Source: Hyphomonadaceae bacterium UKL13-1
GTDB taxonomy: Bacteria > Pseudomonadota > Alphaproteobacteria > Caulobacterales > Aquidulcibacteraceae
Direction: 5' to 3'
NCBI GenBank assembly: GCA_001602435.1
Contig: CP012156.1
Location: 3,355,898-3,419,897, forward strand
Length of the DNA stretch: 64,000 nucleotides
Both the position numbers and the translations under genes were made by a program. The notes beneath the pieces were generated by a model that was not told the DNA's origin, did no database searches, and saw only the letters and a list, made by a program, of their open reading frames with translations. Position 1 is the stretch's first letter, and each line of letters opens with the position of its first letter. Below are positions 1 to 64,000 of the stretch, in pieces.

Positions 1-227
1 GTTGGCCTCAAAGCGAAGAGTTTCACCAGCACATTCTAACTAAATGGGATGCCCGCTATGGCGACCGCCGCCAAGAACTTGTCTTTATTGGCATCGGCAT
101 GGATGAAGCCAAATTGCGCACGCGCCTTGATGCCTGTTTGACCGATCCCAATCCCAAAGTCGGCCAGATCATCAAGCCCCGGACCGATTTGGTAGACCCA
201 TTCCCGCTTTGGGGCCAAGCCAGCTAA
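1..227 (+). CDS. CobW-family GTPase/metallochaperone, C-terminal fragment
   Basis: Only the last 74 codons are in the window, read in the frame whose first full codon is at position 3, ending in TAA. The peptide contains 'WDARYGDRRQELVFIGIGMD' followed by 'LRTRLDACL', the pattern of the CobW C-terminal domain. CobW/ZNG1-type P-loop GTPases hand metal ions (zinc, or cobalt in cobalamin synthesis) to target proteins in the cytoplasm. The GTPase domain and the CxCC metal motif lie outside the window, so metal specificity cannot be judged. The gene is intact at its 3' end and is followed directly by an accessory region. Confidence 0.75.
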   Translation, partial: WPQSEEFHQHILTKWDARYGDRRQELVFIGIGMDEAKLRTRLDACLTDPNPKVGQIIKPRTDLVDPFPLWGQAS

Positions 228-265
228 CCACCCTACTATGGGCATTGGGATCGGGATCACGTTCC

Positions 266-562
266 TTATCGGTACAACAGATTAGGTAGCCAAGTTGGCA
301 CGCTTGGGATGAACCAAATCAAGGCAACAGCTAGGAGCTGCAAGCCGATGAAGGGTATAACGCCGCGATAAATGTCCATTGTTTTGACTTCCGGTGGGGC
401 TACGCCTCGCAGGTAAAACAGGGCAAAACCAAATGGTGGGGTCAAAAAGGACGTTTGCAAGACCATTGCCATCATCACTGCCAACCAAATTGGATCAGCA
501 CCCATCACAATCAGTGGCATGGCTACCGATGGCACTGCTGTACCACCCAATACTTGGGCCAT
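266..562 (-). pseudogene. TRAP transporter large permease (DctM) C-terminal remnant
   Basis: The 98-codon reading frame carries the end of a TRAP large permease: 'DPIWLAVMMAMVLQTSFLTP' then 'PFGFALFYLRGVAPPEV' and 'IYRGVIPFIGLQLL', with two hydrophobic segments. DctM proteins are usually above 400 residues with about 12 membrane helices and work with a small permease and a periplasmic binding protein. Neither partner nor the rest of DctM is present. The first 15 or so residues do not match the family, and a stop codon directly precedes the first ATG, so homology begins abruptly. This is best read as a fragment left by deletion or rearrangement, not a working transporter. Confidence 0.75.
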
Positions 563-1118
563 TCAGGAATGGCGTTTTACCGTAATGACCCTTAGCTAGC
601 TGCACTTGTTCGGCATGAAAGCATCGAAACTTGTGGACGCCCAAAGGGCGTTCGTGGTGCAGCAGGTAATGTTCTGCTCCGAGTGACCCCGCCTCGACGC
701 TTCTGCCACTTGGTCGGAGAGTATATTCGCTTCTAAATGGCAGCTATTCGAACTCCGTGCTCCAAAACCACCGATCTCCGTTCGGCCAACTATTGCCGAA
801 ATCGGACGGTCTTGTTAGGTTATAGCGGGGTTGATTTTTGAGCGTTCAAACCGACCAGAACGCCATCAAAACGGCTTTACGGTGCAATCGCTGGCCAACT
901 CATCTTGCAAGCTGTGGTCAATTGTCGTTGCAATCAGCAAGCGATCGCCGACAAGATAAATGCAACCCCTCGCAAGTGCCTTGGGTATATCGCGCCAAAC
1001 GAAGCGTTCTCTCGACTCTTGGCGGTCGTGAACGCTTCTTGACCAAGTTTTGCGACTGCTGGAAAGTCAAAATTGGCAATTCGTACTTCACCTAGAATCT
1101 ACACTGCAGCAGCGATAG
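563..1118. other. Intergenic stretch with decayed repeat, no supported gene
   Basis: No open frame here has a convincing start, ribosome binding site or family resemblance. A TTG-started 85-codon frame from 838 overlaps the repeat described at 737 and reads as low-information, cysteine-rich peptide, so it is not called. The stretch carries the first copy of a degenerate repeat family that recurs near 1,990 and 3,690. This looks like non-coding debris between a transporter remnant and the secreted phosphatase. Confidence 0.5.
737..812. repeat. Degenerate intergenic repeat, copy A
   Basis: About 76 bp starting ATGGCAGCTATTC and ending CGGTCT align with copy B at 1990 with some 80% identity by eye. 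Shared blocks are GGCAGCTATTC, AACTCCGTGCTCCAAA and TGCCGAAAT. The block GGCCAACTATTGCC also occurs in copy C near 3705. No terminal inverted repeats or transposase are visible, so the element type is unknown. Confidence 0.6.
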
Positions 1119-1808
1119 CTATTGCGCCAATCCACGGGCAACAAAACCCCATTCGCTGCCTGTTGCGCGGCCGATCAACACCCATTTGCCCACTGCGTTC
1201 TTGCGCAAGACAGCCATTTCGCCTTCTCCCAAACGTACATCAAAGGCGCTAAGATTGGGCGCATGGGTCACAAGCACCACATTTTCGGTTCCAAGTTGTA
1301 GACCGTTGGCGAGAGCTAGTGTTTCCTCACGTCGGACTTCAAATGCGCCTGTCACAGACGGGTCAAAGTGCATAAGACGTGCATCGGTATCAGCGCGGCC
1401 GAAAGCCGCGCGTGCTGTCTCCATCGTCCGACACATCGGGCTTGCGATCACGCGCGCAATTGCCACGCCTGCAACCCGCAATGCGACTCCGGTTTCTCCT
1501 GCGCCGGCGAGCCCCGCTACCGATAAGTTGCGTTGTGACAAGCAATCGGTTGGTGGCTTGGAATAGTCATCGTCCCGCGATGGGATCTCGGTGCGTTCAT
1601 GGCGCATAACAATCAAAAATCCGCCATTCTTGAGGCGGTCTGGTAGGTCTCTTGCGGGTACCAATGCCCCTGATAGGCCCACAACTGGAGGCGCTGTGCT
1701 TGGTTTAGTCAACGATGGTGCTGAATGAGAATTGTGCTGCGCGCTCGCAATTGGCACCAAACCGAAACTTGAAATGACTATGATTGCAGTTAGCTGTTTT
1801 CTCTTCAT
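1119..1808 (-). CDS. Secreted histidine phosphatase family protein
   Basis: A 229-residue protein with an N-terminal signal peptide (basic MKRK, hydrophobic core, likely cleavage after ASA near residue 23), so it is probably periplasmic. The histidine phosphatase signature is seen as MRHE at residues 68-71, where the family has RHG/RHE, 'CRTMETA' near 126-132, and a second histidine in 'VTHAP' near 182. The family forms a phosphohistidine on the first His. Substrates range from sugar phosphates to phytate and phosphoproteins and cannot be set from sequence. It stands alone, with flanks of more than 300 bp on each side, inside the accessory left end. Confidence 0.75.
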   Translation of the reverse strand: MKRKQLTAIIVISSFGLVPIASAQHNSHSAPSLTKPSTAPPVVGLSGALVPARDLPDRLKNGGFLIVMRHERTEIPSRDDDYSKPPTDCLSQRNLSVAGLAGAGETGVALRVAGVAIARVIASPMCRTMETARAAFGRADTDARLMHFDPSVTGAFEVRREETLALANGLQLGTENVVLVTHAPNLSAFDVRLGEGEMAVLRKNAVGKWVLIGRATGSEWGFVARGLAQ

Positions 1809-2229
1809 GTGTTCGACCTCTGCTCTCGGTGGCGTTGCTCAATCGCTTCATAGATTGGTATAATATAACACTAAAGATGCAAGCCTTCAGGTACTACAAC
1901 CGAGTGATCACTGTCATGCAGAAGCAATGAGGTTCCAGGCAACTTTGAGAGCTCGCAAGCTCGCTTAATCAGGGAGTATCAAAAGCCCTATGGCAGCTAT
2001 TCAAACTCCGTGCTCCAAAGCCGCCGATTTCCTTCCGGACAAGTTCTGCCGAAATGCCGCCGGTCTCAAATGCGCCAAACTAGGTCACATAAGGTTGTGT
2101 TGACCTTTGCTCCACTGCAGACATTCAATGGAGAAAGCAGAGTTGGACTTTGACCCATTAAACTACATTACCCATGCCGAATGCCGAGATACTAGGGTTG
2201 GAGTTTATGGCAGGTAAGACTCAACAAAC
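1809..2229. other. Intergenic stretch between divergent genes, repeat copy B
   Basis: This gap separates the phosphatase (minus) from the unknown 333-residue gene (plus) and must hold both promoters, but no clear -35/-10 pair stands out. It contains repeat copy B and an AT-rich patch around 1855-1880 (TATAATATAACAC), the best candidate for the phosphatase promoter region. A short frame from ATG 2208 stops after 10 codons. No gene is supported. Confidence 0.45.
1990..2066. repeat. Degenerate intergenic repeat, copy B
   Basis: Same orientation as copy A at 737, same boundaries (ATGGCAGC to CGGTCT), about 77 bp. The differences are scattered substitutions, as expected of old, decaying non-coding copies. 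Confidence 0.6.
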
Positions 2230-3231
2230 TTGCAACTGAGCAATGACGAAGGACAGACCAAATCCGTGACAAGTTCTCTGACAATGGTTGAAGCGGCTGA
2301 ACTATTGGCGTTTGTCCCAACAGAAGTCCACGGTCAGACCCGGTTTGTGCGAGTTGTTTATGAAGGATCTACCAGCAAGCTCAAGAGCTTCACAGACGTC
2401 CTTCGTCAGAACCGCTCAGACTGGAGCTGTTCGCTTCAAGGCAATGTTTTGTATGTGTATGTTCCAGTGGCACTAGACGCGGAAAGCTTAGCGGCAGCGC
2501 ACGATGCCATCACCTCACTAAAGCCAGGTCGGGGCATTCTTGAAATAGGGTTCGAGATCGCAGTGGAAGGTGCCATCGAAGAGGCCGCAAAGGAGCACGA
2601 TTTAATTGAGGACACATGGAGGCCCGGCACAACCTTCGCCTTTCAATGTGAAGACGGCCTTTGGGCACACCTTTTGTTCGTGGCTGGGGGACGACGTTAC
2701 GGTGCTTGGGTAAACGTCGCCGCCGAGCGGACCCAAAGCTCTACCGATCTAGATTGGGACCGCATCGGCCCTGACCAGCTTGTTTTTAGCGCGCCCCGCC
2801 ATGCGGTTATCCTGTGTGTGGCAGTTACACAGACCGGAAAGATACCACTCAATAGGTTTGTGACTGACCGGACCTTTGTCTACCGCCATGAATTTGGTTG
2901 GGATGAAACTGCGGTTCCTAAAATGGCCTCAAAGCTTGGGTTACCCGAGCCGGTTACGCAGGAAGAATGGGTTGAACTTCTAAAGGCAATGGTCGCTCGC
3001 GGTGCTGCATTTTCTGTCAAATCATGGGAGGCACGGCGCGTCACTGTATCCTTGAGAGGTGCTATCAAAATTCTCAGTGATGCCCGGGAACGGGACATTT
3101 CGGCATTGATAGGCGCGCCGCTTTGTAACTTTGCACTTGATCTGTCTGATCTCGAAGGGGCGGCGGCAGGGCGCACAGACTACTATGCCGCGCTGATGGA
3201 GCGAGTTTACCCTGTCTTTCCTCCTAACTGA
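2230..3231 (+). CDS. Conserved-looking protein of unknown function
   Basis: Up to 333 residues with a TTG start. An in-frame ATG at 2284 would give 315 residues and may be the true start. I do not recognise the family. The protein is soluble, with no signal peptide or membrane helix. A middle part (residues about 129-225) has alternating strands around 'WRPGTTFAFQCEDG', 'GRRYGAWVNVAAERT' and 'HAVILCVAVTQTG', loosely recalling the small beta-barrel layout of Imm26-type immunity proteins. That resemblance is weak and rests on pattern only. The N-terminal 120 residues and the helical C-terminus have no visible motif. It stands alone among repeats, which fits an acquired gene. Confidence 0.6.
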   Translation: MQLSNDEGQTKSVTSSLTMVEAAELLAFVPTEVHGQTRFVRVVYEGSTSKLKSFTDVLRQNRSDWSCSLQGNVLYVYVPVALDAESLAAAHDAITSLKPGRGILEIGFEIAVEGAIEEAAKEHDLIEDTWRPGTTFAFQCEDGLWAHLLFVAGGRRYGAWVNVAAERTQSSTDLDWDRIGPDQLVFSAPRHAVILCVAVTQTGKIPLNRFVTDRTFVYRHEFGWDETAVPKMASKLGLPEPVTQEEWVELLKAMVARGAAFSVKSWEARRVTVSLRGAIKILSDARERDISALIGAPLCNFALDLSDLEGAAAGRTDYYAALMERVYPVFPPN

Positions 3232-3274
3232 AGGTGCGAACCAAGTTCGGAAATAATGCGCACGCGGGCGCGCT

Positions 3275-3466
3275 TTAAATGCCGGATTTTTGCTTGTAAT
3301 ACTTCCAGAGGTCAAAAGCTCCGACCGCGAAAACAAGGGCGGTGAAGACAATTTTCCACCATTCCAATTCCTTAGCAAAGAAAAGGAAGAAGATTAAGCT
3401 TGCCAAGCCCGCCACTGCCATCAGTGCAGACATCGCAAGATTGAGAAGCTTGAAAGCTTTCTCCAT
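3275..3466 (-). CDS. Small two-helix membrane protein
   Basis: A 63-residue protein of unknown function. Two hydrophobic stretches (about residues 7-30 and 36-53) are separated by 'AKELEWWK', and the C-terminus is basic (KYYKQKSG), so an inner-membrane hairpin is likely. It is believable despite its size because AAGGAGAT sits at good spacing before the ATG and composition fits a membrane peptide. It is convergent with the unknown gene ending at 3231. No toxin or antitoxin partner is visible next to it, so a type I toxin role is only a possibility. Confidence 0.6.
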   Translation of the reverse strand: MEKAFKLLNLAMSALMAVAGLASLIFFLFFAKELEWWKIVFTALVFAVGAFDLWKYYKQKSGI

Positions 3467-3679
3467 GTCTCATCTCCTTCACGCTATTCCACTGGCTCGG
3501 GAAGCTTAAAGCTTATGGTCATTCGCAACAATCCTGTGATTTTTACTTTTTGAGAGGCCATCAAAGTTTTGTGGAATCACCTAAACAACCTTAAGATTAC
3601 ATCTGATGTGGCCCCCAATAGCGGGGGCAACTGGAAGTAAGATTTTGCCGTTGCGCTGAAAGTCCGCTTTCGCCGCCCG

Positions 3680-3840
3680 CGCGCGCCAAAGCAGACCAGC
3701 CGCAATCGGCCAACTATTGCCAATCTTAGCTAGGATAGATCAGCCGTAGCTGTGCTGAAATAGGATTGCATTTCCCTGCGTGATCGAACCAGACAAAACT
3801 GCCAAGCCGACTGCTGGCACAATGGCTGACCAATTCACGT
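3680..3840. repeat. Degenerate intergenic repeat, diverged copy C
   Basis: It contains CGGCCAACTATTGCC as in copy A. About 100 bp downstream is a block (GAACCAGACAAAACTGCC...) that aligns weakly with 848-900, downstream of copy A. Order and spacing are similar to copy A, which is why I group it here. Identity is low and the boundaries are approximate. Confidence 0.35.
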
Positions 3841-3947
3841 CGCAATAAACCGAAAAGGGTCATCGTAAGTCACACTATGAATGCGCGCGGTATGCTGGGC
3901 TTGCAGATTTATTTGCAGTTCCCGTCACCCGCCAAAGCCTCCAAACC

Positions 3948-3969
3948 TTGGTAGCAAATTGGTAGCAAA
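3948..3969. repeat. Tandem 11-bp direct repeat near tRNA-Thr
   Basis: TTGGTAGCAAA occurs twice back to back, 75 bp beyond the 3' end of tRNA-Thr. Short repeats of this kind can be integrase or accessory-protein sites in islands inserted at tRNA genes, but no integrase gene is visible here. Confidence 0.6.
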
Positions 3970-4044
3970 CCAAAAATAGGTATCTGATTCGACCTATTTC
4001 GAAGCTTGGTCCTGGCTGTAAGTTGTTGAGTTTAAAGAAAAAAC

Positions 4045-4120
4045 TGGTGCCGCAAACAGGATTCGAACCTGCGACCCCATCATTACGAATGATGTGCTCT
4101 ACCGACTGAGCTATTGCGGC
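4045..4120 (-). tRNA. tRNA-Thr (CGT)
   Basis: A 76-nt cloverleaf on the minus strand: acceptor GCCGCAA pairs with TTGCGGC, D-arm TAGCTCAGTCGGTAGAGCA, anticodon stem CATCA/TGATG around loop TTCGTAA (anticodon CGT), T-arm GCAGGTTCGAATCCTGT, and an encoded CCA end. It decodes ACG. The gene marks the border between the accessory left end and the core block, with its 3' end facing the accessory side. Confidence 0.95.
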
Positions 4121-4303
4121 ACGTTTTCGATGTGGGTGGACCCACGTCTTGCTGTCGCCTTTTGGGGCGAAAGATGGGGCCTGATACAACGACGCAGGGG
4201 ATTGAGCAACTGTTCGTGAACACGCTCTTGCATGCAGAGCTTGCTCTCCCAATCTATGAGGCATGGCTTGGAAATGTACCTGGCCGCCAAGGAGAGTTGA
4301 CGA

Positions 4304-4984
4304 ATGTTTGACGCAAATAAGATTTTCGCGGCGCTGCAAAGCGAATTGCCCAAGGCTATCTCTGCTATCAAGACCGAGGGGCAGGCCGGTGTTGATCGCG
4401 TTAAGACAGACGCGGACTCGAAGAATATTGCCCTAGGTGCCGGTGCTGCTGGCGTATTGGGTGGCCTTCTCTTGTCTGGCGTCGCAGGCAAGTTTGGTCG
4501 CCAAGCAGCCACGCTCGGCGGTCTCGCGGCTTTGGGCACGCTCGCCTACAATGCTTACCAGAAGCATCAGGGCCAAGCGGGTTCTGAAACAGCGCCGAGC
4601 GGTGTGTTTTTGCCGAGTTCCACACAAGATCAAGAAGCTGTGGGCAAAGCGACCATTCGCGCGATGATCTCTGCCATGAAGGCCGATGGTCAGATCGAAG
4701 CGGCTGAAAAGGCCAAATTGTTTGACCATCTGGCCAAGATCGACCTGTCAGACACCGAGAAAGCCTTCTTGTTTGATGAATTGGCCAAGCCGCTGGATAT
4801 CGCTCAAGTGGTGGCTGACGCAACTTCACCGGAATTGGCGCTGGAGATTTATGCGGCCTCTTTGGTGGCGATCAATACCCAAGGCCCCGCAGAAAAGGCC
4901 TATCTGGCTGATCTGGCAACCCGCTTGAAGTTGGATACGGCTTTGGTCGCCAAATTACATGACGAGGCCTTATTGCCTGCTTAA
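4304..4984 (+). CDS. DUF533 / YebE-like TerB-fold membrane-associated protein
   Basis: A 226-residue protein. The N-terminal part has glycine/alanine-rich hydrophobic segments (about residues 41-62 and 68-84) that may insert in the inner membrane. Residues 110-225 are all helical with 'IRAMISAMKADGQIEAAEK', the TerB-like pattern of acidic helices found in DUF533 proteins. The function is unknown; E. coli YebE is an envelope-stress gene of this family. It is single, stops just before a strong terminator, and is convergent with ptsN. Confidence 0.8.
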   Translation: MFDANKIFAALQSELPKAISAIKTEGQAGVDRVKTDADSKNIALGAGAAGVLGGLLLSGVAGKFGRQAATLGGLAALGTLAYNAYQKHQGQAGSETAPSGVFLPSSTQDQEAVGKATIRAMISAMKADGQIEAAEKAKLFDHLAKIDLSDTEKAFLFDELAKPLDIAQVVADATSPELALEIYAASLVAINTQGPAEKAYLADLATRLKLDTALVAKLHDEALLPA

Positions 4985-5006
4985 AGCCTATCGATCGGAA
5001 AAAATT

Positions 5007-5041
5007 GGTCGGCCTAGCGCGCGCTATGGCCGACCTTTTTT
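5007..5041. terminator. Bidirectional rho-independent terminator
   Basis: A long near-perfect stem, GGTCGGCC(TAGCGC) pairing with (GCGCTA)TGGCCGACC, is followed by TTTTTT on the plus strand and preceded by an A-run (GGAAAAAATT), so it can end transcripts from both directions. It serves the DUF533 gene and probably the rnd-to-ptsN operon arriving from the other side. Confidence 0.85.
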
Positions 5042-5507
5042 ATGCGGCTTCAGAGGTTGAGGTGTGACTGGTAAACGCGTGGATAGCAGCAGCCGACCGC
5101 GCGGCACGTAGGCCATCGCGCATATCCTGACGGCGCAATAGACGGGAGATCCGCGCCAGCGCTTTTAAGTGATCAGCCCCTGCGTCTTCGGGCGACAACA
5201 AGAGGACGACAATGTCGGCAGGCCGACCATCTGGCGCTTCAAAATCAATCGGCGGGTCCAGCAAGGCCAGAACGGCGGCAGGAGCCTTTAGGCCTTTCAG
5301 TCTGGCATGGGGAATGGCCACGCCTTCACCCACGCCGGTACTGCCCAAACGCTCTCGCTCCAATGTTGATTCAAGCGTCGCTGACAGGTCTACGCCATAG
5401 GCAGACACGGCTGCTTCTGCCAAGGCCAAAAGGACTTCATTTTTCGTCTGCGCTTTGATCCGGTACACGATGGCGTCAGCGCGGATAAGGTCTGCAAGAT
5501 CTGGCAT
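5040..5507 (-). CDS. ptsN: Nitrogen PTS component EIIA-Ntr
   Basis: A 155-residue PTS EIIA domain of the fructose/mannitol type. His67 in 'GVAIPHARLKG' is the expected phosphorylation site. EIIA-Ntr takes phosphate from NPr and EI-Ntr but moves no sugar; it regulates potassium transport, stringent response and other targets by protein contact. The stop lies in the shared terminator. It is the last gene of the rnd-lptC-lptA-lptB-rpoN-hpf-ptsN block, and the rpoN-hpf-ptsN neighbourhood is widely conserved in proteobacteria, which supports the call. Confidence 0.93.
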   Translation of the reverse strand: MPDLADLIRADAIVYRIKAQTKNEVLLALAEAAVSAYGVDLSATLESTLERERLGSTGVGEGVAIPHARLKGLKAPAAVLALLDPPIDFEAPDGRPADIVVLLLSPEDAGADHLKALARISRLLRRQDMRDGLRAARSAAAIHAFTSHTSTSEAA

Positions 5508-5575
5508 AAGGTCTTTTCTCGAATCGACCTGCGCCCCCGCACAGGCCGACTGGTTTGAAAAATACGGCGTCGTAA

Positions 5576-6178
5576 TCAGCCCGATACACTAGGGGCTGGA
5601 TCAATCCAACCAATATTCCCATCTGCACGCCTGTAAACAACGTTTAGTGCACTCGATCTGGGGTTTCGAAACATCAAAAACGGCGCTTCACCCAGCTCAA
5701 GCTGCATCACCGCGGTTGCGACGGGCATGGTTCGAATCACCGTCTTGGTCTCCGCAATTACGGCAGGGCCGGCGGGGACGCTGTCATCTTGCCCGTCATC
5801 TGCCTCATCCACATCATCGGATTCGATAACGTTATAGGAGGCCTCTTCGCGCGGCATCGGCGCATGATGCTTGGCGTGATGATCTTTCAGGCGGCGCTTG
5901 TAGCGGCGAACACGCTTTTCAATCTTCTCTAAAGCCGCAGCAAAGGCGGCATGAGGCTCTGACGCTTCACCGTTGGCCTCGAGGGTAATGCCGGAATCTA
6001 AGTGGACGATGGTTTCAACATGATAGAGGTGGCGCTGCTTGTCTAAAGTCACAATGGCCTCGCCGTCGCGCGAAACATAACGGCCGACACCGATCTCAAG
6101 ATCTTCTTGGATTTTGCCCCGTAAAGCTTCCCCGACATCGATGTTGCGGCCTGTGACTCTGACTGTGAGATTGCCCAT
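5576..6178 (-). CDS. hpf: Long-form ribosome hibernation promoting factor
   Basis: A 200-residue long HPF: an N-terminal S30AE/YfiA domain (residues about 1-105, starting MGNLTVRVTGRNIDV) that binds in the 30S decoding centre, an acidic linker, and a C-terminal domain (about 140-200) that dimerises ribosomes into 100S particles. I chose the start at 6178, not the ATG at 6193, because GGAGG lies 8 nt before it and actually overlaps the earlier ATG. Two small hairpins occur just upstream (6206-6219 and 6234-6248). It lies between rpoN and ptsN. Confidence 0.92.
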   Translation of the reverse strand: MGNLTVRVTGRNIDVGEALRGKIQEDLEIGVGRYVSRDGEAIVTLDKQRHLYHVETIVHLDSGITLEANGEASEPHAAFAAALEKIEKRVRRYKRRLKDHHAKHHAPMPREEASYNVIESDDVDEADDGQDDSVPAGPAVIAETKTVIRTMPVATAVMQLELGEAPFLMFRNPRSSALNVVYRRADGNIGWIDPAPSVSG

Positions 6179-6382
6179 CTGAGGTGCCTCCATGTACCTG
6201 GGTGCGGTGGTTATCCACCGTCACATCAGTGTTGCACTGGAACAGTGCTTTGGGAAGATGATTTTGCGCTGAAGTATGGCCGCATCAAGGCAAATTGACC
6301 CGTTAGGTCGACATAAACAATATATTTATCAAAAGATTATCGGGTTCGATCAACTAAACCGTCAGTCGAACAAGCGGGTCAA

Positions 6383-7897
6383 TCAGCCGACTCGGCTCAT
6401 GGTCCTACGGCGCTGGACAGATGAGGGAATCCGCAGCGCTTCGCGGTATTTGGCCACCGTTCGACGCGCAATATCGACGCCCGTCTCGCGCAGGATTTCC
6501 ACGATGCGATCATCCGACAACGGCGCTTCCTGCATCTCGCCGTCGATCAGGCTTTTAATCCGATGACGGACGGCCTCGGCAGAGTGGGATTCCCCACCGT
6601 CAGAGGCATGAATCGCGGTGGTGAAGAAGTATTTCAGTTCAAACACGCCGCGTGGGGTCGAGATAAATTTATTGCTGGTGACGCGTGACACCGTGGACTC
6701 ATGCATCTCAATCGCGCGCGCCACATCCTTCAGGATCAGCGGGCGCAAGTGGGCGACGCCATAGGTCAAGAAGCCATCTTGTTGGCGAACAATTTCTTTG
6801 GCTACTTTCAAAATCGTGCGGGCACGCTGGTCGAGGCTTTTGACAAGCCAATTGGCATCGGCTTGCGCTTCGGCCAGATAGGACCGCTCATCTTGGGAGC
6901 GGGCTTGGCGAGACACACTCTCCGCATAGGCGTTATTGACCAGCACGCGGGGCAAGGTGTCGGAATTCAATTCGATCAACCATGTGCCCATCGGCCCTTC
7001 GCGGACAAAGACGTCTGGGATAATGGCGCTTGATTCAGCGCTGCCAAAGGTCGCGCCGGGCTTGGGTGTTAAGGCACGGATTTCGGCGATCATGTCGGCC
7101 AGATCAGCCCCATCGACGCCGCAAATATCATACAGGCTCTTGAGGTCATGCCGCGCCAATAAAGGCAGGTTCGCCAAAAGCGCTTCCATAGCGGGGTCAT
7201 ACCGGTCGCGCTCTTTGAGTTGCGCGGCCAAGCATTCTTCCACACTGCGCGCACAGACACCGGTGGGGTCAAAGGTCTGCAGGGTTTGGACCACAAGCTC
7301 CAGCGCGTCGTGGCCAATGCCCAAGCGCTCAGCTACTTCGGTCATGTCTGCGCGCAAATAGCCAGCATCATCGACGTGATCGATCAGATAGCTCGCGACC
7401 ATGCGATCAACAGGGGACGAGAAGGCGAGGACGGCTTGGCTTTCTAAATGATCGCGCAGCGACACGGTTTGGGTTAGGCGGCTTTCGAAGTCTTCTAAGT
7501 CCTCGAACCCACCCCGGCCGTCGCCCGCTTTGCTCCAGTCCACAGTCGAGCCAATGGCCTCGCTAGCCGGCATGTCGGCATCGCTGTGAACGTCCTCATA
7601 GCTGGCATCCAGGGCGGACTCAGCGTGTGGATCAGGTCCGTCGCCGTTGGCGCACAACTCTTGTGGGCCGTCGGAAGCGGCTACCGCATCGCGAGGGTCG
7701 ACATCGGGTGTATCTTGGATGCCGAAATCTTCGGCGTCATCGACGCGCTCTAGAACCGGGTTGCGCTCTAATTCCTGCTCGACATAGACGGCCAGTTCAA
7801 TGGTGGACATTTGCAACAGCTTGATCGCTTGCTGCAATTGGGGCGTCATAACAAGGCCTTGGCCCTGTCGAAGCTCCATGCGCGGTGCGATAGCCAT
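6383..7897 (-). CDS. rpoN: RNA polymerase sigma-54 factor
   Basis: A 504-residue sigma-54. Region I is the glutamine/leucine-rich start ('QGQGLVMTPQLQQAIKLLQM', residues about 12-31) that contacts activators. An acidic linker (about 55-125) follows, then the core-binding domain. Near the C-terminus are the HTH ('HESTVSRVTSNKFISTPRG') and the RpoN box 'ARRTVAKYRE' (about 477-486), which reads the -24 element. Sigma-54 needs AAA+ enhancer-binding proteins; none is encoded in the window. It follows lptB after 14 bp and is probably cotranscribed with the LPS export genes. Confidence 0.97.
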   Translation of the reverse strand: MAIAPRMELRQGQGLVMTPQLQQAIKLLQMSTIELAVYVEQELERNPVLERVDDAEDFGIQDTPDVDPRDAVAASDGPQELCANGDGPDPHAESALDASYEDVHSDADMPASEAIGSTVDWSKAGDGRGGFEDLEDFESRLTQTVSLRDHLESQAVLAFSSPVDRMVASYLIDHVDDAGYLRADMTEVAERLGIGHDALELVVQTLQTFDPTGVCARSVEECLAAQLKERDRYDPAMEALLANLPLLARHDLKSLYDICGVDGADLADMIAEIRALTPKPGATFGSAESSAIIPDVFVREGPMGTWLIELNSDTLPRVLVNNAYAESVSRQARSQDERSYLAEAQADANWLVKSLDQRARTILKVAKEIVRQQDGFLTYGVAHLRPLILKDVARAIEMHESTVSRVTSNKFISTPRGVFELKYFFTTAIHASDGGESHSAEAVRHRIKSLIDGEMQEAPLSDDRIVEILRETGVDIARRTVAKYREALRIPSSVQRRRTMSRVG

Positions 7898-7911
7898 CCA
7901 ACTCGTCCCCG

Positions 7912-8676
7912 TTAGGCCTTAAAGTCCGCTCCAAGATAAACACGGCGGACGTCGGGCTGGTGTAACACTTCGTCTGGCGAACCCTCAAACAGGACCTCGC
8001 CGTCGAATATGATAGTCGCACGATCAATAATATTCAGTGTATCTCTGACATTATGATCAGTGATTAACACACCAATGCCGCGTTGCTTCAAAAACCCAAT
8101 CAAATCACGGATGTCGGCAATCGCCAGCGGGTCAATCCCGGCAAAAGGCTCGTCCAAGAGGATAAAGGAGGGGTCGGTTGCGAGGGCTCGGGCGATTTCT
8201 AAGCGGCGTCTCTCCCCGCCAGAGAGCGACGTCGCGCGCTGTTTGCGCAGGCGATCGATTCGCAATTCGGTCAAAAGTTCCGTCGCGCGCGCTTCGCGGG
8301 TGACGGCATCGGGCTCAATGGTTTCAAGCACGGCCAGAACATTGTCTTCCACACTCATACCACGGAAAATCGATGGCTCTTGCGGCAAATAGCCTAGTCC
8401 CAAGCGTGCCCGCACATACATGGGCAGCAATGTCACATCTTGTCCGTCAATTGAGATATCGCCGAAGTCGGGCTGAATCAGGCCCATAACCATATAAAAA
8501 CAAGTTGTTTTGCCCGCACCATTGGGCCCGAGCAGGCCCAAAACCTCCCCGCGCTTCAGGCTCAGCGAGACGCCATTGACGACTTGACGACCCTTATAGG
8601 CCTTGCCGAGGTCGTTTGCGATCAAGCCCATTTCATTGGGCGGTCCGGAATTGGCAGAAGTATGGGGTCGGCTCAT
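7912..8676 (-). CDS. lptB: LPS export ABC ATPase LptB
   Basis: A 254-residue cytoplasmic ATPase that powers LptFG to pull lipopolysaccharide from the inner membrane. Walker A is 'GPNGAGKTT' (residues 50-58), followed by the Q-loop 'GYLPQEPSIFRG', the ABC signature 'LSGGERRRLEIARALA', Walker B 'FILLDEPFAGIDP' and the H-loop 'LITDHNVRDTL'. An ATG at 8757 would extend the protein by 27 residues into lptA. I prefer 8676, which has GAGGG about 11 nt upstream and gives the usual length. The gene lies after lptA and before rpoN, the common order. Confidence 0.95.
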   Translation of the reverse strand: MSRPHTSANSGPPNEMGLIANDLGKAYKGRQVVNGVSLSLKRGEVLGLLGPNGAGKTTCFYMVMGLIQPDFGDISIDGQDVTLLPMYVRARLGLGYLPQEPSIFRGMSVEDNVLAVLETIEPDAVTREARATELLTELRIDRLRKQRATSLSGGERRRLEIARALATDPSFILLDEPFAGIDPLAIADIRDLIGFLKQRGIGVLITDHNVRDTLNIIDRATIIFDGEVLFEGSPDEVLHQPDVRRVYLGADFKA

Positions 8677-8719
8677 GGTCGAAAATCCCTCAAGCGTCTG
8701 GCACGATCGGGTTGCGAAC

Positions 8720-9250
8720 TCATTTGGAGGCTGGGCCGCCTTTGGTCGCTTGGCCATTGTTCGGGAAAATCACGGCCCGAACGCGACCATCCATCCCGCG
8801 CATGGTCGACGCCCGTGTCTTGGTGTTCAGGGTCAACATCGAGCCTTTCAAGACGCTTTGGCCTTGCACAGCGACAACATTTCCGAAGAATTGCACCGTA
8901 TTGGCCGGCGCATCGAAGATCGCCCGATCCCCGCGGATTTTTTCGGTTGGGGTGACATAAAATGTCTCCCCTTCGGTATAGACTTTGTCAATGTCGCCGT
9001 TGGAACCATTGGTTCCGCGCAAATAGGTGACGCGGATCCGCGGTGCCCGCAGCACGGCCCCATCTTGCGCCACCGATGCATTGCCAACCAAGGTGCTGAC
9101 GCCCGCTGCCGGATCATACACCAAATCATTGGCAGATACTTCAATCGGGCCATTGCTGCTGGTTGACTGCGCCAAAGCCGCGCCACCCACGAGGCCAAGG
9201 CCGAGTAGGATTACAAAACTGGGTGCAGCAAGCTTTTTAAACTGGGTCAT
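8720..9250 (-). CDS. lptA: Periplasmic LPS transport protein LptA
   Basis: A 176-residue OstA-domain protein with a signal peptide (residues 1-28, ending AALA). The beta-rich repeat 'IEVSANDLVYDPAAGVSTLV' and 'DRAIFDAPANTVQFFGNV' match the beta-jellyroll of LptA, which polymerises into a bridge carrying LPS across the periplasm from LptC to LptD. It lies between lptC and lptB, with 66 bp to lptC. LptFG and LptD are not in the window. Confidence 0.92.
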   Translation of the reverse strand: MTQFKKLAAPSFVILLGLGLVGGAALAQSTSSNGPIEVSANDLVYDPAAGVSTLVGNASVAQDGAVLRAPRIRVTYLRGTNGSNGDIDKVYTEGETFYVTPTEKIRGDRAIFDAPANTVQFFGNVVAVQGQSVLKGSMLTLNTKTRASTMRGMDGRVRAVIFPNNGQATKGGPASK

Positions 9251-9316
9251 ATCAAGTCCATTGATAGAGATTCGTCACTTCTAGCCACCAGACGCCCGAG
9301 CCAGACATCAAAATTG

Positions 9317-10111
9317 TCAGTTGAGCTGGGCGGTCACGTTACCCGTCAGGCGCAGCCTCCGGCTTTCGGTATTGTACTCATAGCGGTCGGCGGCCCCCGT
9401 GCCTAGCTCCGATCGAATACGGATTGCGCCCATGCCGGTCAAAGTTCGGGTTTCCTTGTCGAAATAGGCACGCTCTGAGGTGGCTTCGCCATTGTTGAAA
9501 GTCACGCGCGCATTTCCCAACAGCGCAACCGCCCCTTTAGCTTCATCCCATTGTAAGGATTGAGCGGTTGCGGCCTCGCCGCTTGGCAAAACGATCTGCG
9601 TGCCGCCTTCCAAGGTTAGAACGGATGGGTCAGAAGTCCACATAGCCGAAACTCCAGTTGCCCGTTCACCGGTCTTGCGCGAAAAAACGACATTGCCCTT
9701 CAAGGACAAGGTTTGAACATCCTGCGACCAAATGCCCTCGTCTGCGGTTGCGACACTGCCATCCGCGGTCTCAAGCTTCGGCTTTTCGAGACGCACCGCC
9801 CCGGCGGGGTCGGAAATACTGCGCGTGGCTTTCAGGCCGGTGACTTTAAGCCGCTTGCCTTCACGCGTATTGCCAACGAATTCAGGTGCATCCATGACAA
9901 ATTGGTCGCCTTGAACCAGTTTGCTGGTGTCAATCGCGGCACCTTGTACCCCCCGCACAATCACGCTGCCGACCAAGAGCAAAGTCGATAGAGCGGCGCC
10001 TCCTAGAAACACCAAGCGCGTCGTTTTCACGCGGATGGTGCGCAGACGCGCATCATTCGGCGTCATGCGGCGCCGGGCAGCGTGGATTGCGTGGGTGTCG
10101 AAAGTTGTCAT
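9317..10111 (-). CDS. lptC: LPS export protein LptC
   Basis: A 264-residue bitopic inner-membrane protein. A single helix at about residues 32-54 is followed by a periplasmic LptC/YrbK beta-jellyroll with 'GDQFVMDAPEFVGNTREG' and repeated strand motifs such as 'LSLKGNVVFSRKTGERATG'. LptC docks on LptFGB and passes LPS to LptA. The start overlaps the stop of the upstream RNase D gene by 4 bp (ATGA), which points to translational coupling. It is longer than the E. coli protein (191 residues), as is common in alphaproteobacteria. Confidence 0.9.
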   Translation of the reverse strand: MTTFDTHAIHAARRRMTPNDARLRTIRVKTTRLVFLGGAALSTLLLVGSVIVRGVQGAAIDTSKLVQGDQFVMDAPEFVGNTREGKRLKVTGLKATRSISDPAGAVRLEKPKLETADGSVATADEGIWSQDVQTLSLKGNVVFSRKTGERATGVSAMWTSDPSVLTLEGGTQIVLPSGEAATAQSLQWDEAKGAVALLGNARVTFNNGEATSERAYFDKETRTLTGMGAIRIRSELGTGAADRYEYNTESRRLRLTGNVTAQLN

Positions 10112-10722
10112 GCGTGGGAAAAGATGTCTGACTCAGACCAACCCATCAAGTCCAAATCGGCCCGAACCGGCAGGAATTCAAAGCAAGCTTGGGCAATTTC
10201 ATGCCGCCCTTCGCGCTTCAACATCTCAACCAGACGGGTTTTAGCGGCGTGGAGATACAGCACATCAGACGCCGCATAAGCCAATTGCGCATCGCTCAAT
10301 TGGGCAGCACCCCAGTCAGAGCTTTGTTGCTGCTTATTGAGTTCAACACCGACGAGTTCCTTCACCAAATCCTTCAAGCCATGGCGATCGGTATAGGTGC
10401 GAACCAGTTTAGATGCGATTTTGGTGCAAAAGATTGGGCCGACTTCAATGCCCAGATAGTGCTTGCACATGGCCACATCAAAGCGGGCAAAATGGAAAAG
10501 CTTCTCGACCTTTGGATCCGCCAGCAAGGCCTTCAAATTCGGACAGTCATAAGCCGGCCGATTAAGGCGGACGATATGTGCATTGCCGTCGCCAGAGCTT
10601 AACTGCACCACGCATAAGGCATCGCGCACCAAGGAAAGGCCAAGGGTTTCAGTGTCCACGGCTACAACCGGCCCTAAATCCAAGCCATCTGGTAAATCGC
10701 CCTCATAAGAATGAATCGTCAC
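10108..10722 (-). CDS. rnd: Ribonuclease D-like 3'-5' exonuclease
   Basis: A 204-residue DEDD-family exonuclease. Motif I is 'AVDTETLGL' (Asp23, Glu25), motif II 'FHFARFDVAMC', and motif III 'YAASDVLYL'. It lacks the two C-terminal HRDC domains of E. coli RNase D (about 375 residues), so it is the short exonuclease-only form common in alphaproteobacteria. The role is probably 3' trimming of tRNA or other small RNAs. It heads the operon with lptC, lptA, lptB and rpoN. Confidence 0.88.
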   Translation of the reverse strand: MTIHSYEGDLPDGLDLGPVVAVDTETLGLSLVRDALCVVQLSSGDGNAHIVRLNRPAYDCPNLKALLADPKVEKLFHFARFDVAMCKHYLGIEVGPIFCTKIASKLVRTYTDRHGLKDLVKELVGVELNKQQQSSDWGAAQLSDAQLAYAASDVLYLHAAKTRLVEMLKREGRHEIAQACFEFLPVRADLDLMGWSESDIFSHA

Positions 10723-10958
10723 GTCTAAAGCCTCGTCTGGTCACAAATTGCGGGTCCTGACGCGCCGAAGATGGGCTACGTCAAGCGTTGCCGTCTTCTC
10801 TAAGCCTTTTTCTGCTGCACCGCAAAAGATGTTGAATGTTGATTACAGGTACGGGTAGGTCTGCCTCTTTTAGAACCGTGCGAGTTCGAGCATAGAGGCG
10901 GAGATCGTAGACCTTTTGGTGCGCCGTAGCGGACTTGATAGATGTGGGTTGAGACTGG

Positions 10959-11711
10959 ATGAGTAGCGAACGCGATACCGACTCTGATTGGAACCAGCTT
11001 GGTGCAGTCGACCCCTTTTGGGCCGTGATAACCGATGAGCGCTTTCGCGCGGACAAGATGGACACCACCACCCGAGAAGCCTTTTATGAAAGCGGATTTG
11101 GTAATGTCGATCAGTTCCACACCGCCCTAAAGCACTATTTTTCGGCTCCGGATCATTTTGAAGCCTGTTTGGATTTTGGTGCGGGCGTTGGGCGCTTATT
11201 GGTGCCTATGGCCAAGCGTGCGAACCACGCGGTGGGCGTGGACATTGCCGATTCCATGCGGGCGGTTTGTCAGACGCGCTTGGATGAATTAGGCCTTACG
11301 GCGGTAGAACTTGTCGCCACGCCCAAAGCTGCGGCAGCGTTTGGCCCGTTTGACTGGATTAACTCCTTCATCGTCCTCCAGCACATTCCCCCTGCCCGTG
11401 GCATGGAGCTGATGGCAGACCTGCTCGCCACGCTCAGGCCCGGCGGCTTCTTGTCTCTGCAACTGACAAGCTTTCGCGACGCGCATTTGATGGCGCAAGA
11501 CACAGCAGGGCCTGTGCGTAAGCTGCTACGAGAGGTCCGGGCCAGTTTGTTTCCAGATCCGCAGCTGGGGCAGATCAGCATGTTTGACTATGACTTGGGC
11601 CAAGTCCTCGCCCTTCTGACCAGAGCCGGCTGCCCCCGTTTCGTCTTGGAGCACACCGACCATGGCGGCCACCACGGCTTTATGATTTATGCGCAGAAAG
11701 TGGCGGGGTAG
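10959..11711 (+). CDS. Class I SAM-dependent methyltransferase
   Basis: A 250-residue Rossmann-fold methyltransferase. Motif I is 'LDFGAGVGRLLVPMAKR' (about residues 68-84), the acidic end of strand 2 is 'AVGVDIADSM', and motif IV/post-I is 'DWINSFIVLQHIPP', followed by 'LRPGGFLSLQLTSF'. The substrate is unknown. It is a single gene, divergent from rnd. The roughly 235-bp gap before it holds no gene I can support. The ATG start is backed by a long uninterrupted N-terminus, but no strong ribosome binding site is seen. Confidence 0.82.
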   Translation: MSSERDTDSDWNQLGAVDPFWAVITDERFRADKMDTTTREAFYESGFGNVDQFHTALKHYFSAPDHFEACLDFGAGVGRLLVPMAKRANHAVGVDIADSMRAVCQTRLDELGLTAVELVATPKAAAAFGPFDWINSFIVLQHIPPARGMELMADLLATLRPGGFLSLQLTSFRDAHLMAQDTAGPVRKLLREVRASLFPDPQLGQISMFDYDLGQVLALLTRAGCPRFVLEHTDHGGHHGFMIYAQKVAG

Positions 11712-11864
11712 GGGGCTCGATACCCTCTGAATTAAGCCCAAACAATTATTTGGAAAACCCGCAAAGAGGCTGATTTTTGGCCAAAGCCTGTTGGGTGTGG
11801 CAACTTCTTTCAGAATGCGCCATAGTTTGTTGGCAACACCACATTCATCGGTTTGGAACACGAT

Positions 11865-12959
11865 ATGCTGACGCAGGGTGACGACTATCCAATTCATCAA
11901 ACCGCTGAACCGATTGCCTTTTCGGGCACGGATCGCAATTTTTACGACCGGTATTTCTTCAACGGCTATCAAGCCGATGGCAGTGGCTTTTTCGCCGTAG
12001 CCTTTGGCGTTTACCCGCACCTGAATGTCGCGGACGCGCATCTTTCCTTCATCCGCGATGGCGTTCAACATTGTCTGCATGCGTCACGGCTTTTGGCGAT
12101 GGAGCGGATGGATCTGTCGGTAGGGCCGATCCGGATTGAGATTGTCGAGCCCCTAAACATTCTGCGCATTGTCGTCAGCGAGCATGAGGGCATTAGCGCC
12201 GATTTGACCTTTACGGGCCGCGCCTTTCCGGTTGAAGAGCCACGCTTTACGCGCCGGATCGGGCCGCGCACCTTCATGGACTATACTCGGATGACCCAAA
12301 ACGGGCATTGGTCTGGCTGGATCGAGAAGGATGGCGTGCGCGAGGATGTTGGCGGCAGTGTCGGCACGCGCGACCGTTCTTGGGGTGTTCGGCCTATTGG
12401 TGCCAGCGACCCCCAGCCCAACGTACCCCAACAAGTACCGCAATTTTTCTGGCTGTGGAGTCCGGTGAACTTTACCGACGCCAGCCTGTTCTTCCACATC
12501 AATGCCGATGCAAGCGGCAAGCCGTGGAATAGCCGGGCGGTCTGGTGCCCAGACAAGGCGGGTCCGGCTGATAGAATGGAGACCGAGCGCGCGTCCATGT
12601 CTCTCACCTTGATACCCGGCATGCGTCACGCCAGCTCGGCCAACTTGAGTATCGAAGCCGAAGGCCAACCAGCACGCGAAGCCACGTTCCAGCCCCTCAC
12701 CACCTTCCTGATGCGCGGTCTTGGCTATGGACATCCCTCTTGGGGGCATGGCGGTTGGAAGGGCGAGTTGGTCGTTGAACGTGAGGATATCGACCTGACA
12801 AACATCGTGCCGGGCCGCCCCGACCACCTGCACATTCAAGCCGTTTGCAAAGTGACCCTGTCGACTGGCGGTGAAACGCACGTCGGAACCGGCATCCTCG
12901 AACAATTCATCATCGGCGCCTATGCCCCCTTGGGACTAACAAGCCTTGTCGCAGATTAA
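11865..12959 (+). CDS. Unknown-function protein with lipocalin/CrtC-like beta-barrel look
   Basis: A 364-residue protein from the ATG (a TTG 12 bp earlier is possible). It is beta-strand rich and soluble, without a signal peptide. It carries 'FYDRYFFNGYQADGSGFFAV' near the start and 'GSVGTRDRSWGVRPIG' in the middle. These resemble the family of proteins of unknown function, related to AttH/carotenoid hydratase folds, that sit beside aminoglycoside-phosphotransferase-like kinases. That family link is from memory of the pattern. Its stop overlaps the next gene's start by 14 bp, so the two are translationally linked and probably act on the same small hydrophobic substrate. Confidence 0.7.
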   Translation: MLTQGDDYPIHQTAEPIAFSGTDRNFYDRYFFNGYQADGSGFFAVAFGVYPHLNVADAHLSFIRDGVQHCLHASRLLAMERMDLSVGPIRIEIVEPLNILRIVVSEHEGISADLTFTGRAFPVEEPRFTRRIGPRTFMDYTRMTQNGHWSGWIEKDGVREDVGGSVGTRDRSWGVRPIGASDPQPNVPQQVPQFFWLWSPVNFTDASLFFHINADASGKPWNSRAVWCPDKAGPADRMETERASMSLTLIPGMRHASSANLSIEAEGQPAREATFQPLTTFLMRGLGYGHPSWGHGGWKGELVVEREDIDLTNIVPGRPDHLHIQAVCKVTLSTGGETHVGTGILEQFIIGAYAPLGLTSLVAD

Positions 12960-14007
12960 GCCCATTCCCACGCCGACCGACATCACTGCCGACTGGCTGG
13001 CCCAGCATTTGGGCTGGAATGTTTCTGGCGTCTCCGCAAAAGCCGTCGGGACAGGCCAAGTTGGCGCGACCTATCGCTTTTCGCTGACCGATACCGATCC
13101 AGATGCGGCCCAGAAGGCTTCGCTAATTGGCAAATTCATGTCGGAAGATCCAGTCAGCCGGGCCACGGGCATCGCGCAATTAAGCTATGTGCGAGAAGTC
13201 AAATTCTACCAGAACTATGGCAACACCAAGCCACTGCCGATCCCAACAGCCAGATATGCGGTGGTGGACGAGGCGACCCACGACTTTGCCCTGCTTATGG
13301 ACGATTTTCCAAGCCACCGCCCAGGCAATCAGCTCACGCCTGCAACTTTGGAAGAAGCCAAGCTTGCGATGGGTGCCGCGGCTAGCATCCATGCGGCTTG
13401 GTGGGGGGACAAAGGTCTAGACACCCATGCTTGGCTCAACGGATCGCAAGCTGCTTCTGGGATGAATGTCGACGGCTTGTTTGAGATGTTATGGCCCGCT
13501 TTTTGTGCGCGCTATGGCGACCAGATTAACGACCAAATCCGCACGACGGGCGAGGCCTATTTGGGGCGGATCAATGATTGGATCACCCAACGCCCTGGGC
13601 CTAGGTGCCTCACCCATGGTGATTTCCGCCCCGATAACATGCTGTTTCATGAAGGCGACCCTGCCCACCCGATTGTCATCGTGGATTGGCAAACGGCTGG
13701 GGTAGGAAATGGGGCTACCGATATTGCCTATTATCTCGGAACCGCCCTGACGCCAGAGATGCGGCGTACCCATGAAATGTCCTTGATTAATCTATGGATC
13801 GACCATTTGGAAAAGGCCGGGGTGCCACAGGCCGACACCCAAAACCTATGGGACATTTATCGCCGCGACGCTTTAGCAGGCTTTCTCATGGGCGTTCTCG
13901 CCTCCATGATCGTCGCGCAAACCCCCCGCGGCGATGCCATGTTCCTAGCCATGTGCGCCCGCGCCGCCGCCATGGTAAGCGACCACCGCTCCTTTGAGCT
14001 GATTTAG
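12946..14007 (+). CDS. APH/choline-kinase-like phosphotransferase
   Basis: A 353-residue kinase-fold protein. The catalytic loop is 'CLTHGDFRPDNMLFH' (about residues 221-235), followed by the metal-binding 'IVIVDWQTAGVGNGATDIAY' segment. These are the Brenner and DxD-like motifs of aminoglycoside and choline kinases. The substrate is unknown; antibiotic resistance is not implied. The start is TTG: an in-frame TAA lies 9 bp upstream, so no earlier start exists, and the overlap with the preceding gene supports re-initiation. The pairing with the beta-barrel protein suggests a small pathway that phosphorylates an alcohol. Confidence 0.82.
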   Translation: MSQIKPIPTPTDITADWLAQHLGWNVSGVSAKAVGTGQVGATYRFSLTDTDPDAAQKASLIGKFMSEDPVSRATGIAQLSYVREVKFYQNYGNTKPLPIPTARYAVVDEATHDFALLMDDFPSHRPGNQLTPATLEEAKLAMGAAASIHAAWWGDKGLDTHAWLNGSQAASGMNVDGLFEMLWPAFCARYGDQINDQIRTTGEAYLGRINDWITQRPGPRCLTHGDFRPDNMLFHEGDPAHPIVIVDWQTAGVGNGATDIAYYLGTALTPEMRRTHEMSLINLWIDHLEKAGVPQADTQNLWDIYRRDALAGFLMGVLASMIVAQTPRGDAMFLAMCARAAAMVSDHRSFELI

Positions 14008-14093
14008 CAAGAAAATCTGCGCACTGGAAAGTGCCTTATTTTTCTGTTTTTATTGGTATTTTGCACTTCCTCGGACTTCGTCAAACAAGAAAG

Positions 14094-14178
14094 TGGTGCC
14101 CAGAAGAGGACTCGAACCTCCACGCCTCGCGGCGCTGCTACCTGAAAGCAGTGCGTCTACCAATTCCGCCATCTGGGC
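14094..14178 (-). tRNA. tRNA-Leu (CAG)
   Basis: An 85-nt minus-strand tRNA with a variable arm, as expected for leucine. Acceptor GCCCAGA pairs with TCTGGGC, anticodon stem CTGCT/AGCAG encloses loop TTCAGGT (anticodon CAG), the variable arm is CGCCGCGAGGCG, the T-arm is GGAGGTTCGAGTCCTCT, and CCA is encoded. It decodes CUG. No island-like sequence adjoins it. Confidence 0.95.
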
Positions 14179-14302
14179 AACGGAAGCGGGGATTTAGAGG
14201 ACATGGGGGCGGGCGTCAATTGGCTTATCATTGAGTTAGGTGTCATTTCGCCCTGTGCGGCTGACTTGCTGGGGCGGGGGTGGTTCCGCTAAAGGCGGGG
14301 CC

Positions 14303-14779
14303 ATGGCGAAACTGGTGATCATGGGCGTCTCTGGCGCGGGTAAGACGACATTGGGCACGGCCTTGGCGGCACGGCTCGATTGGCGGTTCTTGGATGCCGA
14401 TGATTTTCATTCCCCAGAGGCCAAGGCCAAAATCGCTTCTGGTGTGACCTTGGATGAGACCGACCGCGCGGCGTGGCTTGCTCGGATCAAGCCGGTATTT
14501 GACGAGGTGGGGGTGTCGACGATTTTGGCATGCTCGGCGCTCAAGGCCGTGCATCGGACCAGCCTGTCGCCGGATTATCTGGTGCATTTGGTGATCGGGA
14601 CTGACCTTGCCCACACGCGCCTGTCGACCCGCCAAGGCCATTTTGCTGGGCCCAGCATCCTGGCGTCACAATTTTCGACGTTAGAAACGCCCGATGAGGC
14701 GCTGGCTGTCGACGCTGCACAGCCGACGGCTGCGCAGGTCGATCAGATTATCCAGACGTTTGCACTCAAATCTGTGTGA
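14303..14779 (+). CDS. gntK: Gluconokinase
   Basis: A 158-residue P-loop kinase, the usual size for GntK. The P-loop 'GVSGAGKTT' is at residues 8-16, followed by 'LDADDFHSPEAKAKIASG', typical of the gluconate-binding part, then 'ILACSALKAVHR' and 'HFAGPSILASQFSTLE'. It phosphorylates gluconate to 6-phosphogluconate for the Entner-Doudoroff route. I chose the ATG at 14303 over one 63 bp upstream because the family begins 2-4 residues before the beta-1 strand. It is convergent with the EipA gene after 4 bp. Confidence 0.9.
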   Translation: MAKLVIMGVSGAGKTTLGTALAARLDWRFLDADDFHSPEAKAKIASGVTLDETDRAAWLARIKPVFDEVGVSTILACSALKAVHRTSLSPDYLVHLVIGTDLAHTRLSTRQGHFAGPSILASQFSTLETPDEALAVDAAQPTAAQVDQIIQTFALKSV

Positions 14780-14783
14780 GCGA

Positions 14784-15407
14784 TCAGAACGGGATGGCGC
14801 GACGGCGCTTGGAGTAGGCGGTGTAGCCAGCGTTCACCCCTGCGCGGAACCCAATGCCCGTACGCATCGGGGCCAAAGTTACCCCTTCCGCGCGCTGATA
14901 GGTTACCGCAATGCCGGCAATAAAGAAGGCCGCGCCCTCAACGCCCGGATAACGGCGGTAAATGCCGTCCGGATTTTGCAAATTATAGACGAGGGTGAAG
15001 ACCTTGCTGGCATTTCCGCCAGTGTCGACGCCAATCGACGGGCCTTGCCAGAAGATTTTCCGTTCTTGGCCGTCCTTCATTACTAAGGTGCCTTGGCCAT
15101 AGCGGACGCCAAAGCCGAAGGCAGCAGCATATTCATCGCCGCGAATATAACCGACGGGGCTGCCCTGATCCTGAAACACGCGTTCAACCGCTTGACCCAC
15201 GCTGCCGGAGGTTTTGCCAAAGAAGGTTCCGGCCGCGTCGATGATTTCCTGCTGGGTGAAGCCATCAGGATTGGTCTTTTTGGTGGCGGGTACAGCACTC
15301 GATGACGTCGCCGTGTCATCGGGTGTCGGCCCTGTCGTTTGCGCAAATGCAGGCGTGCCCATAGTCAGGGCTGCCGCGCAGAGAATAGCAAGTTTTCGGT
15401 CTAACAT
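14784..15407 (-). CDS. eipA: EipA/DUF1134 periplasmic envelope-integrity protein
   Basis: A 207-residue protein with a signal peptide (residues 1-22, ending AFA). The DUF1134 body contains 'FTQQEIIDAAGTFFGKTSGS', 'GYIRGDEYAAAFGFGVRYG' and 'WQGPSIGVDTGGNASKVF'. Brucella EipA is a small periplasmic beta-barrel needed for envelope integrity, with genetic links to cell-wall synthesis and division. The family is almost confined to Alphaproteobacteria, which supports the lineage call. It is monocistronic. Confidence 0.88.
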   Translation of the reverse strand: MLDRKLAILCAAALTMGTPAFAQTTGPTPDDTATSSSAVPATKKTNPDGFTQQEIIDAAGTFFGKTSGSVGQAVERVFQDQGSPVGYIRGDEYAAAFGFGVRYGQGTLVMKDGQERKIFWQGPSIGVDTGGNASKVFTLVYNLQNPDGIYRRYPGVEGAAFFIAGIAVTYQRAEGVTLAPMRTGIGFRAGVNAGYTAYSKRRRAIPF

Positions 15408-15507
15408 GATGTGGCTCCAAAATCGCCCCTTGGCTTGTTAAAACCAAACATGGTTAGTTTGGCGTTAAAATGGCTAAGCCGTGTTCAGACCTTGGACATG
15501 TTTCCGA

Positions 15508-15888
15508 TCACGCCTCATCGGCATGCAAATCATAGGGGATGAGAACGGGCGGATCGTCCAACTCGTCGTACAGGGCCCGGTCGCGTGTGACCAAAGTCCG
15601 CCCGCTGGCTTGGGCCGTGGCCACAATCAGCGCATCAGCCAAGTCGAGCCGTCTTTCTTGCCGCAGGGCCGCGGCATAGACGGCAATGTCGGCGTCAACT
15701 TGGATCAGATGGAAACGGTCAAGCCAAAGGCGCATGGCATCTTGTTTGGCAGACGGCACGCCAGACATGATCTCCACCCAAGTGATGACAGAGATGGCCG
15801 CACCGCTATGGCCGGCAATGGCTTCAGTCGCGGCGCGGTGGCCTTGCAGATGGTCGATCAGAATATTCGTGTCGAACAAAATTTTCAT
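15508..15888 (-). CDS. PIN-domain ribonuclease, VapC-like
   Basis: A 126-residue PIN protein. Acidic active-site residues appear in 'MKILFDTNILIDHL' (Asp6), 'WVEIMSG' (Glu), 'RLDLADALIVATA' (Asp) and 'LVTRDRALY' (Asp), the order expected of VapC toxins. I chose the ATG at 15888 because the family starts right at the first strand; a longer frame to 15975 adds unrelated residues. No VapB-like antitoxin is seen: the 158 bp upstream, before ettA, has no frame with a DNA-binding pattern. It is therefore an orphan toxin, a degraded module or a non-toxin PIN RNase. Confidence 0.8.
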   Translation of the reverse strand: MKILFDTNILIDHLQGHRAATEAIAGHSGAAISVITWVEIMSGVPSAKQDAMRLWLDRFHLIQVDADIAVYAAALRQERRLDLADALIVATAQASGRTLVTRDRALYDELDDPPVLIPYDLHADEA

Positions 15889-16046
15889 CGAACCTACCCT
15901 GTGGTTTGGGTTCACGCGCACCTGCTTTCCGATAGACATGCACCTGCGGCAGCACAAGTCCCCCGCATGGCGCACCCTTCCCCTTCGCCCTCGGGTCAGC
16001 TAAAAGCCCGGCCAACTCCTCATTTGACCGACAGAAAGACACACAC

Positions 16047-17708
16047 GTGGCACATCAGCATATCTTCCAAATGCAAGGCCTGACCAAAGCCTATCCAGGC
16101 GGCAAGAAAGTATTCGAAAACATCTGGCTGTCCTTTTATCCAGATGCGAAGATTGGTGTGGTCGGTGTCAACGGTTCTGGTAAGTCCAGCCTTTTGAAGA
16201 TTATGGCGGGTCTGGATAAGGACTTCACAGGTGAAGCACGCCCCGCCCAAGGCACCAAAATGGGCTATCTGGCTCAAGAGCCTGACCTCGACCCAACCAA
16301 GTCGGTCTGGGAAAATGTCATTGCTGAATGCCCGGAGAAGATCTTGTTTGATCGGTTCGGCGAAATCTCCATGAAAATGGCGGAAGATTATTCCGACGAG
16401 CTGATGGAAGAAATGACCGCCCTGCAAGAGCAGATTGATGCGGCGGATGCTTGGGACATTGATGCTAAGATCGAAATGGCGATGGGCGCGCTGCGCTGCC
16501 CCGACAATGATGCCGATATCTCCAAGCTGTCGGGCGGCGAAAAGCGCCGCGTTGCGCTGTGCCGCCTCTTGCTGTCCAAGCCCGACATGATGATGCTGGA
16601 CGAACCAACCAACCATTTGGACGCAGAATCCGTGGCTTGGCTGCAGCACCATTTGGAAGAATTTCCGGGCTGCGTCATTCTTGTGACCCACGACCGCTAC
16701 TTCCTTGATCAAGTGACGAAATGGACGCTGGAACTCGACCGCGGCAAAGGCATCCCCTACGAAGGCAATTATTCCAGCTGGCTTGAACAAAAGGCAAAGC
16801 GGATCGCGCAAGAAGAGCGCGAGAGCGACGCCAAGTCCAAGATGATGGCAAAGGAATTGGATTGGGTGCGGCAAAGCCCGAAAGCGCGCCAAGCCAAATC
16901 GAAAGCGCGTCTGGCCCGCTATGAAGAAATGGCGGATGCGGCCGAGCGCGAAAAGCAGAGCTTTGCCACCATCCAAATCCCACCCGGACCGCGTCTGGGC
17001 ACCAATGTTATTCGCTTTGACGGTCTGTCCAAGGGCTATGGCGACCGCATGTTGATCAGTGATCTCACCTTCAAATTGCCGCAGAACGGCATTGTGGGCG
17101 TGATCGGGCCAAACGGGGCGGGTAAGTCCACCTTGTTTAAAATGATTACCGGTCAAGAAGTGCCAGACTCGGGCTCTATCACCGTGGGCGAGAGCGTGAA
17201 GCTGGGCTTTGTCGACCAAAGCCGCGATCATTTGGATGATAATAAGAACGTCTGGGAAGAGATTTCCGGCGGGCTGGACATCATTGATGTTGGCGGCCGT
17301 GAAGTGCCGTCGCGTGCTTATGTCGGCACGTTCAACTTCAAGGGCGGCGATCAGCAAAAGAAAGTCGGCCTATTGTCGGGTGGGGAGCGTAACCGCGTCC
17401 ATCTCGCCAAGACATTGCGGTCGGGTGCCAACGTCCTCCTGCTCGACGAACCGACCAATGATTTGGATGTGGAAACCTTGTCGGCGCTGGAAAATGCGTT
17501 GGAAGTTTGGCCCGGTTGCGCCGTGGTCATCAGCCACGACCGCTGGTTCCTCGACCGTCTGGCCACCCACATTCTCGCCTATGAGGGCGACAGCCATGTG
17601 GAATGGTTTGAGGGCAACTTCCAAGCCTATGAAGAAGACAAGAAGCGTCGTCTGGGCCTGACCGAAATCATCCCAAGCCGCATCAAGTTCCAGAAATTTG
17701 CGCGGTAG
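16047..17708 (+). CDS. ettA: Energy-dependent translational throttle protein EttA
   Basis: A 553-residue ABC-F protein with two ATPase domains. First: 'GVNGSGKSS', 'LSGGEKRRVALC', 'MMLDEPTNHLD'. Second: 'GPNGAGKST', 'LSGGERNRVHLAK', 'LLLDEPTNDLD'. Between them lies the charged linker helix. EttA binds the ribosomal E site and gates the first peptide bond according to the ADP/ATP ratio. The start is GTG and gives the family's N-terminus MAHQHIFQM. It is convergent with the TAC operon. Confidence 0.93.
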   Translation: MAHQHIFQMQGLTKAYPGGKKVFENIWLSFYPDAKIGVVGVNGSGKSSLLKIMAGLDKDFTGEARPAQGTKMGYLAQEPDLDPTKSVWENVIAECPEKILFDRFGEISMKMAEDYSDELMEEMTALQEQIDAADAWDIDAKIEMAMGALRCPDNDADISKLSGGEKRRVALCRLLLSKPDMMMLDEPTNHLDAESVAWLQHHLEEFPGCVILVTHDRYFLDQVTKWTLELDRGKGIPYEGNYSSWLEQKAKRIAQEERESDAKSKMMAKELDWVRQSPKARQAKSKARLARYEEMADAAEREKQSFATIQIPPGPRLGTNVIRFDGLSKGYGDRMLISDLTFKLPQNGIVGVIGPNGAGKSTLFKMITGQEVPDSGSITVGESVKLGFVDQSRDHLDDNKNVWEEISGGLDIIDVGGREVPSRAYVGTFNFKGGDQQKKVGLLSGGERNRVHLAKTLRSGANVLLLDEPTNDLDVETLSALENALEVWPGCAVVISHDRWFLDRLATHILAYEGDSHVEWFEGNFQAYEEDKKRRLGLTEIIPSRIKFQKFAR

Positions 17709-17719
17709 ACTTCCGTCTT

Positions 17720-18223
17720 TTAGTCCGTATCACCCCTGATCCGCTGCAAGAGCGTTGTCAGCGGAAGGGGTGGTAATTCTAAACGGGATTGAGCGGCGAG
17801 GTTTGCGACATGGGACCGGAAATATGGCCAAACCGCAAACTTCGCTGTGCTTTCAAAGAACTTTATGGCCTCATCTGACGTGAAAGTCTTGGGGACATCA
17901 AAAGCGACAATATAGGTAGCTTCACAGTCAACGGCGGCTTGGCTTGTTTCTGTCTGAGCTTCCACGTCCGGCTCGTCTGTCGCCGGGTTAGGTGTGATCA
18001 GCAAGTTACATACGACCTTACCGAATAGCCGGCCGTTCTCTGGAGAAAAGTGTGGCGCATCCAAAATTGATTGATTGGTAAATTTTTGAAGTTGATCAAT
18101 TTCTCGCAGCTTAGACAGATCAAATTCCCAATTTGACTCTGTAAGCCTAATATCGAGCAATTTAGCCTCTTTGACGGCTTGGTTGTAACTCTCTTTAGAG
18201 GATGGGCGGGCTGCTTTGGCCAT
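17720..18223 (-). CDS. SecB-like chaperone of a toxin-antitoxin-chaperone (TAC) operon
   Basis: A 167-residue SecB-fold protein. The C-terminal pattern 'FAVWPYFRSHVANLAAQSRL' followed by 'ELPPLPLTTLL' matches SecB's last helix and its conserved proline/leucine turn. The N-terminal half is strand-rich and diverges from housekeeping SecB, and the acidic tail that binds SecA is absent. In TAC systems such a chaperone binds the antitoxin C-terminus and protects it from aggregation and proteolysis. It starts 2 nt after the antitoxin stop, so the two are translationally coupled. A role in general protein export is less likely. Confidence 0.78.
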   Translation of the reverse strand: MAKAARPSSKESYNQAVKEAKLLDIRLTESNWEFDLSKLREIDQLQKFTNQSILDAPHFSPENGRLFGKVVCNLLITPNPATDEPDVEAQTETSQAAVDCEATYIVAFDVPKTFTSDEAIKFFESTAKFAVWPYFRSHVANLAAQSRLELPPLPLTTLLQRIRGDTD

Positions 18224-18225
18224 TG

Positions 18226-18624
18226 TTATGCTGCAGCCTCTGCCGGCAAATATCTGGATTCCGCGCCATTGGCCGGTTCAAGTTGGGATGACTTGATCCA
18301 ACCATAGGAATCCAACTTGACCTCACTCAGACTTGCCAGCTCTCGATTGCGCTTTTCAGCGCGCGCGTTCATTTCATCGATTTTTCTGCAGCTGATGACG
18401 AGTTCCTCGCCCATCGCGAAAAACAATTGCGCTGCCTTCTTGATGGTCAAATTGCTCGGATCACCGCCGAAAATTTGCGAAATCCGGGCTTCAGAGACAT
18501 TGAGTTCTCGTGCCAATTGCGCCTTTCGGATCTTCTTTTCTTCCAAAAGCCTGATCGCCATGGCCTGAACGTTGGCGATAGCCCGCTCTTCGGCCAAGAT
18601 CATCTCATACTCTTTGTTCTTCAT
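18226..18624 (-). CDS. higA: HigA-like antitoxin with HTH and C-terminal extension
   Basis: A 132-residue protein. An XRE/HigA helix-turn-helix spans about residues 32-70 ('RKAQLARELNVSEARISQIF'). It is followed by a helical linker and a roughly 45-residue tail ending 'GAESRYLPAEAAA', with aromatic residues in 'DSYGWIKSSQ'. Chaperone-addicted antitoxins carry a disordered hydrophobic tail of this size that the SecB-like partner holds; assigning that role here is inference from layout. It lies 9 nt after the toxin gene and directly before the chaperone. It probably represses the operon's promoter. Confidence 0.82.
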   Translation of the reverse strand: MKNKEYEMILAEERAIANVQAMAIRLLEEKKIRKAQLARELNVSEARISQIFGGDPSNLTIKKAAQLFFAMGEELVISCRKIDEMNARAEKRNRELASLSEVKLDSYGWIKSSQLEPANGAESRYLPAEAAA

Positions 18625-18633
18625 TAGGTTCTC

Positions 18634-19044
18634 CTAAACCCTCGCACCCACCACAAGCCGGTTTACCTTCTCTGCCAATCTACTGGCCTTTGAGAGGTCG
18701 CCGGGATCGGCTTTTTGCGTTTTCTTCACGGCAACATTGGTTGCGAAGAAAGTTCTCTTTGCATTGATGGAGCCTTGAACGCCGTACACCCGGGATTGTT
18801 TCTCTTTGAAGGCCCAAACTTGCAATCCGTCATGACGCCCTTCATCGAAGTTCAGTTTCTTGGGCGGAATTGAAACGTTCTCCATCGTGCAATACATTTT
18901 TTCCATCGTTGCCTGAATCTTAGCTTGATCTCGAAGTGGCAGCGTCAAAAACGCCGCTAAGCATTGTTTGTTCATCCAGATCGAAGCAACCGGTCCGTCG
19001 CAGAACATCTCCCACACGTCATCATCGGCTCGCGCTTCAGACAT
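18634..19044 (-). CDS. higB: HigB/RelE-type toxin (Gp49-like)
   Basis: A 136-residue protein. The C-terminal half 'GLQVWAFKEKQSRVYGVQ' and 'KRTFFATNVAVKKTQKADP' followed by 'LSKASRLAEKV' matches Gp49-like HigB/RelE toxins, which cut mRNA at the ribosome. The basic KKTQKA motif and the Arg/Lys/Tyr set are kept, so it looks functional. Toxin-first order with the antitoxin downstream is typical of higBA. It has about 45 extra N-terminal residues compared with compact HigB (about 90 residues). With the next two genes it forms a TAC operon. Confidence 0.82.
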   Translation of the reverse strand: MSEARADDDVWEMFCDGPVASIWMNKQCLAAFLTLPLRDQAKIQATMEKMYCTMENVSIPPKKLNFDEGRHDGLQVWAFKEKQSRVYGVQGSINAKRTFFATNVAVKKTQKADPGDLSKASRLAEKVNRLVVGARV

Positions 19045-19047
19045 AGG

Positions 19048-19111
19048 CCACAGACCTTAACATATAACTTAACTCAAGGGCTGTGGGATACAAGATGCTA
19101 TTATGCCACAG
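19048..19111. promoter_or_regulatory. Putative operator/promoter of the TAC operon
   Basis: Just upstream of the toxin start lie the inverted hexamers CCACAG (19048-19053) and CTGTGG (19081-19086), a third CCACAG at 19106-19111, and between the first two the palindrome-like TTAACATATAACTTAA (19057-19072). HigA proteins bind short inverted repeats over their own promoter. This layout fits, but no experimental consensus is available to compare, so the call is inference. Confidence 0.4.
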
Positions 19112-19267
19112 GCGCACGCGCATTCGATTTTGGGCAATTTCGCCCCCTTTTGATTAGTTTTCTGAATTTATGGAGGAATAAGCACACAGACTAACAATTT
19201 TTAAATCATAAGCACTATTTTTATCAAATTCAATCACAGCAAGATTTATAGGGCGCGCACATGTGAT

Positions 19268-19286
19268 CCCGCTTCGCAGAAGCGGG
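19268..19286. repeat. Perfect hairpin between TAC promoter and hslU end
   Basis: CCCGCTTC-GCA-GAAGCGGG, an 8-bp stem with a 3-nt loop, downstream of hslU. No T-tract follows in either direction, so a classical terminator is not supported. It may stabilise the 3' end of the hslVU transcript. Confidence 0.55.
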
Positions 19287-19324
19287 TTAAGTGGCGACAA
19301 ATTTACAAGTGGATCCGAAAAGCC

Positions 19325-20623
19325 CTATAACACAAACCGGCTGAGATCGCTGTTCTTCGACAAGCCTTCGACCTTTTCGCGCACGTAAGCGCCGGTGATG
19401 TCGATGGTTTCGCCGTCGCGGTCAGTGGCGTGGAAGCTGATGTCGTCTAGGACGCGTTCAAGGACCGTATGCAAGCGGCGCGCGCCGATATTTTCCACGC
19501 TGGTATTCACCGCCACGGCCACATCGGCAATGGCATCCACGGCGTCTTCAGTGAAGGAAAGCGTAACGCCTTCGGTGCCCATCAGGCCGACATATTGTTT
19601 GACAAGGCTGGCTTCGGGCTCGGTCAAAATACGACGGAAATCATCGCGGGTCAGGGCTTGCAGCTCAACCCGGATCGGCAAGCGGCCTTGTAGTTCAGGC
19701 AATAAGTCTGAGGGTTTGGCGACATGAAACGCACCAGAGGCGATGAAAAGGATGAAGTCGGTCTTCAGCGCGCCGTGCTTGGTCGAAACGGTGGTGCCTT
19801 CAATCAGCGGCAACAAGTCGCGCTGCACGCCTTCGCGGCTGACATCTGCGCCCTGACGCTCTGCCCGCGCGCAAATTTTGTCGACTTCATCGATAAAGAC
19901 CACGCCTTCGGTTTCGGCCAAAAGCAAGGCTTCTTGCGTGATGGAATCCTTATCCAATAGCTTGTCGCTCTCCTCGGTCACCAAGGGCTCATAGGCTTCA
20001 GCGACCGTCGTTTTTCGCGTGCGCTTCTTGGAGCCGGACAGGTTTTGCAACATGGTGCCTAAGTCGATCATGCCGCCGGGCGCACCTGGGAATTCCATCA
20101 TGGAAGCGGCAGGCGAGCTCACGTCAAAATCAAGCTCGATCTCTTTGTCGGCTAACAGGCCGCCACGCAATTTCTTGCGAAATGCTTCCCGTGTGCCTTG
20201 GCTAGCCTCAGTGCCGACGAGGGCATCTAATACGCGGTCCTCGGCCATGGCTTCGGCCTTGGCGCGCACATCTTTGCGGCGGCGGTCGCGCACCAGATGG
20301 ATGGCGGCCTCTACCAGATCACGGATGATCTGATCCACATCTCGGCCGACATAGCCCACTTCGGTGAATTTGGTGGCTTCCACTTTGACAAAGGGTGCCC
20401 CAGCCAGTTTGGCCAGACGACGCGCAATCTCCGTCTTGCCGACGCCCGTTGGCCCGATCATCAGAATATTCTTTGGCGTAGTCTCTTCACGCAATTTCTC
20501 CGGCAAGCGCTTGCGGCGCCAGCGGTTACGTAGCGCGATTGCAACGGCACGTTTGGCGTCAGACTGGCCGATCACATGACGGTCGAGTTCAGAAACAATT
20601 TCACGGGGGGAAAGGTCGGTCAT
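19325..20623 (-). CDS. hslU: HslU ATPase subunit of the HslUV protease
   Basis: A 432-residue AAA+ unfoldase. Walker A is 'GPTGVGKTE' near residue 55, the pore/GYVGRD loop is '[12 protein letters not shown]', Walker B is '[11 protein letters not shown]', and the C-terminus ends 'LSRFVL', the tail that docks on HslV and opens its active sites. The I-domain (about 110-240) is present. It feeds unfolded substrates to HslV in the cytoplasm and is a heat-shock protein in many bacteria. It overlaps hslV by 4 bp (ATGA). Confidence 0.97.
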
Positions 20624-21183
20624 TCTACGGTCGCCAATTGTTCAATGGTCAGATTGCCATTGGTATACACACAAATATCGGCCGCAATCGCCATGGCTTT
20701 GCGGGCAATGGTCTCAGCGTCGAGGTCTTGATCGTAAAGAGCGCGGGCAGCCGCCAAGGCATAACCGCCGCCAGACCCGATGGCGGCAACCGCATGGTCG
20801 GGTTCCAGCACATCGCCCGTGCCAGTCAGCACATATGTGCCTTCTTTATCGGCACAAATCAGCATGGCTTCTAGGCGACGCAAATAGCGGTCTGTCCGCC
20901 AATCCTTGGCCAACTCCACACAGGCGCGCAGCAATTGATTGGGAAAGCGCTCTAGCTTGGCTTCGAGGCGTTCGAACAAGGTGAAGGCGTCCGCGGTCGC
21001 CCCAGCAAAGCCCGTCAACACAGTTCCGCCCGCTAAGGTGCGTACCTTACGCGCGCCATGTTTCATGACGGTATTGCCAACCGAGACTTGGCCATCGCCG
21101 ACAACGACCACTTTGCCGCCTTTTCGCACTGCCAAAATCGTTGTGCCGCGCCAGTCGGCGGCGGGACGTTCAAAATCGCTCAT
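20620..21183 (-). CDS. hslV: HslV protease subunit
   Basis: A 187-residue proteasome-beta-like peptidase. The catalytic threonine follows the short propeptide in '[20 protein letters not shown]', the usual alphaproteobacterial form. Lys and Gly residues in '[10 protein letters not shown]' complete the fold. I prefer the start at 21183 ([11 protein letters not shown]) over 21234 because the extra 17 residues are not family-like. It is cotranscribed with hslU downstream. Confidence 0.96.
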
Positions 21184-21234
21184 GCCTATGTAATGGCGTT
21201 TGTGGGGGCTGACTTCAAGGCGCGCGCGTACCAC

Positions 21235-22112
21235 TTAGCTGGTACGGCGCAGTCCTTCGATGCTGGGTGCAGGGCTTAGGCCATCCGCGCGGGCCGCCCA
21301 ATTGCGGGCATGGGCTTCAAATTGATCTGCCGACATGGGTGAGCCAAACAAATAACCTTGGCCCAAGGTTGCGCCCCGTTTCTTTAAGAATGCGGCTTGT
21401 TCTTGGGTTTCAACCCCTTCAGCCACGGTCTCATAATTCAGCCCGCCTGCCATCGCGATGATGGTTTCAATCATGGTCGGCGCGTTGCGGTCCTTGCCTA
21501 AGGCGCGGATAAAGCTTTGGTCAATTTTAAAGACGTCAAACGGCATGCGGGTGAGAGCCGCCAAATTGGAATGCCCGGTCCCAAAGTCATCAATCGCGAT
21601 CCGCACACCCTTGTTGCGCAACGGCTCTAGCAAGCGGATTACCCGGTCTGGATTGCTCATGGCGATCGATTCAGTGATTTCCAGCTCAAACAAGGACGCA
21701 GGCAGGCCCGTTTCAGCCAAGATACTCTGTACCTTGGCCGTAAAATTATCGTCATTGAACTGCATGGCCGACACATTGACCGCGACCCGGAGTGCAATGC
21801 CTCGGCGCAGCCAAGCAGCAGCCTTCTTCGCCGCATCGCGCATGATGTAATCGCCCAAAGGCGCGATCAAGCCCGTCTCTTCGGCGGCGGTAATAAATTT
21901 CGTGGGTGACACCATGCCCTGGGTTGGATGGTTCCAGCGCACTAGGGCTTCGCAGCCGTGAATGCGTCCTGTCCCCAAATCCACTTTCGGCTGGAAATAG
22001 GCCATGAACTGGCCCTGCTCGATCCCGGCGCGAATTTCGTTTTCTAGCACCAGCTTTTCTAGCGCGCGCTGGTTCATCTTGCGGGTGAAGAACACGCTGC
22101 GGTTGCGACGCC
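21235..22112 (-). pseudogene. EAL half of a frameshifted GGDEF-EAL protein
   Basis: A c-di-GMP phosphodiesterase domain of about 280 residues, in a frame -1 relative to the upstream GGDEF half. The EAL residues look complete: 'CEALVRW', 'VNVSAMQF', 'FELEITES', 'IAIDDFGTGHSN', 'FKIDQSF', 'ETVAEGVET' and 'LGQGYLFG', so hydrolysis of c-di-GMP would be expected. The junction peptide 'RNRSVFFTRKMNQ' is the usual end of a GGDEF domain, showing that both halves were one protein. The open frame runs up to 22203 without a proper start. The cause may be a real mutation, recoding or a sequence error. Confidence 0.75.
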
Positions 22113-22985
22113 GTTGCGGGCGTGGCTTAGCGCCAAGTCTGCCGAGCGCAAAACCTCTTCGCCTGTCTCGCCGTCCTGCGGGAAGATGGCGATACCGGCG
22201 CAAGCGCCCAACACGATACGGTGGCCGCCAAGTTCGAAGTGCTGGCGCAGACCAGCCGCCACCAATTGGGCAAAGCGTCCGGCTTGGGTCGGATCATCAA
22301 TATCGGGGATCAGCACGGCGAATTCAGAATCCCAGTCCGCGCCAACAGGGCGGGCCGCGCGATACAGGTCTGCAAGCGCCACGATCCGGTCCGATGCCCG
22401 CACGGCAGCCGACAGGCGCTCTGCAACAAGGCCCAGCAATTCTTCGCCCGCAATCTGGCCAAGGGTTTCTTGCACGCGAATGAACTTATCGACGTCGATG
22501 GAGATCACGGCACCGACCAGATTATTCGCCGCATTGGACTTTGCCGCTTCGTCGGTTTCTTGGCGGAAGCGGTCGCGGTTGGGCAGTTCGGTGATGGTGT
22601 CCACGAAGGCCAATTGCTGGATGCGCTTCATGGAAGCATCCAAGCGCTGCATCATCCGGTTCAAGGCACGGGCCAGAATTTCAAGTTCATCGCCAGACCG
22701 GATGTCGAGACGAACGCCTAAGCGCTTCAGATTTGTCTGTTGGGCAAATTCGGTCAGGTCGCGCAGGGGATCTGTGATGCGGTTCACGAAAGCATAGAAG
22801 GCAGCAGTGGCTAGAACCAGAGACAGGGTCGACCCGCCAATCGCAAAGGCCAAGGCACGACCATAGCCAATCGTAAAGCTTAGCATCACGATCATGCCCA
22901 ACATCACAAGACTCATCAGGCCGAGGAAAGCTAAGGTCAGCTTCCCAGCTAGGGTCTTCAGAATGTTTTCCAGCCAGTCTTTCAC
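22074..22985 (-). pseudogene. Membrane-HAMP-degenerate GGDEF half of the frameshifted protein
   Basis: The N-terminal half: two membrane helices (about residues 13-36 and 43-67), a HAMP-like segment with 'RITDPLRDLTEFA' and 'IRSGDELEILARALNRMM', then a GGDEF fold from 'LAFVDTITELPNRDRF' to 'SADLALSHARNG'. The catalytic GGDEF loop reads 'WDSEF', so cyclase activity is unlikely; the domain may act as a GTP sensor for the EAL part. True reading leaves this frame near 22110, and the last dozen residues of the open frame are out of register. Read with a -1 shift the whole protein would be about 580 residues. Confidence 0.75.
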
Positions 22986-23215
22986 TAAATTCTACGCCTA
23001 AACGTTCTGCTTGCCACGACAACGCCGACAAGTTCCCAGAACTACTTTTCCTGTTTGCACACATTAGGTTGACGTGGCCTTAATCTGCCTGCCGCACATG
23101 CAGACTGTAACCAGCGTGATCTCCGGTTTCTTTTGTCTTCCCAAAGCGCTAAGAGGGGGCCGTTCGCGCCAAACAATGGCGCGCTCACCTAGACCACCAG
23201 CGGAAAGATTTCATC

Positions 23216-23803
23216 GTGCGAACGGCCACCATTCAGCGCAATACGAAAGAGACGCAAATCTCTGTCACCATGAATTTGGATGGGACCGGGAGTGCCAAGG
23301 TTTCTACCGGCATTGGCTTTTTTGACCACATGCTCGAAAGCTTTGCCAAGCACGCGCTGATTGATCTGACGGTTGAGACCAAGGGCGATTTGCATATCGA
23401 TATGCACCACACGGTCGAAGACACCGGCATTGTGATGGGCCAAGCGCTCAAAAGTGCTTTGGGTGATTTTGCTGGCATCCGGCGGTTTGGACATGCCTAT
23501 ATCCCCATGGATGAGACCTTGTCGCGCGCGTCGATTGATTTGGCTAACCGGCCTTATTTGGTTTGGAACGTCGATTTTGAGCGCCCGAAAGTCGGCGATA
23601 TGGACACCGAATTGTTCAAGGAATGGTTCCATGCATTTGCCGGCAACGGTGGCTTATGTTTGCATGTCGAAAACCTCTACGGCCAGAATACGCATCATAT
23701 CATCGAGAGCTGCTATAAAGCCCTCGCCCGCGCCCTCAGGGTCGCCATTGAAATTGATCCTCGCTTGAATGGGGCTGTTGCCTCAACAAAGGGCGTCCTC
23801 TAA
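23216..23803 (+). CDS. hisB: Imidazoleglycerol-phosphate dehydratase
   Basis: A 195-residue monofunctional HisB that dehydrates imidazole glycerol phosphate to imidazole acetol phosphate in histidine synthesis. The two metal-binding histidine motifs of the duplicated fold are '[16 protein letters not shown]' and '[17 protein letters not shown]', with 'GIGFFDHML' near residue 32. There is a GTG start with GGAAAG upstream. It is the first gene of hisBHAFE, 9 bp before hisH. The phosphatase domain of the enteric fusion is absent, as usual outside gammaproteobacteria. Confidence 0.96.
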
Positions 23804-23812
23804 GGCACTGAA

Positions 23813-24433
23813 ATGCTTACCTTAATCGATTATGGCTCTGGCAATCTTCGCTCGGCTGAGAAAGCGTTGGTTGCAGCCGGGGCGCGCGAGGTTTGCGTGA
23901 CTGCTGACCCAGACCGCATCGCCAAAGCCGATCACATTGTCCTGCCAGGGGTAGGGGCATTTGCCGATTGCGCCGCCAATCTGGCCGCAGTCGATGGATT
24001 GCGTGAAGCCTTAGAGACCCGCGTGCGTGGCGAAGGTGCGGCCTTCTTAGGGATTTGCGTCGGGATGCAGCTTTTGGCCGACGTGGGCATTGAGTTTGGC
24101 TCAACACCCGGCCTTGGCTGGATCGGTGGTCAGACCTCGGTCATTCAACCTGGCTCGGCAGAGCTGAAAGTGCCCCATATGGGCTGGAACACCGCTGAGC
24201 CAACTGCCAGTGCGGTGTTCGACACCGCTTGGGGTGGCGCACAGGACGTCTATTTCGTCCATTCCTTTGCGTTTCGCGCCGCACACGAGGCCGATGTAGC
24301 CGCTTGGTGCACCTATGGTGCGGATCGGTTTGCCGCGGCTGTCCAGAAAGACAATATTATGGGCGTGCAATTCCACCCCGAAAAAAGCCAACGCGCGGGC
24401 CTCGCTTTGTTGGAAGAATGGCTGAAACAATGA
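23813..24433 (+). CDS. hisH: Imidazole glycerol phosphate synthase, glutaminase subunit
   Basis: A 206-residue class I glutamine amidotransferase. The nucleophile cysteine is in 'GICVGMQLL', the partner His and Glu are in 'VQFHPEKSQ', and 'GSGNLRSAEKAL' opens the protein. It releases ammonia to HisF, forming IGP and AICAR. The stop overlaps hisA by 4 bp (ATGA). Confidence 0.96.
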   Translation: MLTLIDYGSGNLRSAEKALVAAGAREVCVTADPDRIAKADHIVLPGVGAFADCAANLAAVDGLREALETRVRGEGAAFLGICVGMQLLADVGIEFGSTPGLGWIGGQTSVIQPGSAELKVPHMGWNTAEPTASAVFDTAWGGAQDVYFVHSFAFRAAHEADVAAWCTYGADRFAAAVQKDNIMGVQFHPEKSQRAGLALLEEWLKQ

Positions 24434-25152
24434 TCCTCTATCCCGCAATTGATTTGAAAGATGGACAGGCTGTTCGCCTTTATAAGGGCGACTTTGCCCA
24501 GATGACCGTGTTTGATACCGACCCGTCCGCGCGCGCTGCGAGCTTTGAGGCGATGGGCTTTGGCTATCTCCATATTGTGGACTTGGACGGTGCCTTGAAA
24601 GGGGCCGGGGCCAATCTCGACGCCATTGCCGCCATTCGCGCCCGGACCAGCCTGCCTATGCAAGTCGGCGGTGGCATTCGCGACCTGAAGGCGATTGAAA
24701 AGGCGCTCTCAATGGGCGTTACGCGCGTCATCTTGGGCACGATTGCCGCTAAACAACCCCAATTCGTGCGCGACGCGGCCAAGGCCTTTCCGGGCCAAGT
24801 GGCCGTGGGCATTGATGCCATCGACGGCATGGTTGCGGTTGAAGGTTGGGTGGAGACGACCAATCTCGCCGCGCTCGATCTCGCCCGTCAGTTTGAAGAT
24901 GCGGGCGTTGCCGCCTTGATCGTCACCGATGTGGGTCGTGATGGGACCAAGACGGGGATCAATATTGACTTCACGGGGGCAATTGCAGACGCCGTTGGCA
25001 TGGATGTCATCGCCTCGGGCGGCTTGGCAGGTGTGCAAGATATCGTCGCCCTAAAAGCCCGTCCTGGTAAGCCAATTGCGGGGGCCATTTTGGGCCGTGC
25101 GCTCTATGATGGTTTGATTGACCCTGTCGAAGCCTTGAAAGCCGCCGCATGA
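24430..25152 (+). CDS. hisA: ProFAR isomerase
   Basis: A 240-residue TIM barrel that isomerises ProFAR to PRFAR. Catalytic aspartates are in '[12 protein letters not shown]' (Asp8) and '[10 protein letters not shown]' (about residue 130). Phosphate loops are 'GGGIRD' and 'ASGGLAG'. I set the start at MILYPAID, where ATG overlaps the hisH stop. A longer frame beginning at 24229 lies inside hisH and is not family-like. Confidence 0.97.
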
Positions 25153-25931
25153 GTCTGAAAGTTCGCATCATTCCCTGTCTGGATGTGAAGGACGGACGCG
25201 TCGTGAAAGGCGTGCAGTTCGAAGGGCTGCGCGACGCCGGCGATCCGGTTGAGCAAGCGCAATTTTATGATGGCGAGGGGGCCGATGAAATCTGCTTTCT
25301 CGATATCTCTGCCAGCCATGAAGGGCGGGGCACTTTACTCGATGTGGTGCGACGTACGGCTGAAGTCTGCTTCACGCCTTTGACAGTCGGTGGCGGCGTG
25401 CGCACGACCGACGACTTCCGTGCCCTATTGCTGGCCGGGGCCGACAAGGTCGCCATCAATACGTCCGCCGTCAAAGACCCTAGTTTGGTAACAGCGGCCG
25501 CGCGGCGCTTTGGGGCGCAGTGCGTGGTGGTCGCGATTGATGCCAAGCAAACTGGCCCCGAACAGTGGGAGATTTTCACCCATGGCGGCCGCAATCCAAC
25601 TGGCATTGACGCTTTGGCCTTTGCCAAAGATGTCGTCGAACGTGGCGCTGGGGAACTTCTGGTCACCTCCATGGATAAGGACGGCACCAAATCGGGCTAT
25701 GATCTGGCACTGACTCGCGCCATTGCCGATGCGGTGTCCGTGCCGGTGATTGCCTCTGGCGGGGTGGGCAATTTAGACGATCTGGTGGCAGGCATCACCC
25801 AAGGCCATGCCAATGCCGTTCTAGCGGCATCGATTTTTCACTTCAGAACCCATACACTGGCAGAGGCACGGGCGGCCTTGGCGGCGGCTGGGGCCAAAGT
25901 ACGGCAACCGATTCAAGGAAACCTGCGATGA
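25149..25931 (+). CDS. hisF: Imidazole glycerol phosphate synthase, cyclase subunit
   Basis: A 260-residue TIM barrel homologous to HisA. Catalytic Asp11 is in '[15 protein letters not shown]' and the second Asp in '[13 protein letters not shown]'. It uses ammonia channelled from HisH. It overlaps hisA and hisE by 4 bp at each end, which gives a tightly coupled operon. Confidence 0.97.
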
Positions 25932-26260
25932 GCAAGACTCTAGGCCACGCATTAGATCAGCTTCTGGCGGATGTAGCTGAAAAAGCCAAAGCCGATCCAA
26001 GCCAAAGCTATACGGCGAAACTGCTTCAGGGTGGTCCCGTTTTGTGCGGCAAAAAGCTCGGCGAAGAAGGCGTTGAAGCAGCTTTGGCCATTGCTGGTGG
26101 TACGGCTGACGAGATCGCCAAGGAAGCCGCAGACCTTTTGTATCATTTGGGGGTAGGCCTGCTCGCACGGGGCGTATCGGGTGCCGATGTCGCCGCTGTT
26201 TTAGAGGCCCGCCGGGGCACATCAGGCCTTGTCGAAAAGGCCGGGAGAACAAATTCGTGA
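25928..26260 (+). CDS. hisE: Phosphoribosyl-ATP pyrophosphatase
   Basis: A 110-residue MazG-like helical protein that hydrolyses PR-ATP to PR-AMP. Metal-binding acidic residues are in '[12 protein letters not shown]' and '[11 protein letters not shown]'. It is a stand-alone HisE; hisI is not in the window, nor are hisG, hisD, hisC or hisZ. It overlaps the following acetyltransferase gene by 4 bp. Confidence 0.94.
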
Positions 26261-26778
26261 GTGACGCGCTTCAAATCCGATTGGCAGTAGAATCCGATGC
26301 GCCAGCCTTGGCAGCTTTGGGCGCGAAGACCTTTTTGGCGACCTTTGGTCACCTCTATCCACCAGAAGACAAAGACTATTTTATCGGCGCGCGCTTTAGC
26401 GTGGAGCGTACCCTGCAGGATATTCAAGACCCAGACCGCGTGGTGACGGTCGTCTGTCGCGGCGAGGACATGGTGGCATTTTTGGACTGTGGTACGTTGA
26501 CCCTGCCGGTTGCGGCCCCGGAACCCGATGCCCTTGAACTCTATCGCCTCTATCTGGATGACGATCAAAAAGGCACGGGCCTTGTCCATCGGCTGATGGA
26601 GATTGCACTGGAATGGGCGCGATCAAAAAGCGCCTCAGCCCTTTATCTGGGCGTCTGGTCACAAAACGAACGCGCCAAACGTCTTTATACCAAATACAGC
26701 TTTGAGATTGTTGGGGCCTATCATTTCAAGGTTGGCAATACCTTGGATGACGAACGGATCATGCGTCTCGCGCTTTAG
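26257..26778 (+). CDS. GNAT-family N-acetyltransferase
   Basis: A 173-residue GNAT protein. Acetyl-CoA motif A is degenerate, 'LYLDDDQKGTGLVHRLM', followed by 'ALYLGVWSQNERAKRLYTKY' and 'FEIVGAYHFKVG', the usual motif B. It resembles ribosomal-protein or amino-acid acetyltransferases, but the substrate cannot be set. The GTG start overlaps the hisE stop, so it is translated as part of the his operon. Whether it has any link to histidine is unknown. Confidence 0.83.
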   Translation: MSDALQIRLAVESDAPALAALGAKTFLATFGHLYPPEDKDYFIGARFSVERTLQDIQDPDRVVTVVCRGEDMVAFLDCGTLTLPVAAPEPDALELYRLYLDDDQKGTGLVHRLMEIALEWARSKSASALYLGVWSQNERAKRLYTKYSFEIVGAYHFKVGNTLDDERIMRLAL

Positions 26779-26788
26779 GTCGCCAGCC

Positions 26789-27568
26789 TCAGACCAGACC
26801 CAAGGCTTTTGACAGGGAAAATAGACTGGTCAGTGTCAAAACGGTGCCGACCAGATACAGCAATTGTTTGGCGGGTACGCGCTTGGCCAAAACCGCGCCA
26901 AACGGTGCGGCCATCAGGCCGCCTATGATCAAACCTACCGTCGCCAGCGTGAAGGCTTCCCAGCCCAAGGTTGCGATAAAGGTGGCCGAGATCACGGTGG
27001 TCAAAAAGAATTCGGCTGTATTGACGGTGCCGATGGTCATGCGGGGTTCGGTGCCCTGAACCAGCAGATTGGACGTCACCACCGGCCCCCAACCCCCGCC
27101 ACCGACAGCATCGAGGAAGCCGCCAACCAAACCCAAAGGGCCAACAAATTTGGCGCTGCGATGGGGTTGGCCTTTCGTCATGCGCCATCCACGCCAGAGT
27201 AGATAGACGCCGATGCAAGCAAGATAGGCCATCACATAAGGCCTTGCTGTCTCAGCATGAATATTGGCCAGAAGATAGGCACCGGTGATCCCCCCAATCA
27301 TGCCGGGGATGACCAGGGTCGCAAACAATTTCCAATTCACATTGCGGTGGATGGTATGGCTGACCGCAGAAGCGGCCGTAGTAAAAAACTCAACGATATG
27401 GACAGTTGAGGATGCCTTGGCAGGTGGCATACCCATAACGCTGACCAAGAGGGTGCTGGTGATCACGCCGAAGGCCATGCCCAACGCCCCATCGACCAAT
27501 TGTGCCACGAAGCCAACGGCAATGAACGGCCAGATGTCGTGCCAATGGTGGGTGACGAATTCAATCAC
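26789..27568 (-). CDS. TauE/SafE-family membrane transporter
   Basis: A 259-residue membrane protein with about seven helices and the duplicated TauE motif: 'VAQLVDGALGMAFGVITST' and 'GGFLDAVGGGGWGPVVTSNL'. Members export sulfite, sulfoacetate or related sulfur anions, or import some organic acids. Two sulfur-related loci are near (cysK about 1.3 kb away and the sulfonate genes from 33 kb), which hints at sulfite handling, but this is inference. It is convergent with the GNAT gene. Confidence 0.85.
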   Translation of the reverse strand: MIEFVTHHWHDIWPFIAVGFVAQLVDGALGMAFGVITSTLLVSVMGMPPAKASSTVHIVEFFTTAASAVSHTIHRNVNWKLFATLVIPGMIGGITGAYLLANIHAETARPYVMAYLACIGVYLLWRGWRMTKGQPHRSAKFVGPLGLVGGFLDAVGGGGWGPVVTSNLLVQGTEPRMTIGTVNTAEFFLTTVISATFIATLGWEAFTLATVGLIIGGLMAAPFGAVLAKRVPAKQLLYLVGTVLTLTSLFSLSKALGLV

Positions 27569-27697
27569 AGAAAGCGCTCCAAGGCTGGCCTTGCTAGAAG
27601 TTTTCTATACGCATCTGTTTTCACCCTAACGAGGAATGCAAGCTGCAACCAGTCGTTAGAGATACTATTGCACAGGCCCGCTCGATAAATCGGCATG

Positions 27698-28864
27698 TCA
27701 GGGCAACATCGCCTGTCGCGCCCGGGCAAGTCGGCCAATTGCCTCGCGCAGAACGGCCTCTTGCTTGGCAAAGCACAGGCGGATGATGGGCGGCGCTTCA
27801 TCAGGCTTTTCATAAAGGCTCTGCAAAGGAATCGCCGCCACGCCATAAGTCTTGACGGCCTCAAGGCAGAAATCTAGCGCAGGTCGATCAATGCCTGATT
27901 GTTGCAGGTCAAGGCACATGAAATAGGTGGCCTCGCTGTCCAGCACGTGAAAGCCTTGCTCGATCAGCCCGCTGCGCAACAATTGATAGGCCGCCTGATA
28001 GCCTTCGGCCTGTTCCTCAAACCAAGCCTTCTCCCAGCCGAGACCTTGGGCGACGGCAGCTTGTAAATGAGGCGCCGTGGTAAAGGTCAGGAATTGATGG
28101 GCTTTGCCGATCACCTTGGCGATCGCGGGCTCAGCGCACACAAAGCCGACTTTCCAGCCTGTCACACCAAACATCTTGCCAGCAGAGCCAATTTTCACCG
28201 TGCGCTCGGCCATGCCCGGCAGGGCGAACAGCGACACATGGGGCTGGTCCGTAAGGCGCACATGCTCCCAAACCTCATCGCAAACAGCAATCAAATCATG
28301 ATCTTGGCAGAGCTGGGCCAGACCCATCAGTTCGCTGTGGCTGAAACTTCGCCCAGTTGGGTTCATGGGGTTATTGAGGACAATCGCGCGGGTTTTCGCG
28401 GTAATGGCATCTTCAATCTCGGTAAGATCCAACTGCCAGAGGGGCGGCCGCAACGTGACGGTACGCGGCACGCCACCTGCGCGCGCAATCAGGGGGCGAT
28501 AGGCGTCATAGGCGGGGTCCAGAACGATGACTTCATCTCCCGGTGATAACAGCGCCAGAAAGCTTGCCGCCAGTGCTTCGGTCGCGCCAGAGGTAACCAC
28601 CACATGCTCTGGGCTCAGTTCCAAGCCTTGATGGGCGCCATAATGCTCGGCGACGGCTGTTCGAAGCGCCGGAATTCCTAACATCGGGGGATATTGATTG
28701 CTGCCGGTCATCAGCCCATCGCAGGCCAAGCGCCGCAACGCTTCGGGGCCTTGGCTATCGGGAAAGCCTTGGCCGAGATTGATTGCCTCATGCGTGCGGG
28801 CGAGGCCCGACATCACTTCGAAAATCGTGGTCGGTAGGTCGGCAAAGTGGGAATTAAAGCCCAT
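27698..28864 (-). CDS. PLP-dependent aminotransferase, class I fold
   Basis: A 388-residue fold-type I aminotransferase, of the methionine/kynurenine aminotransferase subgroup by pattern: 'INLGQGFPDSQGPEAL', 'TSGATEALAASFLALL', 'DPAYDAYRPLI', 'NNPMNPTGRSFS', the Schiff-base lysine in 'KIGSAGKMFGVTGWKVGF', and Arg in 'IRLCFAK'. The start at 28864 is 2 bp after the cysK stop and matches the family N-terminus; an earlier ATG at 28954 lies inside cysK. Coupling to cysK suggests sulfur amino-acid metabolism, for example the methionine/keto-acid exchange. Confidence 0.85.
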   Translation of the reverse strand: MGFNSHFADLPTTIFEVMSGLARTHEAINLGQGFPDSQGPEALRRLACDGLMTGSNQYPPMLGIPALRTAVAEHYGAHQGLELSPEHVVVTSGATEALAASFLALLSPGDEVIVLDPAYDAYRPLIARAGGVPRTVTLRPPLWQLDLTEIEDAITAKTRAIVLNNPMNPTGRSFSHSELMGLAQLCQDHDLIAVCDEVWEHVRLTDQPHVSLFALPGMAERTVKIGSAGKMFGVTGWKVGFVCAEPAIAKVIGKAHQFLTFTTAPHLQAAVAQGLGWEKAWFEEQAEGYQAAYQLLRSGLIEQGFHVLDSEATYFMCLDLQQSGIDRPALDFCLEAVKTYGVAAIPLQSLYEKPDEAPPIIRLCFAKQEAVLREAIGRLARARQAMLP

Positions 28865-28866
28865 GC

Positions 28867-29850
28867 TCACAGCCAATCTGCCACCGGAAGGCCTTTGGAG
28901 TTCAAGAAGTCCCGGTTGAACAATTTGCTTTGGTAGCGGCTGGCATAATCGCACAGGATGGTGACGATGGTTTTACCTGGCCCTAGATCCTGCGCCAAGC
29001 GCATCGCACCCACGACATTGAGGGCCGCAGAGCCACCAATGGCCAAGCCTTCGTTCTTCACCAGATCAAACAAGACCGGCAGCCATTCGTCATCTTCGAC
29101 GCGATAGGCGTAATCAACCAGCACGTCTTCCAGATTGGCGGTCACACGTCCTTGGCCGATCCCTTCGGTGATGGAGGTTCCGGTCGCCTTTAGCTCGCCG
29201 TCCTTATACCAATGATAAAGCGCCGCGCCGCCGGGGTCTGCGATGCCAATGGCGATGTTTGGATTGCGGGCCTTCAGCGCTCGACTAATGCCACCCAACG
29301 TGCCGCCAGAGCCGACCGAACAGATGAAGCCGTCAATCTTGCCTCCGGTCTGCTCCCAGATTTCGGGGCCAGTGGTTTCTTCATGCGCGCGACGATTGGC
29401 CAAATTATCAAATTGATTGGCCCAAACGCCGCCATGCTCGTCTGCCAAGCGCTTAGAGACTTTGGTATAATGATCGGGATGGGCGAAGGCGACGGCGTCT
29501 ACTTCCACCAATTCAGCACCAAATAGTTTCACGGCATCCTTTTTCTCTTGCGACTGTGTGCGCGGCATGACGATAATGCAGCGATAGCCCAAGGCATTGG
29601 CGACCATGGACAGGCCGATCCCCGTATTGCCTGCCGTGCCCTCCACGATCAGTCCACCGGGTTTTAATGCGCCGCGCGCCTCAGCGTCGCGAATAATGCC
29701 CAGTGCGGCGCGGTCTTTCACCGATTGGCCGGGGTTTAAGAACTCCGCTTTGCCCAAGATTTCACAGCCTGTCGCCTCGCTGGCGGCGTTCAGGCGGACC
29801 AGTGGCGTCCCGCCAATCAGGTCAATCACTGTTTTGGCATAATGGGTCAT
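28867..29850 (-). CDS. cysK: Cysteine synthase A
   Basis: A 327-residue fold-type II PLP enzyme that joins O-acetylserine and sulfide to give cysteine. The PLP lysine is Lys45 in 'NPGQSVKDRAAL', the substrate loop is 'EGTAGNTGIGLSMV', and the PLP-phosphate loop is 'SVGSGGTLGG'. The longer C-terminus ('FNRDFLNSKGLPVADW') matches the CysK group common in proteobacteria. It lies upstream of the aminotransferase in one operon. Confidence 0.92.
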   Translation of the reverse strand: MTHYAKTVIDLIGGTPLVRLNAASEATGCEILGKAEFLNPGQSVKDRAALGIIRDAEARGALKPGGLIVEGTAGNTGIGLSMVANALGYRCIIVMPRTQSQEKKDAVKLFGAELVEVDAVAFAHPDHYTKVSKRLADEHGGVWANQFDNLANRRAHEETTGPEIWEQTGGKIDGFICSVGSGGTLGGISRALKARNPNIAIGIADPGGAALYHWYKDGELKATGTSITEGIGQGRVTANLEDVLVDYAYRVEDDEWLPVLFDLVKNEGLAIGGSAALNVVGAMRLAQDLGPGKTIVTILCDYASRYQSKLFNRDFLNSKGLPVADWL

Positions 29851-29947
29851 CGCGCATTTAGTCCTTTGGTTTCAAGCCGTGGCGAGCATCTATCTCGCCC
29901 TCACTTGGGGACGCCTGTCAATGTCAGCAAGGCCCGAAACTTTTTGA

Positions 29948-30133
29948 TCACGCGCGATTCTGTGATTGGCTAATTTGTTCAACTTCTTTAAGGCAGTAAC
30001 CTGTTTCAGGGTGTGCCCATCGTAGCGCGCCGATTTGCTCTTTGTGGTCTCTTAGGTCGCGGGCGAGCCATATTTTAAGCCAAGGGACGTGATTGAAGTC
30101 ATGACAGAAGCCGCGCTGCAAGCCTATCTCCAT
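29948..30133 (-). CDS. Possible small protein antisense to the murQ 5' end
   Basis: A 61-codon frame whose last 45 residues read like real protein ('WLARDLRDHKEQIGALRWAH', 'PETGYCLKEVEQ'). They fill most of the gap between cysK and murQ. The only ATG start would overlap the murQ coding region on the other strand by about 33 bp; a TTG 12 bp downstream (30121) is an alternative. No ribosome binding site is clear and I know no family, so this is a tentative call that may be a chance frame. Confidence 0.28.
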   Translation of the reverse strand: MEIGLQRGFCHDFNHVPWLKIWLARDLRDHKEQIGALRWAHPETGYCLKEVEQISQSQNRA

Positions 30134-30982
30134 ATTGCGGACTGGCCAACTGGCGACGCCGTCGCTGAAATGATCGCCAATCAAAGCCAGGCAGCAGACG
30201 CCGTCGCCAAAGTCTCTGCCAGACTCGCCCGCGCGGCGGATGAAGCTGCGGCGCGTCTCGGGCGGTATGGTCGCTTGATCTATGCCGGTGCCGGCACCTC
30301 TGGTCGGATCGGTGTTCAGGATGGGGTAGAGCTTGGCCCCACCTATGGCTGGCCGAAAGAGCGGATGGTCTTCCTGATGGCTGGCGGGCAAACGGCTTTG
30401 ATGCACGCGGTAGAAGGTGCTGAAGACGACCACGCCAAGGGGATGGAAGAAGTCCAGAGCTTGCACCTAACACCAAGCGATGTGGTGATTGGTTTGGCCG
30501 CCAGCGGCTCCACGCCCTATACGATCGGTGTGATTGAGGCTGCGCGCGCTGCAGGCGCTTTGACCATTGGCCTCGCCAACAAATTGCCCGCGCCTTTGTG
30601 CCAAGCTGCTGACATCGGCATTCTGATCGAGACGGGGGCCGAAGTCATCGCAGGCTCTACCCGCATGAAGGCCGGGACCGCCCAGAAGATCGCGCTCAAC
30701 GTGCTCTCCACCGCCATCATGATCCGCCTCGGCTTTGTGTACGAAGGGCGGATGGTCGCGATGCAAATCTCCAATCGCAAGCTTTTGGCGCGTGCCAAAG
30801 CCATGATTGTGGAATTGACGGGTTGCCAAGAAGAGCAAGCCGCTGTTGCCTTAGAGCAAGCTGGGCGTAACATTCGCGTGGCAATCCTATTGGTGAAGGG
30901 CTGGACTTTGGACCAAGCGAAAGCCGATCTTGACCAATGGGCTGGAAATCTTTCCGCTATTCTGCAATCAAAAGCCAGCTGA
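30101..30982 (+). CDS. murQ: N-acetylmuramic acid 6-phosphate etherase
   Basis: A 293-residue SIS-domain enzyme that removes lactate from MurNAc-6-phosphate to give GlcNAc-6-phosphate in peptidoglycan recycling. The SIS motif is 'IYAGAGTSGRIGVQD', followed by 'GLAASGSTPYTIGVIEAA' and 'EVIAGSTRMKAGTAQKIAL', the signature of the etherase family. The start is ATG 30101, with an in-frame GTG 12 bp upstream possible. It lies directly before a GH3 glycosidase gene. No MurNAc PTS, MupG or AmgK is visible, so the source of the phosphorylated sugar is unknown. Confidence 0.93.
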   Translation: MTEAALQAYLHIADWPTGDAVAEMIANQSQAADAVAKVSARLARAADEAAARLGRYGRLIYAGAGTSGRIGVQDGVELGPTYGWPKERMVFLMAGGQTALMHAVEGAEDDHAKGMEEVQSLHLTPSDVVIGLAASGSTPYTIGVIEAARAAGALTIGLANKLPAPLCQAADIGILIETGAEVIAGSTRMKAGTAQKIALNVLSTAIMIRLGFVYEGRMVAMQISNRKLLARAKAMIVELTGCQEEQAAVALEQAGRNIRVAILLVKGWTLDQAKADLDQWAGNLSAILQSKAS

Positions 30983-30998
30983 CATCCGCGAAAGGCAC

Positions 30999-33116
30999 AT
31001 GATGACCGACCTCTCTCCAACCAAGGGCCTAACTCCGGATCAAGTGGCAGAGCGGGTGAATCAGATTCTGGCAGAAGCAACCTTGGCCGAGAAAGTCCAG
31101 ATGATGTCGGGCAAGGGCTTCTTTAAGCTCTTCGCCGAGAGCGGACGGCATTGGGGTGCAAATCCCTATCCGGCTGGCAGCGGTGTTGAGCGGCTCAATG
31201 TCCCACCGCTTTATTTCACAGATGGCCCGCGCGGGGTTGCGCGCGGCAATTCCACTTGCTTCCCCTGCACCATGGCGCGTGGCGCGACCTTTGATGTCGA
31301 TCTAGAGCGGCGTATTGGCGAGGCCATGTCGATTGAAATTCGCGCGCAGGACTGCACCTTGTCTGGGGCTGTTTGCGTCAATCTTTTGCGGCATCCCGCT
31401 TGGGGTCGGGCGCAAGAAACCTATGGCGAAGATCCCTGCCATTTAGGCGAAATGGGTGCGGCGCTGGCCATTGGTCTTCAGACCCATAATGTGATCGCCA
31501 CCGTCAAGCATTATGCGCTCAACTCCATGGAGAATGCGCGCTTCAAAGTCGATGTCCAGATTGACGAGCGCGCTTTGCACGAAGTCTATCTGCCGCATTT
31601 CAAAACCATTTTGGATGCAGGCTGCGCGACGGTCATGAGCGCCTATAACCAGATGAACGGCAGCTTCTGTGGCCAGAGCAAGGCCCTACTGACCGATATT
31701 TTGCGCGTCGAATGGGGCTTTGAGGGCTTTGTGCATTCTGATTGGGTGATGGGCCTGCGCAATGTCTATGCGGCATCTGCTGGTCTCGACATTGAAAACC
31801 CAGAGCCCCTGGTCTTTGGTAAGCACTTGCTGGCCGCTGTGGAGGCGGGCCAGGTTGAGCCGCAAGTGATTGATCAGGCCTGCCGCCGAATTCTTAACAC
31901 CCAATACCGCTTCGCTTGCGCCGAAGATCCCCTGCCAGCCTACAGCCTCGAAATGGTGGTTCAACCCGCCCACATCGCATTGGCGTTAGAGGCGGCGCTC
32001 AAGTCGGCCGTTTTGTTGAAGAATGACTTGATGCTGCCGCTGGACCGGACGAAGCTGAAGAAGCTCGCCGTGCTCGGTCATTTGGCGAACAAAGAAAACA
32101 CCGGCGACTTTGGTTCCAGCCGCGTGCGTCCGCCCTATGTGGTCACAGCACTTCAGGGCTTACAGATCGCTTTGGGTGAAGCGACCGAGATCGTCACGGG
32201 CGATGAAACCGATGTTGTGGCTGCTGTGGCCAATGCCGCCGATGCCGATGCCATCATTGTGGTCGCGGGCTATACTGCGCGGCAAGAAGGCGAATACATT
32301 CCCGAAGACATGACCCTTGGTGTGGCAAGTGACGTGTTGCCCGCGCCAAAGCCTGCTGCGGCCAATGAGCCGAGCGCGGAAGAAGCCCGTGGCGGCGATC
32401 GCACCAATCTGTCTCTACCCGCCGATCAGATCGCCTTGATTGAAGCGGCCTGTGCAACCGGTCGGCCTGTGCTGGTGGTGCTGGTCGCGGGCTCTGCCGT
32501 CTTGGTCGAAGGCTGGCAAAGCCAAGCGAGCGCGATCCTACAAAGCTTCTATTCCGGCATGGAGGGCGGCACCGCTTTGGCGCAACTCGTGCTGGGCGAA
32601 GTGACCCCGTCGGGGAAACTTCCCTTTACTGTAGCCAAAGACCCCGCGCATTATCCCTTCTTCGACAAGGACGCCAATGCCATCATGTACGATTATTGGC
32701 ATGGCTATACCAAGTTTGCGCGCGAGCAGATTGAACCGCGCTATGGCTTTGGCCATGGCTTGTCCTACAGCTGTTACGGCTATCGCGCTTTGAGCTTGCG
32801 CCGGTCGAGAATGGGCTTTCAGGCCCAAGTCAGCGTCACCAATTTGGGTGACCGGGCGGGTGAAGAAATCGCGCAGCTCTATGTTGGCTTCCCGGGCTGC
32901 GTCGCGGATCGTCCTGCCAAAGTCTTGAAGGCCTTCTGCCGCGTCGCGCTAGAGCCCGGCGAGACCAAAGTGATCCGCTTTGACGTGGATACAGATGATT
33001 TGCGCTACCGCGACATCGTAACCCACACATGGCGGTTAGAGCCCGGCACGCACACAATCTTTGTCGGCGGCTCGGCCGCACTGGCCGATCAGCTCAGCGC
33101 GACCATCTCGCTTTAA
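30999..33116 (+). CDS. Glycoside hydrolase family 3, beta-glucosidase type
   Basis: A 705-residue GH3 enzyme: a TIM-barrel domain (about residues 20-290), an alpha/beta sandwich (about 330-530) and a C-terminal fibronectin type III domain (about 610-700). The nucleophile is Asp248 in 'FVHSDWVMG'. 'YFTDGPRGV' and 'AVCVNLLRHPAWGRAQETYG' are standard substrate-pocket motifs. No clear signal peptide is seen, so it acts in the cytoplasm. The size and FnIII domain fit beta-glucosidase/xylosidase rather than NagZ, although the murQ neighbour (16 bp upstream, same strand) makes beta-N-acetylglucosaminide a possible substrate. AAAGG lies 4 nt before the first of two ATGs. Confidence 0.88.
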   Translation: MMTDLSPTKGLTPDQVAERVNQILAEATLAEKVQMMSGKGFFKLFAESGRHWGANPYPAGSGVERLNVPPLYFTDGPRGVARGNSTCFPCTMARGATFDVDLERRIGEAMSIEIRAQDCTLSGAVCVNLLRHPAWGRAQETYGEDPCHLGEMGAALAIGLQTHNVIATVKHYALNSMENARFKVDVQIDERALHEVYLPHFKTILDAGCATVMSAYNQMNGSFCGQSKALLTDILRVEWGFEGFVHSDWVMGLRNVYAASAGLDIENPEPLVFGKHLLAAVEAGQVEPQVIDQACRRILNTQYRFACAEDPLPAYSLEMVVQPAHIALALEAALKSAVLLKNDLMLPLDRTKLKKLAVLGHLANKENTGDFGSSRVRPPYVVTALQGLQIALGEATEIVTGDETDVVAAVANAADADAIIVVAGYTARQEGEYIPEDMTLGVASDVLPAPKPAAANEPSAEEARGGDRTNLSLPADQIALIEAACATGRPVLVVLVAGSAVLVEGWQSQASAILQSFYSGMEGGTALAQLVLGEVTPSGKLPFTVAKDPAHYPFFDKDANAIMYDYWHGYTKFAREQIEPRYGFGHGLSYSCYGYRALSLRRSRMGFQAQVSVTNLGDRAGEEIAQLYVGFPGCVADRPAKVLKAFCRVALEPGETKVIRFDVDTDDLRYRDIVTHTWRLEPGTHTIFVGGSAALADQLSATISL

Positions 33117-33122
33117 GGGCGG

Positions 33123-34193
33123 CTAGATCGTCAGAAGGCCGTGATCCAGCTTTGGCAGCACATAGCGGCCAAACAGGTCGCACTCGGCCGCATGGGGATA
33201 GCCTGATAGGATGAAGGCGTCGAACCCGACGTCCCGGTAAGCGTTGATCTTGGCCAGCACTTGGTCTGGATCGCCAACAATGGCGGCACCACAGCCAGAG
33301 CGGGCGCGGCCAATGCCGGTCCACAAATTGTCTTCTACATAGCCATCATTGGCGCTGGCGGCTTCGCGCAGTTCGGCTTGACGACGCACACCCACGGATG
33401 TGGCATCCAAGGACTTGGCGCGGATCGCGTCGCCGGTGGCTGCGTCGAGTTTGCTGAGAAGACGATTGGCGGCTTCGCGCGCTTCGGCTTCGGTTTCGCG
33501 CACCACGACATGGACGCGGAAGCCGTGCTTAAGCGTGCGGCCATATTTGGCAGCGCGTGCATTCATATCGTCCAAGACGGCCTTCGAATTGGCCACCGTG
33601 TCGGGCCACATCAGGTATACGTCGGCAGCTTTAGCCGCGACTTCGCGCGCGTCTTCCGACAGCCCGCCAAAGTAGAAATAAGGCGACTTACCTGATTGTG
33701 TCGTGATGCGGGGTGGGGCCAGATCAAATTGGAAGAATTCGCCCTGATGCTTAACCGTCTCGCCATTCATCCAGGCGCGCAGGATCTCCATCGCTTCCAA
33801 GGTGCGCGCGTAACGGGGGGCAGAGCCCATGGTTTCGCCGGGCATTTCGGAAGAAATGAAGTTCACTGCCAGCCTGCCCTGCATCATCCGATCCAGCGTG
33901 GCCAATTGCCGCACAACCTGAGGCGGCCACATTTCACCGACCCGAATGGCCAGCAAAAGACGCATCCGGCTGGTCAAACCGGCAATGCCAGCGGCAAACA
34001 CGGTATTATCAATGCCCAGCTGATAGCCCGATGGCAGCAAGATATTGTCAAAGCCATTCTTCTCAGCGGTTAGCGCGATATTGCGGCAATGTTCCCAGCT
34101 AGACTGCAGCGCCGGCTCTGAATGGCCCAAAAACTCGTAATCGTCATCGCACAGGGCGGAAAACCAACTGACTTCAACAGGATTACGGGCCAT
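33123..34193 (-). CDS. SsuD-like FMNH2-dependent sulfonate monooxygenase
   Basis: A 356-residue LLM-class flavin oxidoreductase, close in pattern to alkanesulfonate monooxygenase: 'TLDRMMQGRLAVNFIS', 'FYFGGLSEDAREVAAKAADV', 'FRVHVVVRETEAEA' (Arg and His of the active site) and 'FILSGYPHAAE' (Tyr, His). SsuD splits C-S bonds with reduced FMN and O2, giving an aldehyde and sulfite. No flavin reductase (SsuE) is present here. It is transcribed towards the GH3 gene, and the sulfonate-type ABC genes lie 1.2 kb upstream. The natural substrate may be an alkanesulfonate or a sulfosugar; the sequence alone does not say. Confidence 0.85.
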   Translation of the reverse strand: MARNPVEVSWFSALCDDDYEFLGHSEPALQSSWEHCRNIALTAEKNGFDNILLPSGYQLGIDNTVFAAGIAGLTSRMRLLLAIRVGEMWPPQVVRQLATLDRMMQGRLAVNFISSEMPGETMGSAPRYARTLEAMEILRAWMNGETVKHQGEFFQFDLAPPRITTQSGKSPYFYFGGLSEDAREVAAKAADVYLMWPDTVANSKAVLDDMNARAAKYGRTLKHGFRVHVVVRETEAEAREAANRLLSKLDAATGDAIRAKSLDATSVGVRRQAELREAASANDGYVEDNLWTGIGRARSGCGAAIVGDPDQVLAKINAYRDVGFDAFILSGYPHAAECDLFGRYVLPKLDHGLLTI

Positions 34194-34286
34194 GACTATT
34201 TCCTCATACTGCCAAGAGGGCGTGTATCGCCCGCCATTATGCTTATGATGTCTTATAACGAGTCAACGCAGCTTCGGGGAGAGGTC

Positions 34287-35378
34287 ATGAGCGGCAAAAT
34301 ACGGGTGGGAGTCATTGGCACAGGCATGATGGGCTATGAGCACATCAATAATTTGAAGCTGATGCCCGAAGTTGAAATCACAGCTTTGGCAGACCCGACC
34401 GAAAAGATGCTGGCTTTGGGCAAAGGCATGCTGGGCCCTGCAGGCGCTAATGTGGCGACCTTTGCGACAGGGGATGAGCTTTTGGCCGCTGGCCTCGTCG
34501 ATGCCGTCGTCATCGCCTCGCCAAACTTCACCCACCACGATGTGTTACAGCCCGTATTCAAAAGCGGCGTGCATGTCTTGTGCGAAAAGCCCTTATGCAC
34601 CACCGCAGAGGACGCCGCCCGCATCCGCGACCAAGCCGCAGCTTATAAGGGCGTGTTCTGGGTAGGGATGGAATATCGCTTCATGCCACCCGCGACGGAA
34701 TTTGTGACCCGCGTGCATCGCGGCGATGTCGGCCGCTTGATGATGGTGTCGATCCGTGAACATCGCTTCCCCTTCTTGCAGAAGGTCGATGATTGGAACC
34801 GTTTCTCGGCCAATACGGGCGGGACGATGGTCGAGAAGTGCTGCCACTTCTTCGATCTGATGCGCCATATCATCCAGTCCGAGCCGACCCGGGTTTATTG
34901 CTCGGGCAATATGGACATCAACCACCAAGACGAGCGCTATGACGGTCGCAAGCCCGACATTATCGACAACAGCTTTACTGTCGTCGATTTCGCCAATGGC
35001 ACGCGCGCCATGCTCGATCTGTGCATGTTCGCCGATGGCGCCGAGCATCAGGAAGAAATTTCGGCAACCGGCGATAAAGCCCGCCTCGACGTGCTGATCC
35101 CCCCCGGTGAAATGGTGATGAGCCCACGGGTTGGCTTCCGCCAGCCTAAGCAAGTCACGCGCGAAACCATCCATGTCGATCCCGTCGCACTCGAGGCCGG
35201 CTCGCACTTTGGCGCGACCTTCTATCAACAGCGGGCTTGGATCGACGCGATCTTGAACGGCGCGCCAGTCCAGGTGACGGCCCAAGACGGCCTGCAAGCT
35301 GTGCGCATGGGTGCCGCAGCAGAGCTATCGGCAGCAACCGGTCGTGCGATTGAGATGAGCGAAATTGCTGGCGGCTAA
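34287..35378 (+). CDS. Gfo/Idh/MocA-family oxidoreductase
   Basis: A 363-residue NAD(P)-dependent sugar oxidoreductase fold: Rossmann motif 'GVIGTGMMGYEHINN' (residues about 8-22), 'ASPNFTHHDVL', the catalytic-site 'CEKPL' (EKP at 100-102) and 'GTMVEKCCHFFDLMRHII'. The family covers sugar and inositol dehydrogenases, GH109, and NAD-dependent glycosidases including a sulfoquinovosidase family (GH188). Membership in that last group is a guess prompted by the sulfonate genes on both sides. The start is chosen because GGGGAGAGGT lies 4 nt before this ATG. It is divergent from the SsuD-like gene. Confidence 0.82.
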   Translation: MSGKIRVGVIGTGMMGYEHINNLKLMPEVEITALADPTEKMLALGKGMLGPAGANVATFATGDELLAAGLVDAVVIASPNFTHHDVLQPVFKSGVHVLCEKPLCTTAEDAARIRDQAAAYKGVFWVGMEYRFMPPATEFVTRVHRGDVGRLMMVSIREHRFPFLQKVDDWNRFSANTGGTMVEKCCHFFDLMRHIIQSEPTRVYCSGNMDINHQDERYDGRKPDIIDNSFTVVDFANGTRAMLDLCMFADGAEHQEEISATGDKARLDVLIPPGEMVMSPRVGFRQPKQVTRETIHVDPVALEAGSHFGATFYQQRAWIDAILNGAPVQVTAQDGLQAVRMGAAAELSAATGRAIEMSEIAGG

Positions 35379-35402
35379 AGCCGGATTTCTGAGCTAAAGA
35401 AG

Positions 35403-35433
35403 GGGCTGGGGTCAGGCGACCTCAGCCCTTTTT
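35403..35433 (+). terminator. Rho-independent terminator after the Gfo/Idh/MocA gene
   Basis: An 11-bp stem with one G-T pair, GGGCTGGGGTC pairing with GACCTCAGCCC around loop AGGC, is followed by TTTTT. It lies between convergent genes and, with the A-rich AAAGAA side, may also act on the minus-strand ABC operon that ends at 35443. Confidence 0.85.
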
Positions 35434-35442
35434 CATGTCGGC

Positions 35443-36201
35443 CTAATGCGCTTCCCGCGCGCGGGGGTCGTCGCCAAACAATTTGTCGAGGATTTGGCCC
35501 TCAAGGGCGGCAAACTCTGGCGTACCGCGTTTGCGCGGGCGGGGCAGGTTGACGGGCAAATCCAACACCACTTGGCCATGATCAATCAGGATCACGCGGT
35601 CGCCGAGCGCCACAGCCTCACCCACATCATGGGTGACCATCAAAGCGGTAAAGCCCAAATCTTGCCACACCCCTTCGAGGAGCGCCTGCATGTCAATGCG
35701 GGTTAAGGCGTCCAGTGCGCCCAATGGTTCGTCCAAGGCCAACAAAGTTGGTTGTGATACAAGGGCGCGGGCCAAGGCCACACGTTGCCGCATTCCGCCC
35801 GAAAGCTGGGATGGCCATAGGCCTTCGCGGCCTTTCAGGCCCACTTCATCGAGGATCGCGGCGGCTTGGTTGTCTGCAGCCTTGCCCGATTGGCCTTCGC
35901 CGAGGCCCACGGCGACATTGTCCTTGACGCTGGCCCACGGCAGCAAACGCGGCTCTTGAAACACGATGCGGGCCGCTTGTTCTTTCAGCGCCGGGGCGTC
36001 CAACACGCCAGCAGTGACCGAGTCCAAGCCGATCATCAAGCGCAGCAATGTTGACTTCCCGCAGCCGGACTTTCCCACGATGGACACAAATTGACCCGCC
36101 GGGATTTCAAGGTCGATCCCTTGCAGAACGACATTGCTGCCAAAGGCTTTTTTCACATCTTTCAGGCTAACGCGTGACCCGCCGGTTGGTTGGCTGCTCA
36201 T
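35443..36201 (-). CDS. ssuB: ABC transporter ATPase, sulfonate/nitrate type
   Basis: A 252-residue ATPase of the SsuB/TauB/NrtD group: Walker A 'GKSGCGKST' (residues 43-51), signature 'LSGGMRQRVALARALV', Walker B 'LLALDEPLGALDA', and H-loop 'MVTHDVGEAVALGDRV'. It drives import with the permease encoded 3 bp upstream. The substrate is inferred from the SsuD-like gene nearby. It is the last gene of the receptor-binding protein-permease-ATPase operon. Confidence 0.85.
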   Translation of the reverse strand: MSSQPTGGSRVSLKDVKKAFGSNVVLQGIDLEIPAGQFVSIVGKSGCGKSTLLRLMIGLDSVTAGVLDAPALKEQAARIVFQEPRLLPWASVKDNVAVGLGEGQSGKAADNQAAAILDEVGLKGREGLWPSQLSGGMRQRVALARALVSQPTLLALDEPLGALDALTRIDMQALLEGVWQDLGFTALMVTHDVGEAVALGDRVILIDHGQVVLDLPVNLPRPRKRGTPEFAALEGQILDKLFGDDPRAREAH

Positions 36202-36204
36202 GGT

Positions 36205-36987
36205 TTAGACCTTCGCATAAGCTGGGTTCCACGCGAGGAACTTGCGTTCCAGTGCGCGGGTGGCGCTATCGGCTAGCTTGCCCAAAATCGCATAAATGAC
36301 AATCGATAGAACGACGATGTCTGTCTGCATGAACTCGCGCGCAGCCATGGCCATATGGCCAATGCCAGAATTGGCCGCGATGGTTTCTGCCACGATCAAG
36401 GTCAGCCACATCACGCCCAAAGCAAAGCGCAGGCCGACGAAGATAGAGGGCAGGGCACCCGGCAAAATCACCTTCAAGAACAAGGTGCGGTTATTCATGC
36501 CGTAAATGCGGCCCATCTCGATCAATTGCGGGTCAACATTGCGGACCCCGTGCAAGGTGTTGAGATAGATCGGGAAGAACACACCCAGTGCGACCAAGAA
36601 CAAACGTGCGCTCTCGCCAATGCCAAACCAGATGATGACCAAAGGAATCAAAGCCAAGTGCGGGATGTTGCGGATCATCTGAAGCGTTGGGTCCAGCAGC
36701 ATTTCTGCCTGCTTACTGAGACCATTGAGTAGACCAAGGCTAAAGCCAATCGCCCCACCAATAATCAGGCCACTCATGGCGCGCGCAAAGCTGACGCCCA
36801 GATTATCAACCAAACTGCCATCTTGGAGCTTGACCCAAGCGGCTTGCAGCACGGCAGTCGGGGCAGGCAGGATGTTGGGCGGCAGCCAGCCCAAGCTGGA
36901 TGAAACTTGCCAGAGAATGATCAGTGCCAAAGGCACTAACCACGGAAGTGCCCGACTAAAAGGACCTTCGGAGGCCGTTGCTGCCAT
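36205..36987 (-). CDS. ssuC: ABC transporter permease, sulfonate/nitrate type
   Basis: A 260-residue inner-membrane permease with about six helices and the EAA loop in 'EMGRIYGMNNRTLFLKVILP' followed by 'GALPSIFVGLRFALGVMW'. This matches SsuC/TauC permeases. It lies 3 bp from both neighbours, so the operon is read as one message. Length and helix count are normal. Confidence 0.86.
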   Translation of the reverse strand: MAATASEGPFSRALPWLVPLALIILWQVSSSLGWLPPNILPAPTAVLQAAWVKLQDGSLVDNLGVSFARAMSGLIIGGAIGFSLGLLNGLSKQAEMLLDPTLQMIRNIPHLALIPLVIIWFGIGESARLFLVALGVFFPIYLNTLHGVRNVDPQLIEMGRIYGMNNRTLFLKVILPGALPSIFVGLRFALGVMWLTLIVAETIAANSGIGHMAMAAREFMQTDIVVLSIVIYAILGKLADSATRALERKFLAWNPAYAKV

Positions 36988-36990
36988 CTT

Positions 36991-37962
36991 CTACCCTGTC
37001 CAGCCGCGCCAGGCGGCATCGCTGATGATAACTTTCTTGGGTATGATCCCCATTTGCGCAAAGCGGTCAACCGTTGCTTGTTGTGCGGCCAGCACATCGT
37101 CGGTCAAGGGCTCTACTTTAAAGTCTGTCCGCTTCATCGTGTCTTTGAGAAGCTCGAGCTCTAGGCCGGATGCTTTGGCGGAAATCTCGGCCACGGCATC
37201 GGTATTGGCGGCACACCATTCGCCTTCTTTGGCGATGGCAGACAGCAAAACTTTCAGGTCTTCAGGGCGTGCTTCGGCAAATTTTGCGTTCGCCAAGAGG
37301 AAGCTTGCTCCGCCACCCAGTTGATCCAGACCCGATAGAACCCGCGCACCCTGATCGCGGATCGCGAGGCTGTAATAGGGGTCCCAGATCACCCAGCCAT
37401 CAATGCCGCCTTGGGCAAAGGCCGCCGCGGCGTCGGCTGGGCCGAGATTGACCGCTTCCACATCGGCCAGCGTTAGGCCAACGCTTTGCAGCGCAATGAC
37501 CGCACTATTATGCGCCGAGGAGCCGCGCGTGAAGCACAGCTTCTTGCCTTTCAGGTCCTTGAGGGACTGAACCGAAGAGCCTTTTGGCGTGATGATCCCG
37601 CCTGCTTTGCCCGAAAGACGGACTTGGGCCACATATTTGATCGGGGCATTTGCCACTTGGGCAAAAATCGGTGGGGTATCGCCAGTCAGGCCCAAATCGA
37701 CAGAGCCGACGGCCATGGCTTCTAAAAGGGGTGGGCCGGATGGGAACTCAACCCAATTCAGCGGCGTGATGCCGGCTGTCTTGAGCGGTTCAACCAATGA
37801 GCCGCGTGTTTGGGCCACCAGCATGACCCCGTTTTTTTGAAAGGCGAGATTAACGCCCTTGCCTGTGGAACCGCTGCCTTGGCCACAGGCGGCAAGGGCA
37901 GCCGAAGCTGCCCCTGCTACCAAGAGACCGCGACGCGAGAACCTGTCCGCAATCGCTGTCAT
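36991..37962 (-). CDS. ssuA: Sulfonate-type ABC substrate-binding lipoprotein
   Basis: A 323-residue NMT1/SsuA-like periplasmic binding protein: 'EFPSGPPLLEAMAVGSVDLG', 'LKGKKLCFTRGSSAHNSAV' and 'GGIDGWVIWDPYYSLA' are SsuA landmarks. The N-terminus combines a twin arginine ('SRRGLLVAG') with a lipobox ('ALAAC', Cys near 26), so it may be a Tat-exported lipoprotein. Binding specificity cannot be read from the sequence. It starts 4 bp after the TonB receptor stop. Confidence 0.86.
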   Translation of the reverse strand: MTAIADRFSRRGLLVAGAASAALAACGQGSGSTGKGVNLAFQKNGVMLVAQTRGSLVEPLKTAGITPLNWVEFPSGPPLLEAMAVGSVDLGLTGDTPPIFAQVANAPIKYVAQVRLSGKAGGIITPKGSSVQSLKDLKGKKLCFTRGSSAHNSAVIALQSVGLTLADVEAVNLGPADAAAAFAQGGIDGWVIWDPYYSLAIRDQGARVLSGLDQLGGGASFLLANAKFAEARPEDLKVLLSAIAKEGEWCAANTDAVAEISAKASGLELELLKDTMKRTDFKVEPLTDDVLAAQQATVDRFAQMGIIPKKVIISDAAWRGWTG

Positions 37963-37966
37963 AGGA

Positions 37967-40273
37967 TTAGCCCCCGAACTTCGCGCGCAGGGTCAAACCG
38001 ACATAACGGTCTGCATCGCGTGGGATCAGATAGCGAAGCGAACCACCTGGGCCACCTGGCGTGACCAACGATGCATATTTCTCGTCGGTCAGGTTCTTGA
38101 TGTTCAAGGTCAAGCGATAACGGTCTTGCTTGTCGCTGATCCCAATCGACGCATCGACGATGGTGGTTTCAGGGATGCGCAGCAATGGGTTCTCGCCAAT
38201 GTCGGAGAATTGGTCGCTGCTGTAGGAAACCTGGCCATTCAAGTGAATGATCCCTGGAACCGCTTCAGGTTCCCACTCATAATTCGCACCCAACGAAGCT
38301 TTGAAGCGTGGCGACAGGGCCAAACGCTCACCCCGACGGGTGGAGGACAGAACCAAGCTGGCATCGCGGAACTCTTCGATCTGGGCGTCGGTGACGGCCA
38401 AACCACCATTGATGGTCAGGCCGCTGTTGGCGCGGATCAACCAGTCGAGCTCGAGGCCCGTGGTCGACACGTTACCAGCATTGGTCAAACGCGTGATGAC
38501 TACACCGTTCAAGGTGTCGAAGTTGTTGGCTTGGAAGTTCTCATAAACAGCGCGGAAAACCGCGAAGTTCAAGATCACGCGGTTGTCCATAAAGGCCGTT
38601 TTCACGCCGCCTTCGGTCGAATCCACGGTTTCTGGCTCAATGGCGTTCAGACCCGTTGGGTTCATGTTGAAGAAGACGTTGTAAGCAGGGCCCTTGTAGC
38701 CACGCGACTGTGTCAAATAGAAGTTGATATCGTCGGTAGCTTGGTACTTCAGACCCAATTTACCGGAGACATTGTCCTCTTTGGTGTTACCTTTGAAGCC
38801 GCTGGTATCGTTGCGCAGGCCTGGCAGGCCGCCAATCGGTGCAGGGATACGGTTGTGGTAGTAGCTGAGCTTGTCTTGGGTGAAGCGCAGGCCACCGACA
38901 ATCGACAGGCGCTCGGTTGCCTTATAGCTGCCGTCTGCAAACAAAGCGGCGTTGCGTGATTCAGAGCCAAAGTTCGCGCTCGAGAAAGCGGTCACGAAGG
39001 TCGAAACGCCGGTAGCGGTCGAGCAAGGACGCTGGCCGGTGGTGTCGATCGCCAAGGTCGAGGCGGAGCAAACAATCACGTCGCGACGGAAGTCACGCTC
39101 AGTTTCAGCGTTCGCATAATAGGCACCAACCACATATTCCAAGGCCTTGCCGCTTGGCGAGGTCAAGCGCAATTCTTGGCTGAACGTGGTCGAGGTTTGT
39201 GGGCCATCGTCATGCAATTGGGCAAAGCCGTTGCCGACATAAGCCGCCGGACGGTCCAACCAGTCGCCTTCGCGAACTTCGCGGTTGTCCCAGCCACGGT
39301 AAGCGGTGATGGAGGTGACGGTGAAGTCGCCAGCTTCCCAATCGGCTTGAGCCGATACACCCCAAGACTCTTCTTCGGTGCGGGTGACGAGGTTGTTGCG
39401 AACAGCGCGGGTTTCGTCGCCTGCAAAGGTGATGCCTGGCAGAAGCGACAGAAGGGCAGCGCCGTTGGCACCCGATGGTGCCGTACCAATGACTTCGCCG
39501 CAGCAATTGTCGTCAGCTTTGCGGTAGTCACCGATCAAGCGCACTTTCAGGCTTTCAGAGGCATCAATGTCCAAGATGCCGCGAACGCCATAACGCTCAT
39601 AGCCATTGATCTTGCTGCCAGTGGTCAGATTGGTGATGTTGCCGTCGTACGAGCCGCCGAAAACCGTGACGCGCGAACGGACGCTGTCGCTGAATGGCAT
39701 GTCGACCGACGCGCGCAGCTTGTACTCATTGCCGTCGTTTGCGGTGACTTGGATGTCGCCGCTATGCACGCGGCCTGGGCTTTGAGAGATGATGTTGACC
39801 ACACCGGCAGACGAGTTCTTGCCGAACAAAGTACCTTGAGGGCCGCGCAAGACTTCGATGCGCTGAATGTCGGACAAGTCCCCGAATGCTTCACCGGCGC
39901 GTGCCAAAACAACGCCGTCCAACACCACAGCGACGCTAGGCTCTGCTGCGATGGAGAAGTTGATCGTGCCGACGCCGCGCAAGAACAGCGAGGAGTTCAG
40001 GTTCGTGCCGCCCTTACGGAAGTTCAGGGTTGGGATTTGGGTTTGCACGCTTTCGATGTTGTAGCCACCTGCGCGAGCAATTTGCTCTCCGCCGATAACC
40101 GAAACAGCAGCAGCCACTTCTTGCACGTTTTGAACGCGCTTTTGTGCCGTCACGATGATGACTTCAGCACCTTCATCGGATTTTGCTTCGGTAGCCGCCT
40201 GAGCAAATGCACTTGTGCCCATAGCAAAGAAAAGTGTGGCCGCCGCGGCGGACCCAAGTAAAAGATGACGCAT
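37967..40273 (-). CDS. TonB-dependent outer-membrane receptor
   Basis: A 768-residue receptor: signal peptide (1-24, ending AFA), a TonB-box-like 'EVIIVTAQKR' (about 37-46), the plug domain ('GGTNLNSSLFLRGVGTINF', 'IQRIEVLRGPQGTLFGKNSS') and a 22-strand barrel ending in 'RYVGLTLRAKFGG', with the aromatic-rich C-terminal strand in the long Caulobacter-type form. It takes large or scarce substrates across the outer membrane using TonB energy. It heads an operon with the SsuA/C/B importer, so the two probably carry the same substrate. Confidence 0.93.
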   Translation of the reverse strand: MRHLLLGSAAAATLFFAMGTSAFAQAATEAKSDEGAEVIIVTAQKRVQNVQEVAAAVSVIGGEQIARAGGYNIESVQTQIPTLNFRKGGTNLNSSLFLRGVGTINFSIAAEPSVAVVLDGVVLARAGEAFGDLSDIQRIEVLRGPQGTLFGKNSSAGVVNIISQSPGRVHSGDIQVTANDGNEYKLRASVDMPFSDSVRSRVTVFGGSYDGNITNLTTGSKINGYERYGVRGILDIDASESLKVRLIGDYRKADDNCCGEVIGTAPSGANGAALLSLLPGITFAGDETRAVRNNLVTRTEEESWGVSAQADWEAGDFTVTSITAYRGWDNREVREGDWLDRPAAYVGNGFAQLHDDGPQTSTTFSQELRLTSPSGKALEYVVGAYYANAETERDFRRDVIVCSASTLAIDTTGQRPCSTATGVSTFVTAFSSANFGSESRNAALFADGSYKATERLSIVGGLRFTQDKLSYYHNRIPAPIGGLPGLRNDTSGFKGNTKEDNVSGKLGLKYQATDDINFYLTQSRGYKGPAYNVFFNMNPTGLNAIEPETVDSTEGGVKTAFMDNRVILNFAVFRAVYENFQANNFDTLNGVVITRLTNAGNVSTTGLELDWLIRANSGLTINGGLAVTDAQIEEFRDASLVLSSTRRGERLALSPRFKASLGANYEWEPEAVPGIIHLNGQVSYSSDQFSDIGENPLLRIPETTIVDASIGISDKQDRYRLTLNIKNLTDEKYASLVTPGGPGGSLRYLIPRDADRYVGLTLRAKFGG

Positions 40274-40473
40274 GTTATCCCCTCAGTGATGATGGATCTC
40301 TAAGTATCCTTCGATTGACGTCAAAATCACGTTCTCGTCGTGAAAAGCAAGTGGCCTTTGTGTTTGAAACTTCCGATTTGAGTGGCGGGTGCTATTCTCG
40401 CAACACTTTGACCTTGTGCCCTTTCCTTTAAAACAGATTGGCCGATTGCCCTAGCAGCGCAGCTAACCATAGA

Positions 40474-40490
40474 CCTAAGCTAAGCTTAGG
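40474..40490. promoter_or_regulatory. Palindromic operator-like site before mvaB
   Basis: CCTAAGC-TAA-GCTTAGG is a perfect 7-bp inverted repeat with a 3-nt centre. The pentamer CTAAG or its complement recurs four times across 40475-40495. It lies 48 bp before the HMG-CoA lyase start in the divergent gap with the TonB receptor. It is likely a regulator's binding site, but no regulator gene is adjacent. Confidence 0.55.
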
Positions 40491-40537
40491 CTTAGTTTGG
40501 CGGCACACAGCTAAAAGCGCACCACGGGGTAAGGGTC

Positions 40538-41446
40538 ATGAATAGCGTTGAAATTGTTGAAGTTGGTGCGCGCGACGGGTTGCAGAACGAGCCAGACATT
40601 CTGCCGACCGACAAAAAGGTCGCGCTGATCCAAGCCGCCATTGCGGCAGGAGTGCGCCGGATTGAGACTGCCAGCTTCGTGAATCCTCGCCGTGTCCCCC
40701 AGATGGCCGATGCGGAGGCCGTGATGGAGGCCCTGCCTGATAGCGATAAAGTGACCTATATCGGCCTTGTACTGAATGAACGGGGCGCAGAGCGTGCGCT
40801 TCTGACCCGCGTCCATGAACTCGGAGCCGTGGCTGTGGCAAGCGATAGTTTTGCCATGCGCAACCAAGGTCAAACCAGCGCCGAGAGCATCCAAGTCGCC
40901 AATGCGATTGTCGGCATGGCCAAGGCGGCGGGTCGGTCGGGACAGGTCACGATTTCGGCGGCCTTTGGCTGCCCATTTGAAGGTGAAGTCGACCCAGACC
41001 ATGTCGTGGCGATGGCCGAAGCCTTGGCCAAGGCTGGCCCGCGTGAAATTGGCTTAGCCGATACGATTGGCGTGGCGGTGCCCAGCCAAGTTAAGGCCTT
41101 GGTGACGCGCGTCCAAGCTGTTGTCGGTGACATTCCCATCCGCGCGCATTTTCACAATACACGCAACACGGGCCTCGCCAATGCGTGGGCGGCGTTTGAG
41201 GCGGGCGCGGTCACGCTTGATTCCAGTCTGGGCGGGCTGGGCGGTTGCCCATTCGCGCCCAAGGCGACAGGCAATATCCCGACCGAGGACTTACTCTATT
41301 TGCTGCACCGCTCTGGCGTTGCAACCGGGATCGACCTTGATGCCATGATTGAGGCGGGACAATGGTTGACGGACGTGATGGGCAGGCCCTTGCCTTCCAT
41401 GGTCACCAAAGCCGGCAATTTCCCACCACAGACCGCTGCGGCGTGA
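40538..41446 (+). CDS. mvaB: Hydroxymethylglutaryl-CoA lyase
   Basis: A 302-residue HMGL/DRE-TIM lyase that splits HMG-CoA into acetoacetate and acetyl-CoA, the last step of leucine breakdown. 'VGARDGLQNEP' opens the barrel, 'HFHNTRNTGLANA' holds the metal-binding histidines, and 'GLGGCPFAPKATGNIPTEDL' carries the catalytic cysteine loop. It is followed 8 bp later by a CoA-transferase. The usual leucine genes (liuA-D) are not in the window, so the pair may serve a different 3-hydroxy-3-methyl acid. Confidence 0.93.
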   Translation: MNSVEIVEVGARDGLQNEPDILPTDKKVALIQAAIAAGVRRIETASFVNPRRVPQMADAEAVMEALPDSDKVTYIGLVLNERGAERALLTRVHELGAVAVASDSFAMRNQGQTSAESIQVANAIVGMAKAAGRSGQVTISAAFGCPFEGEVDPDHVVAMAEALAKAGPREIGLADTIGVAVPSQVKALVTRVQAVVGDIPIRAHFHNTRNTGLANAWAAFEAGAVTLDSSLGGLGGCPFAPKATGNIPTEDLLYLLHRSGVATGIDLDAMIEAGQWLTDVMGRPLPSMVTKAGNFPPQTAAA

Positions 41447-41454
41447 GGGTTCCC

Positions 41455-42654
41455 ATGTCTGAAGCCACCGGACCCCTGAAAGGCTTGCGCGTCATCGAAT
41501 TAGGCGTGTTATTGGCTGGGCCATTCTGCGGACAAATCTTGGGCGATCTGGGGGCCGAAGTGATCAAGGTCGAGCCCCCCGGCCAAGGCGACCCATTGCG
41601 CGAATGGGGCACGGTGAAAAAGGATGGCCATGGCGTTTGGTTCCCGATTGTTGCCCGCAATAAAAAGTGCATCACACTGGATTTACGACAGGCCGAGGGT
41701 CAAGCGGTCCTAAAAGACCTCATCAAGCAAGCCGACTTCCTGTTGGAGAATTTTCGCCCCGGCACGCTGGAGAAATGGGGTTTGGGCTATGACGTTTTGT
41801 CGGCCATTAATCCCGGTCTGATCATGATCCGCGTGTCCGGCTATGGCCAGACAGGCCCCAACAGTCCCAAGGCGGGCTATGCCAGTGTGGGCGAGGCGAT
41901 GGGTGGCCTACGCTATGTGATGGGCGAGCCTGATCGCATGCCGTCGCGGGCAGGCATCTCCATCGGCGACAGTTTAGCCGCGACTTATGCCGCCATCGGC
42001 GCGTTGGCAGCACTGGAGCATCGCCGCAATACAGGGCGCGGCCAGATCGTCGATTCTGCGATTTATGAAGCCTGCTTTGCCATGATGGAAAGCCTCGTGC
42101 CAGACTATCATTTCGGCGGCTATATCCGCGAGCGGACGGGCTCTTTCCTGCCGAAAATCGCTCCGTCCAATATCTATCCGGCCAGCGACGGGATGCTGAT
42201 CCTTGCCGCCAATCAAGACACGGTTTGGCGACGCTTGGCTGAAGCCATGGGCCAGCCCGAACTTGCCGATGATCCGCGCTTTCTGAACCATGTCGCGCGC
42301 GGCGAGAACCAAGCCGAATTGGATGCTTTGGTGAGTGCCTGGAGCATTCAGATGACGTGCACCGACTTAGAGGCCGTGTGCGAGGCCCATGGCGTGCCAT
42401 GTGGTCGCATCTATCGCGCACCAGATATGTTGGCCGACCCACACTTTGCTGCCCGCGAAGCGATTGTCACAGTCGAGCATCCAGAGCTGGGGCCGTTCCC
42501 GATGCCAAACGTCTTCCCGAAACTATCGAGCACACCAGGTAATGTGCGCTGGACAGGGCCGGAGCTGGGTAGCCATACCAGCGAAGTCCTCACCGACATG
42601 CTGGGCTATGATGCCGATAAGATCGCCACCCTCAAGCGTGCGGGCGTGATTTAG
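41455..42654 (+). CDS. CaiB/BaiF-family (class III) CoA-transferase
   Basis: A 399-residue class III CoA-transferase: '[20 protein letters not shown]', '[18 protein letters not shown]', the catalytic Asp expected in '[13 protein letters not shown]', and '[10 protein letters not shown]' near the end. It moves CoA between carboxylic acids, often activating a substrate for the neighbouring lyase. I set the start at ATG 41455 because the longer frame from 41362 lies within mvaB. It is convergent with ruvB, overlapping it by 4 bp. Confidence 0.9.
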
Positions 42655-43706
42655 CGCGCTGAATCGTCAAACAGGCCTGATTGGGGTGGGGCCTTGGGTT
42701 CTGGCAGGCCGAACAGCTGGTAGGCCCGGGCTGCGGCCACACGGCCACGCGGTGTGCGCATGATAAAGCCTTGCTGCATCAAATAAGGCTCAATCACATC
42801 CTCCACCCCGTCACGGGCTTCGGAGATGGCAGCTGCAAGGGTTTCAACACCAACTGGCCCACCGCCATAAGTCTCCACCAGGGCACGCAGATAGCGGCGG
42901 TCGAGCATATCAAGCCCGTCAGGATCAATATCGAGACGGGCTAGACCATGGGCGGCGGTCTGGGCATCTAAGGGGCTGCCCAAGGCATCAGCAAAGTCAC
43001 GCACGCGGCGTAATAAGCGCACGGCGATCCGGGGGGTGCCCCGAGCACGGCGTGCAATTTCGGTGGCCCCATCGGGGGTCAAGGGTGCCCCAAGCTTTCC
43101 TGCTGCGCGTCGCAGGATGAGTTCCAAGTCCGCCACGCTATAAAAATCGAGGCGCGAGACGATGCCAAATCGGTCGCGCAACGGCGTTGATAATAGGCCC
43201 GCGCGCGTCGTCGCACCAACCAACGTAAAGGGTGATAGATCAATGCGGATCGACCGGGCCGAAGGACCTTCGCCAATCACCAGATCCAGCGCGTAATCTT
43301 CCATCGCCGGATAGAGAATTTCCTCCACCGCTGCCGGCAGACGGTGGATTTCGTCGATGAACAGCACGTCGCGCGGTTCGAGATTGGTCAGAAGGGCTGC
43401 AAGATCGCCCGCTTTGGCGATAACAGGCCCAGATGTTGTTTTGAGGTTCACGCCTAATTCGCGCGCCGTAATCTGCGCCAGCGTGGTCTTGCCGAGACCT
43501 GGTGGACCAAACAGCAGCAAATGGTCCATCGCATCGCCCCGCCCTTTGGCGGCACGCACGAAGATTTCGAGGTTTGCTTTAAGATCGGTCTGGCCAACAA
43601 ATTCGTCGAAGCCCGACGGGCGCAGCGCGCGGTCGAGCGTGTCGCCGACCCGCAATTCCGATGAAATGAGGCGTTCGCCGTCAATGCCCTCACCCGACTG
43701 GTTCAT
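42651..43706 (-). CDS. ruvB: Holliday junction branch-migration ATPase RuvB
   Basis: A 351-residue AAA+ motor: Walker A 'GPPGLGKTT', Walker B/box '[11 protein letters not shown]', sensor 1 'LVGATTRAG', a winged-helix DNA-binding C-terminus with '[20 protein letters not shown]'. It drives branch migration with RuvA on the junction that RuvC cuts. The start overlaps the ruvA stop by 4 bp. Confidence 0.97.
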
Positions 43707-44362
43707 CGGCCGATCTCCTTCAGGGCCGCTTTCACCAAAGCGCCGACGCTTGCTTCATCACCAAGGCTACGGCTGGCAAGGGCAACCGCGCGCAGTGCTT
43801 CGGGCTGGGCAATGCCAAGATTTAGAAGGGCCGACACGGCTTGCGACCGATCTGCCAAAGCGGGGCCTTCGACCACCGGGGCTTGGGGGGTATCTGGCGC
43901 GGGAGTGACGGGACTTCCCCCTTCACTAAAGCCAGAGGTGCCCGTTTGCCCCATCAGACTGGCTGGCGGTGGGCGGCCTTTTAACTCCGTGGCAATGCGC
44001 GCCGCCAGCTTTGGCCCGACGCCATTGGCGCGTGCAATGCTGACCTTATCTTCAAGGGCTGCGGCTTCCATCAATTGATTGGGCGAGAGCACGTCCAAAA
44101 TCGACAGCGCCACTTTGGCACCGACGCCGCTAATCTCTTGTAATTTAGCAAACCAGGCCCGCTCGGCATCTGACAAAAAGCCATAAAGCTTGAGCGAGTC
44201 TTCGCGCAACTGCGTCTCGATAAACACATGCACGGCCGCCCCTTGGCCAAGGCGCGACAATGTCCGCGTTCCCGCAAAAACCAAATAGCCAACGCCACCG
44301 ACTTCGATCAGGACGCGATCTTCGCCTGTTGCTGCCACTAAGCCTTTGAGAGATCCAATCAT
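43703..44362 (-). CDS. ruvA: Holliday junction recognition protein RuvA
   Basis: A 219-residue RuvA with the N-terminal OB fold ('[20 protein letters not shown]'), the helix-hairpin-helix domain ('[16 protein letters not shown]', '[18 protein letters not shown]'), an acidic/proline linker, and domain III ('[19 protein letters not shown]') that binds RuvB. I chose the ATG at 44362, which overlaps the ruvC stop by 4 bp; 44416 would extend into ruvC. Confidence 0.95.
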
Positions 44363-44871
44363 CCTTTCGCCGCCATCAGTTGACTGGTTGGGCTGCGCCG
44401 TTCTGCGGCATGGCAAATAGCTGCAGCCAAAGCGTCTGCGGCGTCCGCTGAAACCGCACCCGACTGCGGCAAAAGACGACGAACCATGAAGGCGACCTGA
44501 TCCTTTTCCGCGCCACCTGTGCCGACTAAGGCCTTTTTGATGTGGCGGGTGGCATATTCGGTTACAGCCACGCGGTGTTGGGCCAATACGGACAAGGTCG
44601 CGCCACGAGCATGGCCGAGCAAAAGGGCAGATTGCGCATTCTTCGCCATGAAAACCTCTTCAACCGCTGCTTCGGTCGGGTTGTAGAAATCAAGCACGTC
44701 TTTGATGCCGATGGCAAGCTGGCCCAAACGCTCTGTCAAAGCCAATTTGGTGGGTGGTGCGATAACGCCATGGGCGACCCAGGAAATGCGCGCGCCCTCG
44801 CAGGCGATCACGCCCCAACCGGTCCGTTGCAGACCGGGGTCAATGCCAAGAAGGATCGTTTGAAGTGACAT
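44359..44871 (-). CDS. ruvC: Holliday junction resolvase RuvC
   Basis: A 170-residue RNase H-fold endonuclease that nicks Holliday junctions symmetrically. Acidic metal-binding residues lie in 'LLGIDPGLQRTGWG' (Asp), 'AAVEEVFMAKNAQSALLLG' (Glu) and 'SADAADALAAAICHA' (two Asp). The start at 44871 matches the family; 44910 would add 13 extra residues. ruvC-ruvA-ruvB form one operon with ATGA junctions. Confidence 0.95.
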   Translation of the reverse strand: MSLQTILLGIDPGLQRTGWGVIACEGARISWVAHGVIAPPTKLALTERLGQLAIGIKDVLDFYNPTEAAVEEVFMAKNAQSALLLGHARGATLSVLAQHRVAVTEYATRHIKKALVGTGGAEKDQVAFMVRRLLPQSGAVSADAADALAAAICHAAERRSPTSQLMAAKG

Positions 44872-44952
44872 GTCTTTCGTCCCGTAAAGCGAATCGAGGC
44901 CTTCGTGCACCCAAGCACCTTAACAGAACATAACCAGAACGACAAAGCCATG

Positions 44953-45798
44953 CTATTTTTTCTTCAACAGCATCACATCCACTCGGCCATCGCTGGCGCG
45001 CCATGTCTCTTGCACCTCAAATCCAGCGAGTTCTGAGGTCAGCGTTGCAGCCGTGAATTGTTGCGCAGCGCCCATCGCCAACCAGTCGCCAGGACTAAAG
45101 ATACAGCCCACGTCCTGCCATTGAATCGACGCGTCCTTTTGCGCCAGCGCCCCAAATTGCACCTGTTGGCTCGAAGCCTGATGGAAGATGCGCGGTTCAA
45201 GACCGTGGCTTTTGCCCAAGCGCGTTAAGCAGGTGCGTACGAGGTGCAAGCCGAAATCCTGATAAGCCGCCTCTGCCACGGCGGCATCCTGAGTAAGCTC
45301 ACTGGTTAACAGGAGGAAGTCATTGGATTTCAGTGTTTGTGCCGACCCATGGAAGAGGTCCCGTCGCTCAGCTTCTGACAAAAGCCCCAAGCCGCCGCCA
45401 GCAATCAGGGCCAGGGTGCTGCCCGAACCAATGGCCGGTAGGTCCCAAGATGAAGGGCTTGCATTGGCAGGGGCCAAGCTGATCTCTGCCGTCGAGTCTT
45501 TGGCGTTCAATGTGTCAAAGATCCGCGGATCAATCTCGCGATTCATCAGAACAATAGCTTTAGGGCGCTCTAGGGCCGCAAGCACTTGCGCGGTGCGCAA
45601 GCCTGTAAATGGGCCGCAATCGATCAGGCGTGCGGCCGGGCCGATAAGATCACCCAAATGGGGTAGGATCCGATCCAGAACTTCGCGTTCGGACCGCTCC
45701 ACATGCGCGGCAGGGCTGTCTAGGCCCAGTGCAATATTGAGTGTTCGCGCCCCAGCCAATAAATCTTGCTGGTGTTGCCGCACCAAATCTTCAAGCAT
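44953..45798 (-). CDS. Probable SAM-dependent methyltransferase, distant EgtD-like
   Basis: A 281-residue soluble protein. A Rossmann-type start, 'RLIDCGPFTGLRTAQVLAAL' (about residues 78-97), plus 'LALIAGGGLGLLSEAERRDL' and the tail 'GDWLAMGAAQQFTAATLTSE' and 'EVQETWRASDGRVDVMLLKKK', resemble the histidine N-methyltransferase (EgtD) family in layout, but the glycine-rich SAM motif is weak. No EgtB partner is near. It lies between ruvC and nadD on the same strand. Function is unassigned; methyltransferase is the best guess. Confidence 0.5.
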   Translation of the reverse strand: MLEDLVRQHQQDLLAGARTLNIALGLDSPAAHVERSEREVLDRILPHLGDLIGPAARLIDCGPFTGLRTAQVLAALERPKAIVLMNREIDPRIFDTLNAKDSTAEISLAPANASPSSWDLPAIGSGSTLALIAGGGLGLLSEAERRDLFHGSAQTLKSNDFLLLTSELTQDAAVAEAAYQDFGLHLVRTCLTRLGKSHGLEPRIFHQASSQQVQFGALAQKDASIQWQDVGCIFSPGDWLAMGAAQQFTAATLTSELAGFEVQETWRASDGRVDVMLLKKK

Positions 45799-45835
45799 CT
45801 AAACTTCAACCCCAAGAAATAATCTTTAAACCAAC

Positions 45836-46438
45836 TCAAACTGGTGACAGGCCGGCACCACTGGCACGCAGTGCGGTTGAGGATAAGGGATTCCAACGAG
45901 CGGGTATATAGACCCAAGCGGGTGGTGCTGCACGCGCACAGGCCATAGCATTGGCCAAATTCAGTCGTGCATGGGGAAAGCGTTGCGCAAGTCGCCCTAA
46001 GCGCGCCCGTGGTCCAGCGCCTGGCCGAGAGACCACACAAATCGGAATCCGGCGGGCAATATCTTGCCAGCCGCGCCATTGCTCAAACCCGCTCAGATTA
46101 TCCGCCCCCATCAACCACACGAAATGCACCCCCGGAAAGCGTCTTTGGAGACCTTTTAGGGTGTCGATTGTGAATTGGGTTTTCAGTTGAGTTTCAATGT
46201 CGGTGACGATGTTGTGACGGCCGCTCGCGACCCTGCGTGCTGAGGCTAAGCGGTTCTTGAGCGGCGTAGATTTCGGCTTGAGCGGATTTTGTGGCGATAC
46301 CAGCCACCAGACACAAGTCAGGCCCAGCCGAGCACGGGCTGTTTCGGCCACATGGGCATGGCCAGAATGGGCAGGATCAAAAGAACCACCGAGGAGCCCG
46401 ACCTTCATCCCTCGCGGCGCTCGTAGCGCGTATCGCAT
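45836..46438 (-). CDS. nadD: Nicotinate-nucleotide adenylyltransferase
   Basis: A 200-residue nucleotidyltransferase of NAD synthesis: 'VGLLGGSFDPAHSGHAHVA' with the HxGH motif, 'WLVSPQNPLK', and 'HFVWLMGADNLSGFEQW'. The N-terminal 'MRYALRAPRGM' is a basic extension as in many alphaproteobacterial NadD proteins, so I keep the ATG at 46438; ATG 46408 is the alternative. No strong ribosome binding site favours either. Confidence 0.9.
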   Translation of the reverse strand: MRYALRAPRGMKVGLLGGSFDPAHSGHAHVAETARARLGLTCVWWLVSPQNPLKPKSTPLKNRLASARRVASGRHNIVTDIETQLKTQFTIDTLKGLQRRFPGVHFVWLMGADNLSGFEQWRGWQDIARRIPICVVSRPGAGPRARLGRLAQRFPHARLNLANAMACARAAPPAWVYIPARWNPLSSTALRASGAGLSPV

Positions 46439-46572
46439 GGGCCACGATTACGGGAGAGTTCGGCACAGGGGAAGGGGTTATGCTCACATTGAGGATAGTT
46501 TGCTGCTTTAGGTTCGGCTAACGCCAAAAAGTCGTTCGGCTCGAAACTGCTTGCTAATTGGCTAGGAAGGGC

Positions 46573-46605
46573 GCATAGAGCACCCGTCTAATGACGGTTC
46601 TATGC
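46573..46605. promoter_or_regulatory. Long hairpin in the region upstream of the cold-shock gene
   Basis: GCATAGA...CCGTC-TAAT-GACGG...TCTATGC, 12 paired bases with a small internal loop, about 110 bp before the csp ATG. Cold-shock mRNAs often have long structured leaders that refold in the cold; this could be part of one. A second short stem, CATGCC/GGCATG, follows closer to the gene. The transcription start is unknown. Confidence 0.4.
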
Positions 46606-46717
46606 TTGTCTGTTCGCTGAGATCATCGGCGCTGCTCTCAAAAATACCTCCTGAAATGTCGACGCCAACATGCCTGCACACGCCGGCATGATATTCTCTA
46701 TGAACGGAACTACTCTA

Positions 46718-46930
46718 ATGACTACCGGAACAGTAAAATGGTTTAACGGCCAAAAAGGCTTTGGCTTTATCGCTCCTGATGACGGCGGCCCTGATGCCTT
46801 CGTCCACATCAGTGCAGTGGAACGCTCGGGCATGAGCGACCTGCGCGACGGCCAAAAGGTCAGCTATGACCTCGTGGCAGATCGCAAGAGCGGCAAAATG
46901 TCTGCCGAAAACCTGCAAGATCGCGCTTAA
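46718..46930 (+). CDS. Cold-shock protein
   Basis: A 70-residue single cold-shock domain: RNP1 '[10 protein letters not shown]' and RNP2 'DAFVHISAV' are both intact, and the N-terminus '[10 protein letters not shown]' is typical of CspA. It binds single-stranded RNA and DNA as an RNA chaperone. I set the start at ATG 46718 with GGAA 8 nt upstream; earlier in-frame ATGs would add non-family residues. A hairpin follows the stop. Confidence 0.94.
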
Positions 46931-46935
46931 AAAAT

Positions 46936-46960
46936 AGGCTTCGTCATGAAGCCTGCTTGT
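46936..46960 (+). terminator. Likely terminator after the cold-shock gene
   Basis: AGGCTTC-GTCAT-GAAGCCT, a perfect 7-bp stem 5 bp after the stop codon, followed by a weak U-rich run (GCTTGTT). Intrinsic termination may be partial. Confidence 0.6.
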
Positions 46961-47078
46961 TAAGCTCAAAGGGATGCGGCCGGTGCCCTGGCATTGGCCG
47001 CAGCCTTGGGTTCTAATGTCGCCCTAAGGCGTCAGATCGCCCCGTCCCCCCAAAATCCTTCACCGAAGTGAGCACCAA

Positions 47079-47213
47079 ATGGCTAAGGGACAGAAAAAAA
47101 GTAACAAGGAAATCCGCAAACCCAAGGCGGAAAAATCCAAGACCGAAGCGCCAACACCTTTGTTCTCCAAAGGGGCGACAACGGCAGACAAAGTCCCCAT
47201 GGGCAAGCGCTAA
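47079..47213 (+). CDS. Small basic conserved protein (MAKGQ type)
   Basis: A 44-residue lysine-rich peptide, starting 'MAKGQKKSNKEIRKPKAEKS' and ending 'KVPMGKR'. I recognise the MAKGQ...SNKE.RKPK pattern from short hypothetical proteins that recur in alpha- and betaproteobacteria; no function is known. Charge and size suggest RNA or ribosome contact, which is inference. A weak purine-rich ribosome site (GAAGTGAG) precedes the ATG. It is convergent with comM, overlapping it by 4 bp. Confidence 0.65.
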   Translation: MAKGQKKSNKEIRKPKAEKSKTEAPTPLFSKGATTADKVPMGKR

Positions 47214-48757
47214 AGCCTTTGAAAACTGGGTGTTGAGACGGCTTGCGCCGGATTAGGCTCCACCCGCCGATAAGCTAAAGCTTCGGCAATATGTATCCGC
47301 TTTACCCCTTCAGCACCGTCAAGGTCTGCAATCGTGCGCGCGACTTTTAGCGTGCGATGATAGGCCCGTGCCGATAGGCGTAGCGCGTCAGCCGCTTTTC
47401 CCAATAAATCTCGTCCCGGCCCATCGGGTGCTGCGACACGATCCAGCACGGCCCCGCTGGCGACCGCATTGGTGGCAATCGCCAGTCCGTCATTCTGATA
47501 ACGCTCTGCTTGGGCGGCGCGGGCACTTGCCACGCGGGCGGCGGCTTCTTGCGTGCCTTCACTGCTGGCAGGCAAGGCAAGGTCTGCGGCGGTAACGGCT
47601 GGGATGTCGATTTGCAGATCAATCCGGTCGAGGAAGGGCCCAGAAATGCGCGACTGATAGGTCACCATACAGCGCGGCGCCTTCCCGCAAGTCCGCCCAG
47701 CAGCTGCCCCGCAACGGCAAGGGTTCATGGCGGCGATCAGTTGAAAGCGCGCCGGATAGGTCACATGCCGATTGGCCCGCGCGAGTACCACTTCACCCGT
47801 TTCCAAGGGTTGGCGCAGCGCGTCGAGGGCTTGGGCGGAAAATTCCGGCAATTCATCGAGAAACAGCACGCCATGATGCGCGAGGGACACTTCACCCGGC
47901 TTGGCCCGAATGCCACCACCTGTCAGAGCGGCCATACTGGCCGAGTGGTGCGGGGCCCTGAATGGCCTTGTCCGCGTTAAAGATCCGCGCTCGAGCATGC
48001 CAGCCACGGAATGGACCATCGACACTTCCAAGAGTTCTCGCGCGCTTAAAGGTGGCAGGAGGCCGGGGAGACGTTGCGCAAGCATGGACTTGCCCGCCCC
48101 CGGTGGGCCAACCAACAATAAATTATGCCCGCCAGCTGCGGTGATCTCCAGCGCCCGTTTGGCCTGTTCCTGCCCGCGTACATCCTTCAGATCGGCAACG
48201 GGTGGCGCATCGAGTAGGGCACCGGGCTGGGCCAGTTCCAGTGGCCGCGCACCACGAACATGATTGATAAAGCCCATCAGGCTGGAAACCCCGATCACCC
48301 GCCCGCCCGACCAAGCGGCTTCAGCAGCAGAGGCCGACGGGCAAACCAAGGTCAAATCCTCCCCGTGGGAAGCCATAGCTGCCGGTAAAGCCCCAACAAT
48401 GGGCTGCCAATCGCCATCTAACCCCAGTTCCCCCAGCACGGCGAGGCCATCTAATGCGTCGGACGGCAAGACACCCATGGCTGTCAAAAGTGCGACAGCA
48501 ATTGGCGCATCATAATGAGACCCCTCCTTCGGCAAGTCCGCCGGGGCCAGATTTACCAGCACGCGCTTGGCAGGAACCGACAGGCCAATAGCCGCAAAAG
48601 CCGAGCGTACCCGCTCCCGACTCTCAGCCACGGCTTTGTCCGCTAAACCTACAATTGAGAAGTAAGGGTTCGCCCCGGCGTCTGTTATTTGGACTTGGAC
48701 GTCAACTCTGCGCGCTTCGGCCCCATCAAAGGCCCATGTAACCAATCGAGCAACCAT
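47210..48757 (-). CDS. comM: ComM/YifB Mg-chelatase-like AAA+ protein
   Basis: A 515-residue protein: N-terminal Lon-like domain ('YFSIVGLADKAVAESRERVR', 'VLVNLAPADLPKEG'), an AAA+ core with Walker A 'GPPGAGKSM' and Walker B 'GVLFLDELPEF', four cysteines in 'NPCRCGAAAG' and 'CGKAPRC', and the Mg-chelatase C-terminus. ComM is a helicase that speeds branch migration during transformation in Vibrio and Acinetobacter, and YifB is present in many species. It is probably the last gene of the rsmI-yraN-gshB block. Confidence 0.92.
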   Translation of the reverse strand: MVARLVTWAFDGAEARRVDVQVQITDAGANPYFSIVGLADKAVAESRERVRSAFAAIGLSVPAKRVLVNLAPADLPKEGSHYDAPIAVALLTAMGVLPSDALDGLAVLGELGLDGDWQPIVGALPAAMASHGEDLTLVCPSASAAEAAWSGGRVIGVSSLMGFINHVRGARPLELAQPGALLDAPPVADLKDVRGQEQAKRALEITAAGGHNLLLVGPPGAGKSMLAQRLPGLLPPLSARELLEVSMVHSVAGMLERGSLTRTRPFRAPHHSASMAALTGGGIRAKPGEVSLAHHGVLFLDELPEFSAQALDALRQPLETGEVVLARANRHVTYPARFQLIAAMNPCRCGAAAGRTCGKAPRCMVTYQSRISGPFLDRIDLQIDIPAVTAADLALPASSEGTQEAAARVASARAAQAERYQNDGLAIATNAVASGAVLDRVAAPDGPGRDLLGKAADALRLSARAYHRTLKVARTIADLDGAEGVKRIHIAEALAYRRVEPNPAQAVSTPSFQRL

Positions 48758-48901
48758 CGTTTCGCTTCCGAACTATCCACATTCCAACTAGAAATTAGAA
48801 CATACAACGAACGGATAACGAACAAAAGACTATTTCTAACGCTAGATTGTGATTTTCTACCTCTAAAGGCTGTGCACAACTTTCTTACCATAGAGTAATG
48901 T

Positions 48902-49867
48902 CTAGTTCAATTTACGACTGATGGCATCCCACATGAGCGAAACTGCATTGATCCCAGAGAAAGCTTTGAGCGCCAAAGCGCCAGTTGGCGAGGTGACATT
49001 GATTTCGGTTAAGCGGCCTGCGATGACGTCGATACCGACGAACAAAAGGCCGCGCTCTTTCAGGGTTGGGCCAATGGCGCGACAGATGGCCAGATCGGCT
49101 TCACTCAAGTCAACAGGATGGGCGGTGCCGCCCACGGCGAGGTTGGAGCGAATATCATTGCCCTTGGGCACCCGATTGATCGCGCCCACAGGTTCACCAT
49201 CGACAAGGATGATCCGCTTGTCGCCGTCAAATACCCCCGGCACAAAGGCTTGCACCATGATCGGGTCGCGACTGGTGGTGAAGAACAGATCGAGCAGCGC
49301 GCCTAAATTGCCATCCTCTGGCTTGATCCGAAACACGGCCGCACCTGCATTCCCAAACAATGGTTTGACCACAATGTCCTGATGCTCCGCCTGAAACGCC
49401 TTAATGGTGGCGACATCGCGCGATACGAGGGTCGGCGGCATCAAGTCTGGGAAGAGAAGGGGGACGATCTTCTCTGGGCTCGACCGCACCCAGAAGGGGT
49501 CATTCACCACCAAAGTCTTGCCCTTTAAGAACTCCAGCATGTGCGCGGCGGTGATATAGCTCATGTCAAACGGTGGGTCCTGACGCATCAGGACAACGTC
49601 GACATCCTCAGCCAGATCCAAAACGACTTCTGCGCCGAGCGTGACATGGTCGCCCTTGACGCGTTGAACCTTGGCGGGCTTGGCCCGCGCACGGACTTTA
49701 CCTTCCTGCCAGCTTAAAGTGTCGACTTGATAGACGAAGATCTCATAGCCGCGACTTTGCGCCTCTTCGGCCATGGCAAAGGTCGTATCGCCATCAATAT
49801 TAACGTCCTCAATCGGGTCCATCTGGATGGCGATACGCAGGGGTTTTGAGGCAGGAAAATCAGACAC
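48902..49867 (-). CDS. gshB: Glutathione synthetase
   Basis: A 321-residue ATP-grasp ligase that joins gamma-glutamylcysteine and glycine. Motifs are 'AIQMDPIEDVNIDGDTTF', 'VVLMRQDPPFDMSYI', 'KPLFGNAGAAVFR', 'EINVTSPTGA' and 'FVGIDVIAGRLTEINV' with metal-binding residues. The protein length is normal for GshB. It is followed by a 143-bp AT-rich gap and comM on the same strand. Confidence 0.95.
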   Translation of the reverse strand: MSDFPASKPLRIAIQMDPIEDVNIDGDTTFAMAEEAQSRGYEIFVYQVDTLSWQEGKVRARAKPAKVQRVKGDHVTLGAEVVLDLAEDVDVVLMRQDPPFDMSYITAAHMLEFLKGKTLVVNDPFWVRSSPEKIVPLLFPDLMPPTLVSRDVATIKAFQAEHQDIVVKPLFGNAGAAVFRIKPEDGNLGALLDLFFTTSRDPIMVQAFVPGVFDGDKRIILVDGEPVGAINRVPKGNDIRSNLAVGGTAHPVDLSEADLAICRAIGPTLKERGLLFVGIDVIAGRLTEINVTSPTGALALKAFSGINAVSLMWDAISRKLN

Positions 49868-49879
49868 AGGGTGAACTCG

Positions 49880-50683
49880 CTAATTGAGCTTGTGGCGGAG
49901 AGTTTGGGTTCTATCGCGATCAGCTTGGGTGTAGCCTTGAAGTTGGCTTGCCCGGTGCGCCCATTCAAGGGCTATATGAATTTGTCCTGCGGCTTCTGCA
50001 GCTTGGGAATAGTCGTGCGCCACTTGATAATGGTCTGGGGCCAACAACGCACGCCGAAACGCCGCCCGCAGCCAAGCGTCAATTTGGCCGGAAGCCCGTG
50101 CTCGCGCCGCCAGATTGGTCTGTAAGCGCACCGCCATCACCCGATCTGACACCGGGGCCAGCATCGCCTCGCTTAAGGCCTTGATCCCAACCCGATTGGC
50201 AATTTCAGAGAGGCCGACCTCATCCACAATCGCGCCGCCAGCAAGGGGGTCGATAAAGATCGGCCCGTCGTTGGACTCCAGCCGCAGCAAAAAATGCCCG
50301 GGAGAATCAACTCCATGGAGTGCTGCCTGCGAGAGGCGTGCCACATGGCGCCAAATCACTCCAAGCCCAATGGGCAAGCCCGCACGTGCCTTCAAAATAC
50401 TGATTAAGTCTGCATTGCCGGGATCATCAAAGTCTTTGGTTGAGCCTGCAAACCCCATTTCGCCGAAAATCAATTGTGTCAGCGCCGAAGCGGTTTGGGG
50501 TTTTCGCTGTTGGGCTAAGGTGGTGAGCTGATCCAAGACGCTGAGGGCTTCGGAAAGATCGCGGTCCGGGTGTTCATGAATGGCGCAAGCCAAGGCGCAG
50601 GCCGTTAAGTCAAAGCGGTCTACCGGCATGTTGGCGCACACTTTGATTGCGCTTTCCGCGTCTACTCGCGTCCTCGGGATCAT
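49880..50683 (-). CDS. SirB1-family transglutaminase-like/TPR protein
   Basis: A 267-residue protein with an N-terminal SirB1 domain: 'ALTQLIFGEMGFAGS' and 'LKARAGLPIGLGVIWRHVA', 'DSPGHFLLRLES' and 'FIDPLAGG' are the usual blocks, holding a transglutaminase-like fold whose catalytic Cys is absent in this family form. The C-terminal third is helical like TPR. The function is unknown. The start is the ATG overlapping the yraN stop (ATGA); a longer frame lies inside yraN. Confidence 0.8.
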   Translation of the reverse strand: MIPRTRVDAESAIKVCANMPVDRFDLTACALACAIHEHPDRDLSEALSVLDQLTTLAQQRKPQTASALTQLIFGEMGFAGSTKDFDDPGNADLISILKARAGLPIGLGVIWRHVARLSQAALHGVDSPGHFLLRLESNDGPIFIDPLAGGAIVDEVGLSEIANRVGIKALSEAMLAPVSDRVMAVRLQTNLAARARASGQIDAWLRAAFRRALLAPDHYQVAHDYSQAAEAAGQIHIALEWAHRASQLQGYTQADRDRTQTLRHKLN

Positions 50684-51111
50684 TTGCGCCGCGCCCGAAA
50701 GGAAATCACATTGTCTGAATGGCCATGCCCACTCAACATGGGGTCTATCTCTGGCCGCCAAGCATCGCGAACATGTTTCGGCCAGCGCCATTTGGTAACG
50801 ACCATCAGATCATAGCGCCAAGCGAAATGCTGGGTCCACGCGCGTCTAGACGTCCAGCCCGTCGCAGCCCGCACAATGCGCGACATTTGCCGGGTCCGCA
50901 GCACTTCGGCGGGATCAACGGCCCCTTGGCGCATTTTAACTTCGATGAAGGCCAGCACATCGCCGCGCCGCGCGATCAGATCAATCTCGCCAGCTGGCGT
51001 CTGTACCCGCCGCCCCAGAATGGCATAGCCCTTCAACTGCAACACAAAGGCTGCCCAGTTCTCGGCCCAGCGACCGGACCGCTCTGCAAGGGCGCGCTGG
51101 GTTAAATTCAT
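50680..51111 (-). CDS. yraN: YraN/UPF0102-family nuclease-like protein
   Basis: A 143-residue Holliday-junction-resolvase-like fold: 'AERSGRWAENWAAFVLQLKG', 'TPAGEIDLIARRGDVLAFIE' and 'VKMRQG' hold the family's Asp, Glu and Lys nuclease residues. Its biological role is not settled. It is coupled to rsmI (4-bp overlap) and to the SirB1 gene, a common alphaproteobacterial order. Confidence 0.9.
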   Translation of the reverse strand: MNLTQRALAERSGRWAENWAAFVLQLKGYAILGRRVQTPAGEIDLIARRGDVLAFIEVKMRQGAVDPAEVLRTRQMSRIVRAATGWTSRRAWTQHFAWRYDLMVVTKWRWPKHVRDAWRPEIDPMLSGHGHSDNVISFRARRK

Positions 51112-52052
51112 GATACAACCTGCTTGCGTACAGCAACCAGCGCCAAGGCGCGGCTATACACATCCCGTCGGGCGATCCCGGTCTTTAGGGCCACGGCGGC
51201 AGCAGCATCTTTGACGCTGAGGCGGGACAAGGCTTCTTCTAACGCGCCATCCAAATCAATTGTCTCTGCATCCGCATCGTCGTGGCTTCTCCCACCGACG
51301 ACCACGACAATTTCGCCACGCGGCGCGTCGGCCTCGCCATAATGGGCCGCCAAAGCCGAAAGGGTGCCGCGCCGGGTTTCTTCGTAGAGCTTCGTCAACT
51401 CACGTGCGACACAGGCGGGCCGGTCGCCAAAAACCTTGGCCATGGCCGCAAGACTTTCGGCCAAGCGCGGGCCGGTCTCATAGAAGATTAAAGTGGCAGG
51501 GATCGAGGCAAACTCATGGAAAAAGTCCGCCCGCGCACCCGCTTTTGATGGCGCAAAACCCGCAAAGAAGAACCGCGCTGAAGGTAGGCCTGAAACAATC
51601 AAAGCGGCTAAGGCGGCAGACGCACCGGGCACGGCCAGAACCTTATGCCCAGCTTCAATCACGCCACGGGCCAAACGTTCCCCCGGATCACTGACGCCCG
51701 GGGTGCCCGCGTCTGAGCAAAAGGCCACCGACCCGCCTTGATCAAGAATCTTCAGTGCCTGTTTGAGGCCCGTTTCCGTCGCGGACTCATCACACCGAAC
51801 AACCTTGCCGTTGATTCCATGCAGGCCCATCAAGCGCTTGGTTACACGTGTATCTTCTGCCAGAATGAGGTCGCAATCGGTCAGCGTTTTGGCCCCGCGT
51901 GGCGTGAAGTCCCCCAAATTACCAATGGGTGTGGCCACGAGGTAAAGTCCCGATTCTAACAGCATTTTTATGGGCGTTTCCAGTTGATGCGATTGCACCG
52001 GACTGGCCTCACGCTTAGACTTAGGCCGATTATTGGGAGTAGCGTTGGCCAT
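51108..52052 (-). CDS. rsmI: 16S rRNA 2'-O-methyltransferase RsmI
   Basis: Up to 314 residues. The tetrapyrrole-methylase fold shows 'LYLVATPIGNLGDFTPRGAK', 'LILAEDTRVTKRLMGLHGI', 'VAFCSDAGTPGVSDPGERLA' and 'FFAGFAPSKAGARADFF'. RsmI methylates C1402 of 16S rRNA at the ribose. Two starts are possible: ATG 52052 and ATG 51965 (285 residues, starting MLLESGLYLV). The first would overlap the divergent lipoprotein gene's start; the second leaves room for promoters. It heads the rsmI-yraN-sirB1-gshB group. Confidence 0.93.
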   Translation of the reverse strand: MANATPNNRPKSKREASPVQSHQLETPIKMLLESGLYLVATPIGNLGDFTPRGAKTLTDCDLILAEDTRVTKRLMGLHGINGKVVRCDESATETGLKQALKILDQGGSVAFCSDAGTPGVSDPGERLARGVIEAGHKVLAVPGASAALAALIVSGLPSARFFFAGFAPSKAGARADFFHEFASIPATLIFYETGPRLAESLAAMAKVFGDRPACVARELTKLYEETRRGTLSALAAHYGEADAPRGEIVVVVGGRSHDDADAETIDLDGALEEALSRLSVKDAAAAVALKTGIARRDVYSRALALVAVRKQVVS

Positions 52053-53337
52053 GTCATCCATTTCTTCGACAGAAGGTTTGTACTTTCCGACAAAGATACC
52101 AAGCCTTAAACACGCGTTAGGCGCAAGCCTTTGCGCAGCTATGTTGATGGGCTTGGCGTCGTGCGCATCCACCCCACAAACCATCACGCCGCCACCCCCC
52201 CCGACCCAGCCGGTGGTGCAAGAGCCTGTAAACCCGTATCTGATCAAAGCAACCAATAAGCTGACGCCGCCACATATGGTGGGTCGCAAGCTGGTTCGTG
52301 TCGCTTTGCTGGCACCCTTTAGCAGCGACAATCCAGCCATTCGTAACGAAGCCCAGACCCTTCAAAGCGCGGCTGAACTCGCGCTATTTGAGCATGGGGA
52401 CGCATCTATGCTCCTCATTCCAAAGGATTCTGGCGATACGCCAGAGTCAGCGCGTGAAGCAGCTGTGGATGCGCTGCGCTCGGGCGCGGACTTTATCTTA
52501 GGGCCCTTGTTCGCCAGTGGCGTGTCAGCCATCGCGCCCTATGCGCGGGCTAATGATGTTCCCATGTTTTCCTTCTCGACCGATACGTCCGAAGCCGGTC
52601 GCGATATCTATGTTTTGACCTTCCTGCCCGAAGATGAGGCCCGTCAGATTGTCCGCTACGCGGCCGAACAGGGCGTCAAAAAGCTGGTGGTTTTGGCCCC
52701 AGAAGGTCGCTATGGCGACCGGGTAGCCGCCGCCGCGCGTGAAACTGCCGCCGCAGCGGGTATCGAGTTCATGGGCGATGAGCGTTATGATCCGAGATCG
52801 ACATCCATGACTTCCGCGCTCGAAGTGTCGAAGCGTGTTGCCGGCCGGGTCTCTGGCGGGAATGCCAGCCGGGAAACTGCGATTTTGATCCCAGAACGCG
52901 GGGCGATGTTGCGCGCCATTGTTCAAACTTTAGGCCAGTCGGGTGCCAGCTCCCGTCAAGTACGCTATCTGGGCACGGGGCTCTGGAATGATCCCGATAT
53001 TTTGAATGACAGCCGGATGATGGGGGCGTGGTTTGTAACGCCTGACGTAGCAGCCCGCAGCGCATTTGAGCAACGCTTCAACCAAGCCTATCAACGCCGC
53101 CCAACCCGTCTGGCTGGCATGGGTTATGACGCGACCGCCATGCTGGCCCGCATGACGCGGGAAGGCAGCAAGTCTGGGGCTTCCGCCCGCGCCATTGAGG
53201 CCCAAGACGGCTTTATCGGCGTCGACGGACTGTTCCGATTTAGAAATCACGTGGTTGAACGCGGTATGGCGGTGAATGAAGTCGTCGCGCGCGGCAGCAA
53301 AGTGGTGCAGGTCGCGCCAAAAGCCTTTCCAAAATAA
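52051..53337 (+). CDS. LpoA/LppC-like penicillin-binding protein activator lipoprotein
   Basis: A 428-residue lipoprotein with a lipobox 'GLASC' (Cys near 37) after a hydrophobic signal. The body is a type I periplasmic-binding fold: 'RVALLAPFSSDNPAIRNEAQ', 'DFILGPLFASGVSAIAPYA', 'QGVKKLVVLAPEGRYGDRV' and 'GMGYDATAMLARM'. LpoA activates PBP1A in gammaproteobacteria from the outer membrane. Here only the PBP-like domain is present, so the partner is unknown. It is divergent from rsmI; a TTG 18 bp upstream is an alternative start. Confidence 0.85.
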   Translation: MSSISSTEGLYFPTKIPSLKHALGASLCAAMLMGLASCASTPQTITPPPPPTQPVVQEPVNPYLIKATNKLTPPHMVGRKLVRVALLAPFSSDNPAIRNEAQTLQSAAELALFEHGDASMLLIPKDSGDTPESAREAAVDALRSGADFILGPLFASGVSAIAPYARANDVPMFSFSTDTSEAGRDIYVLTFLPEDEARQIVRYAAEQGVKKLVVLAPEGRYGDRVAAAARETAAAAGIEFMGDERYDPRSTSMTSALEVSKRVAGRVSGGNASRETAILIPERGAMLRAIVQTLGQSGASSRQVRYLGTGLWNDPDILNDSRMMGAWFVTPDVAARSAFEQRFNQAYQRRPTRLAGMGYDATAMLARMTREGSKSGASARAIEAQDGFIGVDGLFRFRNHVVERGMAVNEVVARGSKVVQVAPKAFPK

Positions 53338-53359
53338 GCACTTGGTGTTGAGGTGAAGC

Positions 53360-53809
53360 ATGGGTGATCTGCGCGTAAGGCCCTTGGCGGCGAATGACCG
53401 GTCAGTGTGGGAAGAGCTATGGCACGGCTATCTGACCTTTTATAAGGTCAGCAATTTCGCGCCAGAGGTGACCGAAGCGACGTGGCAGCGCTTACTCGAT
53501 CCAGAAGGGCCGCTGCATGGCCTTGTGGCAGTTGATGGCGACGAGGTTTTGGGTCTCGTCCACTTCCTCTATCATCCATCCTCTTGGACGATTGGGCCTT
53601 ATTGTTATCTCCAAGACTTGTTCACGTTTCCAGCCGCCCGTAAGCGCGGGGTGGGCGAGGCCTTGATCGAAGCGGTGGCGGATGCGGCGCGTGCCGAAAA
53701 TGCAGCACGCGTTTATTGGTTGACGCATGAGACTAATGCACCTGGCCGCAGCCTGTATGACCGCGTGGCCCGCCATGCAGGCTTTATCCATTACATCAAG
53801 GATCTGTAG
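53360..53809 (+). CDS. GNAT-family N-acetyltransferase
   Basis: A 149-residue GNAT: 'VRPLAANDRSVWEELW' is the N-terminal arm, 'YLQDLFTFPAARKRGVGEAL' holds the acetyl-CoA Q/RxxGxG/A motif, and 'VYWLTHETNAPGRSLYDRVA' is the C-terminal block. The pattern is like acetyltransferases of small amines (spermidine/thialysine type), but the substrate is not set. The gene is 22 bp after the lipoprotein and convergent with the diguanylate cyclase with no gap. Confidence 0.85.
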   Translation: MGDLRVRPLAANDRSVWEELWHGYLTFYKVSNFAPEVTEATWQRLLDPEGPLHGLVAVDGDEVLGLVHFLYHPSSWTIGPYCYLQDLFTFPAARKRGVGEALIEAVADAARAENAARVYWLTHETNAPGRSLYDRVARHAGFIHYIKDL

Positions 53810-54607
53810 TCAGAGGCTTTGGATTTTGCGGCCAACCTTATTGGCATACATGGCTTCATCAGCCCGCGACAAAGCCCGTTCACCCGTATCATCTAACTCA
53901 AACGTATAAGAGCCATAAGCCGCGCCCACTTGCAGGCGGTGACCTTGATAGGTGATTTCTGTGCGGGAAATGGCTTCGGCCAATTGTGCGCCTTTGCGGC
54001 GAGCATCTTCGGGGCCTGCTTTGGCCAGAATGACGGCAAACTCGTCCCCGCCGACGCGACCCACCAGATCACTCTCGCGAATGTTAGCCGCCAAAGTTTC
54101 GCCGACTGCCAAGAGGATGGCGTCGCCGGCAGGGTGACCAAAGCGGTCATTAATCTGTTTGAAGCCGTCGAGATCAAAATAGACGAGGCTGGCCTGCACC
54201 TCATAGCGATGTGCGAAGCTAATCACCCGGTTCAATTCGCGCTCAAAGGCGCGGCGATTGAATACCGGCACCAACGTATCCCGGTCTGCCAGTTCTTCGG
54301 CACGGCGCAACCGATCCACCAAGCGCGCCCGATCCGATTTGAGGCTTGTCACCTGATCGGACAAATGTTTCAGCGCGCGGCGGACATGAGGGGTGAGTTC
54401 CTGAGGTGGAATGCCAAGTACAGTCGGTTTCTCTGCCGCCTGGACCTCAGAAGCCTGTTGGCTGCTTGGTGCATGGCTTGGTTCGGCTATCGGGTGGCGC
54501 TTGGCGGCGGCCGCAGCTTGGGTTGCCCGCTCAAGCGCCGATTTCGGCTGCAAGGACGGCGCGGTCGCTTTCGGCTTTCCATCAGAATGATGTTGTGCAA
54601 ACGACAC
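53810..54607 (-). CDS. Diguanylate cyclase (GGDEF)
   Basis: A 265-residue soluble protein. Residues 1-90 are disordered and alanine-rich, 90-125 form a coiled-coil-like helix, and 130-262 form the GGDEF domain: 'ADRDTLVPVFNRRAFERELN', the active 'RVGGDEFAVIL', and an inhibitory RxxD site, 'RESD', 5 residues before it. The domain should make c-di-GMP and be feedback-inhibited. No sensory input domain is seen, so it may be controlled by a partner or localisation. Confidence 0.9.
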   Translation of the reverse strand: MSFAQHHSDGKPKATAPSLQPKSALERATQAAAAAKRHPIAEPSHAPSSQQASEVQAAEKPTVLGIPPQELTPHVRRALKHLSDQVTSLKSDRARLVDRLRRAEELADRDTLVPVFNRRAFERELNRVISFAHRYEVQASLVYFDLDGFKQINDRFGHPAGDAILLAVGETLAANIRESDLVGRVGGDEFAVILAKAGPEDARRKGAQLAEAISRTEITYQGHRLQVGAAYGSYTFELDDTGERALSRADEAMYANKVGRKIQSL

Positions 54608-54877
54608 CGCCTAACGCTCCCGTCTTGGCCGCCTCACACGGCCTTAATTCTCAGTCTATGTAGCACTTTATGGTACGCTCTGTAAGGGCGCAAAACCCAA
54701 AACCTGTGCCGCTAGGCTGTGCGCGCGATTGGTTAACAAGATGTTTACGGGGACGGATTTCCGATCAGGTCTTCCCTTTCTGGCCCATTACGACTAGAAG
54801 CCCCGCTTTCTTGGGTGTTGACGCAGGCGCAGGCGGATGCAGGCAGCTTTCGTCGCAAGTGTTGGAAAGCGCAATCT

Positions 54878-55378
54878 ATGGCCTCTATCCCACAAATCGG
54901 CCCACAAATTGGATTGATTATGGGCTCCCGCTCGGACTGGGAAACCATGATTGAGGCGGCCAAGATTCTCGACCATTTGGCTGTGCCTTACGAGGCCAAA
55001 GTCGTTTCCGCCCACCGCACCCCTGACAAGATGAGCCTCTATGCCAAAGAAGCCAAAGGCCGCGGCTTAAAAGTGATTATTGCTGGTGCCGGTGGCGCAG
55101 CGCATTTGCCCGGCATGGTCGCCGCGATGACGACTTTGCCCGTCCTTGGCGTGCCCGTGCGCTCTGCCGCTTTGTCTGGCCAAGATAGTCTTTTATCGAT
55201 CGTCCAAATGCCCAAGGGCATCCCGGTCGGCACGCTCGCCATCGGCCCTGCCGGTGCCGCGAACGCCGCTTTGTTGGCCGCTTCCATCCTCGCGTTGACC
55301 GATGAAGCTTTGGCAGAGCGCTTGACGGCATGGCGTGAAGCGCAGACCGAAGCGGTTGGGGACGATCCGCGCGAATGA
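54878..55378 (+). CDS. purE: N5-carboxyaminoimidazole ribonucleotide mutase
   Basis: A 166-residue class I PurE: '[20 protein letters not shown]', '[19 protein letters not shown]' with the catalytic His, and '[20 protein letters not shown]'. It converts N5-CAIR to CAIR in purine synthesis. The start at ATG 54878 removes residues of an upstream extension. It overlaps purK by 4 bp (ATGA). Confidence 0.95.
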
Positions 55379-56460
55379 CGGCCGCTTCTGATCGCCTAGC
55401 CCCCGGTTCGACCATTGGCATTTTGGGTGGCGGACAATTGGGCCGCATGCTGGCCATGGCCGCAGCGGAGCTTGGCTTCGATTGCGTGGTTTATGAGCCA
55501 GAGGCCGATTGTCCGGCCGGGCGGGTCGCCGCCAAATGCTTTAATGCTGCTTGGGATGACCAAAAGGCGCTGGCCGCTTTTGCCGAGTGCGTCGATGTCG
55601 TGACCTTTGAGTTTGAAAATGTGCCCGCCGCGTCGCTGGCATTCTTAGAGGCGCGCGCCGTCATCCGTCCGGGTCTCAAGTCCCTGCAATTGACGCAAGA
55701 CCGTTTGGTCGAAAAGCAATTCATCCAAGGCGTGGGGCTTCAAACCGCGCCCTTTGCCGCTTGTGACAGCCTCGAGGGCCTTGAGCGCGCGGTGGCGACC
55801 ATTGGCCTGCCTGCCATCTTGAAGACACGTACTTTGGGCTATGACGGCAAAGGCCAATTCCGCTTAAGCCAGATCAGCGACGTGGCTGAGGCTTGGGCCG
55901 CGCTGGGGGGAAGCCCCGCTATTCTTGAAGGCTTTGTGCCGTTTGAACGGGAAGTCTCGGTCATTCTAGCCCGTGCCGTCGATGGCAGTGTTGCGGCCTA
56001 TGACGTGACCGAGAATGTGCACCAAGGTGGCATTTTGCGGACGTCGACCATTCCTGCGCAGATTTCCGACGCATTGGGCGAAAGGGCCGTTGCGGCCGCT
56101 GCTGAGCTAGCCGCAGCCTTGGACCATATCGGCGTATTGGCGGTGGAATTCTTTGTCCTAGGCGACGAACTGGTGGTCAATGAGATTGCCCCACGCGTGC
56201 ACAATTCCGGCCATTGGACACAGGACGGCTGTGCCGCAGACCAATTCCAGCAACATATTCGCGCTGTCGTGCATTGGCCTTTAGCCTCAACAAAGCGCCA
56301 CACACCACGTGTCGTTATGACCAATTTGATCGGCCATGATGTGGACGCTTTGGCCGATCTGGCGGGCCAAGCAGACACTTTCGTCCATCTCTATGGCAAG
56401 CGGGCAGTGCGCGATGGCCGCAAAATGGGCCATGTGATTACGCTTCACGGCTTCGGCTGA
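55375..56460 (+). CDS. purK: N5-carboxyaminoimidazole ribonucleotide synthase
   Basis: A 361-residue ATP-grasp enzyme that makes N5-CAIR from AIR, bicarbonate and ATP: '[20 protein letters not shown]', 'TFEFENVP', '[15 protein letters not shown]', '[11 protein letters not shown]' and '[17 protein letters not shown]'. It follows purE, and its last 16 bp overlap the coq9-like gene on the other strand. Confidence 0.95.
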
Positions 56461-57140
56461 GCGCCATAGCGCAGGCGAGTCAAAATGCCCAAAGGATCGG
56501 GTATCTTGTCGACCAATTGATTGACTTGGGCCTTAACCTTCTCAAACTGCATCACGCCGCCAATTTGCTTGTCCAAAAAGGCCCACGTGGCGGCACTGTC
56601 CGCGCTCTCATCTTGTAACCAATAAGCCAAAGTCGCCAGATGGACGCCCGATAGAATGGTGCGCTTGGAATAATAGTTAAAGTCGGTCGAGGGATCGCCC
56701 ATCGCCACCCAAGCCCGGTCTGCTGCGCGCCAGCCAATCCGCACCGCGTCAGGAGTATTATTGGGCACAGCCAGATAGATCGCGGCGCGGCGCAGGCCTT
56801 CCTTATGGGTAGACAAAGCTTCCAGCCGCACCCGCACGGCCAAGGTCGCCTTGGCGCGGATCTTGGTGCCCGGCTCACAATCTTCAATCGCCCGCTCCAT
56901 CGCGCGCTCGGCCCGGTCAAACCACGCGTCGATCAAATCCACTGCACCGCGTGGAGCGGCGAGCAAGGCTTCACCCTCGCTGAGGTTGGCCGCTTCACGT
57001 GCCCGCTCCAACGCATTGGGCAGCCAGCCTGAGAAGTTGGCCTCGTCCAAGGCAGCATCGAGATAGCGATCCCGCAAAGCTTGGATCGGATCGTGGCGGG
57101 AAACGGGGTTGGTGAGGTCAGCGGAAACGGTCATAGGCAT
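56445..57140 (-). CDS. COQ9-family protein, divergent from rpsU
   Basis: A 231-residue helical protein of the COQ9/rpsU-divergent family: 'GWRAADRAWVAMGDPSTDFN' and 'YYSKRTILSGVHLATLAYWL' are the C-terminal signature that binds lipids. Human COQ9 presents ubiquinone intermediates to COQ7. The divergent position to rpsU is a hallmark of alphaproteobacteria. The gene overlaps purK's end by 16 bp. Confidence 0.9.
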   Translation of the reverse strand: MPMTVSADLTNPVSRHDPIQALRDRYLDAALDEANFSGWLPNALERAREAANLSEGEALLAAPRGAVDLIDAWFDRAERAMERAIEDCEPGTKIRAKATLAVRVRLEALSTHKEGLRRAAIYLAVPNNTPDAVRIGWRAADRAWVAMGDPSTDFNYYSKRTILSGVHLATLAYWLQDESADSAATWAFLDKQIGGVMQFEKVKAQVNQLVDKIPDPLGILTRLRYGAQPKP

Positions 57141-57299
57141 TAAGATAGGTCATGCACGGCCTATGGTCCATCGCTGTTTTCGCAACTGACATGATTCGAC
57201 ATCATGAGGTGGACAATGGGGACTGATTTCTGTATGTCCCCCGCTCTACTTTCACTTGGCCAGTTTTCTGGTCGTTCGTCCAATTTATAGGGGGCTCCC

Positions 57300-57518
57300 C
57301 TGGTTCAGATCCTTGTGCGCGATAACAACGTCGATCAGGCGTTGAAAGCACTGAAAAAGAAGATGCAGCGTGAAGGCACCTTCCGCGAAATGAAGCGTCG
57401 TAATCATTTTGAAAAGCCTTCTGAGAAGCGTGCTCGTGAAGATGCCGAAGCCGTGCGCCGTATGCGCAAGCTGCAGCGCAAGCGTGCGCAGCGCGAAGGC
57501 CTGGTTCTGAAGCGCTAA
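57300..57518 (+). CDS. rpsU: 30S ribosomal protein S21, apparent CTG start
   Basis: A 72-residue S21 if initiated at CTG (57300). The peptide '[20 protein letters not shown]' matches the conserved alphaproteobacterial N-terminus (usually MVQ-). A perfect AGGGGG lies 5 nt before CTG, and a TAG in frame lies 9 bp before it, so no earlier start exists. A GTG at 57315 would give 67 residues and lies about 20 nt from the ribosome site. CTG is rare as a start; a point change from ATG or a sequence error must be considered. A strong terminator follows. Confidence 0.93.
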
Positions 57519-57542
57519 GCCTCTTGGCTTAACTGATTTCAT

Positions 57543-57576
57543 AAGCCGCCGCTGGGATCTCCTAGCGGCGGCTTTT
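57543..57576 (+). terminator. Rho-independent terminator of rpsU
   Basis: AAGCCGCCGCT and AGCGGCGGCTT pair perfectly over 11 bp around a 10-nt loop, followed by TTTT. It lies 24 bp after the rpsU stop and 24 bp before ybgC, so ybgC probably uses its own promoter or read-through. Confidence 0.9.
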
Positions 57577-57599
57577 GTGCTTGTTGGGGAGATATACGC

Positions 57600-58043
57600 G
57601 TGCACGATCAACCTAGCGCAGGCCGCTTTGAAGGCCGCACCCATTATCTGCCTGTCCGGATCTATTATGAAGATACCGACATGTCGGGCATCGTCTATCA
57701 CGCCAATTATCTGCGCTATTTTGAGCGTGGGCGATCAGACTTCTTGCGCCTAGCAGGTATCCACCACACCCAATTGCTCGAGCGTGATCCGCCTTTGGCT
57801 TTTGCGATCACGGGCATGGACATCAAGTTCAAGAAAGCCGCCCGCATTGATGACTGCTTAGTGGTGCAAACCCATTATGATGCGATCAAAGGCGTGCGGC
57901 TGATCATCCAGCAGACGATTTTCCGCGGCGAAGAAGTGATCGCAACCGCCGCGGTTGAAGCTGTCACGATTGACTTACAGGGCCGGCCCAAGCGCCCCTT
58001 CAAGGAACTAGAAGCCCAGCTAGCGCCCTATCTGTTGCCCTAA
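57600..58043 (+). CDS. ybgC: YbgC-type acyl-CoA thioesterase
   Basis: A 147-residue hot-dog thioesterase: 'YYEDTDMSGIVYHANYLRYF' holds the catalytic Asp of the 4-hydroxybenzoyl-CoA thioesterase type. YbgC usually sits at the head of tol-pal; here the tol-pal genes are absent from the window and the gene follows rpsU. The start is GTG with GGGGAG upstream. It overlaps the glycosyltransferase gene by 4 bp at its 3' end. Confidence 0.88.
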   Translation: MHDQPSAGRFEGRTHYLPVRIYYEDTDMSGIVYHANYLRYFERGRSDFLRLAGIHHTQLLERDPPLAFAITGMDIKFKKAARIDDCLVVQTHYDAIKGVRLIIQQTIFRGEEVIATAAVEAVTIDLQGRPKRPFKELEAQLAPYLLP

Positions 58044-59128
58044 GTAGGTTTGCGCTTACGCCGCAGGCGCAACGCATTCTTGACCCGGTTCCACACCTTA
58101 TAGCGCTCCATCACGGGCAGAGGGTCTAGGTTTTCCAAGAATTGCTCGGCACAAGCCCGCCACGAGAAGCCTTCGGCATATTTACGAACTTGATCGCGGT
58201 CTAGGCTTAGGCACGCCTCAATGCTGGCGGTCAGATCATCGCCAATCACACCAGCGTGCGAGCCTGGGATAATGTCCTTAGGACCCGGCGCGATGAAGGC
58301 GGCTACGGGGGTGCCTGTGGCCATGGCTTCCAAGATCACCAGCCCGAACGTGTCGGTATAGCTTGGGAAAACAAAGACATCCGCATTGGCATAGCAAGCG
58401 GCGAGCTCTTCGCCGAACTTCGCGCCCAAGAATTTGGCTTCCGGAAAGCGGGTCTCAAGGTCTACCCGAGCTGGGCCATCGCCAACCACCACTTTGGTGC
58501 CTTTGAGATTACAAGCCAAAAAGGCTTCGACATTTTTCTCAACCGAGACACGCCCGACATAGAGGAAAATCGGCCCTTGAATGCCCGCCAGTGGCCCACG
58601 GTCTGCCACCCGCAAGCGAGGATGGAATTGCTCGGTATCGACGCCGCGCGTCCACATCGCGAGATTCTTGAACCCGCGTGAGACCAGAAGGTCATGCATG
58701 GTCGGTGTCGCCACCATCACACGGCCCGCCATATGGTGGAACCAGCGCACAAAGGCATAGCCCCAGCCAACCGGGATCGGGAAGCGAGCAGAGACATATT
58801 CGGGATATTGCGTGTGGTAAGAGGTCGAGAAGGGAAAGCGGTGCTGAATACAAATGCGCCGCGCGGTCAGGCCCAATGTACCTTCGGTCGCGATATGCAC
58901 CGCCTCAGGCTCAAAATCTTCGAAGCGTTCTTCGATGTCATCCTTGGCAAACAGGGCCATTTTGATCTCGGGATAGGTCGGCAAGGGAATGGTTTTATAG
59001 CCGTCATTGGGCGTGACCATCATCACTTCATGGCCCATCTCGCGTAATTCCTGCACGGTGCGCGAGAGCGTCCGTACCACTCCATTGACTTGTGGTTCCC
59101 ACGCGTCTGTTACCAGCATGATGCGCAT
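58040..59128 (-). CDS. GT4-family glycosyltransferase
   Basis: A 362-residue GT-B glycosyltransferase: 'DAWEPQVNGVVRTLSRTVQE' at the N-terminus and the nucleotide-sugar site 'FPSYTDTFGLVILEAMATGT' with the E-x7-E spacing. The pattern is close to enzymes that add a sugar to diacylglycerol or phosphatidylinositol (for example the glycolipid synthases induced by phosphate limitation in alphaproteobacteria). Substrate assignment is tentative. It is alone on this strand between ybgC and putA. Confidence 0.87.
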   Translation of the reverse strand: MRIMLVTDAWEPQVNGVVRTLSRTVQELREMGHEVMMVTPNDGYKTIPLPTYPEIKMALFAKDDIEERFEDFEPEAVHIATEGTLGLTARRICIQHRFPFSTSYHTQYPEYVSARFPIPVGWGYAFVRWFHHMAGRVMVATPTMHDLLVSRGFKNLAMWTRGVDTEQFHPRLRVADRGPLAGIQGPIFLYVGRVSVEKNVEAFLACNLKGTKVVVGDGPARVDLETRFPEAKFLGAKFGEELAACYANADVFVFPSYTDTFGLVILEAMATGTPVAAFIAPGPKDIIPGSHAGVIGDDLTASIEACLSLDRDQVRKYAEGFSWRACAEQFLENLDPLPVMERYKVWNRVKNALRLRRKRKPT

Positions 59129-59223
59129 GTATAGGCCCTTGTTTTTTCCGTGGTCTCCTTACAGTGTGCCGCCACAAAAGGCCAATAAGGCCTGCACCAT
59201 CTGTACTGGAAAAAGAGACCGTC

Positions 59224-62200
59224 ATGCTGACCCAAACAGACTTAGAAGCCATGGATGCCACAAAATATGGCGATGAAGTTCTTCTGGTGCAGGGGCTCAT
59301 CGATACTAGCCCTCTGCGCGGTGCGGTGCGATCCCAAGCCCTGATGGATGCCCAGGCAATCGTGCGCAAAGCGCGTGAGCGGGCCAAGCCCGTCGGTATG
59401 CTAGAGACCTTCTTGGAAGAATTCGGCCTGACGACGCCAGAAGGCCTTGCTTTGATGTGCCTCGCCGAAGCCTTGTTGCGGGTGCCCGATCAGGAAACGG
59501 CAGACCGTTTGATTGCCGAAAAAATCACCAGCGGCGATTGGGGTGGGCGGGCTGGCAAGTCTGACAGCACCTTGGTCAATGCCTCCGTTTGGGGCCTCAT
59601 GCTGACCGGCAAAGTCGTCGATGTTGGCGCAGAGGCGCGCAAGGACTTAGGGGCCTTTATGCACCGCCTAACGCGCAAAGCGGGCGAGCCCGTTATTCGC
59701 GCCGCCGTCGGCCAAGCCATGCGCATCATGGGCGAACAATTCGTGTTGGGCCGCACGATTGAGGCGGCCATCAAGCGCGGCCAAGGCGCGATCTGCAAGC
59801 AGCAAGCCAGTCATTTCTCCTTTGATATGCTGGGCGAAGGTGCACGCACCCAAGAAGATGCGGCCCGTTATGCTAAGGCCTATGCCGACGCGATTGAGGC
59901 TGTGGGCAAAACCTCAAACGGCCTAGGACCCGAAAAAGCCTCCGGCATTTCGGTCAAGCTCAGCGCGCTCTCGCCCCGCTATGACGCCCGCCAGCGCCAG
60001 CAAGTTCATGAGAGCCTCTATCCAGTCGTGCTCAATCTCGCCCAGATTGCTAAGCGCTATGATATTGGCTTTTGCCTCGATGCCGAAGAGGCGGACCGTC
60101 TGGTCCTGTCACTCGAAATCCTCAACCGCCTCGCCCATGCACCAGAGCTAAGCGGTTGGAACGGCCTTGGCCTTGCCATCCAAGCCTATCAAAAGCGCGC
60201 ACCCAAAACGGTGGAAACGGTGATTGCCCTTGCTCGATCCTCAGGGCGGCGGATCATGGCGCGCTTGGTGAAAGGGGCCTATTGGGATGCGGAGATTAAG
60301 CGCGCGCAAGTGGCGGGTCGGCCGGACTTCCCGGTCTTTACCACTAAGCCCGCAACGGACGTCTCCTATCTTGCCTGCGCAGACCTGATGCTGCGCGCAC
60401 CCGACGCCATCTACAGCCAGTTTGCCACCCACAATGCACACACCTTGGCCGCCGTCCGTTGTTTGGCCCAAGCGGCAGGGCAAGAGGCTTATGAGTTTCA
60501 GCGTCTACATGGCATGGGCGAGACCCTTTATGCCACGGCGCGCGATCTATTTGGCGATATGAATGTCCGCGTCTATGCCCCCGTTGGCGCCCATGAAGAC
60601 CTGCTGCCTTATCTCGTGCGCCGTCTCCTCGAAAATGGGGCCAATACCAGCTTTGTGCATGCCTTCTTGGACGAAGATGTCCCAGTAGAACGCGTCGCCG
60701 GTGATCCGTTGACGGCGTTGGAAGCCGGCACGCGGCGGCATTTGAAAGTGCCAGCCCCGCCAGCGCTCTATGGCGAAGCCCGCGCCAATTCCAAAGGCCT
60801 CGATCTGACGCTCGCGCCCGATGTCACGGCGCTTGAGCAAGCCATCAGTGCCCAAGCCCAAAAAAGCGAAGGGCAAGGCTCGGTCGCCATTACCGCACCG
60901 CAAAATCACAAATTCATTGTCGGCCATATTGATGAGACAAGCCTTGAAGCCCTCGATGCGGCTTGCGACATTGCCCACAAAGCCCAACCCGCTTGGGACC
61001 GTTTAGGCGGCTATGCCAGAAGTCTGATCCTGACCCGCGCCGCCGCTCTGATGGAGGCTGACCGCGCACGCTTCATGGCTTTGTGCTCGGCAGAAGCTGG
61101 CAAGACCCTGCAGGATTGTATCGACGAAGTCCGCGAGGCCATCGACTTCTTGCGCTATTATGCGGCTCAAGCAGCGCAAGAGTTTCAAATCCCGGTCGAG
61201 CTGCCCAGTCCAGCAGGCGAGACCAATGTGCTATCCTTGCATGGGCGCGGCGTATTTGGCTGCATCAGCCCTTGGAACTTCCCATTGGCGATTTTTATGG
61301 GCCAGGTTGCAGCAGCTTTGGCCGCTGGCAATTCAGTCGTCGCCAAGCCCGCTGAGCAGACTCCGCTGATCGCCCAAGCGGCTTGCGAAATCCTCTATCA
61401 GGCAGGCGTGCCAAAAGAGGTGCTGAACTTGGTTTTGGGCGATGGGCGCACGGGTGCGCATTTGGTCAGCAATTCAAGGATCGCGGGCATTGCCTTCACC
61501 GGCTCGACCAGTGTGGCGCGCCTGATCGCGCGAACCTTGGCGCATAAGGACGGGCCAATTGTCCCGCTCATCGCCGAGACAGGCGGCCTCAATGCCATGT
61601 TTGTCGATACCACCGCTTTGAAAGAACAAGTGGTGGATGATGTCATCGTCTCCGCCTTTGGCTCGGCTGGGCAGCGCTGTTCGGCCCTGCGCCTGTTGTT
61701 CTTGCCGCATGAAACCGCCGATGCGGTGCTGGATTGCCTGATGGGCGCGATGGACGAATTGGTGCTGGGTGACCCCGCCCTTCTTTCCACCGACATTGGT
61801 CCGGTGATTGATGGCGATGCGCGGGCCATTTTGGAGGCGCATGAAGCCCGTATGTCGCAAGAAGCCAAGATTTTGAAAAAGATCGACGTGGGTAGTTTGG
61901 CAGAGCAAGGCCATTTTTACGGGCCGTGCTTGGTGGAGATCGACAGCCTCGACATCTTGGAAACCGAGGTGTTCGGCCCCATCCTGCACGTGCTGCGCTA
62001 TCATCCCGAAGCGATTGAAAGCGTCGGTGCCGCCTTGGCGCACAAGGGCTATGGCCTCACGCTCGGGTGCCATACCCGCCTCGACAGCTTTGTTGAAGAG
62101 GTGGCAGCAGCCGTTCCCGCTGGCAATTATTACGTCAACCGCACCATGACGGGTGCCGTGGTCGGCGTGCAACCTTTTGGTGGCGAGGGCCTATCCGGCA

Positions 62201-62310
62201 CCGGCCCAAAGGCAGGCGGCCCCCACTATCTCCACCGCTTTGCCACCGAACGCACCAAAACCATCAACCGCGCCGCCCAAGGCGGCGACCCGCGCTTGTT
62301 TAATCTATAG
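59224..62310 (+). CDS. putA: Bifunctional proline dehydrogenase/P5C dehydrogenase
   Basis: A 1,028-residue PutA. The proline dehydrogenase barrel is about residues 110-450 ('RRIMARLVKGAYWDAEIKRA', 'VYAPVGAHEDLLPYLVRRL') and the aldehyde dehydrogenase about 540-1010, with the catalytic Glu785 in 'LIAETGGLN' and Cys819 in 'GSAGQRCSAL'. The protein lacks the ribbon-helix-helix repressor domain of E. coli PutA, so it is an enzyme-only form and must be regulated elsewhere. It oxidises proline to glutamate, passing electrons to quinone. The ATG start follows AAAAAGAGA. Confidence 0.96.
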   Translation: MLTQTDLEAMDATKYGDEVLLVQGLIDTSPLRGAVRSQALMDAQAIVRKARERAKPVGMLETFLEEFGLTTPEGLALMCLAEALLRVPDQETADRLIAEKITSGDWGGRAGKSDSTLVNASVWGLMLTGKVVDVGAEARKDLGAFMHRLTRKAGEPVIRAAVGQAMRIMGEQFVLGRTIEAAIKRGQGAICKQQASHFSFDMLGEGARTQEDAARYAKAYADAIEAVGKTSNGLGPEKASGISVKLSALSPRYDARQRQQVHESLYPVVLNLAQIAKRYDIGFCLDAEEADRLVLSLEILNRLAHAPELSGWNGLGLAIQAYQKRAPKTVETVIALARSSGRRIMARLVKGAYWDAEIKRAQVAGRPDFPVFTTKPATDVSYLACADLMLRAPDAIYSQFATHNAHTLAAVRCLAQAAGQEAYEFQRLHGMGETLYATARDLFGDMNVRVYAPVGAHEDLLPYLVRRLLENGANTSFVHAFLDEDVPVERVAGDPLTALEAGTRRHLKVPAPPALYGEARANSKGLDLTLAPDVTALEQAISAQAQKSEGQGSVAITAPQNHKFIVGHIDETSLEALDAACDIAHKAQPAWDRLGGYARSLILTRAAALMEADRARFMALCSAEAGKTLQDCIDEVREAIDFLRYYAAQAAQEFQIPVELPSPAGETNVLSLHGRGVFGCISPWNFPLAIFMGQVAAALAAGNSVVAKPAEQTPLIAQAACEILYQAGVPKEVLNLVLGDGRTGAHLVSNSRIAGIAFTGSTSVARLIARTLAHKDGPIVPLIAETGGLNAMFVDTTALKEQVVDDVIVSAFGSAGQRCSALRLLFLPHETADAVLDCLMGAMDELVLGDPALLSTDIGPVIDGDARAILEAHEARMSQEAKILKKIDVGSLAEQGHFYGPCLVEIDSLDILETEVFGPILHVLRYHPEAIESVGAALAHKGYGLTLGCHTRLDSFVEEVAAAVPAGNYYVNRTMTGAVVGVQPFGGEGLSGTGPKAGGPHYLHRFATERTKTINRAAQGGDPRLFNL

Positions 62311-62357
62311 GGGGTGGCTTTCCACATGGAAGCGGCAGCGAAGCCGGTGAACGGCAA

Positions 62358-62384
62358 CGCGCAGCATGAGCTGCGCGGTTCTTT
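62358..62384 (+). terminator. Rho-independent terminator of putA
   Basis: CGCGCAGC-ATGA-GCTGCGCG, a perfect 8-bp stem with a 4-nt loop, followed by GTTCTTTT. It lies 47 bp after the putA stop. Confidence 0.75.
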
Positions 62385-62455
62385 TGGTGGGGTTTCTATC
62401 TAGAAGCGTTTTGGTGATCCTTCCGGCCCACCAAACCGCTAACTCAATTGTTCTT

Positions 62456-62545
62456 GCGACCTCTGGGCAGTCACGTGTCCGTTTTCTCTGAAAACGGATC
62501 GCTTAGCGACGCAGCAAAGCTGCGCACTTGACGACCCAGATGTCG
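62456..62545. repeat. Cruciform-like cluster: outer stem with two inner hairpins
   Basis: GCGACCTCTGGGCAGTC and GACGACCCAGATGTCGC pair at 14 of 17 positions. Inside lie CCGTTTTC-TCT-GAAAACGG (62479-62497, perfect) and CGCAGC-AAA-GCTGCG. The arrangement is a three-way junction in RNA or a cruciform in DNA. The role is unknown; it could be an unclassified structured RNA or a mobile repeat. Confidence 0.5.
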
Positions 62546-62559
62546 CGGGCAAGCTCGAT

Positions 62560-62599
62560 GACCTATTTTGGTGGAACGTAGGTTGCACCAAAATAGGTC
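62560..62599. repeat. Perfect 14-bp inverted repeat
   Basis: GACCTATTTTGGTG (62560-62573) and CACCAAAATAGGTC (62586-62599) are exact complements around a 12-nt centre. It lies between the cruciform-like cluster and the REPIN. No flanking T-tract supports termination. Confidence 0.75.
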
Positions 62600-62645
62600 C
62601 AGATCGTCAGCACAAATTCGCCCCGCAACACCCTAGGGCTAAGGC

Positions 62646-62802
62646 GCGCTCCCCTCTCCCTTTGGGAGAGGGGACGGGGGTGAGGGCTTACACGCGCGGA
62701 TCTATAAGGCGGGTTGGCGAGCTTTTAGTTGCACAGAACAAGTAGCTTTTACGCCCGTAAGCCCTCACCCCCTACCCCTCTCCCAGCAGGAGAGGGGAGC
62801 GC
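62646..62802. repeat. REPIN: two inverted REP sequences
   Basis: A 45-bp element GCGCTCCCCTCTCC...GAGGGCTTA (62646-62690) recurs in reverse orientation at 62758-62802 with only a few differences. Each copy has its own hairpin (CCCCTCTCCC pairing with GGGAGAGGGG), and both end in the GTGAGGGCTTA side facing inward. This is the structure of REPINs, mobile pairs of REP elements moved by a RAYT transposase. No RAYT gene is present in the window. Confidence 0.8.
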
Positions 62803-63161
62803 ATAGATAAAAACTTATCCCCCACCCATCAAACCCCGCATAACTTAAGGCCATCACCAACGAGAGGGCGTTGTTGCTGCAGCGGCGACACCGGTTGGGG
62901 ATGATAAGCGGGATTAATCGAGGTTGAAGTGGCGACCTCGTGTTTCATTGGGATTAGCTGTCCTGATGCCCGGTGTGCTTGAGCCCGACTGCCGTGTGAA
63001 GCCCTCGGTCAAGAACTTAGGCGATGCCTTTGAGACGCCTTGGGGAAGCCTTATGTAGTTTTTGAAGCGCAAGCTTCTAGGATGAGGCCTTTACGAACTA
63101 GGCGGGGGAAATTTGAACCACCCGTGGCGTCATGAACCACCTAAGCACACAGAACTTTTCA

Positions 63162-63243
63162 GCCGGGGCGCACGGTTTGCGTCGTATTCCGGGCCAGTCC
63201 GTTAATCTGGCCCACCTATTTGGCGAACACCACGCGCCCCGGC
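63162..63243. repeat. Nested inverted repeats before the lipoprotein gene
   Basis: The outer arms GCCGGGGCG (63162-63170) and CGCCCCGGC (63235-63243) enclose the inner arms GGGCCAG (63191-63197) and CTGGCCC (63207-63213). Both are perfect. It may be an RNA fold or a decayed repeat. Confidence 0.5.
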
Positions 63244-63464
63244 CCCTCACTCAGCCGCACCCCCGGTGGTTTCCCACGCGGGGCTATGGGTGTTTCCACT
63301 CAGAGCGCCTTTGCCGCAGGCTATGCCTCCGCAAGGTCCGCTGGGCGAAGCGCAGGCCTACGCGCTAAACACAAAAATATGTCCTTGCGAACAGTGGTTA
63401 ACCCTTGCCGAATGAGGCCCTTGCGCGCATGTTTAGGTTCGGGACGGGCAAGTGGAGAGATGAG

Positions 63465-64000
63465 ATGAAAACGCTTGTAACTTTGATTGCCCTTGCTGCA
63501 ACAATGGGCCTGTCGGCCTGCGCCACGACGACGACCAAGTCTGGCCCGACGCCCTATCAAGCAGCGGCAACAGGCAAATTTGGCTTTACCGATCAACGGA
63601 TTGAGGCCAATCGCTTTCGCATTACCTTTGACGGCAATACCAAAACCACACGACAGCAGGTCGAAGATTCGCTTTTGTTGCGTGCGGCGGATGTGACCAT
63701 CGACAATGGTTTTGATTGGTTTCAGATAGCCCAGCGCTTTACCGATCCAAAAACCTATAGCCGCCCAAAAATGGGGTCGCGCTGGGCCTTTGGTGGCGGG
63801 ATTGGCTATAGTAGTTTTAGAACCTTTCACCCGCGATATGGCTGGGTGAGCTATTATGACCCCTTCTGGTCAAACGGCTTTTATGATCCGTTCTTTGATC
63901 GGTTCGACACTGAAGAAATCACCCGCTTTCAAGCCACTGCCGAGATAATTCTCGGCAAAGGCCCTAAGCCGTCTGACCGGACCGATGCGTATGATGCACG
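63465..64000 (+). CDS. CC0125/CC1285-like lipoprotein, 3' end cut by the window
   Basis: The first 178 codons of a lipoprotein: signal with lipobox 'GLSACATT' (Cys near 20), then 'GKFGFTDQRIEANRFRITFD', 'EDSLLLRAADVTIDNGFDWF' and a glycine/aromatic-rich part 'YDPFWSNGFYDPFFDRFD'. The pattern matches lipoproteins that Caulobacter annotations group as the CC0125/CC1285 family, a lineage-limited family without known function. It continues past the window edge. The start is ATG 63465 with GTGGAGAGA upstream. Confidence 0.78.
   Translation, partial: MKTLVTLIALAATMGLSACATTTTKSGPTPYQAAATGKFGFTDQRIEANRFRITFDGNTKTTRQQVEDSLLLRAADVTIDNGFDWFQIAQRFTDPKTYSRPKMGSRWAFGGGIGYSSFRTFHPRYGWVSYYDPFWSNGFYDPFFDRFDTEEITRFQATAEIILGKGPKPSDRTDAYDA

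Follow-up and report, generated by a model that had tools for sequence, protein, structure and literature searches.

What is taken up and degraded by a locus in which a TonB-dependent receptor gene heads the genes of an SsuABC-type sulfonate importer, with genes for an SsuD-like monooxygenase and a Gfo/Idh/MocA protein alongside? This question is raised by the window considered here, namely, a stretch of 64,000 nucleotides from the genome of Hyphomonadaceae bacterium UKL13-1, a member of Candidatus Phycosocius, a genus of freshwater algal symbionts. An initial reading of the letters of this stretch (the sequence-only reading) had proposed that the receptor imports a sulfonate too large for porins, such as a sulfosugar or glycoside, for cleavage and C-S scission in the cytoplasm. 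Judging from sequence comparisons, the locus probably encodes a sulfo-SMO/ASMO variant for the import and sulfolysis of sulfoquinovose (SQ) glycosides. The pathway itself is known; what is new is the TonB-SsuABC import module and its ecological setting.

Examination of the locus revealed the receptor gene (37967-40273) and those encoding SsuA (36991-37962), SsuC (36205-36987) and SsuB (35443-36201) to be similarly oriented on the minus strand and separated by only 4, 3 and 3 bp, respectively. The SsuD-like gene (33123-34193, minus strand), referred to below as smoC, and the Gfo/Idh/MocA gene (34287-35378, plus strand), for which ATG at 34287 is the likely start rather than the 34122 of the ORF list, are divergent and share an upstream region of 93 bp (34194-34286). 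This region, 90-99% identical in seven congeners, likely holds the promoters of both genes. A GH3 gene (about 30996-33116, plus strand) faces smoC. The gene positions and arrangement described in the sequence-only reading were confirmed. The Gfo/Idh/MocA gene and ssuB converge across a strong terminator hairpin (35398-35433; 16 pairs, counting A/U ends), with a folding energy of -27.3 kcal/mol (z -5.8) when scored on the plus strand and -19.2 kcal/mol (z -3.5) on the minus strand. Given the divergent and convergent pairs and this terminator, the locus comprises at least three transcription units and not one. No regulator gene lies within the locus, no operator common to the smoC upstream region and that of the receptor gene was seen by eye, and sigma-70 sites are no more frequent than in shuffled sequence.

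Comparison of the Gfo/Idh/MocA protein with solved structures yielded scores of 376, 368 and 326 bits with the GH188 structures 8qc2, 8qc3 and 8zn9, respectively, as opposed to 85 bits with the nearest non-GH188 structure, 3ezy. The protein shares 51.9% identity with SqgA (8qc2; PMC10755693). Residues K102, Y131, E184, H188 and H308 correspond to the catalytic or ligand residues K107, Y136, E189, H193 and H321 of ArSqgA, while R161, L165 and K167 match the sulfonate triad R166, L170 and K172, with Leu rather than the Tyr variant. All eight positions are thus retained, and were invariant in two alignments. The score gap, together with these residues, rules out an ordinary sugar dehydrogenase, the outcome that would have counted against the sequence-only reading. 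Instead, by sequence, the protein is a GH188 NAD-dependent sulfoquinovosidase with predicted cleavage activity, as had been suspected. GH188 enzymes have already been reported in alphaproteobacterial sulfo-SMO clusters, such as that of Sphingomonas sp. Leaf17 (PMC10755693), whereas here the enzyme is found in a member of Candidatus Phycosocius.

The SsuD-like enzyme was next considered. Scores of 359 bits (51.0% identity) with SmoC (7oh2), 213 bits (37.1%) with MsuD and 195 bits with SsuD were obtained, and a tree placed the protein in a clade with SmoC supported at 100/100, apart from SsuD and MsuD. With the SsuD family model TIGR03565, the score (254.4 bits) fell below the cut-off (518.2). 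The tree and this cut-off rule out an SsuD/MsuD-type identity, such that the enzyme is assigned, on sequence, to the SmoC/SquD clade of FMNH2-dependent sulfoquinovose monooxygenases. Of the two substrate classes raised by the earlier assignment to SsuD-type monooxygenases, this points to sulfoquinovose and not to alkanesulfonates at large. Neither SmoC nor the GH188 protein presents an evident signal peptide by eye, and cytoplasmic cleavage and C-S scission are therefore consistent with both sequences.

The shared core of the sulfo-SMO/ASMO systems of A. tumefaciens (SmoA-I) and N. aromaticivorans (SquD/SquF), namely, a SmoC/SquD monooxygenase and a sulfoquinovosidase, is hence present, and oxygen-dependent C-S cleavage would be expected here as well. 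Unlike those systems, the locus contains GH188 in place of the GH31 glycosidase and lacks a SmoB/SquF 6-oxo-glucose reductase. Sulfo-SDO loci in the same order likewise combine GH188, often with a SmoB-type reductase, with a TauD-family dioxygenase where the window has SmoC. No flavin reductase, SsuE included, was found in the locus, as is also true of some known sulfo-SMO/ASMO clusters (PMC9594981); a single PF01613 flavin reductase is encoded elsewhere in the genome, at 1.597 Mb. An unlinked SmoB-like AKR homologue is, moreover, encoded at G000:C1:1499428-1500333.

The missing linked SmoB bears on whether SQ serves only as a source of sulfur, being desulfonated under sulfur limitation with the 6-oxo-glucose not recovered as carbon. 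Such a role, for which an SsuABC-type importer would be typical and with which a cysteine synthase gene lying 3-4 kb away would agree, is a serious but rather unlikely alternative. The SmoB-like reductase encoded elsewhere in the genome forms a group (SH-aLRT 87) with SmoBs that, within the same bacterial family, are linked to SmoC, and neither sulfite reductase nor CysH or CysD was found in the window's own assembly, meaning that the released sulfite would be unusable there; eight congeners do encode these proteins. Furthermore, cysteine synthase is unlinked to the SQ loci of other genera in the full-flank set described below. The reductase may, for its part, serve another purpose, since it is kept in the one sampled congener (G018) that lacks both SmoC and GH188.

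Turning to the importer, SsuA belongs to the SsuA family (TIGR01728, 213.7 bits; cut-off, 163.5) and SsuC to PRK11365 (349.7 bits; cut-off, 347), while for SsuB the nearest family is PRK11247, at 297 bits, below the cut-off of 395. The solved structures closest to SsuA are the SsuA structures 2x26 and 3e4r, and Q42, G76, G94 and S149 correspond to the sulfonate-coordinating residues Q36, G68, G86 and S141 of X. citri SsuA, a homologue with a large and mostly empty pocket. The protein bears a Tat signal and a lipobox, with the RR pair and the lipobox Cys26 being invariant in six homologues. These family assignments and coordinating residues are shared with SsuABC/SsuD sulfonate scavenging systems, from which the locus differs in containing a SmoC-type rather than an SsuD enzyme, in having no SsuE and in that a TonB receptor gene leads the operon.

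The distribution of these genes was addressed across genomes. In seven congeners, smoC neighbours the GH188 gene just as it does in the window; the whole block lies on one contig in four of these, and in two others a contig break separates the receptor and ssuABC genes from the pair. As parts of the locus are also found, at 40-75% identity, in further genera and families, the gene set is more than a chance assembly. Close SsuA homologues were detected in 10 of 299 genomes of the order, each of which also encodes GH188 and SmoC; G018 lacks SsuA and the receptor as well, and one member of the same family (G038) has GH188 and SmoC with no close SsuA. SsuABC adjoins GH188 in three genera, all of one family, so the independent evidence for this link amounts to about three genera. 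Loci from other genera with complete flanks were also compared. The 42 of these that contain SmoC include a SmoB-type reductase in 38 cases, a related TonB receptor in 29, and an importer of the MFS (31/42) or SSS (4/42) type. As most SmoC loci elsewhere carry an MFS or SSS protein in this role, SsuABC appears to fill the inner-membrane importer slot in the window.

Still, the enzymes and the importer could belong to two separate systems, with GH188 and SmoC being fed by another importer and the TonB-SsuABC module serving alkanesulfonates or other organosulfur compounds. In support of such a division, the terminator separates the two units, these lie some 25 kb apart in Ca. P. bacilliformis (G013), and SsuA keeps general sulfonate-binding residues. 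Indeed, a second pair of MFS and TonB receptor genes, with closest relatives in SQ loci, is found at 2.199-2.203 Mb and could provide that other importer, and SsuABC may thus not be the main SQ importer. The division is nonetheless improbable, given the invariable company of GH188 and SmoC in genomes with a close SsuA, the adjacency of GH188 and SsuABC in three genera and the confinement of the receptor clade to SQ loci. Likewise, no SsuD is encoded beside the importer, SmoC being the sole relative in the genome at E <= 0.001.

The receptor itself contains the plug and beta-barrel domains (PF07715 and PF00593), both above cut-offs, and, following the signal peptide, a TonB-box-like VIIVTAQKR sequence. 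In a weak predicted model (pLDDT 60, from 16 sequences), barrel strands are visible and the plug is unmodelled. In a tree, it belongs to a clade of 22 receptors with full support, whose members come from the Caulobacterales and Sphingomonadales and are all encoded beside GH188 or SmoC genes. The general TonB-siderophor model is the best family match, which would favour an iron-siderophore or cobalamin receptor neighbouring ssuABC by chance, but its score of 141.8 bits does not reach the cut-off (223.5). Such an identity is highly unlikely, since the clade covers SQ-locus receptors in two orders, the gene lies 4 bp from ssuA in the genus and adjacent to it in another genus, and control by a cobalamin riboswitch is dismissed by Rfam models having no match in 26000-43000. 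The placement of the receptor and the joint occurrence of SsuA, GH188 and SmoC instead support the prediction that receptor and SsuABC both carry sulfoquinovosyl glycosides.

In the SQ glycoside pathway so proposed, passage of such compounds through the outer membrane would be the task of the receptor, and their entry into the cytoplasm that of the SsuA lipoprotein together with SsuCB, the likeliest substrate being sulfoquinovosyl glycerol derived from the sulfolipid of algae; A. tumefaciens, by contrast, relies on an SQGro ABC transporter. As expected from homology and conserved residues, GH188 would cleave the glycoside, with C3 being transiently oxidized by NAD+, and SmoC, using FMNH2 from an unlinked flavin reductase, would split the C-S bond to yield sulfite and 6-oxo-glucose, which the unlinked SmoB-like reductase could convert to glucose. 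The gain for the cell may be mainly sulfur or mainly carbon. The broader proposal of a dedicated trans-envelope sulfosugar route, in which freshwater algal symbionts use algal sulfolipid by means of an SQ-glycoside-specific TonB receptor family and, in this genus, an SsuABC importer repurposed from alkanesulfonates, is evenly poised.

The annual production of sulfoquinovose amounts to about ten billion tons (PMC10755693). How its glycosides pass the outer membrane of Gram-negative bacteria is not addressed in the cited literature; the main text of PMC10755693 mentions neither TonB receptors, the outer membrane nor transporters. The receptor clade described above, whose genes accompany SQ genes in both orders, offers a concrete candidate for this step. 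A 2023 study of the genus considered sulfur-based interactions with algae unlikely, on the grounds that DMSP genes are absent and fresh water is sulfur-poor (PMC10008586). The locus suggests a sulfur link between Candidatus Phycosocius and algae, and offers a testable counter-hypothesis, namely, that these bacteria use the sugar of algal sulfolipid.

Finally, other genes were considered as parts of the system. GH3, MurQ, CysK and TauE were found in none of 62 related loci with full flanks from other genera and were excluded on this basis. One further genome (L116), outside the 62-locus count, does have CysK close to SmoB-SmoC.

The gene positions and orientations proposed in the sequence-only reading were correct when checked against the sequence, as was the 3-4 bp operon spacing, with the TonB receptor gene, ssuA, ssuC and ssuB following one another on the - strand from position 40273 with gaps of 4, 3 and 3 bp. 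On the + strand, the Gfo/Idh/MocA gene (34287-35378) is convergent with ssuB, from which a hairpin terminator separates it; 93 bp lie between its 5' end and the SsuD-like gene (33123-34193, - strand), which is divergent.

Comparison of the Gfo/Idh/MocA protein with solved structures returned 8qc2 (376 bits), 8qc3 (368 bits) and 8zn9 (326 bits), with the next match, 3ezy, scoring only 85 bits. The first two are FlSqgA and ArSqgA, published GH188 NAD-dependent sulfoquinovosidases (PMC10755693). ArSqgA residues K107, Y136, R166, L170, K172, E189, H193 and H321 map through alignments to K102, Y131, R161, L165, K167, E184, H188 and H308 of the window protein, all eight being invariant across 11 and 14 aligned homologues in two alignments. 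These scores and the retention of all eight residues bear out the GH188 identity earlier raised as a possibility. The enzyme carries the usual Leu (L165) and not the Tyr variant (PMC11465081).

The SsuD-like protein shares 51.0% identity with SmoC (7oh2), the sulfoquinovose (SQ) monooxygenase, and 37.1% with MsuD, and its score with the SsuD family model is half of the cut-off. In the phylogeny earlier proposed for telling SmoC from SsuD, it grouped with SmoC proteins (branch support 100/100), apart from SsuD and MsuD. In an alignment read by eye, the residues through which SsuD/MsuD enzymes contact the sulfonate (Arg, His, Arg and Tyr) are all present, the first Arg and the His being contacts described in the SsuD literature. 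R296 and Y330 are named among these contacts (PMC8234197). Reading by eye, no signal peptide was evident in either the GH188 or the SmoC-type enzyme.

The window receptor comprises plug and barrel domains. Phylogenetic analysis of 55 receptors placed it within a clade of 22 (100% support), including members from Sphingomonas, Sandarakinorhabdus, Polymorphobacter, Phenylobacterium and Phycosocius, all 22 encoded beside GH188 and/or SmoC. SQ-linked receptors overall were not monophyletic (5 label changes vs a shuffle mean of 11), and receptors of more than one type have therefore been recruited. No link between TonB receptors and SQ was found in the open-access main texts searched.

SsuA and SsuC scored above the SsuA-family and SsuC model cut-offs, and the best family match of SsuB was the sulfonate ATPase model. 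SsuA retains the four residues that hold sulfonate in Xanthomonas citri SsuA, and the twin-arginine and lipobox cysteine are invariant among six SsuA homologues. Because the X. citri pocket is large and mostly empty (~1635 cubic angstroms, 14% filled; PMC3839906), it is conceivable that the window SsuA could accommodate a bulkier ligand. Close SsuA homologues (at least 52% identity) were found in 10 of 299 genomes of the order and distant ones (35-37%) in six more. All 10 also encode GH188 and SmoC, although the independence of this co-occurrence is limited, since eight share one genus. GH188 and SsuABC are likewise associated in G172 (L039, receptor included) and G152 (L044, SmoB and SmoC included). 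Orphan SsuA-like lipoproteins, without SsuB or SsuC, occur in Sphingomonadaceae SQ loci with an MFS transporter and TonB receptor (L206, 5515-6438; L220, 9434-10396).

Across the 299 genomes, GH188 was detected in 31 and SmoC in 26 (E <= 1e-60). GH188, SmoC and the window-type SsuA and receptor were all absent from a single sampled congener, G018 (2.5 Mb). Among 62 loci with full flanks outside the genus, 42 contained SmoC, accompanied by a SmoB-type reductase (38), a related receptor (29), an MFS transporter (31), an SSS symporter (4) or SsuABC (1); MFS, SSS, AKR, GH31, TauD-type, LacI and GntR labels were verified with Pfam. The importer slot is therefore variably filled, with SsuABC being one rare occupant. 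Sulfo-SDO-type pairing of GH188 with a TauD-family dioxygenase occurs in Erythrobacter-like genomes and in further families of this order (L046-L052, L060, L244, L247, L250, L251, L253). GH188 also lies in conserved neighborhoods without SmoC in Pelagibacteraceae and Thioglobus-like records (L240, L241, L245, L246, L258 and L242, L248, L254).

SmoB (6-oxo-glucose reductase) and a flavin reductase are absent from the window locus. An aldo/keto reductase encoded at 1.499 Mb is the best SmoB candidate in the genome; it is 54% identical to a SmoC-linked reductase and matches SmoB 7bbz best among structures (155 bits; YdhF, 145 bits). A tree joined it to the reductases that accompany SmoC in the same family (SH-aLRT 87), but it is retained in G018, which lacks SmoC. 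One PF01613 gene at 1.597 Mb is a candidate flavin reductase, and published sulfo-SMO clusters may be without one (PMC9594981). A second import pair at 2.199-2.203 Mb (L290, G000:C1:2192001-2211000, 7037-10761), adjoining IS66 transposase-like and ArdC-like genes (both named by eye), has its closest relatives in SQ loci of other genera, the MFS protein being 69% identical to that of L185 and the TonB receptor 56% to those of L221 and L195. This pair weakens the case for SsuABC as sole SQ importer, while strengthening that for SQ use by the organism.

The parsimonious account is that a sulfoquinovosyl glycoside would enter through the TonB receptor and SsuABC and be cleaved by GH188, with SmoC then desulfonating SQ and a final reduction yielding glucose. 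Strong homology and residue conservation argue for the predicted GH188 and SmoC steps; clade membership, adjacency and co-occurrence point to the transport steps. As the sulfo-SMO pathway is known and GH188 within sulfo-SMO clusters already published, the locus represents a variant rather than a new pathway. Its sharpest point is ecological. The host genome, one contig of 3.50 Mb (window at G000:C1:3355898-3419897), belongs to Candidatus Phycosocius; the GH188 gene of Ca. P. bacilliformis BOTRYCO-2, corresponding to G013 of the same genus, is 93% identical to that of the window. The locus would run counter to the argument that sulfur-compound interaction with algae is unlikely for these freshwater algal associates (PMC10008586).

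CysH/CysD and sulfite reductase genes are present in all eight congeners, with none in the window's genome assembly. A 20-kb stretch of G013 containing cysDNHI (L285, G013:C9:5001-25000, 6818-13203), mostly present in G003, has no match longer than 61 bases in the window's genome. This may reflect genuine loss or a replicon absent from the record. Were the loss real, liberated sulfite would not be assimilable, which would favor use of SQ for carbon and export of the sulfite.

GH3, MurQ, CysK and TauE were found in none of the 62 full-flank loci outside the genus. In the window, tandem MurQ-like and GH3 genes (30089-33116) are conserved in the genus only; the GH3 gene ends 6 bp from smoC, a linkage seen nowhere else. 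An inverted repeat (CCTAAGC-TAA-GCTTAGG, 40474-40490), with related forms in congeners, lies upstream of a hydroxymethylglutaryl-CoA-lyase-like gene and is a possible operator for that operon. TauE/SafE-type permease and cysteine synthase genes lie near the locus (26789-29850), and a cysteine synthase with 69% identity is found close to SmoB-SmoC in a single other genus of the family (L116, 2739-3737, a locus outside those 62).
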